From positions 1-33,487 of the IMG/VR virus record IMGVR_UViG_3300033145_000451: a DNA stretch of 33,487 nucleotides. One strand, written 5' to 3'. This document shows, one piece after another, positions 1-33,487 of the stretch. The number at the start of each line of letters is the position of its first letter. Position 1 is the first letter of the stretch. Source of the DNA: a virus. The notes beneath the pieces were generated by a model. The model saw only the letters and a list, made by a program, of their open reading frames with translations. It did no database searches and was not told the DNA's origin. The translations under genes were made by a program, and so were the position numbers.

Positions 1-114
1 AGATGATGACTTTAATAGTTATCTCCAGGGGTCAAGTAATGCTTTTTCTGTGATAACTAATAGCACTTCACGTCTGATTGTAGATAATACGGAAGCTGAA
101 TGGGGGTCAGCTTT
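1..114. repeat. Terminal direct repeat, left copy (circular join)
   Basis: These 114 bases are identical to 33374-33487. The reading frame that crosses them matches in both copies (offset 33,373, position 50 corresponds to 33423), so the contig is best read as a circle, or a circularly permuted genome, opened inside a gene. A true packaging terminal repeat is less likely because it would sit inside one long coding frame. Confidence 0.97.
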
Positions 115-1810
115 ACGCGTGGTATGGAAAGATCGTACTGAATTAAGCTCTCCAGCAGATGGTGACTTGAAGATTACTGATGATTTAGGAACTTCGGGCG
201 CAATCCTTGTTGCGAGTGGGGCTGATACACTAACTTTGGAAAAACTGGATTCTACTGATGGAGCCACATTGGGAATGGGTGATTCTGGTATTTTACAATG
301 GGGGGCTGCGAGTATAATTGAATCCGGCCAAGGTCTAATTATCAGCTCAGGGGATATAATGACTATTACTCAGACTGTGGATAATGCTGTAGATGGCGAA
401 GCGATGTTGGTACTTAATAGTGTGGGTGCTGCTGAAATGACTGCTAGTAGTGGCATACAATACGGCATTGATTTGTTGTCTGAAATATTACAGACCAACA
501 CTGCGTCATTTATTGGCTTTCATGTTAACGTAACTGATTCATCAAGTGGGAGCGGACAGGATTACCTAGCGAGTCTTGATTGGGATGGTACGACTATGCT
601 TACGATCACGGATGATGGTGGCCTTCATTTTGAAGGGAATATTTATGATACGAGTCCGACAACAGATGTAGACCCTGATGATAAACTGATCAAGGTAGAA
701 AACAGTTATTCACAAGGGGCGCAAACAGCAGCCGATTTATATTTAGCCGGTGGCATTGATGAGAAATACTGGACTTCAACAGACTTCGCTAATAGTACTG
801 GCGATAAAGTGCAGATTACGGTGGGGCGTTGCAATGCCGGTGTTTGTGCTGAGGCAGCAGTAGAATTTGAGGAGTCAGTAGATTGGGATTGTGATCTTAC
901 ATCTGATATTGTATGCGCTTGCGCTTTATATACCGCAGCATTAGGGAATGTTCCTGGCGTGACTATCGGGCGGCTCGATGGCACTTGTTCTGATGCCAAA
1001 GTCTATGCTCAACCGATTGATGATGAGACATACAGCGTCACTCTGGCAGTAACAGATGATGGAGGTGGAGGCGCAGGCTTAACAGCCACGAATGGAACGG
1101 ATGGAATTTTGAGATTAGTTACAGATAATGTAATTGTAGAGAATGGCAGCGCGCAGACGTTCATTTGTCTTGGTGGAACCACCACTGATGATGCTTGCAT
1201 ACGGTTGGATAGCGGCAACCTAGAGATTCGCGAGGGCGACAATAGTGCCTATTCGAATTTCAATGCGCGAGCTATACAGGCTACGACGGGGCCATTAACC
1301 AATGCGGCAACCGGCGATACGCGATGGAATACCCGGACACGATTATCCTCACCAGCCGATGGCAAATTTAAAATAGATAATAATCTGGAAAATTCCAATG
1401 TCTGTCTGGATGTAACTACAGACGGTGTACTTGCGCTTTATGATGGTGATTGTTCTAGCTCGGCTATATTGACTTTGACAGGGCGCTTACTTGAAGATCA
1501 AGGTGCAGATGTGGCCTCAGCAAATGATTTGACTCTTGGTTTGGATGGTAATAGTTTTGAAATCACAGGTGCAGTACAAATTAATAGAATTTCTAATGTT
1601 GGATGGCAAAATGGGAGTGAAATTACTCTATGGTTTTCTGGTGCGCCTACAGTTAAGCATGGGCAAGCTACTGGTGGCACTGATATAACTGTATTGCTTG
1701 ACCAGGGAAATGATTTTATACCAGCGGCCGGTGATGGAATGTGTTTAAAGTTAGGGGAAATAGGTGGCACTCAGGCTTGGAGAGGATGCGGAGTATATGA
1801 CTTAACATAA
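1..1810 (+). CDS. Giant tail-fibre-like protein, 3' part (continues from 31536)
   Basis: This is the C-terminal half of the reading frame that begins at 31536. Joined across the circle it encodes about 1,215 residues. The frame is open from base 2, and the GTG at base 50 is internal, not a start. The sequence is beta-rich, full of Gly, Asp, Thr and Ser, with short modules such as SSPADGDLKI and SSPADGKFKI recurring about 400 residues apart. A Cys-bearing domain around 784-1056 is a diverged copy of one at 33018-33300. The last 90 residues (from GNSFEITGAVQ to CGVYDLT) look like the beta-structured tip seen at the C terminus of many metagenomic phage fibres. Receptor binding is the likely role. 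The signal peptide at the N terminus (see 31536) is odd for a virion protein. Fibre family is fairly sure; receptor and assembly route are unknown. Confidence 0.85.
   Translation, partial: DDDFNSYLQGSSNAFSVITNSTSRLIVDNTEAEWGSALRVVWKDRTELSSPADGDLKITDDLGTSGAILVASGADTLTLEKLDSTDGATLGMGDSGILQWGAASIIESGQGLIISSGDIMTITQTVDNAVDGEAMLVLNSVGAAEMTASSGIQYGIDLLSEILQTNTASFIGFHVNVTDSSSGSGQDYLASLDWDGTTMLTITDDGGLHFEGNIYDTSPTTDVDPDDKLIKVENSYSQGAQTAADLYLAGGIDEKYWTSTDFANSTGDKVQITVGRCNAGVCAEAAVEFEESVDWDCDLTSDIVCACALYTAALGNVPGVTIGRLDGTCSDAKVYAQPIDDETYSVTLAVTDDGGGGAGLTATNGTDGILRLVTDNVIVENGSAQTFICLGGTTTDDACIRLDSGNLEIREGDNSAYSNFNARAIQATTGPLTNAATGDTRWNTRTRLSSPADGKFKIDNNLENSNVCLDVTTDGVLALYDGDCSSSAILTLTGRLLEDQGADVASANDLTLGLDGNSFEITGAVQINRISNVGWQNGSEITLWFSGAPTVKHGQATGGTDITVLLDQGNDFIPAAGDGMCLKLGEIGGTQAWRGCGVYDLT
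784..1056 (+). repeat. Fibre internal domain, copy 2
   Basis: About 85-90 codons resembling 33018-33300 at the protein level. Shared pattern: TGD, then WDCD, a D-(I/V)-(V/I)-C-x-C-x-LY stretch, GVT, R-x-DGTCSD-x-K, and a closing (T/S)DD. The four Cys positions are conserved. The DNA is strongly diverged, so this is an old domain duplication. Confidence 0.7.
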
Positions 1811-1827
1811 TATTTAATCGTAATTTT

Positions 1828-2643
1828 ATGAGAAATTTATTAAAACAATATCCATTAGCGGTATTTCTAGGTCTGTTATTATTTGCGACAACCGTTTTTG
1901 CGGGTACTTTTTCTGGGTATGCGCTCAAGGATGGGAATGGAGTTGTACTAGATGGAAATGGCGATGCAATAACATCAACCAAAAATGGGGAAATGTTTAT
2001 CTATGAGAATGCAGTTGCAACTACGATAGACGCGACTGAACAATGGCATTTAGGCGGGGGCTTTGAAACCGGGGATGTGGATGGCTGGACTTTTGAGGCT
2101 GCTGAAACCGGGGCAATAGCCTCTTTCGATGATTATAGTGGTACAGTAGCAGGAACAATTAAAGCTGTTGATGTTGAACACGGACTTTCAACCGGGGATG
2201 TTGTGAGTATTACGGGAACTGATATTGAGGTCGGTGACGCAGACAATTATCAAGGAGTGTATGAAATTACGGACATTGATGGGGGTAGTTTTTATTTTAC
2301 TAATGCAAATTGGAACGCAACTCAAACAGCGACATGGAATAAAGGCGCGAATCTTGTAGCTAGCGCAGACTCAGCAGGCATGTATTTAATCAATACTTCG
2401 AACTCCAGTACACCAGAAACGAATAGTGAAACATTCGACTGGAAAGTATACGTCAATGCTACGGCACAAACTGACACAGAGTCGCGTACAAATTCAAAAA
2501 ATGCTACGGAATGGAGTGGCACTAATGCGACTGCCGTAATAACAATAGCTGATGGTGACATTATTTCCGTTGGAGTAAAAAATCTTGATTCTGGTGATGA
2601 TATTACAGTGCGTTATGCAAATGTGAATTTACATAGATTATAA
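1828..2643 (+). CDS. Secreted fibre-like protein with signal peptide and FCCH-like module
   Basis: 271 residues. The N terminus is a classical Sec signal peptide: basic MRNLLKQY, a hydrophobic core LAVFLGLLLFATT, then a VFA-GT cleavage site near residue 26. Residues about 102-165 form a module with HGLSTGD, VVSITG, YQGVYEIT and FYFTN, the pattern annotated in many phage tail proteins as an FCCH-like (ubiquitin-activating enzyme E1) domain. A related module occurs in the tail hub at 9051. The last 70 residues are beta-rich and end in RYANVNLHRL, reminiscent of trimeric jelly-roll receptor-binding heads (inference). It starts 17 bases after the giant fibre stops, without an SD sequence, so the two are probably co-transcribed. 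Likely a fibre partner or surface-exposed adhesin; exact role unknown. Confidence 0.75.
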   Translation: MRNLLKQYPLAVFLGLLLFATTVFAGTFSGYALKDGNGVVLDGNGDAITSTKNGEMFIYENAVATTIDATEQWHLGGGFETGDVDGWTFEAAETGAIASFDDYSGTVAGTIKAVDVEHGLSTGDVVSITGTDIEVGDADNYQGVYEITDIDGGSFYFTNANWNATQTATWNKGANLVASADSAGMYLINTSNSSTPETNSETFDWKVYVNATAQTDTESRTNSKNATEWSGTNATAVITIADGDIISVGVKNLDSGDDITVRYANVNLHRL

Positions 2644-2654
2644 TTATTAAAAAA

Positions 2655-3137
2655 ATGAAGAAATTAAATAAAATTATTTTAGGAATATTCTTAATTTCTA
2701 CATTAATGAATGTTGGATATGCCGAAGGTTTTGGGATGGATGCTAAAATCGATGTTTATGATGCTGGCGAAGTCGCAAAATTTGAAACGAAAAAGGATTA
2801 TATTGTATCGCTTTGGAATCCTGACAATCCAAGTGTTGTATGTAATAATACCATTGCTTTGAGATTTGCCGGAAGGCAAAAATGCTTTACTGAGGCTGGA
2901 TATTCGGAACTGAAAACAGAATTAACAAATGAATTCAAACGTAACAAAACAGAAAAAGAGAAAATGGCAAATGGCAAATATGCAGATATGGATGTCAACT
3001 ATCTGATTCCGTTTTTCGTTGTGCTAAATAAAGAGGTTAGCGCGCGGGGCATGAATTCAATTGACTTTTCGAAGCTCGGTAAAAATCCTATTTTTCGTAT
3101 TATTGTGCGAAGTTATTTAATAAGTTTACTTGGATAA
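2655..3137 (+). CDS. Exported protein of unknown function (signal peptide)
   Basis: 160 residues. A signal peptide is clear: MKKLNKI, hydrophobic ILGIFLISTLMNV, and a GYA-EGF cleavage site near residue 24. The mature part is mixed alpha/beta with two Cys (in VVCNN and QKCFT) about 15 residues apart that could form a disulfide outside the cytoplasm. I do not recognise a family. It follows the exported protein at 1828 by 11 bases and precedes two small membrane genes. It could be a third component of the exported fibre block, a superinfection-exclusion factor, or a lysis accessory protein. Only export is supported by the sequence. Confidence 0.65.
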   Translation: MKKLNKIILGIFLISTLMNVGYAEGFGMDAKIDVYDAGEVAKFETKKDYIVSLWNPDNPSVVCNNTIALRFAGRQKCFTEAGYSELKTELTNEFKRNKTEKEKMANGKYADMDVNYLIPFFVVLNKEVSARGMNSIDFSKLGKNPIFRIIVRSYLISLLG

Positions 3138-3148
3138 TCAAAAAAATC

Positions 3149-3352
3149 ATGGAAAAAATAAAAGACATGCTGGTCGCGATCTTCACTCATAAAAGAATGA
3201 AGTCATTTTATTGGAGAACCTTGGATATGGGAGTAGTAGCATTAGCAGATGTATCAGTACAGATATTCACAGACTTCAATATTCCAAACTGGATTACACT
3301 TGGAGTTGGTTTGGTTCTCGGTGAAATTACAAAGGCTTTAAATAAAAAGTGA
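3149..3352 (+). CDS. Small membrane protein, putative holin
   Basis: 67 residues with a basic N terminus (KDMLVAIFTHKRMKSF) and two apolar stretches, one weak (LDMGVVALADVSVQIF) and one clear (WITLGVGLVLGEI), ending in Lys-rich KALNKK. Size, charge distribution and possible hairpin topology fit small phage holins. The next gene overlaps its TGA stop and is also a membrane protein, as in holin/accessory pairs. The lysin candidate lies about 10 kb downstream at 13643, so this is not a compact lysis cassette. Holin is an inference from topology only. Confidence 0.5.
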   Translation: MEKIKDMLVAIFTHKRMKSFYWRTLDMGVVALADVSVQIFTDFNIPNWITLGVGLVLGEITKALNKK

Positions 3353-3600
3353 TGGGAGAATTCATCAATAAATACTCAATAAAGATTCAATTCGGAATGG
3401 CCATAATTGTCATTGGTACGATCATAAGTACGACTCTATATATCGGAGGTTATTTCAATCAGATAGAATTGAATGAGAATGCGATTGCAAGCCAGAAAAA
3501 CGAGATTATCAAAATCCCTATACTAGAAAATGATCTCTCGAACATGAAGGAAAATATAGGCGAAATAAAAGATGATGTGAAGGAATTATTAAAAAAATAA
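3352..3600 (+). CDS. Membrane-anchored coiled-coil protein (XhlA-like)
   Basis: 82 residues from the ATG at 3352, whose A is the last base of the preceding TGA stop. A GTG one codon earlier is possible. One strong transmembrane segment (IQFGMAIIVIGTIISTTLYI) is followed by a heptad-like helix (ENAIASQKNEI through DDVKELLKK). One membrane helix plus a coiled coil resembles XhlA-type hemolysin accessory proteins or a spanin-like subunit. Being coupled to the putative holin gene supports a role in lysis, but no diagnostic motif is visible. Confidence 0.55.
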   Translation: MGEFINKYSIKIQFGMAIIVIGTIISTTLYIGGYFNQIELNENAIASQKNEIIKIPILENDLSNMKENIGEIKDDVKELLKK

Positions 3601-3601
3601 C

Positions 3602-4171
3602 ATGGCTTTAACTACAGCAGCAGCCGTAAAATCACACCTTGGGATTGTAGGGTCTACTCATGACACTCTACTCGGGAGCCTTGTAACTCAAGTCGATTTA
3701 TTCGTTGAGCTTGAAACAGGAGTAAAAACAGGGGCAGCAAGTGGGAATTTAGATATTACTAATGAAATTGCAGATCACGATGGCTCGCTTACTGTGGTTT
3801 GTAAGCATAAGCCTATAAATTCAGTAACAAAAATTGAGTATAAAATTAGTGTTGATACTTGGGAAGAATACGATGATGAAACAATTGGAAGTGTTGATAC
3901 TCATAAAGAGAAAATCTTTACTCAATATTATGTAACTGGAAAAGGTAAAAGGAATTTACGGCTGACATATAATGCCGGATATATAACTGCTAATGTACCA
4001 GAAGATTTACAGTTATGCGCAATTTTAATTATCGCAACATTGTTTAATCACCGGAATCAGGTTGGATTTGATAATATAAATATACTTGGCTTATCACAAA
4101 CAATGTCAAAGAATGATTATATTTTTATAAAAAAGATTTTAACAAAATATAAAAAATGCTATGCAATATAA
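3602..4171 (+). CDS. Head-tail connector (gp6-like DNA-packaging adaptor)
   Basis: 189 residues. The N terminus (ALTTAAAVKSHLGI, then HDTLLGSLVTQVDLFVE) is the helix pattern of HK97 gp6 / SPP1 gp15-type adaptors, which form the ring under the portal. The middle part with LTVVCKHKPINSVTKIEY and the helix VPEDLQLCAILIIATLFNHR are also typical. It lies directly before the closure and gp10-like genes, the usual order, but is separated from portal and capsid genes by the fibre/export block. The first residues after ATG follow an A-rich leader with no SD. Confidence 0.75.
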   Translation: MALTTAAAVKSHLGIVGSTHDTLLGSLVTQVDLFVELETGVKTGAASGNLDITNEIADHDGSLTVVCKHKPINSVTKIEYKISVDTWEEYDDETIGSVDTHKEKIFTQYYVTGKGKRNLRLTYNAGYITANVPEDLQLCAILIIATLFNHRNQVGFDNINILGLSQTMSKNDYIFIKKILTKYKKCYAI

Positions 4172-4472
4172 TTGCTCCTTTACAACATACAGGAGAGCAT
4201 CCGCGACAGTTGGGCGTGATTATTCTGGTAGTGCTACAATAACAAACGGTTCGGGATTCTATGAGCCAGCAGGGGGGGATTTAAAGGGGGTTCTGGGGAT
4301 TGATTTGGCAGTAAAGGCTTATCTCTTATTGACAGAAGAAACCGACCTTCAAATAGGTGATAAGATAGTAATAGCCGGAGTTACATATTATATCCATGAT
4401 CTCGAATCACTACCACAAACCAACGCTATAAATCTATCCCGAGCTATTATAGTAACTAAAGAGGAAGCATGA
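4161..4472 (+). CDS. Putative head closure protein
   Basis: 103 residues, overlapping the connector gene by 11 bases. It is predicted beta-rich, with IGDKIVIAGVTYYIHDLESL resembling the small barrel of SPP1 gp16 / lambda FII-type closure proteins that bind between the connector ring and the tail. The assignment rests mainly on size and on position between the gp6-like and gp10-like genes. The next gene overlaps by ATGA, suggesting translational coupling. Confidence 0.6.
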   Translation: MQYNCSFTTYRRASATVGRDYSGSATITNGSGFYEPAGGDLKGVLGIDLAVKAYLLLTEETDLQIGDKIVIAGVTYYIHDLESLPQTNAINLSRAIIVTKEEA

Positions 4473-4825
4473 GTTTAGGAACTGTGACAATTGAAATGAA
4501 AAGCCTAGATAGATTGCTTAAAAATTTCCCCAAAAAAGCTAAGAAAACTATTGATTTATCACTTAATCAATCAGGTCTTGAAGTCAGGAATCAGGCGAAA
4601 AAAAACGCTCCTGTACTTACCGGGCATTTAAGAAGGAGCATCATCCATAAATTAAAAAGTGGTGTGCATGTCGAGGTGGGAACAGATGTTGTCTATGCGA
4701 GAGTACGCGAGTTTAATACCAAGAGATTACCGAAAGGATATTTGCGGCCAGCCCTCAAAACTAAGCAAAAAAAAGTTAAGCAAATTTTCGAAAGAAATAT
4801 TAATAAAGTAATTAGAGGAAAATAA
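4469..4825 (+). CDS. HK97 gp10-like tail completion protein
   Basis: 118 residues. The pattern is that of the HK97 gp10 family: an N-terminal strand (VTIEMKSLDRLLKNFP), a helix with LNQSGLEVRNQAKKNAPV, the hallmark APVLTGHLRRSI, then a strand ending GTDVVYARVREF and RPALKTKQKKV. These proteins sit at the head-tail interface, where the finished tail is joined to the head. The start overlaps the preceding stop (ATGA). Confidence 0.85.
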   Translation: MSLGTVTIEMKSLDRLLKNFPKKAKKTIDLSLNQSGLEVRNQAKKNAPVLTGHLRRSIIHKLKSGVHVEVGTDVVYARVREFNTKRLPKGYLRPALKTKQKKVKQIFERNINKVIRGK

Positions 4826-4871
4826 TATGATGGAAACTCGAATTGTTTTTAGAAAGTACAGGTGGATGATT

Positions 4872-4901
4872 TTTGAAAATATGATAAAGTTCTTATATTT
4901 G
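4872..4901 (+). promoter_or_regulatory. Bacteroidota-type promoter candidate before the tail genes
   Basis: TTTG at 4872-4875 and TATATTTG at 4894-4901 are 18 bases apart, close to the -33 TTTG / -7 TAnnTTTG pattern of Bacteroidota. It lies in a 155-bp gap (4826-4980) before the tail terminator gene. A 50-codon frame (4827-4979) also fits in the gap but its composition is unconvincing. Promoter calls in AT-rich DNA are weak. Confidence 0.35.
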
Positions 4902-4980
4902 TCGGGTATTTATAGCCATGAAAAAACCATGAAAACCTTGAGGGATTTGAATATAATTTTTTTTATAAAAATTAAATAAT

Positions 4981-5412
4981 ATGTCATTTGTAGCCATCAG
5001 AACAGAACTAAAAGCAATTGTTGACGGTATCAAAGTCGCCGCTGGCATCGCGACTGTGTATGATTATCCCCCCACCAATGTCGGGAATACCCCCGCTGTT
5101 GCGATTATGGATAATGAAAGCGATGATGACTATGCTGATACTGGAAATAATGCGGTGACGACAAGTTTTGTAATTCGAACTATTGTTGAAAAAGGAAAAA
5201 GCACGACAAACTCGACACAAGTCACAGCCCTCCTTACAGTTGTCGATGCTCTCCTTGTGGAATTACGAAAAAAAGAACACGCAACTTTGAATTGTCAAAG
5301 CCACTCTTTATTAATTTCTTCCTCTTCAACAGAAGTAGGGAGTATTGGTGATCTTGATGTTTGGTATAAGGATATCACCGTAGTTGTGGAATCGTTCAAA
5401 ACTGTAGTATAA
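4981..5412 (+). CDS. Putative tail terminator protein
   Basis: 143 residues. Helix at the start (FVAIRTELKAIVDGIKVAAG), then VYDYPPTNVGNTPAVAIMDN, two long strands and a final strand with DLDVWYKDITVVVESF. This is the arrangement of lambda gpU / SPP1 gp17-type terminators, which form a hexameric ring stopping tail-tube growth. It sits between the gp10-like gene and the tube gene, the expected slot. Likely start is the ATG after a T/A-rich stretch. Confidence 0.65.
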   Translation: MSFVAIRTELKAIVDGIKVAAGIATVYDYPPTNVGNTPAVAIMDNESDDDYADTGNNAVTTSFVIRTIVEKGKSTTNSTQVTALLTVVDALLVELRKKEHATLNCQSHSLLISSSSTEVGSIGDLDVWYKDITVVVESFKTVV

Positions 5413-5413
5413 T
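5384..5413 (+). promoter_or_regulatory. Possible sigma70-like promoter before the tube genes
   Basis: TTGTGG (5384-5389) and TATAAT (5408-5413) are 18 bases apart, the latter overlapping the stop of the terminator gene. It could boost expression of the tail tube. The -35 match is only partial. Confidence 0.25.
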
Positions 5414-5439
5414 TAGAATGAAATATAAAAACCCCCATT

Positions 5440-5625
5440 ATGCAATGTATTATTATCAAAAAAGAAGTTGAAATTCCTAATGTTCCTTTATTTCGTGAAG
5501 GGCAAAAAGTTAGAGTAAGTGATAAAATCGCGGATTTATTAGTTGATAGAGGCTTTGCGAAATATGATCAAGGGAAATTAGCGAAAACTGAAAAGGCAAA
5601 AAAGGTGAAAAGCGACAAAAAATAA
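5440..5625 (+). CDS. Small conserved-looking phage protein between terminator and tube
   Basis: 61 residues: a short beta region (CIIIKKEVEIPNVPLFREGQ, KVRVSDKIADLLVDRGFAKY) and a Lys-rich tail. Small proteins with this 'exceeds threshold, then basic tail' layout are frequent next to capsid or tube genes in siphoviruses, but I cannot name a family. Its position suggests a virion or tail-assembly role. Confidence 0.55.
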   Translation: MQCIIIKKEVEIPNVPLFREGQKVRVSDKIADLLVDRGFAKYDQGKLAKTEKAKKVKSDKK

Positions 5626-5643
5626 TCATATAACAACTAAAAT

Positions 5644-7059
5644 ATGGGAGAATTTTACACAAGAAGAGGGTCTTTATCTATAAAAAAAGAAGCAGCAGTT
5701 GGTACACCTATCACACCGGATACTTTTATCTATTTTAATAATGAGGATATTTCAGTAGATTATCCATATACCCCGATGCAACCTGTCGCAGCTCAACGTA
5801 GCATGAATATACGAGCAGCAGACGGTGCTATTCCCGCGCCAGAAGGCACAATTAATTTGAATATTGAGCCTGACACTTTGCCATTATTACTTTTGGGCTT
5901 ATTTGGTGGTGTGACTTCGGCTACTATGTTGAGAATAAGTAATATTGTGGGAGCTTTTGTAGTTGGCCAGGATTTAACCTTTGCGCCTTCAACTGCGACA
6001 GGGAGTGTGCAATATGTTGGCGATGATTTCTTATTATTTACTGTTTTAACAGGAACCCCAACGGAAGCGGATGGCATAACGCAGGCAGTTTCAGGAGCGA
6101 CAGCGGATGTTGATGAGTATGATGCATCTATCTATGGCCATGCGGGAGGGCTGCCGGCAGAGATAGGCACAGGACATTCTTATTCAATTCAATTCAATTA
6201 TGCCGAAAGCGCAGTAAGATATTGGGGAGCTTATATTTCGGGGATTGATACACTAGGGCAGGCAGACAATGTTCTTACGGCTGGATTGAAGATCATGGCT
6301 TTAGGGCAATTCCGTCATGCAGAAGTAAAGGCGATTACAACAGCGGCAGGGGGGGCGCAAAATATTACTGTCGATCAAACAAAAGGATTAGTCGCAGCAG
6401 ATTCAATAAAATGTTATAGGCCAAGCACAGGCGCATTTATAGATTTGCCCTCAGCAGGGGTAAAAATCCACACAATAGATAGCATCACTAATTCAACAGT
6501 ATTTGTAGTGACGGTTTTACATGCCGATTTAGCGGTTGGCGATTTAATTATGCTTGCTCCACAGACCGCGACATACTCTGTTGATAAGGAGTTTGTGTGG
6601 ATGGGTGGCTCTGAAATATTCACAGATATTGCGGCTGCCGGAACTCTTGCAGGAGCAAAGGTTGAGGATTTTACCTTTGCACTTATGCATGAATTTGAGT
6701 CGCGCCATGCCGCGCAAGGTGGCGATTTTGCCGACAGATTTCCGTACAGGCTCTTACAGAAAGGATTGACCGGAAATGGAACGATCAAGCTATTCTATCA
6801 AGATGAGGATTATATAAGACGAATGAGAGCAAATGCCGCATTAGCTTTAAAATTAATTGTGCTTGGTAGTGAGATAGGCTCTACTGGATATGAGCATGAA
6901 TTTAGGCTTTATATACCACAGGCACAGATTGACCCTTATAATACAAATTTAGATATCGATAAAGTGATGGATGAGGATATTCCGTTTAGCATGTTATACG
7001 ATGCCACAGACGCACACCTTGCAGAGTTTCTTGTGGTAAATGATACAGCATCATATTAA
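5644..7059 (+). CDS. Major tail tube protein
   Basis: 471 residues. It begins GEFYTRRGSLSIKKEAAVGT, followed by TPDTFIYFNNEDISVDY, the usual opening of tube proteins of this class, and ends in a hydrophobic beta region (IPFSMLYDATDAHLAEFLVV). The large middle holds inserted modules: residues about 98-160 with SGATADVDEYD, resembling the ATG-type beta insert common in phage tube proteins, and about 240-300 with QNITVDQTKGLVAADSIKCY, similar to surface add-on domains. It is followed by the chaperone pair and tape measure, the canonical order tube-G/GT-tape. Polymerised rings form the tail through which DNA passes. Confidence 0.8.
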   Translation: MGEFYTRRGSLSIKKEAAVGTPITPDTFIYFNNEDISVDYPYTPMQPVAAQRSMNIRAADGAIPAPEGTINLNIEPDTLPLLLLGLFGGVTSATMLRISNIVGAFVVGQDLTFAPSTATGSVQYVGDDFLLFTVLTGTPTEADGITQAVSGATADVDEYDASIYGHAGGLPAEIGTGHSYSIQFNYAESAVRYWGAYISGIDTLGQADNVLTAGLKIMALGQFRHAEVKAITTAAGGAQNITVDQTKGLVAADSIKCYRPSTGAFIDLPSAGVKIHTIDSITNSTVFVVTVLHADLAVGDLIMLAPQTATYSVDKEFVWMGGSEIFTDIAAAGTLAGAKVEDFTFALMHEFESRHAAQGGDFADRFPYRLLQKGLTGNGTIKLFYQDEDYIRRMRANAALALKLIVLGSEIGSTGYEHEFRLYIPQAQIDPYNTNLDIDKVMDEDIPFSMLYDATDAHLAEFLVVNDTASY

Positions 7060-7068
7060 CTATAAAGC

Positions 7069-7437
7069 ATGGGGAAAAATCGATTTGTAAGTAACGACAA
7101 AAAGAGAATTGAATTAACTGATAATGACTGGGTAGACATTAGAGATGAGTTGAGCTTTAGTGATTTTAATAACATTTATAGCGAAATTGAGACAGAGGAT
7201 GATGTTGTAAAAATTGCGATGCCTATGCTAAAAGCAGCCTTACTTGACTGGAGCTTTAAGAATGGTAAAGATAAAAAGCTGGATTGCACGCCAGAAAACA
7301 TTGAAAGGCTTGATGCAGAAACTGCGACTTTTCTGATCAGAAAAGTCATAAAGCATTATATGCCAGAAAAAAAAAGCTCGCGATCATCGAAGCAAACATC
7401 AAAGGACACCCCCGGAAAGGGGCAGGGGAAGAAATGA
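7069..7437 (+). CDS. Tail assembly chaperone (G-like)
   Basis: 122 residues, acidic helical core (DWVDIRDELSFSDFNNIYSE, AMPMLKAALLDWSFKNG) and a basic tail. It lies exactly where lambda G-type chaperones lie, between tube and tape measure. These proteins coat the tape-measure protein during tail assembly and are absent from the mature virion. A run of nine A residues (7367-7375) near its end permits a -1 frameshift into a second product; see 7069-7580. Confidence 0.8.
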   Translation: MGKNRFVSNDKKRIELTDNDWVDIRDELSFSDFNNIYSEIETEDDVVKIAMPMLKAALLDWSFKNGKDKKLDCTPENIERLDAETATFLIRKVIKHYMPEKKSSRSSKQTSKDTPGKGQGKK

Positions 7438-7580
7438 TTGACTTCAAAATGTCAGAAAAATTTGGCTTAGGATGGAAAAATTATGATTCAAGACGAATGC
7501 AGACCTTTATTGGGATAGAATCATTAATTAAACAAGAAGAAATTAAAAAACAACATGGCAACCGAAACTTTAAACATTAA
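7069..7580 (+). CDS. Tail assembly chaperone frameshift product (GT-like)
   Basis: A -1 slip at the A run changes frame and adds about 68 residues to the G-like protein, ending at the TAA at 7578-7580, for about 170 residues. The added part begins KLAIIEANIKGHPRKGAGEE and contains GLGWKNYDSRRMQTFIGIES, well-formed protein sequence in a stretch that otherwise has no gene. It overlaps the start of the tape-measure gene by 26 bases, just as GT overlaps or abuts tape-measure genes in other siphoviruses. The T-like domain is known to bridge tube subunits and tape measure. Confidence 0.75.
7368..7374 (+). other. Slippery site for programmed -1 frameshift
   Basis: Heptamer A AAA AAA in the zero frame (codons AAA 7369-7371 and AAA 7372-7374), inside nine consecutive A. 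Both tRNAs can re-pair after a -1 slip, and the next codon then is AAG (7374-7376). No strong downstream stem is obvious by eye. Confidence 0.7.
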
Positions 7581-9054
7581 GATTAAGGCTACTGATAAGG
7601 CATCTGCCAAAGTTAGTAAGGTGAAGGGGTCGATGTTGAGCTTAAAAAATGCGGTGATAGGCGTGGGTGTTGCTTACGGTGCTGTCAAAATTAAGAATTT
7701 CATAAAAGAGTCCATCCAGCTTTTTACTGTTCAAGAAAAAGCAGAAGCGAGACTGCTTTCATCAATTAAAAATTTAAAGGATTTGGGGGAGGGGTACTCA
7801 GACAATGAGGTTGGGATTCAATCTTTAAATTGGGAATTGAAGGAATATGCAAAACACCTACAAACAGTCACTACAGTTGGAGATGAGGAGACTATATCCG
7901 CTATGGCAATGCTCGGGAGTTTTCAGTTAACAGGAGAAGAGATAATGAAGTTGACTCCCGCCCTTTTAGATATGAAGGCTGCAACCGAAAAAACAACCGG
8001 CGCCCAGGCTGACATGAATGATTTGGCAAATGCAATGGGGAAAGCTCTAAGTACTGGGGCTGGGGCTTTAAGCCGATATGGCGTTGTTTTAAGTGATGCT
8101 CAAAAAATCCAATTTGATGCAGCCGAAGGGATGGAGAGGGTAGCTTTATTAGCTGAAATTATGGGGGATAACTTTGGGGGTGCTGCGGAAGAAATAAGAA
8201 ATACAACGGCTGGGGCGTTGACTGCGGCAGCGAATGATTGGGGGGATTTCAAGGAAACAGTTGGAGCATTGCTTGCTCCACTATTATCTGATATCGCTGC
8301 TTGGATTTCTAATGTAGCCATAGCACTTCAAGAGGGAATGGCGCGACTAAAAGAATTATGGGATGAAGATTGGCATGGAATCAGGACAACATTGGAAGAT
8401 TTAATGCTTTGGATTAATGAAGAATTTAAACCATTTATGGAAGATTTGTTTGTTGTGTTTGGCGTGGCCTTGGCATTATTTAAGGTTAATTGGGAAATGA
8501 CATGGACAGCAATTAAGGCATTTTTATTACCTATATGGACAGCAATTCAGATTATTATTTTGACGACATGGGAAACAATAACAACTTTACTTAGTGCTGC
8601 TATTAAAGTATTTCAAGGTGATTTCAAGGGGGCATGGAATGATATTAAGGATGGATTTAGCGATATCTGGGAAGGGATTATTGGAATCGTTGAGCGTGCT
8701 AAAGATAAAATCCTTGCTCTTGTCGATAAAATAATCGGCCCGGTTAAAATGGCCATTAATCTTGTAAAAAATCTGCTTGGAGTATCAGGGGGTGTTGCTG
8801 ATGTCGGCGCCATAGCCGCTCCAAGGGCGGTGACAAGGGCAGAGGGTGGAGCATTGGGAGCAGGACAATTATCACTTGTTGGAGAGCGTGGAGCAGAGTG
8901 GTTTGTGCCTAAGACAGCGGGAAATATAATCCCTAACAATATGCTGGGTGGAGTCACGATCAATATTAATGGCATAATCTCAAGTAAAGAAGTGGCAGAG
9001 GAATATGCTGACGTCATCATCAAGGAGTTAAAACTAAGTACAAAGGTTGTATGA
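7555..9054 (+). CDS. Tape measure protein
   Basis: 499 residues. N terminus with KIKATDKASAKVSKVKGSM is typical of siphovirus tape measures; the middle is long helix with apolar segments (LLPIWTAIQIIILTTWETIT) and repeated Trp-bearing helices (GAWNDIKDGFSDIWEGIIGI). The C terminus has GERGAEWFVPKTAGNIIPNN, a very common tape-measure ending. Length sets tail length; at about 0.15 nm per residue, 499 residues implies a short tail of roughly 75 nm. The hub gene starts within its stop (ATGA). Confidence 0.9.
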   Translation: MATETLNIKIKATDKASAKVSKVKGSMLSLKNAVIGVGVAYGAVKIKNFIKESIQLFTVQEKAEARLLSSIKNLKDLGEGYSDNEVGIQSLNWELKEYAKHLQTVTTVGDEETISAMAMLGSFQLTGEEIMKLTPALLDMKAATEKTTGAQADMNDLANAMGKALSTGAGALSRYGVVLSDAQKIQFDAAEGMERVALLAEIMGDNFGGAAEEIRNTTAGALTAAANDWGDFKETVGALLAPLLSDIAAWISNVAIALQEGMARLKELWDEDWHGIRTTLEDLMLWINEEFKPFMEDLFVVFGVALALFKVNWEMTWTAIKAFLLPIWTAIQIIILTTWETITTLLSAAIKVFQGDFKGAWNDIKDGFSDIWEGIIGIVERAKDKILALVDKIIGPVKMAINLVKNLLGVSGGVADVGAIAAPRAVTRAEGGALGAGQLSLVGERGAEWFVPKTAGNIIPNNMLGGVTININGIISSKEVAEEYADVIIKELKLSTKVV

Positions 9055-11468
9055 TTTTATTATATATAAATGATGTAGACAGGACAGGTGATCTCATTAG
9101 AAACTCAATCCGTACTACAAATCTTATTCAACAGCGAGCCGATTCTTGTGATTTTGGGATTTTTCAAAACACAAAGCCGAGTGAGAATCAAGATGTAAGG
9201 CTTTTTATACATGATACTATCGCGAGTTTTGCTGGTACGACTGTCACTCTTAATGGATATTACCAAAAAAATATAGATCAATTCTATCCTGGACAAGTTT
9301 TATATATCAGGATTGGCGATGCAGACGAAGAAAAGGTGACAGTTCAAAGTTACGATGAAGATAATTTGCAGATTATTTTGGAAGCTGCGCCATCAGGTGC
9401 AGTAGCTCAAGGTGACAAGATCGGGGTGCTTGATTTTGGTGGGGTGGTGAGTCGTGTTACTGATGAGAATGTACATGCCTTGACACAGTTAGAATATAGG
9501 GTTTCTTGCTCAGATTACACAAAGATTTTTGATAAAAAGCTCATTTCCGATACTTGGGCAGATGTTGACTCAAGGCATATTATTAATGATTTCGTGAATA
9601 CAACAATCAACTTGAACAACACTATTGATAATATGGATTATGATGACAATGCAGCAATTCAGGCAGAGTGGATTGAGGGCGGTGATGGTGATAATCCTAC
9701 GATTGATAGCACTGATTTTATTGAGGGGGATGCTGCTGGTGTATTACCCTGGACAAATGCAGGAGGCACAGCAACATTCGAGGCTACACCAACAAGCAGG
9801 GATATTTCTGATCTTACAGGCGCGGCGGCTGGAACGCCCACAGAAGGGAATTTAATGGTTTGGATTAAAACAAGTGATCAGGCAAATATCACATCACTCA
9901 AAATCAGAATTGGCTCTGATAATGGAAATTATGCAGAGGTTGATATTGATATTCCATCCGGTACAGATTATGAATATTTTAGTGGAAAATTAGCTGATGC
10001 GAGCATGACGGGGAACCCCGACTGGACTGATGTTGATTATGCGGCAGTCGCAATTGTAGAGACAGGGGATGGAGAGATAAAAATTAATGGGATTAGAGTT
10101 AATGCAGAGAAGAGTTTTACCCTTTATAATGTAAAGCCTACCCCGACTTTCGATGACTTTAGAAGCCCACAGCTTAAATCAACCAGCCTTATACAGTTGC
10201 TTGCGAAAACCTGGGATTTCCTTTGGTACATTGATTATGAAAGGGATATCCATTTTATTAATATTGAAGATGAGGTTTCACCATTTGGATTAAATGATGC
10301 CTCGGCAAATTTTATTGATTTAGAAATTGAAACCGATGCAAGTCAAATTGGCAATCGTGTCATTATTAGAGGGGGTGAAAAAACATCCGACAGTACATAT
10401 TCACAGGCTATTCCGGGGGATGGTGCTAAGCGTGAATGGCTTTTAAAAAATAAATTCAAGAATCTTGTTGTTCTGATTGATGATATAACCGATGCACATG
10501 CTGCCGAAGCAGGCACAACCGACACAAATATTAAAATCACAGGGCATGGCTTGAGTACAGGGGATTACATCACAAACCAAGATCGCCGCGAAGAGGTTAG
10601 AGAAATTACAAAAGTCGATGTTGATAATTTTACGGTTGAGTCAATACCAGGGCAGATTCCTACTGATACAATTACATTTTTTACAATCCCTAAATCTGTT
10701 GGAGTCGAGGGCTTAGTAGATGAAACCACAGTTGACTATGTTTCAAATTCAAATGAAAAATCTATAAGAGCTACAGACAGCGAGGCAACCTTACTTCTTG
10801 GGATGGGAATTCTCTTTGTATACAATGAGCGAGTACCTATTCGAATTCAATATTCAAATGGCGGGAGTATAGCAACACTCAAAGCCTCCGGGTTTGGGGA
10901 TGGTATTTTTGATCTTGACCCTGTGACTGATCGCAACATCCAAGATGTCGGAACTGCTCTTGCAACTGCACAGGCCAAAGTAAGGGAATATAGCGAAGCA
11001 ACTATAGAGGGGCGTTTCAGGACAGATTCTTATGGATTAAAAGCTGGGCAAATTTTGCATATCGTAGACTCAACAAGGGGAATCGATGATAATTATGTAA
11101 TTCAGAGAGTTAAAAAGGCTCAAGTATCCGGGGCGTATTCTGATTATTTTAATTATACAGTCACTTTTGGAACCTCATCTTTTGGAATTATAGAATTTTA
11201 TCAAAAACTACTAGCGACAAAGGACTCAATAGAATTAAATGTTGATGACATTGTTGAGACTTACACGACCTCGGATGAAGTTGTTGAAGTTAGTGATGTC
11301 AATGCTGTAGCTACAGATGGGGGATTCCAAAGTTCGAAGATTGCGGAAACAGTTGAAGTCAGTGATGTCAATCAAGTCGTTGCTTATCCTAAAGGTACTT
11401 GGCGATATGAGCCGAATGGTGCAGGCCAACCATTGGAATCGCGGTATAATTTATGTGATTATGGATAA
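9051..11468 (+). CDS. Tail hub / distal tail protein with inserted domains
   Basis: 805 residues. The N-terminal part (LLYINDVDRTGDLIRNSIR, DVRLFIHDT, YRVSCSDYTKIFDKKLI) and TSLIQLLAKTWDFLWYIDYE near residue 390 fit gp27/Tal-like hub proteins that close the tail tip. Between them (about residues 205-355) is an inserted beta module resembling a galactose-binding or carbohydrate-binding fold (inference). Near residues 496-550 an FCCH-like module (ITGHGLSTGDYITN, EITKVDVDNFTVES) is inserted; a related one is in the exported protein at 1828. The C terminus carries two copies of VEVSDVN and a Trp/Arg end. It acts in host attachment and channel opening. Confidence 0.7.
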   Translation: MILLYINDVDRTGDLIRNSIRTTNLIQQRADSCDFGIFQNTKPSENQDVRLFIHDTIASFAGTTVTLNGYYQKNIDQFYPGQVLYIRIGDADEEKVTVQSYDEDNLQIILEAAPSGAVAQGDKIGVLDFGGVVSRVTDENVHALTQLEYRVSCSDYTKIFDKKLISDTWADVDSRHIINDFVNTTINLNNTIDNMDYDDNAAIQAEWIEGGDGDNPTIDSTDFIEGDAAGVLPWTNAGGTATFEATPTSRDISDLTGAAAGTPTEGNLMVWIKTSDQANITSLKIRIGSDNGNYAEVDIDIPSGTDYEYFSGKLADASMTGNPDWTDVDYAAVAIVETGDGEIKINGIRVNAEKSFTLYNVKPTPTFDDFRSPQLKSTSLIQLLAKTWDFLWYIDYERDIHFINIEDEVSPFGLNDASANFIDLEIETDASQIGNRVIIRGGEKTSDSTYSQAIPGDGAKREWLLKNKFKNLVVLIDDITDAHAAEAGTTDTNIKITGHGLSTGDYITNQDRREEVREITKVDVDNFTVESIPGQIPTDTITFFTIPKSVGVEGLVDETTVDYVSNSNEKSIRATDSEATLLLGMGILFVYNERVPIRIQYSNGGSIATLKASGFGDGIFDLDPVTDRNIQDVGTALATAQAKVREYSEATIEGRFRTDSYGLKAGQILHIVDSTRGIDDNYVIQRVKKAQVSGAYSDYFNYTVTFGTSSFGIIEFYQKLLATKDSIELNVDDIVETYTTSDEVVEVSDVNAVATDGGFQSSKIAETVEVSDVNQVVAYPKGTWRYEPNGAGQPLESRYNLCDYG

Positions 11469-11470
11469 AA

Positions 11471-11479
11471 TGATATAAT
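11471..11479 (+). promoter_or_regulatory. Extended -10 promoter candidate
   Basis: TGA-TATAAT (extended -10 form TGnTATAAT) lies in the 31-base gap between the hub gene and the next tail gene, whose ATG is 21 bases further on. No good -35 (TTATGT at 11451-11456 is weak). The same extended form occurs before the small terminase at 23933. Confidence 0.35.
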
Positions 11480-11499
11480 ACTTTTGTAAAAAAAAATAT

Positions 11500-12177
11500 A
11501 TGCAAACTCAAAAGAAAGAAACAGTAGCAGTAAAGGGTGTCCATATAATGAGCTTATGCGATGCGAGGAGTGAAAAGGCTCAAGAATTCTCTGATATTTT
11601 TGAAGGTTTGAGGAAAAAGAGAGAGAAAGTTTTACAGAATCGTGATTTAGCTACAGGGAAAGCACTAAGACAGCAAAAAGGATTGCTTTTTGTCCGTAGG
11701 ATACACATAGAAGCCGCTAAAAAATGCCACAAATTATGGGAAGAATATCAATACTACAAACGAGCTTATAATAAACTTTTTTTGGTAAGTGAAACTGTGA
11801 CTAAAAATATAATGACAACAGTCGGGCGTTCTGTATCAGCGCAAATTTGTGGAGGGGATAATACCTATTCTGGTAATGTGAATTATACAGCCCTTGGCGA
11901 TGATAATACCGCGCCAGTTATTGCAGATGCGACTTTGGGAAATGAAACGACCCGGAAGGCTTTAAGCTCTGGTACTGACGCGAGTAATATTACCTACCTC
12001 GAGACTTTTCTTACTGCGGTTGAGGCTGTTGATACGCACGAAGAATATGGAATGTTTATTGATGGAGCGGCTGGGGCTGACACCGGGCAGCTTCTTAATA
12101 GATGGATAGAAACCAAAGTAAAATCAAATGTTGAAACCTTGAATGTTCAAAGTATTTTAACTTGGGCTGATGCTTAA
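11500..12177 (+). CDS. Tail tip / baseplate structural protein
   Basis: 225 residues in two parts: a basic helical N half (residues 25-95, with FEGLRKKREKV and WEEYQYYKRAYNKLF) and a C half with NTAPVIADATLGNETTRKAL and SSGTDASNITYLETFLTAVE, a pattern I know from structural proteins near fibre genes of uncultured siphoviruses. Likely a tip component linking hub and fibre. The next gene overlaps by eight bases. Confidence 0.55.
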   Translation: MQTQKKETVAVKGVHIMSLCDARSEKAQEFSDIFEGLRKKREKVLQNRDLATGKALRQQKGLLFVRRIHIEAAKKCHKLWEEYQYYKRAYNKLFLVSETVTKNIMTTVGRSVSAQICGGDNTYSGNVNYTALGDDNTAPVIADATLGNETTRKALSSGTDASNITYLETFLTAVEAVDTHEEYGMFIDGAAGADTGQLLNRWIETKVKSNVETLNVQSILTWADA

Positions 12178-12466
12178 AAAAGATAATATTAAAATTTCTT
12201 TCGACCCTGACCCGGTTTGGCGAAAGACTAAATTCGGGGCTGGCAAAGATAAGGAGGGGAAAGCTCTGGCAAAAATAATTATCAGAAAAGGGATTACTAT
12301 AATAGAAATTGATGGCAAAAAATATAAGATGAAGGGGAATTTTATAGTTGAAATGCAGAATTTTATGGTACAAAAAAATGCGAAAAAGAAAACTGTAAAA
12401 CGAAAAAATGCGAAAGAAAATATATTGAAATTTTATAACTCTTGTAAGGAATGGCAGACCTCTTAG
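12170..12466 (+). CDS. Small basic protein in the tail-tip operon, unknown function
   Basis: 98 residues, strongly basic, with a short beta part (KIIIRKGITIIEIDGKKYKM) and a C-terminal helix rich in Lys. It overlaps the gene before by eight bases and the gene after by 16, so it is clearly translated as part of the operon. I recognise no family; a tail accessory protein or a chaperone for the next fibre protein are possible. Confidence 0.55.
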   Translation: MLKKDNIKISFDPDPVWRKTKFGAGKDKEGKALAKIIIRKGITIIEIDGKKYKMKGNFIVEMQNFMVQKNAKKKTVKRKNAKENILKFYNSCKEWQTS

Positions 12467-13626
12467 CAAATTCAGCAACTGTTACAGATGGTGATACAAT
12501 CCTGGACGATCATCAAAATAATCTAAGACTAGATATCTTAGAACAGGCTGGGGAATATAGAGATTCAACTGGTGCGGCAGATGCTTATGTTGTGGCTGAC
12601 GATGCTCAAGTTGCTTCTCTACAGGAGGGGCAAATTGTTATTTTCAATGCGAATTTTACAAATGCAGGAGCAATTACCATAAATTATGGGGGCTTTGGCG
12701 CAAAGCCAGGAAAGAAACATAACGATCAGGCTTTAGTGGCAGGGGATATAGAGAGCGGGCAAATTACCGCATGGAGGTATGATGGCACAAACATGCAAAT
12801 GCTCACACCTACAGGGATAGATGGGAAGAATTTGACATTAAAGACAGGAACATTTGGAGAAACGATTGACGGCACAACAACACCGGTTTTGGTTTATTTA
12901 AAAGCAGCTGATGGGAAATGGTATAAGTCAGATGCCGATGCTACGGAATCAACATATAAAACAGAAGGATTTGCCATAAATAGCGGGAATGACACTGATA
13001 TTGCTTTAATTGTTACAGGAGGGATTCTTGGTGGATTCGCCGGAATGACAGAAACAGCAGATCAGTTTGTTAGTGGCACAGCCGGCGAAAGGACTGAAAC
13101 TCCTGGCACTAATAAGCATAAGATCGGGGTTGCCTGGAGTGCGACAGAGATTAAAATTGAATTAGGAAATAAAATGATGGCTGGTGTCCTCACAGACTTA
13201 GATACAGTAAATAATGCCAATAATGACCAGATTATTACTATAGGCTTTAGAGCGAAGATCATCGAGCTTGATTTCTATATACAAGGGCATGATTCCGCTG
13301 TTGCTACAGCACATTTTTATGTTTCAGTAGGAAGAGGAACCTGGGAAGAAACAACACTTATATCTTGGTTCGGGTTCGCTAATCAATCAAATCAGGGGGG
13401 TGCTGGTGATGATCAGGAGCCGCAAGTTTTGTCATTCTTAGATGCGAGTATTGAAACGGCTCCGGCAGCAGGAACGAGTGGGGGTAATGCCTCAGAGAAA
13501 AAAGTGACAATATCAATTCCGACTGTAACTGATACGACCTTCGTTGTGCGACAAGCAACAGCCGGTGGAGCAGACCCCGGAAGTCAATGCCGATCTAGGA
13601 TTGCATGGCGCGTACGGGGATATTAA
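12451..13626 (+). CDS. Tail fibre / tip protein
   Basis: 391 residues. Opens with ADLLANSATVTDGDTILDDH, QNNLRLDIL, the anchor-like start seen in many phage fibres, followed by repeated beta segments (YVVADDAQVASLQEGQIVIF, AITINYGGFGAKPGKKH, TEGFAINSGNDTDIALIVTG) and a Gly/Thr-rich receptor-facing end. Located immediately before the lysin, the usual place for a receptor-binding protein. Unlike the giant fibre at 31536 it has no signal peptide, which makes it the better candidate for the conventional virion fibre. Confidence 0.7.
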   Translation: MADLLANSATVTDGDTILDDHQNNLRLDILEQAGEYRDSTGAADAYVVADDAQVASLQEGQIVIFNANFTNAGAITINYGGFGAKPGKKHNDQALVAGDIESGQITAWRYDGTNMQMLTPTGIDGKNLTLKTGTFGETIDGTTTPVLVYLKAADGKWYKSDADATESTYKTEGFAINSGNDTDIALIVTGGILGGFAGMTETADQFVSGTAGERTETPGTNKHKIGVAWSATEIKIELGNKMMAGVLTDLDTVNNANNDQIITIGFRAKIIELDFYIQGHDSAVATAHFYVSVGRGTWEETTLISWFGFANQSNQGGAGDDQEPQVLSFLDASIETAPAAGTSGGNASEKKVTISIPTVTDTTFVVRQATAGGADPGSQCRSRIAWRVRGY

Positions 13627-13642
13627 AATTTAACTTATTAAA

Positions 13643-14299
13643 ATGATCACACCAATTAAACAATCAGACCCTCGCTGGGCAAATTTTTACATCGGAAATT
13701 CAAGGGCAAAAATGAAGAGATATGGATGTTATATCTCATGTCTATGTATGGCACTAGAGAAATTAAGGGGGTATTTTTGCGACCCGCGTGATGCTGTTAG
13801 ATTTTGGCTTTTCACAGCTCAAGGCAAACTCTCCTCAAAAATGAAGGATTTTAAAGGAATGACTCTTGTTAAAAAGGCTTCATACTATGATAAAAAGGAG
13901 GTCGAGAAATACGCCAATGACCCAGACAAAGCGGCTATCTTAGTCTTAGATAACGGGGCGCATTATGTTTATGTTGAAAATTTCAAGGGAACGACCTTAA
14001 CGCATATTGACCCTATAGATGGTGAGGCTCACACTTATTCATCACGATTAATAACAGGCATGAGGCTACTTGAGAAAAAGGATATTTCAGCCCCAGAGTG
14101 GATGCAGAAATTTATAGAAAAAGTGAAAGAAGCAGGCTTAAAAATTACAGACCCACTTGAGGAAGCAACCATTATAAAAATAGAAGAAATTTTATTTGAT
14201 CTAAAAATCATAGACAAAAAAGAGGGCTGGATTTCTATCGGAAGATGGCTGGTTATTATGGATAAGATTTCTAAATATTGGAAAGACGTGCTAGAATAA
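13643..14299 (+). CDS. C39-like cysteine peptidase, probable endolysin
   Basis: 218 residues. Residues 7-12 QSDPRW, the GCYISCLCMAL helix with candidate nucleophile Cys29, His107 in NGAHYVYV and Asp123 in HIDPIDG give the order Cys-His-Asp of peptidase C39_2 (papain-fold) proteins. The C-terminal 75 residues are helical and may bind cell wall. It ends the late transcription unit, just before a terminator, where phage lysins often lie. Peptidoglycan cross-bridge cleavage is the likely job, but C39 domains also process peptides or are tail-associated, so endolysin is inferred from context. No signal peptide, so it would need a holin. Confidence 0.7.
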   Translation: MITPIKQSDPRWANFYIGNSRAKMKRYGCYISCLCMALEKLRGYFCDPRDAVRFWLFTAQGKLSSKMKDFKGMTLVKKASYYDKKEVEKYANDPDKAAILVLDNGAHYVYVENFKGTTLTHIDPIDGEAHTYSSRLITGMRLLEKKDISAPEWMQKFIEKVKEAGLKITDPLEEATIIKIEEILFDLKIIDKKEGWISIGRWLVIMDKISKYWKDVLE

Positions 14300-14324
14300 A
14301 ATCAATGGTTTAAGATAGCATAAA

Positions 14325-14354
14325 AAGACTGCCTAGGCATGGGCGGTCTTTTTT
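14325..14354 (+). terminator. Rho-independent terminator at the end of the late genes
   Basis: AAGACTGCC (14325-14333) pairs with GGCGGTCTT (14342-14350), one G-T pair, 8-base loop, followed by a T run to 14354. It ends transcription through the tail and lysin genes before the early promoter at 14397. Confidence 0.85.
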
Positions 14355-14374
14355 GCGTAGTTTCTGCATAAATG

Positions 14375-14432
14375 TCAAGCCCTTTAAACAAAAACCTTGA
14401 TTTTTATTTATATATCTTTATAATGCCCTTGA
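14375..14432 (+). promoter_or_regulatory. Candidate operators (TCAAG/CTTGA) around the early promoter
   Basis: TCAAG at 14375-14379 and CTTGA at 14396-14400 and 14428-14432. The second overlaps the -35 and the third the expected transcription start. Spaced half-sites around a promoter for a ribbon-helix-helix gene fit autorepression, as in Arc/CopG systems. Half-sites are only five bases, so chance is possible. Confidence 0.4.
14397..14424 (+). promoter_or_regulatory. Early sigma70-like promoter
   Basis: TTGATT (14397-14402), 16-base spacer, TATAAT (14419-14424). It lies between the terminator and the first early gene (ATG 14451), so the transcript has about a 20-base leader. This is the best-matched promoter in the window. 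Confidence 0.7.
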
Positions 14433-14450
14433 ACATTAATTTTTATAAAA

Positions 14451-14597
14451 ATGACACCTCCCAATACTATTACAGTGACAATCGAATGCCCGAAGCAGCT
14501 CATTCTAGAATTTGATGAGCTTTGCAAGAAAAAATACATGTCTCGTTCTGCTTTGATTAGACAAGCAATGGCAGAATGTCTTAATCAGCCTAAATAA
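14451..14597 (+). CDS. Ribbon-helix-helix regulator (Arc/CopG type)
   Basis: 48 residues, shorter than most gene-finding cut-offs. A beta strand (NTITVTIECPKQLI) followed by two helices (LEFDELCKKKY, SRSALIRQAMAECL) is the full ribbon-helix-helix fold; dimers insert the strand into the major groove. It is the first gene after the early promoter with candidate half-site operators, so it probably represses its own operon and may time the early/late switch. It is the only recognisable transcription factor in the genome. Confidence 0.75.
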   Translation: MTPPNTITVTIECPKQLILEFDELCKKKYMSRSALIRQAMAECLNQPK

Positions 14598-14623
14598 AAA
14601 CCTTATATCTTAACCACAAAATC

Positions 14624-14995
14624 ATGGAATCACTAAACAAAGTAACGCTTATCGGGAATCTTGCTGCCGATGTAGAGTTAAGAGAAACAACATCAGGCAA
14701 GAAAGTAGCAAACTTTCCTCTTGCTATTAATAGAAAGATAAAAAATGGAAAAGAGGAACACGAAACAGTTGATTTTCATAGAGTTATCACATGGGGGAAA
14801 TTAGCAAAGAAATGTGAGCAATGCCTTTCAAGAGGATTACCAGTTTTAGTTGAAGGTGAACTCATTAATAGAAGTTTTGATGATAAGGAGGGGTGTAGGC
14901 ATTATAGGACAGAAGTTGTTGCAAAGAATGTGGCTATTTTAGCTAGCAGAAAAAGCCGTGAGAATGTTGAGGTTCTTTTCGGGTCTATTTCTTAA
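14624..14995 (+). CDS. ssb: Single-stranded DNA-binding protein
   Basis: 123 residues with the OB-fold pattern: LNKVTLIGNLAADVELRE, KKVANFPLAINRK, TVDFHRVITWGKLAKKCEQC, LPVLVEGELINRSF and HYRTEVVAKNVAIL. It protects single strands during replication and recombination. The usual acidic C-terminal tip (DDDIPF in E. coli) is absent; the protein ends VEVLFGSIS, so it may not recruit host repair proteins in the usual way. It lies 26 bases after the regulator in the early operon. Confidence 0.93.
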   Translation: MESLNKVTLIGNLAADVELRETTSGKKVANFPLAINRKIKNGKEEHETVDFHRVITWGKLAKKCEQCLSRGLPVLVEGELINRSFDDKEGCRHYRTEVVAKNVAILASRKSRENVEVLFGSIS

Positions 14996-15006
14996 TCTTT
15001 AAATTC

Positions 15007-15159
15007 ATGCCTACTGGAAAATTAATTCAGCACGTTAAGCAGTTGCGATTTGTTAGAGAATCTTTAGCACAGATACCCGACAAAGAAGATTTAGATTTTG
15101 TTGAACAATCAGAGCGAGAGAAATGGGATTGGCTATGGAATTCACAAAACTTAATTTAA
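15007..15159 (+). CDS. Small acidic protein, unknown function
   Basis: 50 residues (PTGKLIQHVKQLRFVRESLA, then a Trp-rich end KWDWLWNS). It fills the gap between ssb and the nuclease with four bases to the next ATG, matching the tight spacing of the operon. No family recognised. Confidence 0.5.
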   Translation: MPTGKLIQHVKQLRFVRESLAQIPDKEDLDFVEQSEREKWDWLWNSQNLI

Positions 15160-15163
15160 GACT

Positions 15164-15742
15164 ATGATTGATGATGAACTTCTAACTAGAAAATTCCTCG
15201 TTGAGAGATCAAATGGATTTACGATGTCATACCCATTTACAACCTACTCTTGTATATGGAAACTCCCCAGCGACCCCCTACTTGCTAAATTATACACTTA
15301 CTTTCAAAGGCTTTTCTTGGAGGGTATAAATGGAAATATAATTGAGGGTAAAAAATCAGTGAGTGGGGGTCGCAAGTTGATTCTTGAAATTGAGAATCGA
15401 AAATCTGAACTCTGTGATCTTGCGAGTGAGGCAGACTTTGAACGCTCTGAAAGATATCAACATCGCATTGTTGAAGAATACATGCTTCGACATGACCCCC
15501 ACACAATCGCCACAGAAATTCCGGTATATGATGATGAATGGGTAGGGCATATTGATCAGATTCGAATTATTAAAGATAGACTTCAAGTTTGCGATTTTAA
15601 GCCAAACGCCCACAAGGAAACTAAAGCCGCGAGTCAGGTGTTCCGATATCGCGCTTTGCTATCTGCACGCACCGGGATTCCAGTTGAAAAAATTGATGCC
15701 TGTTATTTCGATGATAAATCTTGCTATTTCTTAACTCCATAA
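15164..15742 (+). CDS. PD-(D/E)XK nuclease, RecB/Cas4-like exonuclease
   Basis: 192 residues. The nuclease core is at residues 118-162: Glu118 in ATEIPV, GHID (128-131, Asp131), DFK (144-146) and QVFRY (158-162), matching the E...GxxD...(D/E)xK...QxxxY order of RecB/Cas4-type enzymes. It would resect double-strand ends, paired with the annealing protein whose ATG follows two bases later. The exo-annealase pair is like lambda exo/bet. Cas4 function is unlikely as no CRISPR genes are present. Confidence 0.75.
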   Translation: MIDDELLTRKFLVERSNGFTMSYPFTTYSCIWKLPSDPLLAKLYTYFQRLFLEGINGNIIEGKKSVSGGRKLILEIENRKSELCDLASEADFERSERYQHRIVEEYMLRHDPHTIATEIPVYDDEWVGHIDQIRIIKDRLQVCDFKPNAHKETKAASQVFRYRALLSARTGIPVEKIDACYFDDKSCYFLTP

Positions 15743-15743
15743 C

Positions 15744-16427
15744 ATGAAAGAATCAAAAGTCAAAGTTATAAAAACAAAAAAGAAAAAGACAACAAAGGCA
15801 ATTGTCAAGGCCCATCCGAAAGCCGAAGCGAAATCCCTCGCCTCCGCATTTTTCCGTGACAATGAGATCGTTGATTTTTCGAAGATTGCGGAATATCCGA
15901 AGCTCTGCGTTATTCAAACAACACCGAAAGATTATATTAAAACCCGAAGCATTAAAACAAGAGGGCGGGCGGTGATGCTCCCCTATGTCGACCACTATTA
16001 TGCAGAGCGCGCACTCAATTTTGTATTTAATTTTCGAGTGAGCAACGAAATTATATCGCATGAATTTAAGGAATATTCTCAAGAATACATGGACTATTCT
16101 AAAAGAGATAAGCCTGTGAAAAGAGAGAGGGATGTAACCGAGGCAGAATGTATGGTGAAGTTTACTTTCGTAACCAATGAAGGCAAAGAGATTATCCGGA
16201 CAGTTTATAGTTCTCACAAAGGCTACCCGAACCCGGCAACGACAAGAGGCGATATTTTAAAATCCGCAATCTCGAAATCATGGACAGCGGTTGCACGGAC
16301 ATTCGGAATCGGCGCAGATGTAGTAGGTCGAGAAACAAAAGCCTACAAAAAAGCCGAGGTAGAGGATAAGAAAGGACATGCGAAGCCAGTCAAAAAATCA
16401 TTCGTTAAAAATAAACCTAATTATTAA
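15744..16427 (+). CDS. Rad52-family single-strand annealing protein
   Basis: 227 residues. After a Lys-rich N-terminal tail (residues 1-30), the core has LPYVDHYYAERALNFVFNFR, MVKFTFVTNEGKE and a final TRGDILKSAISKSWTAVART, FGIGADV, the order typical of Rad52/22- and DdrA-like phage annealing proteins. It would bind single strands from the upstream nuclease and anneal them, driving recombination and perhaps concatemer formation. The C-terminal tail is basic. Confidence 0.75.
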   Translation: MKESKVKVIKTKKKKTTKAIVKAHPKAEAKSLASAFFRDNEIVDFSKIAEYPKLCVIQTTPKDYIKTRSIKTRGRAVMLPYVDHYYAERALNFVFNFRVSNEIISHEFKEYSQEYMDYSKRDKPVKRERDVTEAECMVKFTFVTNEGKEIIRTVYSSHKGYPNPATTRGDILKSAISKSWTAVARTFGIGADVVGRETKAYKKAEVEDKKGHAKPVKKSFVKNKPNY

Positions 16428-16431
16428 AGCC

Positions 16432-16695
16432 GTGGAGTATTCTAAAAAACAAATGCGGGATAGGCAAAGGGATGAAAGAAATGAATATGCAATGCGAGCC
16501 TTACATAAAGCAGGGTTTAAGCCGAAGATGTGCAATCCAGACATAGGGCATATACAAATAGGCTATTGGAATTTTTGGAGTCGAACAGGAAAGATATTCA
16601 ATCCAATGGCAAACGAAAAACTACCAGAAGATATTAGAGGCATAAATAATTTTATTAAAATTTTAAAAAAAGCAAGATCACGAAATAACCTTTAA
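16432..16695 (+). CDS. Small phage protein with YWNFWSRTGK motif
   Basis: 87 residues from GTG 16432, five bases after the previous stop; an ATG at 16453 is the alternative, and an upstream start at 16378 would overlap the annealing gene. Its GYWNFWSRTGKIF and RGINNFIKILKK resemble a small family common in phages in which a WPTTGK-like motif is followed by a helix with RGV-x-N/F-L. Function unknown; it is part of the recombination operon. Confidence 0.6.
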   Translation: MEYSKKQMRDRQRDERNEYAMRALHKAGFKPKMCNPDIGHIQIGYWNFWSRTGKIFNPMANEKLPEDIRGINNFIKILKKARSRNNL

Positions 16696-16705
16696 CCATA
16701 AGCCT

Positions 16706-17299
16706 ATGAAACCACAAGACCCCACAACCAAGATCGCAGAGATTAAGGAGAATAACGCGGAATTTTTCTCCAAAGTCGCAGTCGATAAAATGGAAATTGT
16801 CGATGAGAACAGCCAGAGGGATGCTGTTGAAATTCTTGCGCAGATCAAGACAAGGATTAAGAGAATTGAGGAGTTACGGAAGCAGTTTACTACTCCTCTC
16901 AATGATCATATCAAGACAATGAACAATATGTTTAGGGTACAATCTGAACCTCTGGGAGAGCTTGAGCGTGCCATTAAAGGGAAGATAGTCATCTATATGG
17001 AAGCACAGGAAGAAAAAGCCCGGAAAAAGGCTGCGAAATTAGCGGAAAAAGCCAAGAAAAGTGATAAGCCCATGATGGAGCCTGTCGAAGCCCCAAAAGC
17101 AAGTGTGCGGACTGATTCCGGAATGGCAACAATGAGGAAAACTTGGGATTTTGAGATTGAGAATAGAGCAAAACTAATGAAGATGCGACCAGAATTATTC
17201 CTGGTTGACCCTACTGCAATACGCCGCTTAATAAATGCCGGTGAAAGAAAAATTCCCGGCTTAAAGATATTCGAGAAATCATCAATCGCTGTAAGATAA
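16706..17299 (+). CDS. Coiled-coil phage protein of the recombination module
   Basis: 197 residues: a long N-terminal coiled coil (EIVDENSQRDAVEILAQIKT, IKGKIVIYMEAQEEKARKK), an Ala/Lys helix with a Pro-rich link, then a C-terminal domain with RKTWDFEIENRAKL and IPGLKIFEKSSIAVR. This ending is a pattern I associate with proteins encoded beside phage annealing proteins. It may be a Gam-like or Gp157-like nuclease inhibitor, but the match is by context. Confidence 0.6.
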   Translation: MKPQDPTTKIAEIKENNAEFFSKVAVDKMEIVDENSQRDAVEILAQIKTRIKRIEELRKQFTTPLNDHIKTMNNMFRVQSEPLGELERAIKGKIVIYMEAQEEKARKKAAKLAEKAKKSDKPMMEPVEAPKASVRTDSGMATMRKTWDFEIENRAKLMKMRPELFLVDPTAIRRLINAGERKIPGLKIFEKSSIAVR

Positions 17300-17306
17300 T
17301 TATATT

Positions 17307-17453
17307 ATGAAAGTAGAAATACCAGAAAAAAATGAAGTTGTTGCGGCAATAGGTTTATATTCTGATGATTTTAAATTTTTAAAGAAAATCATCAAAATAG
17401 CCTGGAAACTTATCGAAAATCATGAAGATTATAATGGGTACGATATAAGATAA
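17307..17453 (+). CDS. Small acidic helical protein, unknown
   Basis: 48 residues, amphipathic (EKNEVVAAIGLYSDDFKFLK, then IAWKLIENHEDYNGYDIR). ATG follows a TATATT leader after the previous stop by seven bases. No family recognised; spacing supports it as real. Confidence 0.5.
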   Translation: MKVEIPEKNEVVAAIGLYSDDFKFLKKIIKIAWKLIENHEDYNGYDIR

Positions 17454-17463
17454 TATTAATAAT

Positions 17464-17625
17464 ATGAATATACCACCACTCGATTACTGCCCTTACTTGA
17501 TTGAAAACTGTGCGAGAAGAAAGAAGAAATATATAAATCTCGTACTCGCGTTGATTATTTTCGCGGTAATTATTCTAGGATTAGTACCGGCATTTTTCTC
17601 TTTAATGTTTGATATATGCCGATAA
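17464..17625 (+). CDS. Small single-pass membrane protein
   Basis: 53 residues. A short cytosolic-looking N part with three Cys (DYCPYLIENCARRKKK) is followed by one strong transmembrane helix (INLVLALIIFAVIILGLVPA). The next frame overlaps its end by ten bases. Function unknown; small membrane proteins among early genes often act in superinfection exclusion. Confidence 0.55.
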   Translation: MNIPPLDYCPYLIENCARRKKKYINLVLALIIFAVIILGLVPAFFSLMFDICR

Positions 17626-17753
17626 AAAAATACTACAAAAGGGAGTACTCACAAAAGGCGTATACCCGAAAACCAAACGATGGAAAAAGCCACGATTATA
17701 AATGGTATCAGGAACAAGAAAAACTTAAAAAAAACAATGAAAAAGCTATGTAA
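17616..17753 (+). CDS. Small basic protein, unknown
   Basis: 45 residues, Lys/Tyr-rich (PIKKYYKREYSQKAY, then KWYQEQEKLKKNNEKAM). It overlaps the membrane gene before it and the HNH-like gene after it by 17 bases, consistent with coupling. No family. Confidence 0.45.
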   Translation: MPIKKYYKREYSQKAYTRKPNDGKSHDYKWYQEQEKLKKNNEKAM

Positions 17754-18087
17754 AAAATGTGGAAGATTAAAGGATGTTGATCTTTTTTATAAGCAAAGAG
17801 CAACGTGCAAAAAATGCTATTTAAAAGAACGCGCAGAATACGCCAACACAATTTTAGGGAGGCTTGCAGGTAGAAGAGCAGCTAAAGCATATCGATTAAG
17901 GTTTCCAGGAAAAACGAAGGCTAGGGCTGCTGTAAGGCGTGCGGTAAGGCTTGGAATTATTGTCGAGAAGCCATGCGAGGCTGATGGATGTGGAAAAAAG
18001 AAAGTTGAGTCTCACCACACAGACTACCGTAAACTTCTCGACGTAATTTGGCTCTGCAAGAAACATCACAAGGAAGCCGATAAATAA
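17737..18087 (+). CDS. HNH-like zinc-binding protein
   Basis: 116 residues from ATG 17737; an upstream start at 17680 would overlap the previous gene more deeply. Two Cys pairs at residues 5/8 and 24/27 form a zinc knuckle, followed by a basic helix (RRAAKAYRLRFPGKTKARAA) and a C-terminal module with CEADGC (80, 85), VESHHTDY and VIWLCKKHHKEADK. The HH...C..HH set resembles phage HNH endonucleases, but not every catalytic residue can be placed, so DNA nicking is plausible, not proven. Confidence 0.65.
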   Translation: MKKLCKKCGRLKDVDLFYKQRATCKKCYLKERAEYANTILGRLAGRRAAKAYRLRFPGKTKARAAVRRAVRLGIIVEKPCEADGCGKKKVESHHTDYRKLLDVIWLCKKHHKEADK

Positions 18088-18111
18088 CAGCTTGCAAATT
18101 CCCGGGGGAGG

Positions 18112-18117
18112 TATAAT
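18112..18117 (+). promoter_or_regulatory. TATAAT -10 box before the replication gene leader
   Basis: TATAAT at 18112-18117, followed by TATATAAA. A TTGCAA at 18092-18097 is only 14 bases away, shorter than usual. If used, transcription starts near 18124, at the head of the structured leader. Confidence 0.4.
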
Positions 18118-18135
18118 ATATAAACACCAACTAAT

Positions 18136-18211
18136 AGCACTACCCATGAAGAAAAATTATCAGTTCAAACGCTCTCCGCACTTTTCAAGGTGTAGTGCTT
18201 TATTTGTGCGG
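18136..18211 (+). ncRNA. Structured leader with pseudoknot topology upstream of the replication gene
   Basis: Helix A: AGCACTAC (18136-18143) with GTAGTGCT (18192-18199), 8 bp. Helix B: CCGCAC (18176-18181) with GTGCGG (18206-18211), 6 bp. The arms interlock (A5', B5', A3', B3'), the order of an H-type pseudoknot, though with long loops. It covers most of a 31-codon frame. May regulate the initiator gene at 18241. Confidence 0.45.
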
Positions 18212-18241
18212 GGGGTATTTGAGCTTATAATTTATATATAA
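18146..18241 (+). CDS. Leader ORF overlapping the replication gene start
   Basis: 31 residues (MKKNYQFKRSPHFSRCSALF, then a hydrophobic end). Its TAA shares one base with the ATG at 18241 (TAATG), so ribosomes ending here could re-start at the initiator gene. It lies within the structured leader. It may be a coupling or regulatory leader peptide, or coincidental. Confidence 0.35.
   Translation: MKKNYQFKRSPHFSRCSALFVRGVFELIIYI
18204..18231 (+). promoter_or_regulatory. Possible second promoter directly before the initiator
   Basis: TTGTGC (18204-18209), 16 bases, TATAAT (18226-18231). Transcription would start within a few bases of the ATG at 18241, giving a leaderless message. The -35 is imperfect and lies inside helix B. 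Confidence 0.3.
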
Positions 18242-18954
18242 TGGCAAAAAGTAGAATGATTCAGACAAGTTTTTGGAGCGACCCTTTCGTCCAGGAACTA
18301 AAACCAGATGAAAAGCTCTTATATTTATATTTTTTAACGAACGAAAGAACGAGCATTTGCGGAATATATGAAACAACCAACAAGACAACAAGTTTTGAAA
18401 CGGGGGTAAATGTAGACAGAGTGGAACAGATTGTGGCCAAGCTGGTACAAGCTGGGAAGATAAAAAAATACAAAAATTGGATTTATCTTATGAATTTTTC
18501 TAAAAATCAAAAAACAAACCCATCGATAGAGACAGGAATTAAGAGGGCTTTAAAAGAGCTGCCAACAGGGGTTTTCGACAGACTGTCCACAGCTTGCCCC
18601 CAACATGGTCTACTTAAACCTAAACTTGAACTTAAACCTAAACTTGAAACTACTACTAAAGTAGTAGAGGGCAAGCCCTCGTATGGAAATGAAGAAATAA
18701 ATAAAATCTTAGAAGCCCTCAAGCAGAAAATAGAGATAGAGGATTTTGCGGATTCTCAAAGATGGGCAAGAATTTATGCGCGCCACTGTTTGATTCTTAT
18801 GGGGAAAATTGGAAAAGATGAATTTATCCGGCGGTTAGATTTTCTGCTAGACGATGAATTCACCTCCAAAAACTGCAATAAAATCAGGTTTGTTTATCGA
18901 AACATTAAAGGCTTTAAAGAGCCTAAAAACAACAAGGTAATAAAAATAATATGA
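18241..18954 (+). CDS. Replication initiator (DnaD/replisome-organiser-like)
   Basis: 237 residues. The N domain (residues 1-110) has SRMIQTSFWSDPFVQELKPD, EKLLYLYFLTN, CGIYETTNKT and a winged-helix-like VDRVEQIVAKLVQAGKIKKY, the usual opening of phage replication proteins that start replication and recruit host machinery. A low-complexity linker (about 124-147, KPKLELKPKLE) is followed by a helical C domain (EINKILEALKQKIEIEDF, FIRRLDFLLDDEF). The linker DNA holds direct and inverted repeats, a likely origin as in lambda O. No other replication enzyme is in the window, so it presumably loads the host helicase. Confidence 0.7.
   Translation: MAKSRMIQTSFWSDPFVQELKPDEKLLYLYFLTNERTSICGIYETTNKTTSFETGVNVDRVEQIVAKLVQAGKIKKYKNWIYLMNFSKNQKTNPSIETGIKRALKELPTGVFDRLSTACPQHGLLKPKLELKPKLETTTKVVEGKPSYGNEEINKILEALKQKIEIEDFADSQRWARIYARHCLILMGKIGKDEFIRRLDFLLDDEFTSKNCNKIRFVYRNIKGFKEPKNNKVIKII
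18613..18680 (+). other. Candidate replication origin inside the initiator gene
   Basis: Two perfect tandem copies of CTTAAACCTAAACTTGAA (18613-18630 and 18631-18648), then CTACTACTAAAGTAGTAG (18650-18667), a perfect inverted repeat, then GAGGGCAAGCCCTC (18667-18680), another. Repeats followed by two small hairpins in the interdomain linker match the lambda-type layout, where the initiator binds iterons in its own gene. With only two copies, a simple peptide duplication is the alternative. Weak DnaA-like box CTGTCCACA at 18583-18591. Confidence 0.55.
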
Positions 18955-19229
18955 AATTCTTAATTACGTTCTTTGACTGCTCCACGATTATTGTAACAGT
19001 ATCGCAAGCCGAACAGATAAAAAGAGCAAAAGCATCTAAAGCACAGGACATAGAAATCAATCAAAACCTTTATGCTGTCAAAGCTATCAGGAAAATCGAG
19101 CGAATAAAGAAAGACCAGGCCGACATCTTTGAGACACCACAGATCGAAGCCCCCGGACAAAACGTAGTGAGTAAGGAAACAAGGGCAAGGCTCGATGCAA
19201 AATATTATAAATCTAAAAAAACACCATGA
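18951..19229 (+). CDS. Small helical protein, unknown
   Basis: 92 residues. N part is hydrophobic (KFLITFFDCSTIIVTV), then a Lys/Ala-rich helix (SQAEQIKRAKASKAQDIEIN, RKIERIKKDQADIFETP). Start overlaps the initiator stop by ATGA, and its own stop overlaps the next start, so it is read by coupling. No family recognised. Confidence 0.55.
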   Translation: MKFLITFFDCSTIIVTVSQAEQIKRAKASKAQDIEINQNLYAVKAIRKIERIKKDQADIFETPQIEAPGQNVVSKETRARLDAKYYKSKKTP

Positions 19230-19381
19230 AAAATTCAATGAAAATCTCTACCATCTTTGACGTCATTATTATCGCGGCAATAATCGCCATGTCTTATGTC
19301 TGGGTTTTAGCCATCCAAGAGGGTGGAAAACACAGAGGAATGACTGTTGAGTCAAGAGAGGAGGCTTTTCATGGAAGATAA
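19226..19381 (+). CDS. Small membrane protein, unknown
   Basis: 51 residues with one transmembrane helix (FDVIIIAAIIAMSYVWVLAI) and an outward or inward basic tail. Its start overlaps the previous stop (ATGA), and it overlaps the next gene by 11 bases. Function unknown. Confidence 0.5.
   Translation: MKNSMKISTIFDVIIIAAIIAMSYVWVLAIQEGGKHRGMTVESREEAFHGR
19359..19364 (+). promoter_or_regulatory. Perfect Shine-Dalgarno AGGAGG
   Basis: AGGAGG six bases before the ATG at 19371. Almost no other start in the window has any SD-like sequence, so this is an outlier; it favours ATG 19371 over the TTG at 19347. Could be chance in a Glu codon pair. Confidence 0.45.
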
Positions 19382-19547
19382 AGCCGAACAACCCGAACAA
19401 CCAGAAGACAAGATGATTAACTTCACAATCGAGCTGGTACGCACTTCGATAGAGCGTGGAGCCATTGATAAGATATCAGAGGAGGACATTGAAGAAATTG
19501 CGAGAAGAGTCAATGAAGAAATATTTAATAACTCAAAAACACCATGA
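19371..19547 (+). CDS. Small acidic protein, unknown
   Basis: 58 residues from ATG 19371, chosen for the SD just upstream; a TTG at 19347 is the longer alternative. Acidic Pro/Gln N part (EDKAEQPEQPEDK) and a helix (SEEDIEEIARRVNEEIFNNS). Acidic small proteins of this kind can mimic DNA, but nothing specific supports that here. Confidence 0.5.
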   Translation: MEDKAEQPEQPEDKMINFTIELVRTSIERGAIDKISEEDIEEIARRVNEEIFNNSKTP

Positions 19548-20017
19548 ACCGCAAAGACTGCCTAGTCATTATAGATTATTTTGCGGATAAGACTTTGAGC
19601 TTTGGGTGTAGAATAGAAGATACAGACCGCAGAAAACTCATTGTATTGAATATAAGTGGCTTTAATATTGAAGCATACGAGGAAGGGAGTATATATAATT
19701 CTTGGGATTTAGACAGAGATTCTATCAGTAAAGTCCTCGGACATAAAGTGCTGCTTACAACTGTTTTGGAGAAATTAAAAGTTATCGGTGGCTGGACAAC
19801 CAATTTACTTGAACTTTGCACGCTCTGGATGCGATGCGGCTTCACACGCTCGATGCAAGAGATCATAGAGAATAGTGGATTTGAGAATATATCATGTGAT
19901 TATTGCCATAGAACCCCAGCAAAATGTCGTGATTTTGTCTATTGTGAATGTGGAGAACGCCTCAAAGACAAAAACGCTAGAGCCTTGTTCACTTTTTTAG
20001 AAACCGTTAAAAAATAA
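19544..20017 (+). CDS. Zinc-ribbon protein of unknown function
   Basis: 157 residues. Alpha/beta N part (CLVIIDYFADKTLSFGCRIE, LIVLNISGFNIEAYEEG), a helix (LLELCTLWMRCGF), then a Cys-rich end SCDYCHRTPAKCRDFVYCEC that should bind zinc. Start overlaps the previous stop by ATGA. No family assigned. Confidence 0.55.
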   Translation: MNRKDCLVIIDYFADKTLSFGCRIEDTDRRKLIVLNISGFNIEAYEEGSIYNSWDLDRDSISKVLGHKVLLTTVLEKLKVIGGWTTNLLELCTLWMRCGFTRSMQEIIENSGFENISCDYCHRTPAKCRDFVYCECGERLKDKNARALFTFLETVKK

Positions 20018-20018
20018 T

Positions 20019-20087
20019 ATGGAACTAATAGGACTGATAAAAAAACTCGAAAAGCTAATGAGTAAAGAATACACAAACTTTATATAA
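20019..20087 (+). CDS. Very short ORF, uncertain
   Basis: 22 codons (MELIGLIKKLEKLMSKEY and a short end) after an AATAAT leader one base past the previous stop. Amphipathic helix-like. Coding status cannot be judged from this alone. Confidence 0.2.
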   Translation: MELIGLIKKLEKLMSKEYTNFI

Positions 20088-20105
20088 ACACTTTACACAA
20101 TACAG

Positions 20106-20279
20106 ATGGCAGAAGAAAATAAAATAAAAGAATTGGGAGCTTACATAGGGTTTTGTTTTACTTGCTATTTTATAGCGAAAACTCACGGTTTTCACGAGCT
20201 AGGTTACAATCTTAATACTCTCGGTTTCGCCCTTTCAGTTCTTTTATTCGCAGGATTCCCATTATATCTTGATTACTAA
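20106..20279 (+). CDS. Small membrane protein, unknown
   Basis: 57 residues with two apolar stretches (AYIGFCFTCYFIAK and LGFALSVLLFAGFPLYL) joined by a short polar turn, a hairpin topology like small holins or exclusion proteins. It follows the previous frame by 18 bases. Function unknown. Confidence 0.5.
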   Translation: MAEENKIKELGAYIGFCFTCYFIAKTHGFHELGYNLNTLGFALSVLLFAGFPLYLDY

Positions 20280-20285
20280 TCAAAA

Positions 20286-20357
20286 ATGCCAAACAAAACT
20301 GACAGTGAGGACGCAGTGAGAGAATGTTTAAAAATCCGTAACAATAAAAATGACTGA
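20286..20357 (+). CDS. Very short ORF, uncertain
   Basis: 23 codons, charged (MPNKTDSEDAVREC and a short end). It overlaps the next start by eight bases. Could be a coupling leader; evidence is thin. Confidence 0.2.
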   Translation: MPNKTDSEDAVRECLKIRNNKND

Positions 20358-20604
20358 ATCAAAACTTGAAAAATCAGGTTCACTAAGGCACTTCTACGAC
20401 TGTGATCTTTGCGACGAGGAGACAGGCGAAATCCACAAGTGTATCGGATGGAGTGATTTTGAAGGCGAGGTTTATGTAAGGAGAGGCGATAAACTAGGAA
20501 AAATAGATGTACGGGAACCAGACATAGACATCCTTGAGGAAGCAGGAGTCAGGATAGCAATCAAAAAAGCCTTGTACCCTAATTTTGAACATTTACTTAA
20601 TTAG
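20350..20604 (+). CDS. Small Cys-containing protein, unknown
   Basis: 84 residues. N part CDLCDEETGEIHKC may bind zinc, followed by a beta-rich segment (IGWSDFEGEVYVRRGDKLGK) and a helix. No family recognised. Part of the accessory run of small early genes. Confidence 0.5.
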   Translation: MTESKLEKSGSLRHFYDCDLCDEETGEIHKCIGWSDFEGEVYVRRGDKLGKIDVREPDIDILEEAGVRIAIKKALYPNFEHLLN

Positions 20605-20615
20605 CCAAATAGATT

Positions 20616-20810
20616 ATGAAAAAACTATCACTCATCCTGTTAATTCTGTTAATGACAGGGTGTACAACTCGAAGCGATCTACTTAGAAATAAAGAGGCTT
20701 TTACAAAAGAGGCTCGAAAATGTGTAGAGAGTGGAGGGATACCACTCTTCTATTATGAAGAAGGTTCTTTTTCACAGCTAACCTCAATTTCTTGTATTTA
20801 TAGAAAATAA
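20616..20810 (+). CDS. Small lipoprotein
   Basis: 64 residues. KKLSLILLILLMTGC is a clear lipoprotein signal with lipobox LMTGC (Cys15). The mature part is about 50 residues with two further Cys (ECV-like RKCVESGG and SISCIYRK). Phage lipoproteins are often spanin outer subunits or superinfection-exclusion factors such as T5 Llp or TP901-1-type Ltp; here position among early genes suggests exclusion rather than lysis (inference). Confidence 0.65.
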   Translation: MKKLSLILLILLMTGCTTRSDLLRNKEAFTKEARKCVESGGIPLFYYEEGSFSQLTSISCIYRK

Positions 20811-20839
20811 AACCAATACTTAATTAACAAAACAACCAA

Positions 20840-21256
20840 ATGAAAAACCTAGAAAAAATCAAAAAGGCTTGGGCTATGGGGTGGAGTGCGAAAGTAGTCC
20901 ATGTTGAACAAGGCAGCAACGGCGTTGTTGTGGGTTATGAACCACACTGGAATGCTCCAAATTCACCAAGAGTACAAATAAGATGGGATAGTGGGGTAAT
21001 TAACCAGTACGGGGAAGAAACAGATGATGGTTTGAAGATCACAGGCTACAAATACGCAGGAGAGCTTGCAGGGAATGAGGAGATTCCATATGGGCAGAAG
21101 TTTAGATTTAAAGTTAAGAAGGAAGACGTAATTGACGCAGAGTGCTGTGGTCAAAATGGAAATGATATAGATTTAAAATTGAAATTCAAGGATGGAAGTG
21201 GCGGAGATTACAAACAATATTATCACAAATCCGAAATAGAACCAGTATTTGAATAA
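20840..21256 (+). CDS. Early protein of unknown function
   Basis: 138 residues, beta-rich, with repeated SH3-like strands: KVVHVEQGSNGVVVGYEPHW, SPRVQIRWDSGVINQYGEE, and KFRFKVKKEDVIDAECCGQN. No enzyme motif. Could be a small binding or inhibitor protein. Start follows ACAACCAA, no SD. Confidence 0.5.
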   Translation: MKNLEKIKKAWAMGWSAKVVHVEQGSNGVVVGYEPHWNAPNSPRVQIRWDSGVINQYGEETDDGLKITGYKYAGELAGNEEIPYGQKFRFKVKKEDVIDAECCGQNGNDIDLKLKFKDGSGGDYKQYYHKSEIEPVFE

Positions 21257-21261
21257 ACAAA

Positions 21262-21504
21262 ATGAACGAAAGAACTGAAAAACTACGAGAAACAAAGGAA
21301 CTTTTAGATTTTGCATTAAAAGAATTGGAAAACAAGCTGATAATCCTAGAACAAAACGATTCGCCGGATGAAAAAATCAAAGAAATACAGTTGTGGATTA
21401 GGGCTGTTATCGTTTGGGAACGATTATACGACACCTACATGGCAAGCCCAGACATTATAATTGAGAGAGTTCAGGTGCTGATTGATAAATTACTTAAACC
21501 TTAA
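21262..21504 (+). CDS. Small coiled-coil protein, unknown
   Basis: 80 residues, almost entirely helical (EKLRETKELLDFALKELENK, EIQLWIRAVIVWERL). Five bases after the previous stop. Likely a helical bundle or dimer; no family recognised. Confidence 0.5.
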   Translation: MNERTEKLRETKELLDFALKELENKLIILEQNDSPDEKIKEIQLWIRAVIVWERLYDTYMASPDIIIERVQVLIDKLLKP

Positions 21505-21509
21505 AAATT

Positions 21510-21737
21510 ATGACTGAAAAAAAGATCAAAAATTTGCTTACTATCATCAGCGTTAAGCTCGATTATCTTATCCATGCGACAGGGAAAGTAGTTGCAATCA
21601 AAACCGCTCTCGGCTCAATTGAAAGAAAAACCATCACTGGTGAGGAGCAATTTATTCAATGGATAGAAAGAGAGAAAGCGCGAAAAGGAAAGCCCATCCC
21701 TGTTGAAAGTAAACCTAAGAAAAATGCGAAAAGATAG
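21510..21737 (+). CDS. Small basic protein, unknown
   Basis: 75 residues (IKNLLTIISVKLDYLIHATG, QWIEREKARKGKPIP, Lys-rich end). Overlaps the next gene by 14 bases. No family recognised. Confidence 0.45.
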   Translation: MTEKKIKNLLTIISVKLDYLIHATGKVVAIKTALGSIERKTITGEEQFIQWIEREKARKGKPIPVESKPKKNAKR

Positions 21738-21897
21738 AATTCAGAAAATGCTGGATAAGAAAGCCATCGAAAAAAAGAGGTTCCCAAAACCCCTGATAAA
21801 ATCGCAGCTTCGAATGCGCATGATGGGATTCCCCGGACTTGCGAATATGCTAAAGCCCTCCTGGGATAAAAAATGGAAAAATAAATCTAAGCTCTAA
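21724..21897 (+). CDS. Small very basic protein, unknown
   Basis: 57 residues from ATG 21724; a start at 21703 would overlap more. Strongly basic with KSQLRMRMMGFPGLANMLKP. Its TAA shares a base with the next ATG (TAATG). May bind nucleic acid by charge; function unknown. Confidence 0.45.
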   Translation: MRKDRIQKMLDKKAIEKKRFPKPLIKSQLRMRMMGFPGLANMLKPSWDKKWKNKSKL

Positions 21898-22283
21898 TGA
21901 AAAAAAAGAAGGTAAAGATAATATGCCCGCTCTGCAAAAGCAAAATGACACTCAAAACCTCATCAGCTTATTATTATCGTGATGGAAAGCCCCGGAGGTA
22001 TTTTGAGTGTATGCGATTCCCAGCTTGCAAGACACGCCATAGTGCAAATGCAGATGGCTCACCGACAGGCTTCCCAGTTGATCAAAAAACACGATGGTAT
22101 AGAGTTAAGCTCCATAAACTTCTCGCAAAAATTTGGGATTATAACGACCCGGAACAGAGGAAAAAAATGTACCAATTCCTAAAGCATTGCTCACCAAAGC
22201 CACATATCGCGGAAATGGATAAAGACGAATTAAGATCACTCGAAAAAATTATAATTAAATCATTTTTTACTGCAAAAAAATAG
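21897..22283 (+). CDS. Zinc-finger protein (DUF3268-like)
   Basis: 128 residues. CPLCKSKMTLKTSSAYYY followed by RRYFECMRFPACKTRHSANA is a four-Cys zinc site like the topoisomerase C-terminal finger and the DUF3268 family, which is common in phages and includes the downstream helix (VKLHKLLAKIWD). The C half is helical. Likely binds DNA; it is the last gene before the structured non-coding region. Confidence 0.6.
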   Translation: MKKKKVKIICPLCKSKMTLKTSSAYYYRDGKPRRYFECMRFPACKTRHSANADGSPTGFPVDQKTRWYRVKLHKLLAKIWDYNDPEQRKKMYQFLKHCSPKPHIAEMDKDELRSLEKIIIKSFFTAKK

Positions 22284-22443
22284 GTTGCTTCTTGAATTCA
22301 AGGAGAGGGAAGGGGAGGGATTACGCTTTGGGGCTTGTATGCTATGAGGCAATGCCGGATATCTTCCAGCGAAAGGGTAGTATCGGGTAGTCGCCAGCAA
22401 GCCCCAAAACAAAATTAGTTTTATATTTATTAACATATTCACC
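22284..22443 (+). ncRNA. Structured G-rich non-coding region between early and late genes
   Basis: 160 bp without a gene. It holds a 12-base palindrome CTTGAATTCAAG (22291-22302); a G-tract series GGG, GGGG, GGG, GGGG (22307-22333) that fits a G-quadruplex with one long loop; and a perfect 11-bp stem, TTTGGGGCTTG (22327-22337) with CAAGCCCCAAA (22398-22408). The 60-base interior can form further pairs (GATA with TATC around a GCGAAA turn). Either an RNA element upstream of the ParB gene or a DNA site for packaging or segregation. Confidence 0.5.
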
Positions 22444-23043
22444 ATGAAAGTAAAAATTGAAAATCTTAAATTCTACTCAAAAAACGCTAAGGCTCATCCA
22501 CCAGAGCAGATTGAAAAAATAAAAAGAAGTATAGAAAAATTTGGATTCCGGGGCGCGATTCAAGCAACCGAAGATTTAACCATTGTTGCAGGGCATGGCA
22601 GAATTATGGCTTTAAAAGAACTTGGCCATAAAGAAGTAGAAACGGAAATCATCAAAGATTTAAAGCCAGAGGACATAAAAGCCTTTCGGCTCTCTGATAA
22701 TAAAACAGCAGAGAGTAACTGGATTGAGGATTTACTACAGGAAGAATTGAAAGAGCTTAACAATACAGACTACGACTTAAGTTTAACTGGATTTAATGAT
22801 GATGAAATAAAAAGACTTCTTGATGGCTTAATTATTCCTAATGAAAAAGGGGAATGGGGGGATATGCCGGAATTTGATAATGAGGATTTACGTCCATATA
22901 GACAAATTATAGTCTCATTTAAAAATGAGGCTGATATAGAAGAATTTAAAAAATTAATAAATCAAAATATAACAGATAAAACAATCTCAATCTGGTTCCC
23001 AGCAACAGAAATCAGAAAAGCTAAAGATAAAAGATATGAATAA
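22444..23043 (+). CDS. ParB-like nuclease-domain protein
   Basis: 199 residues. Residues 1-95 match the ParB N-terminal (ParB/Srx) fold: PPEQIEKIKRSIEKFGFRGA, TIVAGHGRIMALKELG with the GHGR box (50-53), and FRLSDNKTAESNW. The C part (acidic, then YRQIIVSFKNEADIEEFKKL) resembles the tail seen on phage versions often joined to DNA methylases; no methylase is present here. It overlaps the glycosyltransferase start by eight bases. Possible roles: nuclease/nickase or CTP-dependent DNA clamp that brings the sugar transferase to DNA (inference). Confidence 0.75.
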   Translation: MKVKIENLKFYSKNAKAHPPEQIEKIKRSIEKFGFRGAIQATEDLTIVAGHGRIMALKELGHKEVETEIIKDLKPEDIKAFRLSDNKTAESNWIEDLLQEELKELNNTDYDLSLTGFNDDEIKRLLDGLIIPNEKGEWGDMPEFDNEDLRPYRQIIVSFKNEADIEEFKKLINQNITDKTISIWFPATEIRKAKDKRYE

Positions 23044-23911
23044 AAACCCAAAATATCCAATATATATCGTCTCTAAAGGAAGATGGGAAAGTAGGTTTAC
23101 AAGTAGAGCTTTAGAAAAAATGAATATCCCCTACTCTATTATTGTCGAAGAGCAGGAATACAAAAAATACTGCTCTGTTATTGATAAAGAGAAAATATTA
23201 ATCCTCCCGAAAAAGAAATATCATAGAGATTATGAAGTATGTGATAAGTTCGGTCTGACTAAAAGTCCTGGGCCGGGTGCAGCAAGGAATTTTGCATGGG
23301 ATTATTCAACTAAAAAAGGCTTTAAATGGCATTGGGTAATGGATGACAACATACGACAGTTTTCAAGATTTAATAAAAATCTTATAGTCCAGGCAAATAA
23401 TGGAATAATATTTAGATGCATGGAGGACTTTGTAGAGCGGTATACTAACATTTCAATGGCTGGGCCGAACTACGAGATGTTTGTACTTAGAAAATCAAGT
23501 CCACCTCCATTTGTTCTTAATACGAGGATTTATAGCTGCAATTTAATAAGAAATGATATGCCGTATAGATGGAGAGGAAGATATAATGAAGATACAGACC
23601 TAAGTTTAAGGATGTTAAAAGATGGATGGTGTACGATGCAGTTTAATGCCTTCTTACAATTAAAAACAACTACCCAGATTTTAAAAGGTGGGAATACTAA
23701 AGAATTTTATGCAAAAGAGGGGACTATGCCGAAATCTAAAATGCTTGCTGAATTACATCCTGACGTTACGAGAATAGTTTGGAAGTTTAATAGATGGCAT
23801 CACTATGTAGACTATAGTAAATTTAAAAAAAATAAATTAATTAAAAAAGTAGGGCTAAAACTAAGAAAAGCAATAAATAATTATGGAATGAGATTAAAAA
23901 TATCTAACTAG
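23036..23911 (+). CDS. TAGT-type glycosyltransferase (putative DNA-base glycosylation)
   Basis: 291 residues with a GT-A-like arrangement: YIVSKGRWESR (residues 10-20), GPGAARNFAWDY (79-90), the metal-binding MDDN (102-105), then YNEDTDLSLRML (183-194) as the second acidic site. This set is what I know from the TET/JBP-associated glycosyltransferases of phages, thought to put sugars on modified pyrimidines in DNA. Predicted substrate therefore a hydroxylated base in phage DNA, protecting it from restriction. No TET/JBP or hydroxymethylase gene is seen, so the acceptor is open. Coupled to the ParB gene. Alternative: glycosylation of a virion or host component. Confidence 0.7.
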   Translation: MNKNPKYPIYIVSKGRWESRFTSRALEKMNIPYSIIVEEQEYKKYCSVIDKEKILILPKKKYHRDYEVCDKFGLTKSPGPGAARNFAWDYSTKKGFKWHWVMDDNIRQFSRFNKNLIVQANNGIIFRCMEDFVERYTNISMAGPNYEMFVLRKSSPPPFVLNTRIYSCNLIRNDMPYRWRGRYNEDTDLSLRMLKDGWCTMQFNAFLQLKTTTQILKGGNTKEFYAKEGTMPKSKMLAELHPDVTRIVWKFNRWHHYVDYSKFKKNKLIKKVGLKLRKAINNYGMRLKISN

Positions 23912-23932
23912 AAGCCTACTTGTAACTTAAAA

Positions 23933-23941
23933 TGGTATAAT
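23933..23941 (+). promoter_or_regulatory. Extended -10 promoter candidate for the packaging genes
   Basis: TGG-TATAAT (TGnTATAAT) ends 30 bases before the small terminase ATG. No -35 at good distance (TTGTAA at 23920 is too close). The 60-bp gap between the glycosyltransferase and terminase genes is the natural start of the late operon. Confidence 0.45.
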
Positions 23942-23971
23942 ATAAACGAATTTACATTTTAATTTGTAAAC

Positions 23972-24298
23972 ATGGGAGCAAAGCCCGGCACAAATAATGG
24001 AGGCACAGGGGGGAAGCCAGGAAGATCAGGGCGCAAGTCAGCATATCAAGAGGATAAGATGGCTAAAATGCTAAAGGATGCCTTTTTTAGTGGAATAGAC
24101 AAAAAGGAGTTAATGAAAAAGCTGTCAGAAAACAAAATTAAACTCTTTGATTTAACGCTTGCTAAAGCCATTAAGAATGACAGTATTCTTATGACTCTCT
24201 TCCATAAACTTTATCCGGACAAGATTGAGTCGAAGAACGAGCATATCTTCCCGCGAATTAAAATAGTAAAGCCGCCAAAACCTAAGAAAAAGAAATGA
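23972..24298 (+). CDS. terS: Putative small terminase subunit
   Basis: 108 residues. A flexible Gly-rich N terminus (GAKPGTNNGGTGGKPGRSGR) precedes a helical part (KMAKMLKDAFFSGIDKKELM, LFDLTLAKAIKNDSILMTLF) and a basic end. Size, Gly/Arg N terminus and position one overlapping codon (ATGA) before TerL fit TerS, which recognises the packaging site. Sequence of TerS is poorly conserved, so the call is from context. Confidence 0.65.
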   Translation: MGAKPGTNNGGTGGKPGRSGRKSAYQEDKMAKMLKDAFFSGIDKKELMKKLSENKIKLFDLTLAKAIKNDSILMTLFHKLYPDKIESKNEHIFPRIKIVKPPKPKKKK

Positions 24299-25683
24299 AA
24301 CAAGTCGAATTTGCTCTATTCGATAAGCAGCTCGAAGCCTACTATTTGCTTTGTGATGCTATAACAAACGAGCTTGTTTATGGTGGAGGTGCAAGAGGTG
24401 GAAAAACAGTACTTGGTTGTTTTTGGATTACGTCAGAATGTATTAATGAAAAGCCGGGGTCGGCTTGGCTAGTTGCAAGAGAAGAGCTTAAAGCATTAAA
24501 ACGAACAACATTAAGGACTTTCTTCTGGGTACTTTATCAGCTTGGATTAAAGCAAGGTGAGCATTTCCATTATAATGCTCAAGACATGGTGCTTACATTC
24601 GCTAACAGCTCTGTAGTTTTTTTCTCTGAACTTAAGAGGATTCCTAGCGACCCGGAATTTGACAGACTCGGCTCTTATGATCTAACAGGAGCCTGGATTG
24701 ACGAAGCGCAGGAAGTTGTCAAAGATGCAAAAGATAGTCTACAATTTAGATTTACAGTTTTAAAGGGGCTTGGCTGGGTGACGATTCCAAAGACTCTCTA
24801 TACATGCAATCCCTCTATGAATTGGATTGGCCGAGACTTCTGGCGGCCATTAATTAAGGAAGGGAAGGAAATAGAGGGGAGTGCTTTTATTACTTCACTC
24901 TATACAGATAATCCATATATCGACCACGAGAAATACAAGAAAGCTGTTTTAAGAACACGGAATAAGCCAAAGATCGAAAGGCTCTTGAGAGGCAATTTTG
25001 AGTATGATGATGACCCAGCGCGTTATTTCTCTATTGAGAACATCATGGACTTATTCACAAATGTTGCGGAAAAATCCGACAATAAATTTATCTCCGGGGA
25101 TGTTGCAAGAAAGGGGCGCGATAAAATGCCAATTGGATACTGGGAGGGCTTACAACTCAAAGAGATTATTGTGATTCCCTACGAAATCAAAAGTGATACG
25201 AAAAAATCAGCCGCATGGATTGATGAATATGCGAAGAAAAAAGGCGTGAGAAGATCGCGTATTGTACTTGATGAGGATGGTGTGGGTGGTGGGGTTGTAG
25301 ATAATTTGCCAGGGTGCATTGGCTTTGTAAATGGCTCAAGACCTATTAAAACGAGAAGGCAGAAAAGAAAAGAAAGGCTCCATAAAAATCTCGTAAATTA
25401 TGGAAATCTCAAAGCTCAATGTTATGATGAATTTGCAAGGCTCGCAGAAAATGGTAAAATTGGTATTGACGAGAGCGTAGAATCAGGAATCAAGGATGAA
25501 TTAACGGAAGAGCTTATACAGATCAAGCAAAAAGATGCTGATAAAGATGGTAAGATTTATATAGCAGGGAAGGATATTATCAGAGAGAACATAGGCAGAT
25601 CACCGGACTACGCGGATATGATAATGATGAGAATGTATTTTGAAATTAAAAAATCCCCGATACTTACGCCGATACTTACATGA
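24295..25683 (+). CDS. terL: Large terminase subunit
   Basis: 462 residues. ATPase: Walker A GGARGGKT (31-38), Walker B WIDEA (134-138), coupling motif TCNPS (170-174). Nuclease: SGDVARKGRD with Asp269, VLDEDGVGGG with Asp326/328, and SPDYADMIM with Asp438/441, the acidic triad of the RNase H-fold nuclease. It pumps DNA into the prohead and cuts concatemers. It overlaps both neighbours by ATGA. Confidence 0.96.
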   Translation: MKQVEFALFDKQLEAYYLLCDAITNELVYGGGARGGKTVLGCFWITSECINEKPGSAWLVAREELKALKRTTLRTFFWVLYQLGLKQGEHFHYNAQDMVLTFANSSVVFFSELKRIPSDPEFDRLGSYDLTGAWIDEAQEVVKDAKDSLQFRFTVLKGLGWVTIPKTLYTCNPSMNWIGRDFWRPLIKEGKEIEGSAFITSLYTDNPYIDHEKYKKAVLRTRNKPKIERLLRGNFEYDDDPARYFSIENIMDLFTNVAEKSDNKFISGDVARKGRDKMPIGYWEGLQLKEIIVIPYEIKSDTKKSAAWIDEYAKKKGVRRSRIVLDEDGVGGGVVDNLPGCIGFVNGSRPIKTRRQKRKERLHKNLVNYGNLKAQCYDEFARLAENGKIGIDESVESGIKDELTEELIQIKQKDADKDGKIYIAGKDIIRENIGRSPDYADMIMMRMYFEIKKSPILTPILT

Positions 25684-27002
25684 AAATCAAAATCCCATTC
25701 ATAGGCAAGACGCTCTACGTTGGCCGAAAGGCAGTAACTGATGCAAAGCAAAGACTAGTCTATGGATATTATCAGAATGGAAGCATGTTTGGGCTTGGAG
25801 GTCTGAGGATAGATTTTAAAACGCTCTATGAACTCTACAATAGCCTTGTCGACATTAGGCAGGCAATCAAGAAAATCTCTAATGCGACTGCAAAGGGGGG
25901 GTATAGAATTGTAAATAAAGACGACCCGGAAAAAGATGGTGATGCAAAACAAACTCAAATTGCAAAGGACTTTATAGATCATCCTGATCTACCTTTTAAT
26001 AAATGGAAAAAGCGCTGGACTCGCGATAGGCATGTTGCCGGTAATTTTTATATGCAGATTCAAAGATCAATAGGTGCGAATGCTGACCCGATTCGGCCAG
26101 CAGTCGTAGACCCGCGTACTATGGTTATTATTTCGGATAAATATGGAAAAGTCCTCAAATATATTCAGAGAATAGCCGGACAGAATAAGGTTGAATTCGA
26201 CCCTGATGAGATTGTGCATTCTGTCATAGAAGATTCAACGAAAAATCCTCTACTCGGAAGCTCACCTATCGAAGCAATAGTCATAGAGGGGAAAACTGAA
26301 ATCGAATCACAAAAATCCAACTTCTTTTTCTATGAAAATAACTCGGTTCCTTCGCATCTGCTTATCGTTGACCCTGATCTTGATAAAGATCAGCATCAGG
26401 AACTTAAAGACGAAATAGATAAGAAATTTAAGGGAGCTGAAAACAAATTCAAGTCCGGCATAATCCCTTATGTTAAGGACATTAAGACGATATCACCAAG
26501 TCAGAAAGATATGCAATATCTTGAGACACGATGGTTTACTACGAAAAAAATCGTTGTTGCTTTTGGTGTGGACTCTTTTATTCTTGGATATACCGAAAAG
26601 GTACAGCGTGGAAATGCTGATGTTATCTGGCGAATGTTCTATGAGAATACTATCAGGCCAGAAGAGCTTGAATTTGAGGAAATGATTAATCGGGATTTAT
26701 TTCCTAAGCTCGGATTAGACAAAATTGAAATAAGAATAAATCTATCAAGCTATGATAACAAAAAAGAAGTCGCAGAAATAACGCGGCATGATGTAGTCTT
26801 TGGAATCATAACACCGAATGAGGCGAGAGAAGCAAGAGGCTTGGAGCCTAGCGACAATGAGCTTGCTGACGAACTTATGTTTCAAGGAATGATACTCGAT
26901 GATCTTGGGAAAGAAATGGAAGATACTAAGACAATGATTAAGGCGGCGATTTTAAAAAAACATAAAAACGCATATAATTTACTTGATGATGAATTTATTT
27001 GA
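25680..27002 (+). CDS. Portal protein
   Basis: 440 residues. LYNSLVDIRQAIKKISNATA near residue 55 is the typical portal helix; FNKWKKRWTRDRHVAGNFYM, DPDEIVHSVIEDSTKNPLLG, SPIEAIVIEGKTEIESQKS and the C-terminal GIITPNEAREARGLEPSDNE are standard in HK97-like portals. It forms the 12-fold ring through which DNA enters. Followed by the MuF-like gene with a 17-base overlap. Confidence 0.92.
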   Translation: MKIKIPFIGKTLYVGRKAVTDAKQRLVYGYYQNGSMFGLGGLRIDFKTLYELYNSLVDIRQAIKKISNATAKGGYRIVNKDDPEKDGDAKQTQIAKDFIDHPDLPFNKWKKRWTRDRHVAGNFYMQIQRSIGANADPIRPAVVDPRTMVIISDKYGKVLKYIQRIAGQNKVEFDPDEIVHSVIEDSTKNPLLGSSPIEAIVIEGKTEIESQKSNFFFYENNSVPSHLLIVDPDLDKDQHQELKDEIDKKFKGAENKFKSGIIPYVKDIKTISPSQKDMQYLETRWFTTKKIVVAFGVDSFILGYTEKVQRGNADVIWRMFYENTIRPEELEFEEMINRDLFPKLGLDKIEIRINLSSYDNKKEVAEITRHDVVFGIITPNEAREARGLEPSDNELADELMFQGMILDDLGKEMEDTKTMIKAAILKKHKNAYNLLDDEFI

Positions 27003-27762
27003 ATATGCTGAACACCTACTGCACACAATCACTAAAGCCAAGGCACAGGAAAATGGGCGTAAATTGCGCCGTCAAAGCCGAAAACTCCAAAGAAAAGTAC
27101 AGAAAGAACTTGATAAACAAGCAAAATATATTATTAGGGAAGCGAAGAAACTACTCAACAAAAAGAGTTTAAATAATGATATTGACGAGATTTTTGACAA
27201 ATTGCCGGTTAAGAAAATGGAAATTGAAATCATAGCATCAGCAAGTCTAGCTTTAGATTTTGGAGCTAAATTCAGAATCAACAAATTGAAACTTGGAGAG
27301 GTGGGGATAAGTTTTGATCTTAGTCATCCGGAAGCGATAAAATACCTAAAGACTGGCAGACCGCTTGTACTAGCCAAGATGGCAGACACAACAAAGGATT
27401 TAATTAAGCCAATTCTCGTTGAAGGTATTGAGAAAGGACTCTCACCGACAGCATTAGCAACAGAGATAAGTGAGCATTTTGCCTTCTCAGAGTCTCGATC
27501 ATCAATGATTGCTACTAATGAAATTGGCCAAGCCTACGCGAAGGGAAATAATATAGTCATGCACGATCTTAAAAAAGCTGGGTTCAAAGCAGAGAAAAGT
27601 TGGATTACTGCTGGGGCTGGCAGATCAAATCCCAGACCAGAGCATGATGTTAATGAGGAAGATGGTTGGATAGAACTTGATGATTCATTTAGTGGCGATG
27701 GGGCAGATACGGCGCCGCATGGTATAAATTGCCGATGTGATACACTATATACATATAAATAA
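26986..27762 (+). CDS. MuF-like head morphogenesis protein
   Basis: 258 residues from ATG 26986 (a TTG one codon earlier and an ATG one codon later are alternatives). A long helical N half (KLRRQSRKLQRKVQKELDKQ, YIIREAKKLL) and a C-terminal MuF-type domain: RSSMIATNEIGQAYAKGNNI, KSWITAGAGRSNPRPEHDVN and the closing HGINCRCDTLY, whose His and two Cys are typical. MuF proteins ride with the portal and some are ejected into the host. Expected place after portal. Confidence 0.85.
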   Translation: MMNLFEYAEHLLHTITKAKAQENGRKLRRQSRKLQRKVQKELDKQAKYIIREAKKLLNKKSLNNDIDEIFDKLPVKKMEIEIIASASLALDFGAKFRINKLKLGEVGISFDLSHPEAIKYLKTGRPLVLAKMADTTKDLIKPILVEGIEKGLSPTALATEISEHFAFSESRSSMIATNEIGQAYAKGNNIVMHDLKKAGFKAEKSWITAGAGRSNPRPEHDVNEEDGWIELDDSFSGDGADTAPHGINCRCDTLYTYK

Positions 27763-27769
27763 AAACCCT

Positions 27770-28993
27770 ATGGAAAAAATACAATACTTTCAAATGGAAT
27801 TCAAAGCGATTCCTGTTGAGGGAAAAGAAAAAGAAGTTGTCATAACAGAAGGTGGTAATAAAAAAATCAGGATTAAAGGACTTGCATCTACATCACAGCT
27901 TGATAGATATAATGATATTGTAGACCCGGAGGCTTTTATAGAATCAGTCAAAACAACCTACAAAGATAATCCTATTATTTTATTTGCTCACGATGATAAA
28001 AGACCTGTGGGGAGGTCGACATTTTTATCAGTACTAGAAAAAGGCTTTTATATCGAAGCCGAAGTGATGGATGCTGAAATTGTACCGAAGATTGAGGCTA
28101 AATTTTTAAAGACATTTTCGATTGGGTATATTCCAAAGAAATTAGAGTTCCGAGATGAGGAAGATAATCTGCTCGACCCCAAAGAGGATAATGTGTGGAG
28201 ACAAGGCGTAAAAAGAATTCTCAAGGAATTAGACCTTGTTGAAATTTCTATTGTATCAGTACCAGCAAATCCCGGAGCTTTATTTACTATGGAAAAAAGC
28301 GTGAAAAGTCTTTTTAGTGATATGGCAAAAAATGAAGGTGAAGAAATAGACAAAGAGCCAAAAGATTTACAAAAAGACAATGATACCAGTATAATATTAG
28401 ATGATAGTTCAACTAAAAATCCTTTAAAACCCCAAAATATGCCGAAAAAAAACCTACTAGATACCGAAGAGAAAGAAGAAAGTAAAGAGGAAGAGGAAGA
28501 AAAAGAGGAGCAAGAAAAAGAAGAAACAGACAAAGAAAAAGAAGAAGAAAAACCTAATGATGAAGAAGCTGAAACCTCTGCCGATGAAACAAGCGGTGAT
28601 GAGGAAGGTGATGAAACAAGCACCGAAGGCGATAAAGAAGCAGGGGAAGAAAAAGAGGAAGAAAAAGAAAAGGAAAAGGAAAAGGAAAAGGAAGAAAAAC
28701 CAGACAAGGAAAGCGAAGAGGTTGAGGAAGGCAAGGATGAAGGTGAGGATAAAGCCCTCGTCAAAAAGATTATGACTAAAGAGGGTGCGAAAATTACCCT
28801 CGACGCTGTTCGAGCATTGCAAGAAAAAGTCGAAACCTTAGAGACAATACTCAAGGAAACACCGTCAAAGAAGGCTTTGGCTTATTTTGAGAGTTCTGTA
28901 ACAGGCTCTAAAAAGACTGAGCTAGAGGATGAGAAAAAACCAGAGACAGAAAAATCAGGATTCATCAAATCCTTGGAGAAAGCTGCTTACTAG
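27770..28993 (+). CDS. Prohead protease fused to scaffold
   Basis: 407 residues from ATG 27770; a start at 27737 would overlap the MuF gene. Residues 1-180 are an HK97-type (S78) protease: RIKGLASTSQLDRYNDIVDP, candidate His74 in LFAHDDKRPVG, Ser117 in TFSIGY and the EISIVSVPANPGA motif (159-171). Residues about 220-330 are an extreme acidic Glu/Lys low-complexity stretch, followed by a coiled coil (LDAVRALQEKVETLETILKE), as in scaffolds. An ATG at 28441 could start a separate scaffold, as with lambda C/Nu3. It shapes and matures the capsid. Confidence 0.88.
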   Translation: MEKIQYFQMEFKAIPVEGKEKEVVITEGGNKKIRIKGLASTSQLDRYNDIVDPEAFIESVKTTYKDNPIILFAHDDKRPVGRSTFLSVLEKGFYIEAEVMDAEIVPKIEAKFLKTFSIGYIPKKLEFRDEEDNLLDPKEDNVWRQGVKRILKELDLVEISIVSVPANPGALFTMEKSVKSLFSDMAKNEGEEIDKEPKDLQKDNDTSIILDDSSTKNPLKPQNMPKKNLLDTEEKEESKEEEEEKEEQEKEETDKEKEEEKPNDEEAETSADETSGDEEGDETSTEGDKEAGEEKEEEKEKEKEKEKEEKPDKESEEVEEGKDEGEDKALVKKIMTKEGAKITLDAVRALQEKVETLETILKETPSKKALAYFESSVTGSKKTELEDEKKPETEKSGFIKSLEKAAY

Positions 28994-29057
28994 CAGCCGA
29001 GATATTTATTGAGGTTGTATTCCTCGACACCAAATTATTTACTAAAAAAACATTATT

Positions 29058-30221
29058 ATGGACAAAGAATTAACTGAAAAAGAAAAAGGGAAAGTGTGTT
29101 GTTTTGAAGATTTGATAAGTATTGCAGGCAAAGGGAAAGAAGAAAAAGAAATGACAGACGACCAGAAAAAGAAAGATATTGCAAGAGCCTTGGGGATGGA
29201 GCGTAAAGCCGATGAGGTTTTGTCTACCATCAATAATACAAATTGGTACGATGCTTATGGAATGACCAATGACATCAAAGATTTGACACCGAAATATGGT
29301 AAAGTTTTGGCTCAACTCACTGAGGGATATGAGGGAACTGATCTACCTACCAGCTTTCCAGTACCGTATGACATCACAGATTATTACATGCAGGGAAAAA
29401 GTGAGTGGGAAGATGAGGGTCCACCCGCATTCAACCTCAAAACTCAGACTGATAGTGGTGCAACAATCACTCAAACAACAATGATACTTGAGTTCGGTGT
29501 GAGTGATAGAATGATAAAACACAGTACAGACAAAGGATTATATGAGAAACTTTTAGCAAAATTGACAAAATCGTTGACTAAATCAGTTGAGGGAATGATT
29601 ATCAATGGTGATACCGAAGCTGGTGGAACCGGAAATGTGAATAGTGATGATCAAGCCGCTGCGACAACCTTTGTGGCAGATGGTGGCGCGGCTTACCACG
29701 CGACTTTGCTCGATCATGGAATAAGAGAAAACGCGGTAACAAACTCCAAAACTAGCAATATCGGTGGATTTGATTCTGATGATATGCTTACGGTTGTGAA
29801 AATCTTGGCAGAAAGATACCAAGAGGAATTTGATGATTTGTTATTTATCTCAAATCCTAAAACTCATCTTTCAATGATGGCTGATGATGGATTCAAACTG
29901 GCAACTTCGAGGAGTAAACCAGTCGCGATTGATTCAGGAGTTGTCGATAAACCTTGGAATATTGATTTGGTTGTTTCGCCAGAAATGAAATTGACAGAAG
30001 CGGATGGTAAACTTTCAGGAGGTACACTAACAAACAACGTACTCGGTCAATTCGGGGTTGTTGTGAAAAAAGCGATCAGATGGGGATATGGACAGGACTT
30101 CAAGCTCGAAGTCAATAGAGTACCGGGATATGGGTTCCGCATGGTTGCAACTGTTGAAGTTGGCTTTGTGATACTTGATCTAGCAAACACTTGTGCGCTA
30201 GGAATTAATGTGACAGTGTAA
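29058..30221 (+). CDS. Major capsid protein (HK97 fold)
   Basis: 387 residues. A charged N-terminal helix region (residues 1-60, EKEMTDDQKKKDIARAL) is followed by the coat core: LTEGYEGTDLPTSFPVPYD, ATITQTTMILEFGVSD, KLTKSLTKSVEGMIINGDTE, DDLLFISNPKTHLSMM, and the P-domain/A-loop end RWGYGQDFKLEVNRVPGYGF. This is the HK97-type arrangement in the expected place behind the protease. The protease probably trims the N-terminal region. One Cys pair (VCCFE) occurs at residues 14-15. No scaffold-only gene lies between. Confidence 0.88.
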   Translation: MDKELTEKEKGKVCCFEDLISIAGKGKEEKEMTDDQKKKDIARALGMERKADEVLSTINNTNWYDAYGMTNDIKDLTPKYGKVLAQLTEGYEGTDLPTSFPVPYDITDYYMQGKSEWEDEGPPAFNLKTQTDSGATITQTTMILEFGVSDRMIKHSTDKGLYEKLLAKLTKSLTKSVEGMIINGDTEAGGTGNVNSDDQAAATTFVADGGAAYHATLLDHGIRENAVTNSKTSNIGGFDSDDMLTVVKILAERYQEEFDDLLFISNPKTHLSMMADDGFKLATSRSKPVAIDSGVVDKPWNIDLVVSPEMKLTEADGKLSGGTLTNNVLGQFGVVVKKAIRWGYGQDFKLEVNRVPGYGFRMVATVEVGFVILDLANTCALGINVTV

Positions 30222-30241
30222 AACATTTATAGCTTTAGATA

Positions 30242-30264
30242 GTGGCGGTCAAATTGACCGCCAC
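30242..30264 (+). promoter_or_regulatory. Perfect hairpin after the capsid gene
   Basis: GTGGCGGTCAA (30242-30252) and TTGACCGCCAC (30254-30264) form an 11-bp stem about one central A, so the loop is tight unless inner pairs open. No T run follows, so it is not a classical terminator; it may stabilise the abundant capsid mRNA 3' end or act as an attenuator. Confidence 0.6.
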
Positions 30265-30290
30265 CTCCAAGAATATAAATAACCCTTAAA

Positions 30291-30929
30291 ATGATGAGCA
30301 AACAATCTTTCGTACTGGTTCGATACTACGGTGAAAAACCTTTAAGAGTTCGCCTTGCACAAGGTGAGGAAAAAATTGAGTTCGAAGAGAATGATGTACA
30401 ATTCTGTGAAGCGCGCAGAAGCGGACATCTTTGCGGCACTTATGACTTTGAATTGGTTGACCCTACCGAAATTACGCCTGAAATGCTCGAAAAAGCACAG
30501 GTGAGAGTGACTAAAATCAAAGAAGAGGAGGAAAAACTTGCCGAAGAAATGGCGAAATTGAATAAAGAAAATGCTAAAAAAGCTGAAAAAGAGAAGAAAA
30601 TGGTGGCAGAATTGGTGTCAGAAAAGAATAAATACAACAAAGGGGAGATAACGAACGAAGAATATCAAGAGAGAAAGAAGAAAATCACCAAAAAATGGGA
30701 TAAAGTCTTTGCTGGAAAGGCGAAAGAAGGAGAAGCAGAAGAGAATGCCCAGAAAGAAGCTGAGAAGAAAGAAAAGGCTGATGCTGAGGAAAAGGCAAAG
30801 GTCGAGGCAGAGGATAAAGAGAGGGCAGAGGTTAAAGCGAAAGAAAAAGAGGAGCGAAGGAAGGAAAATGCTAAGAAAGAAAAAGAGGAAGAGGCAAATA
30901 AGGAAAAGGCTAAGGAGAGAGAAAAGTAG
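30291..30929 (+). CDS. Coiled-coil protein downstream of the capsid gene
   Basis: 212 residues. N part about 60 residues of mixed beta (SFVLVRYYGEKPLRVRLAQG, SGHLCGTYDFELVDPTEITP), then a helical part and a low-complexity Glu/Lys/Ala tail (from residue 115) that would be a long charged helix. The N domain sequence is like that of small proteins next to capsid genes in other phages, but not to a named family. Could be a virion or assembly protein. Confidence 0.55.
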   Translation: MMSKQSFVLVRYYGEKPLRVRLAQGEEKIEFEENDVQFCEARRSGHLCGTYDFELVDPTEITPEMLEKAQVRVTKIKEEEEKLAEEMAKLNKENAKKAEKEKKMVAELVSEKNKYNKGEITNEEYQERKKKITKKWDKVFAGKAKEGEAEENAQKEAEKKEKADAEEKAKVEAEDKERAEVKAKEKEERRKENAKKEKEEEANKEKAKEREK

Positions 30930-30933
30930 AAGG

Positions 30934-30960
30934 TTGCATTATTAATAGTTACAATATAAT
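30934..30960 (+). promoter_or_regulatory. Weak promoter candidate before the virion protein gene
   Basis: TTGCAT (30934-30939), 15 bases, TATAAT (30955-30960), ten bases before the ATG at 30971. Short spacer; support is modest. Confidence 0.3.
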
Positions 30961-30970
30961 CAACTAAAAT

Positions 30971-31528
30971 ATGGGTAGAGAAGGATATACAAAAAAAGGT
31001 AAAGCCCCTGTGGCTTATTTATTCGAAGTTGCACTTGCGGCAACTCCCGAAAGCTTACAGCCAGAATTGATAAATAATACGATTGCTTTGGTAACAGGCG
31101 CGCCAGCCACACTAACAGATACCGGAAACAAATGGCTATTAAAGGGATTCAAAGCCGGGGATAGAATTGAAATATCTGGCTCGACTGCGGATGATGGACA
31201 GTACACTATAGCTACTGTTATTGCTGGCACAATCACTTTAATAACAGGTGACACATTGACAGGTGAAGTAGCCGGAACAAATACACTCACAATCACAAAA
31301 CTTGGTAGGGTCTTTTGTAGAGAAATAACACTTCAAAATATAAAGGGGAATACAAGCGCAGAATTGGCAGTCTCAAGATCACCAGATGTTGATCTAACTA
31401 CAGATTACAGCTTTAAAATAGCAAAATTAAATACTTTGACTTATCATGGCATATATTTAGATGAGCTTTATGTTGACGTTGGCACAAATGCCGACAAGGT
31501 GTATGTCGAATATACTCCCGTCCTTTAA
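30971..31528 (+). CDS. Small virion protein, putative decoration or fibre-anchoring protein
   Basis: 185 residues, mostly beta. It contains a small barrel-like insert (GFKAGDRIEISGSTADDGQY, TIATVIAGTITLITGD) similar to the modules in the tail hub and the exported protein, and a C part with CREITLQNIKGNTSAELAVS and DELYVDVGTNADKVYVEYT. Its start has only seven bases between its stop and the giant fibre start at 31536, so the two are co-transcribed. Decoration of the capsid or an adaptor for the fibre are both possible. Confidence 0.55.
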   Translation: MGREGYTKKGKAPVAYLFEVALAATPESLQPELINNTIALVTGAPATLTDTGNKWLLKGFKAGDRIEISGSTADDGQYTIATVIAGTITLITGDTLTGEVAGTNTLTITKLGRVFCREITLQNIKGNTSAELAVSRSPDVDLTTDYSFKIAKLNTLTYHGIYLDELYVDVGTNADKVYVEYTPVL

Positions 31529-31535
31529 CATAACA

Positions 31536-33487
31536 ATGATGAAAAAACTATTTTTGAGGTTTGCTGTTCTTATTCTAATACTCTTTTCTATAGGGAATGT
31601 TGGCTTTGCTGTAGAATTAAACTCACAGTTAGGCGTGCAAACTTATACGACCTTTGAGGGTACTGCAAACATAGTTCCGACTGACCCCACTTACACTCTC
31701 GGCTCGGCAACAACAGAATGGGCAGATATATTTACCGTTGATCTGCATGTTTCCAATTTATTCTATTTTGCCGGTGCGATGGCTACTGATTTAGATATAG
31801 ATGGGTGGAATATTATAATGGACACAAATGGCGATTTTCTAATTATGAATGATCGTCACGCGTCAGTTGCCGATGACTCTTTCTCTATCGGAAAAACCGG
31901 CGCCCTCGATTTTACCTTTGCAGTTGATGAATTTACTACTTTAACCGGTAGCAATACTACTATTGAGGATGGAACTTTTGATATGGGAACAGCCGCGCTT
32001 AATGCCGGTGTTTTTTCTATGACAGACGGTGATGAAACAGGTGATGACACTTTTATTATAGACTTATCGCATGATGGGGCTGGTGATGTTTCTTTGACGA
32101 CAAGCGATGGCAATGTTGACATTGTTCCGGGGGATGGTGTCGATATTACACTTCCCGCTACTGGTGAGGTGTATATTGATGCGACAACTCTAAGAACTGG
32201 CACTACAGAGGCTTTAAGTATAAATTTTGGTGTAGATACGACAACTCCAACTGATGATGTGGCTGTATTTTCACTGGCACAAACGAGAGTTATTGGAGAC
32301 ACAGGTGGCTCTTATGGAATAGACACCGAAATGGCTTTTGGGAACATGGCCAATGGCGAGTGGAGTTATGTTTTTGGTGGCGATTATTCCTCTTCACAGT
32401 CCACAACCGCAACATCAAATGCCGCATTTTTATATGCGGGAACACCTAGCGCAGTTAGTGCGCAAGTAAATGATTATGGGGTATATGTTGCGAGTGGATA
32501 TGATACGGCTGGTTATTTCGATGGGGGAGTATTAGCGACAGGAGAGGTATTAATTGCAAGCGCAACGCCTTCCGATTTAATCCTAGATAATACGACCACG
32601 GGAGGGGATGCAGATTCTGGCTATGTGACGTGGAGAGGAAATGATGGGGCGGCTGATACCGAACTCGACATGTCGATTTTACTTGATGTGACCACAACTA
32701 CAGATTACAAACTTGGATTTTATAATGATGGGAAAGTAAGCGAGGTCGCTAGCTTAGATGAGAGTGGAAATTTACAAGTTGATGGAGCATTCACACCCGG
32801 CTCAATAATAATGGGTGGCAATCTTGATATGGATGAGAATGACCTTATTAATTTAGATGATATATGGGGCGATGCAATAGCCACGGATGCAGTCCCGCGC
32901 GTAACAGTAATTGGTACACAACCGATTTTTGTTGAGCCAGCAGCGACTAATGTTGTTGGTTCTAATCTTGTACTAGCTCCAAGTCCTGGAGTGCGGACAC
33001 TTGAGGGGGTAACTAAGGCTGGCACAACTGGAGATACGTTGACGTTTGATGTGTATATCAATGGTGTGGTTTCTCAAACAATTAAGACTGAGGGATTAGG
33101 TTCACCCGATGGGTGGGATTGCGATGGTGCTGCGACTGATGTTATTTGCGTCTGCAATCTTTACGATTTACTGGTGGGTGCGGGAGCAATTAATGGTGTG
33201 ACGGTTACGCGAACAGATGGAACATGCAGCGATGAAAAACTTACATTCACGATTACTCCAGGAACTTCGCATTATTTAAGAATGGCTACTTCAGATGATA
33301 CAAACCTAGATATGACAGTGACTATAGCGAATGATGGATTTGTTTTATTGGGGGAAGGGCGGAAGTTGATGTTAGATGATGACTTTAATAGTTATCTCCA
33401 GGGGTCAAGTAATGCTTTTTCTGTGATAACTAATAGCACTTCACGTCTGATTGTAGATAATACGGAAGCTGAATGGGGGTCAGCTTT
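31536..33487 (+). CDS. Giant tail-fibre-like protein, 5' part (continues at 1-1810)
   Basis: The frame is open from ATG 31536 to the end, and continues at the start of the window, about 1,215 residues in total. Start: MMKKLFLRFAVLILILFSIG then NVGFA-VEL, a full Sec signal peptide with cleavage near residue 26. Then TYTLGSATTEWADIFTVDLH, typical of fibre knobs; many repeated Gly/Asp/Thr beta modules; and a domain at 33018-33300 with WDCD and DGTCSDEK that recurs at 784-1056. Such a long beta-fibre at the border of head and tail genes should be a receptor-binding protein. A signal peptide would send it out of the cytoplasm, which conflicts with normal assembly. Confidence 0.85.
   Translation, partial: MMKKLFLRFAVLILILFSIGNVGFAVELNSQLGVQTYTTFEGTANIVPTDPTYTLGSATTEWADIFTVDLHVSNLFYFAGAMATDLDIDGWNIIMDTNGDFLIMNDRHASVADDSFSIGKTGALDFTFAVDEFTTLTGSNTTIEDGTFDMGTAALNAGVFSMTDGDETGDDTFIIDLSHDGAGDVSLTTSDGNVDIVPGDGVDITLPATGEVYIDATTLRTGTTEALSINFGVDTTTPTDDVAVFSLAQTRVIGDTGGSYGIDTEMAFGNMANGEWSYVFGGDYSSSQSTTATSNAAFLYAGTPSAVSAQVNDYGVYVASGYDTAGYFDGGVLATGEVLIASATPSDLILDNTTTGGDADSGYVTWRGNDGAADTELDMSILLDVTTTTDYKLGFYNDGKVSEVASLDESGNLQVDGAFTPGSIIMGGNLDMDENDLINLDDIWGDAIATDAVPRVTVIGTQPIFVEPAATNVVGSNLVLAPSPGVRTLEGVTKAGTTGDTLTFDVYINGVVSQTIKTEGLGSPDGWDCDGAATDVICVCNLYDLLVGAGAINGVTVTRTDGTCSDEKLTFTITPGTSHYLRMATSDDTNLDMTVTIANDGFVLLGEGRKLMLDDDFNSYLQGSSNAFSVITNSTSRLIVDNTEAEWGSA
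33018..33300 (+). repeat. Fibre internal domain, copy 1
   Basis: Protein-level match of about 85-90 residues with 784-1056 (TGD, WDCD, DVICVCNLY, GVTVTRTDGTCSDEK, SDD). The four Cys positions are the same in both. See copy 2. Confidence 0.7.
33374..33487. repeat. Terminal direct repeat, right copy (circular join)
   Basis: Identical to 1-114. The copies cover the same codons of the giant fibre gene in the same frame. Confidence 0.97.

Follow-up and report, generated by a model that had tools for sequence, protein, structure and literature searches.

Gene organization of the locus

The window, by which we mean the whole stretch of DNA analyzed here (33,487 nt, IMG/VR record IMGVR_UViG_3300033145_000451), encodes a fibre with a predicted signal peptide whose gene seems to be cut at both ends of the record. 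Since the record has a terminal repeat of 114 bases, the two parts represent one gene running from 31539 to 1810. Its start is at 31539 and not at 31461, and the encoded protein is 1214 aa long. The genes of the block, its neighbors and two genes elsewhere in the window are:

29058..30221, +, major capsid protein, encoded before the block (67% identical relatives; placed by gene order behind a Pfam S78 prohead protease)
30971..31528, +, small head/decoration-like protein of beta type that lacks a signal peptide, immediate upstream neighbor of the fibre (PHROG head protein, E 2e-4)
31539..33487, +, N-terminal part of the signal-peptide fibre (continues at 1–1810 through the terminal repeat; 1214 aa in total)
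1..1810, +, signal-peptide fibre, C-terminal part with a fibre-tip-like end
1828..2643, +, predicted exported protein with a C1q/TNF-type jelly roll and an FCCH-like insertion, 271 aa (predicted signal peptide, homologs, model)
2655..3137, +, predicted exported periplasmic-type protein with two Cys residues, lysis-accessory candidate, 160 aa (predicted signal peptide, homologs)
3149..3352, +, small holin-like protein with two hydrophobic segments (topology; relative in L001; positional counterpart in L066)
3349..3600, +, holin/antiholin- or spanin-like protein, one N-terminal hydrophobic segment followed by a charged coil (topology; counterpart in L066)
3602..4171, +, head-tail connector bounding the block (Pfam Phage_connect_1, E 2.4e-6; PHROG head-tail adaptor, E 9e-13)
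12451..13626, +, a further tail fibre, labelled by reading, that lacks a signal peptide (the L037 phage has a counterpart with 71% identity)
13643..14299, +, putative C39-like peptidase outside the block, candidate endolysin (motif reading only)

The capsid protein has no match in Pfam. The 13643 protein, labelled a putative C39-like peptidase by its motif, has no peptidase match in Pfam or PHROG.

The block lies after the head genes (29058 for the capsid protein, 30291, and 30971) and before the connector gene at 3602. The intergenic gaps from 30971 to 3602 are, in order, 10, 17, 11, 11, -4, and 1 bases, and with gaps of at most 17 bases the block and the adjoining head and connector genes look as if they were transcribed as one unit. 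An earlier note on this DNA had described five genes inserted between capsid and connector. A tightly packed run of five genes is indeed found there, between the head genes and the connector, but the block appears to include the preceding gene, 30971, as its first. The accompanying statement that capsid and connector genes are usually contiguous holds in the outgroup phage phi10:1, which has the major capsid gene, two small ORFs and then the connector gene.

A Bacteroides-type promoter pattern, which may not be the type of the host, was found at six places on the plus strand (207, 210, 1529, 4873, 5864, and 6647), none of them directly before the fibre start. The start sites of the window are A-rich, and Shine-Dalgarno-like motifs were seen at 5/45 of them versus 8.5 expected. 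An Rfam search of the window gave no match and a tRNA search found no tRNA. At 23036–23911, after a ParB-like gene at 22444 (labelled by reading, with no clear library match), the window encodes a TET-associated glycosyltransferase (TAGT; Pfam PF20691, E 7e-47), a family linked to DNA base modification.

Predicted signal peptides

Signal peptides were predicted with a home-made heuristic and not with SignalP. The heuristic looks for a basic N-region, an uncharged hydrophobic run and small residues at positions -3/-1, and lipoboxes are allowed. Signal peptides had been claimed for the proteins encoded at 1828 and 2655, and both were recovered as strong predictions, as MRNLLKQYPLAVFLGLLLFATTVFA followed by GT (VFA-GT) and MKKLNKIILGIFLISTLMNVGYA followed by EG (GYA-EG), respectively. 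The N-terminus of the window fibre, MKKLFLRFAVLILILFSIGNVGFA followed by VE (GFA-VE), is a strong predicted Sec signal peptide.

In ten stretches of related phages, a score of at least 3.8 was reached by 20 of the 26 block ORFs, some of these 20 being membrane anchors and not cleaved signals, versus 2/169 non-block ORFs and 0/195 N-terminally shuffled ORFs. According to the same predictor the block proteins have the features of type I signal peptides (basic N-region, hydrophobic core, AXA-type site), and canonical charge, hydrophobic core and AXA-type site are present in the fibres of all 10 lineages described below. The exported companions of the fibre diverge in sequence and have kept their signals. 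The Bacteroidetes Q rule is not followed by the proteins of the window; a Gln after the predicted cleavage site is seen only in the fibres of G001 and L072.

The window fibre contains 16 Cys residues, and each 2655-type protein (3/3) has two in its mature part, as expected for a location outside the cytoplasm. The fibres of L057, L066, and L069 contain no Cys.

The fibre and its upstream partner

No match was found in Pfam or PHROG for the parts of the window fibre that were searched, and scans of the fibres of relatives against the same libraries gave no meaningful match. The cultured phages in the collection searched contain no match to the fibre (first 649 aa as query) or to 1828, and no catalytic domain was found in 1828 or in any fibre scanned. 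The mature N-terminus of the fibre is conserved, and the shaft and tip are variable. As a separate tail fibre without signal peptide is encoded at 12451 and also in the L037 phage, the exported fibre appears to be an extra one.

With the training set and copies excluded, a profile of 30971 matched at E <1 only ORFs adjacent to and upstream of the fibre, namely in L070 (E 7e-11) and L072 (E 1.9e-5). The small proteins upstream of the fibre in G001 and L009 have no detectable relation to 30971.

Relatives with the fibre between decoration and connector genes

Relatives were collected from capsid scans (67% identity, plus 48–54% to a second reference). A signal-peptide fibre follows the decoration gene in 8/8 distinct lineages that reach past that gene (window, L037, L039, L057/L058, L063, L065/L066, L069, and L070). 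The interval from capsid to connector is complete in the window, L037, L057, L066, and L069, and is cut by the contig end in L039, L063, and L070. Contigs of the same group that end too early to be scored are L040, L043/L047/L064, L046, L067, and L075. In L048, 230 bases remain after the gene at the decoration position, with no signal-peptide start within those. Low-complexity ORFs with Trp/Ala/Ser/Asp and Trp/Leu/Arg repeats are found at the contig starts of L042 (2–355) and L058 (1–183), and L108 has three tandem lipoprotein-like genes (7683–9821) directly after a distantly capsid-like gene.

In L037 the fibre (1414 aa) is followed by a 79-aa Rz-like protein, an exported 132-aa protein of the 2655 type, a 59-aa two-segment protein and a 64-aa one-segment protein. 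The L066 block is built from a fibre of 1274 aa, a 76-aa protein, an exported 131-aa protein (2655-type), and two 74-aa proteins, one with two segments and then one with one. The L057 block contains a fibre of 1097 aa, an exported 100-aa protein, proteins of 84 and 109 aa, and then a two-segment protein, while that of L069 contains a fibre of 571 aa, an exported 435-aa protein with a CBM_4_9 domain, and proteins of 164, 88, and 80 aa.

The earlier note had seen an inserted cassette here. The block is conserved and its core is inherited together, but it is not an insertion in the window phage alone, and an insertion of the moron type, missing from close relatives, is not what the 8/8 lineages with a signal-peptide fibre display. 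Judged from these sequences, the block is an old, fixed feature of the phage group.

Relatives at other genome positions

A profile of the mature fibre N-terminus, built without the signal peptide, was searched against 6275 ORFs. Ten distinct lineages were found at E <1e-10, all with a signal peptide and none without. These are the eight lineages above and L001 (record G001), all of which are in the profile, and L072, which is outside it (E 6e-11).

The gene order in L072 is portal, a 273-aa protein, signal-peptide fibre, tyrosine recombinase, a 68-aa two-segment protein, a 2655-like protein, and a minor head protein. The C-terminus of the 273-aa protein matches the 30971 profile (E 2e-5). The tyrosine recombinase (6448–7287; Pfam Phage_integrase, E 7e-31) is directly flanked by the genes for the exported fibre and the holin-like protein and could serve in switching or moving of the module. 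In G001, the tail genes and tail fibre are followed by the signal-peptide fibre, a 1828 homolog, an exported 345-aa protein, a one-segment protein, a peptidase and a 3149 homolog. A related fibre probably adjoins the portal gene in L009; it matches only when the signal peptide is included in the profile. L088 (33.8 kb), from the same wider group, has no such fibre.

The capsid-connector gap of G001 holds four other genes, glycosyltransferase- and nitroreductase-like by reading only, as in L006. Such four-gene sets, also labelled by reading only, occupy this gap in L035 (9179–12333) and L006 (7875–11058), and the gap thus seems to be a settling place for gene sets.

A check of co-occurrence and gene order had been proposed in the earlier note, to be decided against a cassette if relatives carried the proteins without signal peptides or if the genes were scattered. 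We found the core inherited together at three genome positions and a signal peptide in every lineage with the fibre; neither of the two outcomes named in the note was observed.

The 1828 protein and its predicted jelly-roll fold

The fold predicted for 1828 is a C1q/TNF jelly roll, clear by both Foldseek and VIA-align despite a low-confidence model (pLDDT 60.6). With VIA-align the model gave Z 13.9 to a tail protein of cyanophage A4 (9k09; 2.6 Å over 133 residues) and Z 13.8 to the short tail fibre of cyanophage A-1(L) (8ke9), and its nearest structural neighbors are fibre tips of phages and surface proteins of the exosporium. Homologs with a signal peptide were identified in L001 (36–40% identity) and L063 (35%). 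An FCCH-like module common to 1828 and the tail hub, as had been suggested, is weakly supported: the pattern HGLSTGD...EIT..D...F aligns, with 2/500 shuffles scoring as high, but the whole-protein alignment is not significant.

In L069 the slot of 1828 is taken by the exported 435-aa protein, whose CBM_4_9 carbohydrate-binding domain is detected at E 1.8e-6. Going by the gene orders compared, 1828 occupies a variable slot, and the fibre and the small membrane genes are the fixed core.

Protein 2655 and the lysis-like genes

L037 and L066 each encode, at the corresponding position, a homolog of 2655 with a signal peptide (alignment; the L037 pair has z 5.8), relatives being detected by position and profile only. 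A direct scan found no viral relatives of 2655, and a search of 12 records found none. The 2655 model (pLDDT 52.4) is too poor for a structure search. Sequence matches in the PDB (protein A, E 0.014, and weaker ones) were judged to be due to chance. Links to proteins of L006, L071, L072, L074, L077, and L096, located between portal and minor head or protease genes, are sub-threshold (E 0.035–1.7; hhalign probability 13–39%). Given these scores and two shared motifs in swapped order, we call those proteins 2655-like only. The 2655 protein has no lipobox. A small lipoprotein gene, with a lipobox by the heuristic, is present in the early region of the window (20616–20810) and is a possible outer spanin.

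The relative of 3149 in L001 (z 19) starts 3 bases after a peptidase gene (PHROG peptidase, E 1e-4); this adjacency is seen only in G001. The L066 positional counterpart of 3149 is a weak match to a PHROG holin (E 0.023) and that of 3349 matches a PHROG holin/anti-holin (E 1.5e-5). The window 3349 itself matches PHROG holin families weakly (E 0.049–0.095), the window proteins giving E 0.049 or worse, and the 79-aa protein of L037 has Rz-like PHROG matches (best E 0.0016). No endolysin-like gene was seen in the blocks of the window, L037, L057, L066, and L069. By their L066 counterparts, their topology and the G001 gene pair, 3149 and 3349 look lysis-like, with most holin E-values >0.01. Together with 2655 they look like a lysis sub-module and not like surface display genes.

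Possible roles of the exported fibre module

The sequences show that the predicted signal peptides are conserved, that the genes are tightly packed with the late head genes, and that relatives have a gene set in common at three positions. Our preferred reading, to which we give slightly less than an even chance, takes the block for a module, expressed late, in which exported fibre proteins are coupled to a lysis sub-module and which acts on the envelope before the cell is lysed. Late in infection, the fibre and 1828 would pass through the inner membrane by way of the host Sec machinery. The two proteins may then trimerise, either on the outer surface or within the periplasm, and lysis would be prepared by the holin-like 3149, the holin/antiholin- or spanin-like 3349 and the periplasmic 2655. 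The most likely role would be for the exported proteins to act on the envelope of the producing cell just before lysis, where receptors might be occupied or altered. Progeny would then not be trapped by the dying cell or by its debris, and a second phage would not be admitted. Alternatively, within the same reading, the fibre might bind virions after release. Of the surface-display cassette in the earlier note, the exported structural-type proteins in a conserved block are supported, but the placement on the cell surface as opposed to the periplasm is not, and three of the five genes look like lysis genes.

Several points argue against envelope action. The fibres of L057, L066, and L069 are free of Cys, the holin-like assignments are weak and the endolysin is no more than a candidate, L088 lacks the fibre, and L048 shows no signal-peptide start in the bases left after its gene at the decoration position. 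A conserved mature N-terminus with a variable shaft and tip is also expected of a virion-attached fibre, and 30971, the neighbor of the fibre, resembles a head protein and carries no signal peptide. The last two points fit a virion assembled in two compartments, in which the fibre and 1828, once exported, would mature in the periplasm and attach through the conserved N-terminus to finished capsids, via 30971-type proteins, when the compartments mix at lysis. The fibre gene sits among head genes, and the lysis-like genes of the block would time the mixing. The small proteins upstream of the fibre in G001 and L009 speak against such docking, as they are not detectably related to 30971, and we know of no phage with this kind of assembly, which we also count against it. 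We keep it as a possible, if rather doubtful, account because 30971 is of head type without a signal peptide and because its pairing with the fibre survives relocation to a second position (L072). The module would then comprise the decoration partner, the exported fibre, the exported jelly roll and the lysis proteins, and it is similarly doubtful that capsids made in the cytoplasm and receptor-type fibres sent by Sec to the periplasm are joined only at lysis, with the module an inherited unit moved between positions.

That the exported proteins instead help to break the outer membrane, S-layer or capsule at lysis, like spanins or depolymerases, seems unlikely: the holin-like, holin/antiholin-like and Rz-like small proteins of the block and the exported CBM_4_9 protein in the 1828 slot of L069 would suit such a role, but neither 1828 nor the fibres scanned have a catalytic domain. 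Ordinary virion fibres with hydrophobic N-termini that merely mimic signal peptides would explain the location beside head genes, and the predictor is a heuristic. We consider this improbable in view of the canonical charge, core and AXA-type site in 10/10 lineages, the rarity of comparable scores among shuffles (0/195) and other ORFs (2/169), and the companions that keep their signals though their sequences differ. Least probable of all, with hardly any weight in our view, is a role in lysogenic conversion, in which the genes would be morons whose adhesins coat a host that survives. The tyrosine recombinase beside the L072 fibre suggests that some relatives may be temperate, but the block is tightly packed with late head genes, no integrase was recognized by reading among the ORFs of the window, and two scans of bacterial genomes, by portal and by capsid alignment, found no prophage relative.

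The fibres of tailed phages are generally assumed to be made in the cytoplasm. A long fibre whose export signal is kept across a phage group, paired with lysis-like genes and found at several positions, would point either to a built-in blocking of receptors when the cell lyses or to virions completed outside the cytoplasm.

Comparison with known systems

The terminase is 34–41% identical to those of Flavobacterium phage 11b, Cellulophaga phage phi10:1, and Polaribacter P12002L, and resembles those of phages of Bacteroidota. The head gene order of these three phages is similar to that of the window, but the capsid-connector interval holds no fibre block in phi10:1, which has two small ORFs there, or in phage 11b, which has six, one of them small and lipoprotein-like.

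The fold predicted for 1828 is shared with the C1q/TNF jelly rolls of A-1(L) (8ke9), A4 (9k09), and BxpB (8d02), with Z 13.2–13.9. What sets 1828 apart from the two cyanophage proteins, which are tail parts, is its signal peptide and its FCCH-like insertion.

No description of an exported-fibre module was found in searches of an open-licence subset of the literature. Phage proteins with signal peptides are already known (PMC10367356; PMC6116005). Sec-exported phage proteins occur in the Nixviridae of Porphyromonas gingivalis (PMC10367356); in the passages considered they are unknown proteins that follow the Bacteroidetes Q rule, unlike the present phages with a Gln only in the G001 and L072 fibres, and they are not described as fibres or as part of a lysis-gene block. 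Among the closest known systems are also the exported endolysins, Lys44 of fOg44 and the SAR endolysins: late phage proteins with a signal peptide that pass through the membrane ahead of lysis and act together with holins (PMC6116005). The proteins exported in the present phages would be a fibre and a jelly roll and not, as in those systems, muralytic enzymes.

Follow-up and report, generated by a model that had tools for sequence, protein, structure and literature searches.

The TAGT glycosyltransferase described in phage T6 is a beta-glucosyl-HMC-alpha-glucosyltransferase, which belongs to PF20691, is of GT-A type and acts on DNA (PMC13216743). In Nonlabens phage P12024L a TAGT (gp27) of the same family is found in a DNA-modification setting, between a TET gene (gp26) and a methylase (gp28). 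Among 753 phages with glycosyltransferases, 288 have a solitary TAGT; these TAGTs have been called possible novel transferases, and so far they were known as a statistic, without a partner or a rule (PMC13216743). Phage ParB-like proteins form another group of related systems: the same ParB N-terminal domain is either fused to a methylase or paired with Mom, i.e. with an enzyme which modifies DNA bases, often before the terminase genes. Two further DNA-modification systems include the ParB-like proteins DpdB and DndB (PMC12839542). Finally, eukaryotic GREB1, a TAGT homologue, is reported, by way of PMC12645433, to O-GlcNAcylate proteins, including the oestrogen receptor; the RefSeq name 'GREB1-related protein' has been given to a TAGT of E. 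coli prophages.

The window studied here is the whole record IMGVR_UViG_3300033145_000451 (33,487 nucleotides). It is a complete phage genome of 33.4 kb, as shown by its 114-bp direct terminal repeat, so that the absence of a gene from it is meaningful. An earlier note on this DNA, made from the letters alone, had described a ParB-like ORF (22444-23043) overlapping a TAGT ORF (23036-23911). Both positions are right, the overlap has 8 nt (23036-23043), and the two proteins match the families phrog_620 and PF20691, respectively. The genes for TerS and TerL come directly after the pair. The features of interest are:

1-114, unstranded: direct terminal repeat, identical to 33374-33487
22444-22827, + strand: ParB/Srx-type N-terminal domain of the ParB-MPEF protein, residues 1-128 (phrog_620, AF2/Foldseek, profile A6)
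22834-23040, + strand: MPEF domain, the obligate partner of TAGT (W-x(2)-MPE[FY] ... beta-alpha-beta ... KTkSIWFP)
23036-23911, + strand: TAGT glycosyltransferase, predicted GT-A fold, 291 aa (PF20691 6.8e-47, alignment A3, structure of homologue L022)
23972-24298, + strand: probable terminase small subunit (TerS-like); it precedes TerL and has no confident family in Pfam or PHROGs
24295-25683, + strand: terminase large subunit, TerL (PF04466 9.3e-8, phrog_2 2.3e-25)
33374-33487, unstranded: second copy of the terminal repeat, identical to 1-114

The larger ORFs of the window are head, tail, replication and recombination genes only, according to PHROGs scans. A DUF3268 zinc-finger protein (21897-22283) lies just 5' of the ParB gene. 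A long tail-fibre-like frame on the + strand (31529-33487 and 1-1810) apparently crosses the terminal repeat, so that the contig ends interrupt a gene; minus-strand ORFs in the same region look spurious. Megablast gave no match of the window region in isolated phages, nor of the homologous locus L260 in plasmids.

The TAGT enzyme matches PF20691 with 160.5 bits (E=6.8e-47, gathering cut-off 27.5 bits), its residues 7-213 being aligned with profile positions 1-200 of 205; it also matches phrog_842 (E=2.2e-50). T6 TAGT is very distant, with 37 bits to the same profile. We have found 410 relatives of the window enzyme in viral contigs, so that the observation is not due to chance; the best 80 of the 410 have 60-71% identity with it. 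The motifs GPGAARN, MDDN and YNEDTD, which had been pointed out in the earlier note, are found in the protein and are nearly invariant in the alignment of its relatives. Residues 103-105 form the DDN metal motif, and RWRGRYNEDTD and RWHH are also there. DDN, RWRGRYNED and RWHH are nearly unchanged across relatives, while DDN and RYNED are invariant in alignments A3 and A8. TAGT is a predicted GT-A enzyme, metal-dependent judging by its conserved DDN motif. In the tree its clade is distinct from the TET-associated and T6 TAGTs, both of which are on very long branches. The P12024L enzyme has about 25% identity with that of the window, and it differs by its adjacent TET gene and by having neither MPEF nor ParB. 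The label 'beta-glucosyl-HMC-alpha-glucosyltransferase', common on genes of the window clade, is probably wrong.

The conserved partner of TAGT is MPEF. This is a unit of about 65 aa at the C-terminus of the window ParB (residues 132-199, approximately), in which W, MPE, F, F, W and P are invariant among relatives. No family was found for it in Pfam, PHROGs or NCBIfam, and its profile gave weak matches only among PDB sequences, e.g. a UPF3 RRM-like domain with E=0.08. It occurs in three forms: as a stand-alone ORF of about 80 aa, as the tail of a ParB, or fused to the N-terminus of TAGT. All the fetched loci together contain 184 distinct TAGTs of this clade; nine of them are near a contig end and were set aside. 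MPEF is upstream of or fused to TAGT in each of the 175 testable cases: in 87 it is a stand-alone ORF, in 63 the tail of ParB, in 7 part of some other long protein, in 17 fused to TAGT and in one part of a triple fusion. The latter, from a beta-proteobacterial MAG, has ParB, MPEF and TAGT in this order within a single ORF of 673 aa (L286:2270-4288, + strand). The reverse search, started from MPEF alone and limited to the best 80 of 551 matches, gave 77 new loci; TAGT comes next in 76 of them and the other one reaches the contig edge. The divergent MPEFs aligned as A9 vary too much to serve as a query. More than half of the MPEF-TAGT loci have no ParB domain: it is optional and cannot be essential for catalysis. 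Thus a large clade of TAGTs now has an obligate partner domain which had not been described, together with a ParB of the kind shared with methylases and Mom. In the literature searched there is no report of the MPEF domain, of its obligate link with TAGT or of the ParB, MPEF and TAGT fusion.

Some loci have additional copies. Vibrio phage Kuja has two MPEF-TAGT fusions in tandem (L085:5557-8266), L263 has two consecutive TAGTs, and in L015, L016, L019 and L020 a fused MPEF-TAGT is followed by a split MPEF/TAGT pair. Aeromonas phage Aeh1 has a further stand-alone MPEF-like ORF directly after its fusion (L086:5894-6091). In L293:7341-8942 two MPEF copies in tandem precede TAGT. The beta-alpha-beta unit of MPEF resembles one half of a ferredoxin-like fold; the idea that tandem copies might be a general feature was discarded, since they are significant only in L293 and not in PTm1, Kuja or L280-L283.

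The other half of the window protein matches phrog_620 with E=3.8e-42. It has no match to Pfam ParB_N at E<0.1, while the ParB of its relative L031 does match ParB_N, at 2.5e-9. An AF2 model of ParB-MPEF (pLDDT 89.5) has Foldseek matches to ParB/Noc/Spo0J N-terminal domains with E down to 2.6e-5, and profile A6 matches Noc and ParB chains at 1e-10 to 1e-11. By inspection, GHGR replaces the usual ParB motif; a role as CTPase clamp is putative.

The partners of such ParBs are apparent from a survey in which the ParB N-terminal domain alone was used to collect 80 viral loci. An N6/N4-type methylase is fused to 63 of the ParBs; three others overlap or precede a C5-methylase, two a Mom gene and six a TAGT of another clade. 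Three more have other neighbours and three reach the contig edge. Overall, 74 of the 80 are linked to a base-modification enzyme. The partner labels were obtained with Pfam for ten examples; the remaining ones were assigned by similarity to these or by a catalytic-motif match. One methylase-fused and one Mom-linked ParB were among the seeds, and this biases the proportions but not the range of partners. These systems differ from the window in that the catalytic partner is a methylase or Mom and no MPEF is found on any ParB of the survey. The gene order may be the same: in Psychrobacter phage Y8A (L090:3953-5210) ParB overlaps Mom, followed by TerS and TerL, as in the window. We found no report of such an exchange of TAGT, Mom and methylase behind one ParB in the literature searched, although the 2013 survey by Iyer and colleagues may mention ParB neighbours. 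The simplest reading, by analogy, is that ParB may serve various base-modifying enzymes, TAGT among them, as a common device for loading or targeting. Since other phage ParBs of the window type are associated with DNA methylases or with Mom, DNA would be the likeliest target of TAGT.

Several loci of the survey have peculiarities. In phage Y8A a gene for PAPS reductase lies some 4 kb upstream of the ParB-Mom pair. An intein seems to interrupt the ParB-methylase fusion in L236:4670-7177, which has Hint and intein-splicing matches. In Dulem virus 36 (L088:3956-5896) the genes behind ParB code for a 190-aa protein of unknown family and for a radical SAM protein; this may be one more set of ParB-linked modification genes.

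We consider it rather probable that ParB-MPEF and TAGT form a two-component DNA-directed glycosyltransferase, which would add a sugar to phage DNA under the guidance of ParB as a defence against restriction. The ParB domain would load onto phage DNA and bring the enzyme with it, as related ParBs may do for fused methylases or for an adjacent Mom. MPEF would be the dedicated partner or docking piece of TAGT, carried at the C-terminus of a ParB-like clamp. TAGT would then transfer a sugar from a nucleotide-sugar to the DNA, probably to one of its bases. The basic character of TAGT agrees with this: it has a strongly basic tail, and its net charge is +28 in the window, with a family median of +12.5. 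If the pair is expressed late, next to the terminase genes, the DNA could be marked before packaging, and the sugar would protect it against restriction in the next host. It is the position beside TerS and TerL which suggests modification at packaging, as the earlier note had proposed; TerL is the commonest neighbour after MPEF and TAGT, and it is close by in at least 46 of 111 loci.

The sugar acceptor has to be a new one if DNA is the target: the known routes to a TAGT acceptor are missing in the window phage and in nearly all its relatives. T6 TAGT requires alpha-glucosyl-hmC, and its gene adjoins a gene of the thymidylate-synthase family (PF00303), which we take to match T4 gp42. The window phage lacks these acceptor steps. 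Its genome has no match to PF12851 (TET/JBP), PF00303, PF00145 (C5-methylase) or PF01555 (N6/N4-methylase), in agreement with the earlier note, which had seen no TET/JBP, hydroxymethylase or methylase. Among phage records of the MPEF-TAGT clade TET was found in 0 of 50 (window genome included), and in 0 of 21 bacterial genomes which carry the module; the positive controls, Nonlabens P12024L and mycobacteriophage Nigel, were detected. Methylases above the cut-off are scarce as well: C5-methylases in two of 30 records and N6/N4-methylases in five of 50. We also clustered all ORFs within 6 kb of the module in 133 dereplicated loci, and no third conserved gene was found. Many records of relatives are fragments, so that the absence of these genes is reliable for the window and, for the others, a statistical result.

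It is unlikely, in our opinion, that TAGT acts on an ordinary hydroxymethyl pyrimidine which the host or an unrecognised gene of the phage supplies. This explanation draws on the known TAGTs, which adjoin makers of their acceptor (the PF00303 gene in T6, TET in P12024L), and on four large isolates with MPEF-TAGT, 12B8, Kuja, Aeh1 and PTm1, which encode a protein of the thymidylate-synthase family. Against it, PF00303 was found in none of the 46 other records, with the T6 control detected. The homologues of Aeh1, Kuja and PTm1 retain Asn, hence they give no sign of a dCMP hydroxymethylase; from their sequences a dUMP hydroxymethylase activity is possible. The earlier note had considered an acceptor made by the host or by an unknown gene of the phage, neither of which gained support, and also an enzyme which acts on something new. 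As for a hydroxylase hidden among the window genes 19544, 20350 and 20840, these have no useful matches in Pfam or PHROGs and no homologue in 80 TAGT loci. Nor do the 133 loci have a third conserved gene. A host-made acceptor obtained through TET does not agree with the host genomes described above; furthermore, the hosts of the module range from Pseudomonadota and Bacteroidota to Acidobacteriota and Chloroflexota, and because of this variety one shared host-made acceptor is unlikely. A crude scan for an HxD...H...R oxygenase pattern matched only a tail protein and TAGT itself, which we took as chance.

As no acceptor maker is co-conserved, there is no evident supply of the canonical hydroxymethyl base as a substrate. 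Our tentative suggestion, which we would not rate as probable, is that the MPEF-TAGT clade might add its sugar to a canonical nucleobase or to another DNA acceptor without previous hydroxylation; MPEF might then replace the hydroxymethyl handle, either at the active site or in the grip on DNA.

The fold of TAGT was read from L022, a natural fusion of MPEF and TAGT with 65% identity to the TAGT of the window, as modelled with AlphaFold2 (pLDDT 87.8, pTM 0.87). It is a GT-A fold. The nearest structures are hyaluronan and cellulose synthase domains and polypeptide GalNAc-transferases (VIA Z 11.9-13.9; Foldseek E 4e-4). Thus the comparison with the polysaccharide-synthesis class, which the earlier note had raised, gave matches to polysaccharide-type and other GT-A enzymes alike. 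GT-A/GT2 folds are also common to polysaccharide synthases, so that the fold says nothing of the acceptor. Profile searches of PDB sequences with A5 and A2 found no solved relative of TAGT or MPEF.

The polypeptide GalNAc-transferases in this list fit with another explanation: TAGT might glycosylate a protein (ParB itself, the capsid or a host nucleic-acid-binding protein), in the way reported for GREB1 and the oestrogen receptor. No modified base would be needed. We find it doubtful, to the same degree as the hydroxymethyl acceptor: the likeness of fold, at 8-12% identity, is uninformative on the acceptor, and the place beside ParB is otherwise held by DNA-modifying enzymes, as found in the survey. 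Polysaccharide synthases with GT2-type folds bring in a third explanation, by which TAGT would alter a cell-surface glycan and cause superinfection exclusion or a change of host range, like other prophage glycosyltransferases. We consider it very improbable. TAGT has no hydrophobic segment (maximum 19-residue hydropathy 0.6), no flippase or sugar-synthesis genes are conserved within 6 kb in the 133 loci, and TAGT overlaps or is fused to ParB. That ParB is a plasmid-type partition protein which precedes TAGT incidentally would agree with its fold and with its absence from many MPEF-TAGT loci, but it is hardly credible in view of the overlapping ORFs, the triple fusion in L286, the presence of MPEF on the C-terminus of ParB only where a TAGT of its clade follows, and the base-modification enzymes linked to most comparable ParBs.

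A DNA-directed TAGT guided by ParB, which is the reading we prefer, has a cousin in lambdoid prophages of E. coli. There a ParB of 262 aa overlaps a TAGT of 310 aa (PF20691 3.6e-34) before the terminase genes (L310:4028-5741). As in the window, the overlapping ORFs lie directly before TerS and TerL and have no known acceptor maker. They differ from the window in that TAGT belongs to another clade and the ParB tail, of about 126 aa, has no MPEF; therefore ParB is paired with TAGTs of at least two clades. At least 80% of the 1.7-kb pair is present in 885 of 5,426 complete E. coli genomes, which makes the question of the acceptor directly testable in the laboratory. The pair is also found in 10 records of isolated phages. 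Its products are usually annotated as 'hypothetical protein' or, for TAGT, under the GREB1 name given above; the RefSeq name of its ParB is 'ParB/Srx'. In K-12 only a short matching stretch of the pair is left, annotated ynaK.

Follow-up and report, generated by a model that had tools for sequence, protein, structure and literature searches.

A giant fibre-like protein with a conserved, predicted Sec signal peptide in a clade of tailed phages

We describe a clade of tailed phages that, at what we judge to be an even chance, builds a giant, disulfide-bonded, Sec-exported fibre outside the cytoplasm, where the protein would either join virions only at lysis or coat the cell and its debris. The general assumption is that phage fibres are both produced and put together in the cytoplasm, and the literature searched (most subscription journals being outside its coverage) contained no account of a tailed-phage fibre with conserved Sec export. 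Our starting point was a 33,487-bp virus record from an uncultured phage, the whole of which we call the window; in it and its relatives we found a conserved predicted signal and cleavage motif, co-located proteins also predicted to be exported, a late operon, and a mosaic fibre body with swappable tips. Export of the fibre via its Sec signal is well supported by these sequence features. For its role we tentatively favour, at slightly under an even chance, a late Sec-exported and probably glycan-binding fibre that acts outside the cytoplasm, most likely masking receptors on the envelope and on debris. The evidence parts export from non-export far better than it parts the candidate functions, among them the display, masking, decoy and outside-assembly roles raised in the first-pass annotation.

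The joined gene and its predicted signal peptide

The two ends of the window are an exact 114-bp repeat (1-114 = 33374-33487), and the window therefore represents a 33,373-bp circle. Read across this join, the fibre gene is uninterrupted from 31536 to 33487 and onward from 115 to 1810, encoding 1,215 aa from the first ATG or 1,214 aa from the second. Its parts are as follows, with a slash marking predicted cleavage here and below.

31536..33487, + strand: fibre gene, 5' part (residues 1-650), with its start at either of two neighbouring ATGs (31536, 31539); resumes at 115
1..1810, + strand: fibre gene, 3' part, in which bases 1-114 duplicate 33374-33487; stop at 1808-1810
31539..31610, + strand: predicted signal peptide, 24 codons, cleavage after GFA; N terminus MKKLFLRFAVLILILFSIGNVGFA/VELN
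31611..31973, + strand: conserved N-terminal domain of the mature fibre, ~50% identical in L003 and L043 and recognisable in L045, L046, L051 and L052
33120..33227, + strand: four-cysteine module, copy 1 (Cys 528, 537, 539, 563)
890..988, + strand: four-cysteine module, copy 2 (Cys 909, 917, 919, 941)
1448..1807, + strand: C-terminal tip domain, sharing 39% identity with the L051 tip across 114 aa (E 9e-22)

The circular join is supported because the homologous gene is a single unbroken ORF in five relatives (L003, 1414 aa; L043, 1274; L045, 1097; L046, 932; L051, 571), whose products match both halves of the window protein or show both ends of the same architecture. A gene straddling the contig ends might suggest a join artefact, or a wrongly chosen start, with the signal belonging to a separate short ORF; but the repeat is exact, the five relatives' ORFs are intact, and in L005 the only ATG, GTG or TTG within the first 76 codons precedes the signal, leaving no start codon 3' of it. 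We rejected this artefact on these grounds and consider it extremely improbable. In L051, the other start codons within the first 80 codons all lie inside the signal.

The predicted signal has the features of a Sec/SPI substrate: an n-region of the form KK..R with a charge of +3, a hydrophobic core with a mean KD of 3.56 over 9 residues, and small residues at -3 and -1. Under a von Heijne-type rule, GFA/VEL scores 6.5, and 6/2000 same-composition shuffles (0.3%) pass. This score is weak alone because the -3 Gly weight of the matrix was loosened (stricter E. coli -3 weights prefer NVG/FA, at 4.9); the cleavage site is settled by the homologues that share it, rather than by the score. The first-pass annotation had read a 1,215-residue protein across the circular join, opening with a Sec signal peptide cleaved at GFA-VEL: the repeat, the open frame and the relatives' unbroken ORFs bear out the former, and the score, the shuffles and the homologues' motif bear out the latter.

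As a control, we applied the rule to a 49-kb stretch of E. coli K-12 encoding 45 proteins. Four of the six proteins taken as exported passed, and the other two have an AxA-type site and missed the hydrophobicity cut-off by 0.04-0.07; among the remaining 39, only TolR and TolA were flagged, both of them N-terminal anchors. The rule thus cannot tell anchors from cleaved signals, and this, along with the Gly at -3 in the window's own site, would fit an uncleaved hydrophobic segment that tethers the fibre to the inner membrane and never releases it. The core is short, however, with small residues at -3 and -1 and a site that keeps its place in 8/8 lineages, making such an anchor quite improbable. 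The lipobox Cys at +1 typical of Llp/Cor-type proteins is absent, as every lineage has V, I or A as its first mature residue.

Leader and body among relatives

Relatives were gathered via the protein at the major-capsid position. Among lineages with at least 42% identity in this protein and a sequenced fibre slot, 8/8 (the window itself being the eighth) carry a fibre-like gene with a signal peptide in that slot, and 8/8 share the cleavage motif [GAV]FA/[VIA]; L009, L047 and L050 were left out as they end before the slot is readable. The other seven lineages are:

L003/L004/L007/L041: 1414 aa, NTAFA/VGLN
L005: partial, NSAFA/VSLG
L042/L043: 1274 aa, NTAFA/IGLN
L045/L049: 1097 aa, PIVFA/ASSP
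L046: 932 aa, GTVFA/ADRT
L051: 571 aa, QTAFA/ALNS (by alignment)
L052: partial, GTAFA/AAPN

The fibre gene is absent from lineages at or below 39% capsid-position identity (L053-L065 and beyond). Across six relative loci, the signal rule flags 9/89 genes of at least 120 aa, and all nine are fibres or exported neighbours in the slot. Comparing leader with mature part, we count 14/24 vs. 23/83 conserved residues between L003 and L005 and 13/24 vs. 13/52 between L051 and L052; the leader is the better conserved in both pairs, indicating that it survives replacement of the body. The first-pass annotation had asked whether homologues drop the signal or start downstream of it; they keep it throughout, and the start codons of L005 and L051 agree.

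The body itself is mosaic. The window, L003 and L043 are ~50% identical over the first ~145 residues, and residues 150-414 of the window protein match residues 368-624 of L003. Tips fall into two types, one in the window and L051 and the other in L003, L045 and L046 (35-43% identical among themselves). The window fibre is thus nearest L003/L043 at its N terminus and nearest L051 at its tip, implying that tips have been exchanged. The mature protein is very acidic (net charge -133) and contains 16 Cys in close pairs, at 3.5 times the rate of the other structural proteins. These paired cysteines would fit an oxidising compartment, and we infer disulfides from their pattern; the relatives' fibres have 0-4 Cys, so that this argument applies to the window protein.

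Searches of Pfam, PHROGs, NCBIfam, INPHARED and the PDB returned zero matches to the fibre, and no sugar-binding domain, autotransporter or anchor was recognised in it. When viral contigs were queried with fibre sequences, the 5' half of the window gene found no match, while L003, L045 and an N-terminal profile retrieved only lineages already found; an INPHARED protein search with the fibre halves, L045, L046, the 391-aa tail protein and the second exported protein (both below) also found no match. AlphaFold models of the tip (from five sequences) and of the 271-aa second exported protein (single-sequence) each reached a pLDDT of 40. The label "fibre-like" given in the first pass therefore holds for the architecture and lacks a counterpart in any database or structure: as in phage tail fibres and receptor-binding proteins, the protein is long, beta-rich-looking and acidic, with a conserved N-terminal domain, a variable middle and an exchangeable tip, but it differs from them in its Sec signal, in a gene outside the tail module, and in matching no known fibre family.

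Signal-bearing proteins also occur beyond the clade. Among terminase relatives outside it, L015:9724-11553 encodes a 609-aa fibre-like signal-peptide protein with VGIGT motifs among structural genes, and L014:17020-17667 encodes a partial signal-peptide protein after a possible adaptor gene, suggesting more than one origin or spread of exported fibres. At L087:7683-9821, directly after the match in a distant relative by capsid protein (27%), lie three proteins in a row whose leaders are of lipoprotein type (128, 294 and 282 aa); two of them share a PTPEPTxDLGDIGS-like start.

The late operon and its exported neighbours

In the circle, the fibre gene follows terminase, portal, head morphogenesis and protease/scaffold genes (PHROG matches), then genes for a protein at the capsid position and for 212-aa and 185-aa proteins; after it come two further exported proteins, two small membrane proteins, a head-tail adaptor and the tail genes.

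29058..30221, + strand: major capsid protein, assigned by its place behind the terminase, portal, head morphogenesis and protease/scaffold genes; itself unmatched in PHROGs
30971..31528, + strand: 185-aa head-region protein, weak match to phrog_1236 'head protein' (E 2e-4); 7 bp 5' of the fibre gene
1828..2643, + strand: second exported protein, 271 aa, predicted signal ..TTVFA/GTFS
2655..3137, + strand: third exported protein, 160 aa, signal ..NVGYA/EGFG by eye, scoring below threshold
3149..3352, + strand: small membrane protein whose position and size alone resemble a holin's
3349..3600, + strand: membrane protein with one span and a coiled tail; its holin matches in PHROGs are weak (E 0.05-0.1)
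3602..4171, + strand: head-tail adaptor (phrog_442, E 9e-13), bounding the exported block on the right
12451..13626, + strand: fibre-like protein of 391 aa, encoded at the tail module's end, with no signal peptide and no database match

Intergenic gaps of 7, 17, 11, 11, -4 and 1 bp place the fibre gene inside one late operon. Its place, with the capsid genes ahead and the head-tail adaptor behind, is not that of a tail-fibre gene, which would be expected in the tail module, past the tail hub. The 391-aa protein may be the ordinary tail fibre, a candidate by position only. In two relatives (L052:10753-12264 and L009:11599-13086), the protein preceding the fibre has grown from ~100-185 to ~500 aa via phrog_28344-like repeats.

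The exported neighbours recur among relatives. A 247-aa protein after the L046 fibre is a homologue of the window's 271-aa protein (31% over 214 aa), and the second-slot protein of L051 contains CBM_4_9 (28.8 vs. a Pfam gathering threshold of 25.9 bits); the window's 271-aa protein falls below the Pfam cut-off for this domain and aligns to the L051 protein at 23%. L003 and L043 each encode a distant homologue of the 160-aa protein after the fibre (132 and 131 aa, respectively), with signals that pass the rule, and the L043 counterpart of the protein at 3349..3600 matches phrog_10340 (E 1.5e-5). In the outgroup L065, a laminin-G lectin without a signal occupies the corresponding slot.

A slot among structural genes also suits a virion part, one that would be exported, fold and trimerise in the periplasm with disulfides, and be joined to heads or tails at or after lysis. 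Its position between capsid and adaptor in a structural operon, the conserved N-terminal domain with exchanged tips that is the pattern of virion receptor-binding fibres, and the L065 lectin, which could be a capsid decoration, all point this way. The neighbours, however, encode exported and holin-like proteins, which points to the envelope or to lysis; furthermore, we know of no tailed phage with a fibre assembled outside the membrane, and the literature searched contained none. We regard a virion part as unlikely, though it is the chief rival to masking.

Next in order, and ahead of the uncleaved anchor, comes an envelope or lysis function, in which the exported block and the membrane proteins would act together as an extended lysis cassette, either loosening the outer layers or regulating lysis. 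The fibre does adjoin small exported and holin-like membrane genes in lineages mapped far enough, and exported lysis regulators exist, such as T4 antiholin RI, whose Sec signal has been proven cleavable (PMC8385771), although RI is a small lysis regulator otherwise unlike the window fibre. Against this, the fibre has no enzymatic domain, and an acidic, mosaic protein of 550-1,400 aa does not resemble the holin, endolysin or spanin components known; elsewhere (13643-14299, by eye only) there is a candidate C39-like peptidase. We consider such a function improbable. Far from the late cluster, at 20616-20810, the window also contains a 64-aa lipoprotein-like ORF with an LLMTGC lipobox and a weak phrog_914 match, possibly outer-spanin-like.

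Host clues were sparse. MCP profiles searched against 84,980 species genomes gave one weak match (28%) on a short MAG contig, and no tRNA was found in the window. The window terminase is nearest those of Bacteroidota phages (34-41% identity), which is no more than suggestive of a Bacteroidota host. Promoter and terminator scans were near chance, and Shine-Dalgarno-like motifs are rare (6/43 starts). TTAAC, often as TTTAACC, lies 5' of 30/141 starts vs. 8.2 in shuffles (window, L003, L005, L043, L045, L046, L051 and L052), its first base mostly 13-16 nt ahead of the start codon. This excess may partly reflect TAA stops of preceding genes, and could also be a non-SD initiation signal and a host clue.

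Candidate role of the exported fibre

Under the masking proposal, SecYEG would carry the fibre out during late infection, signal peptidase would cut it after GFA, and the protein would fold in the periplasm with disulfides. The C-terminal tip, together with the co-exported second protein, might then bind host-envelope sugars, with the fibre remaining on the envelope and spreading at lysis. Receptors on the infected cell and on debris would thereby be masked, such that progeny are not lost and further phages are kept out; the exported fibre would be additional to a cytoplasmic tail fibre.

Masking is put forward as most likely by analogy only, the model being phage T5, whose small exported lipoprotein Llp masks the receptor FhuA. 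Llp and similar superinfection-exclusion proteins are phage-encoded and exported, and mask receptors as proposed for the window fibre; the latter differs in having no lipobox, in reaching 500-1,400 aa across its family, in being fibre-like, and in its place within a structural operon.

The nearest published precedents we found are PblB and ORF22 of Thermobifida phage P1312. PblA and PblB of streptococcal phage SM1 are tail proteins that serve as cell-surface adhesins, released at lysis to bind other cells (PMC4508584), and so resemble the window fibre as tail-fibre-type proteins active on cell surfaces outside the virion. S. mitis PblB, however, has no signal peptide and reaches surfaces through lysis, whereas the window fibre has a predicted one; for pneumococcal PblB a signal is predicted, its conservation not being shown (PMC4508584). 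P1312 ORF22 is likewise a giant exported phage protein, with 1,096 aa, a signal peptide, a phosphatase domain and CBM_4_9, for which the authors propose cell-wall anchoring and superinfection prevention (PMC4569894); unlike the window fibre, it carries an enzyme domain and has not been presented as a fibre conserved within a structural operon. In a phage survey, phage DGR target proteins lacked the signal peptides that bacterial ones carry (PMC6199706).

That the leader is kept across eight lineages while the body is swapped suggests selection on export as such. On this view, either parts of the virion can be attached beyond the membrane or fibre-type binders are delivered to the cell surface by these phages at a late stage of infection. 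If true, tailed phages would have a previously undescribed way of making fibres.
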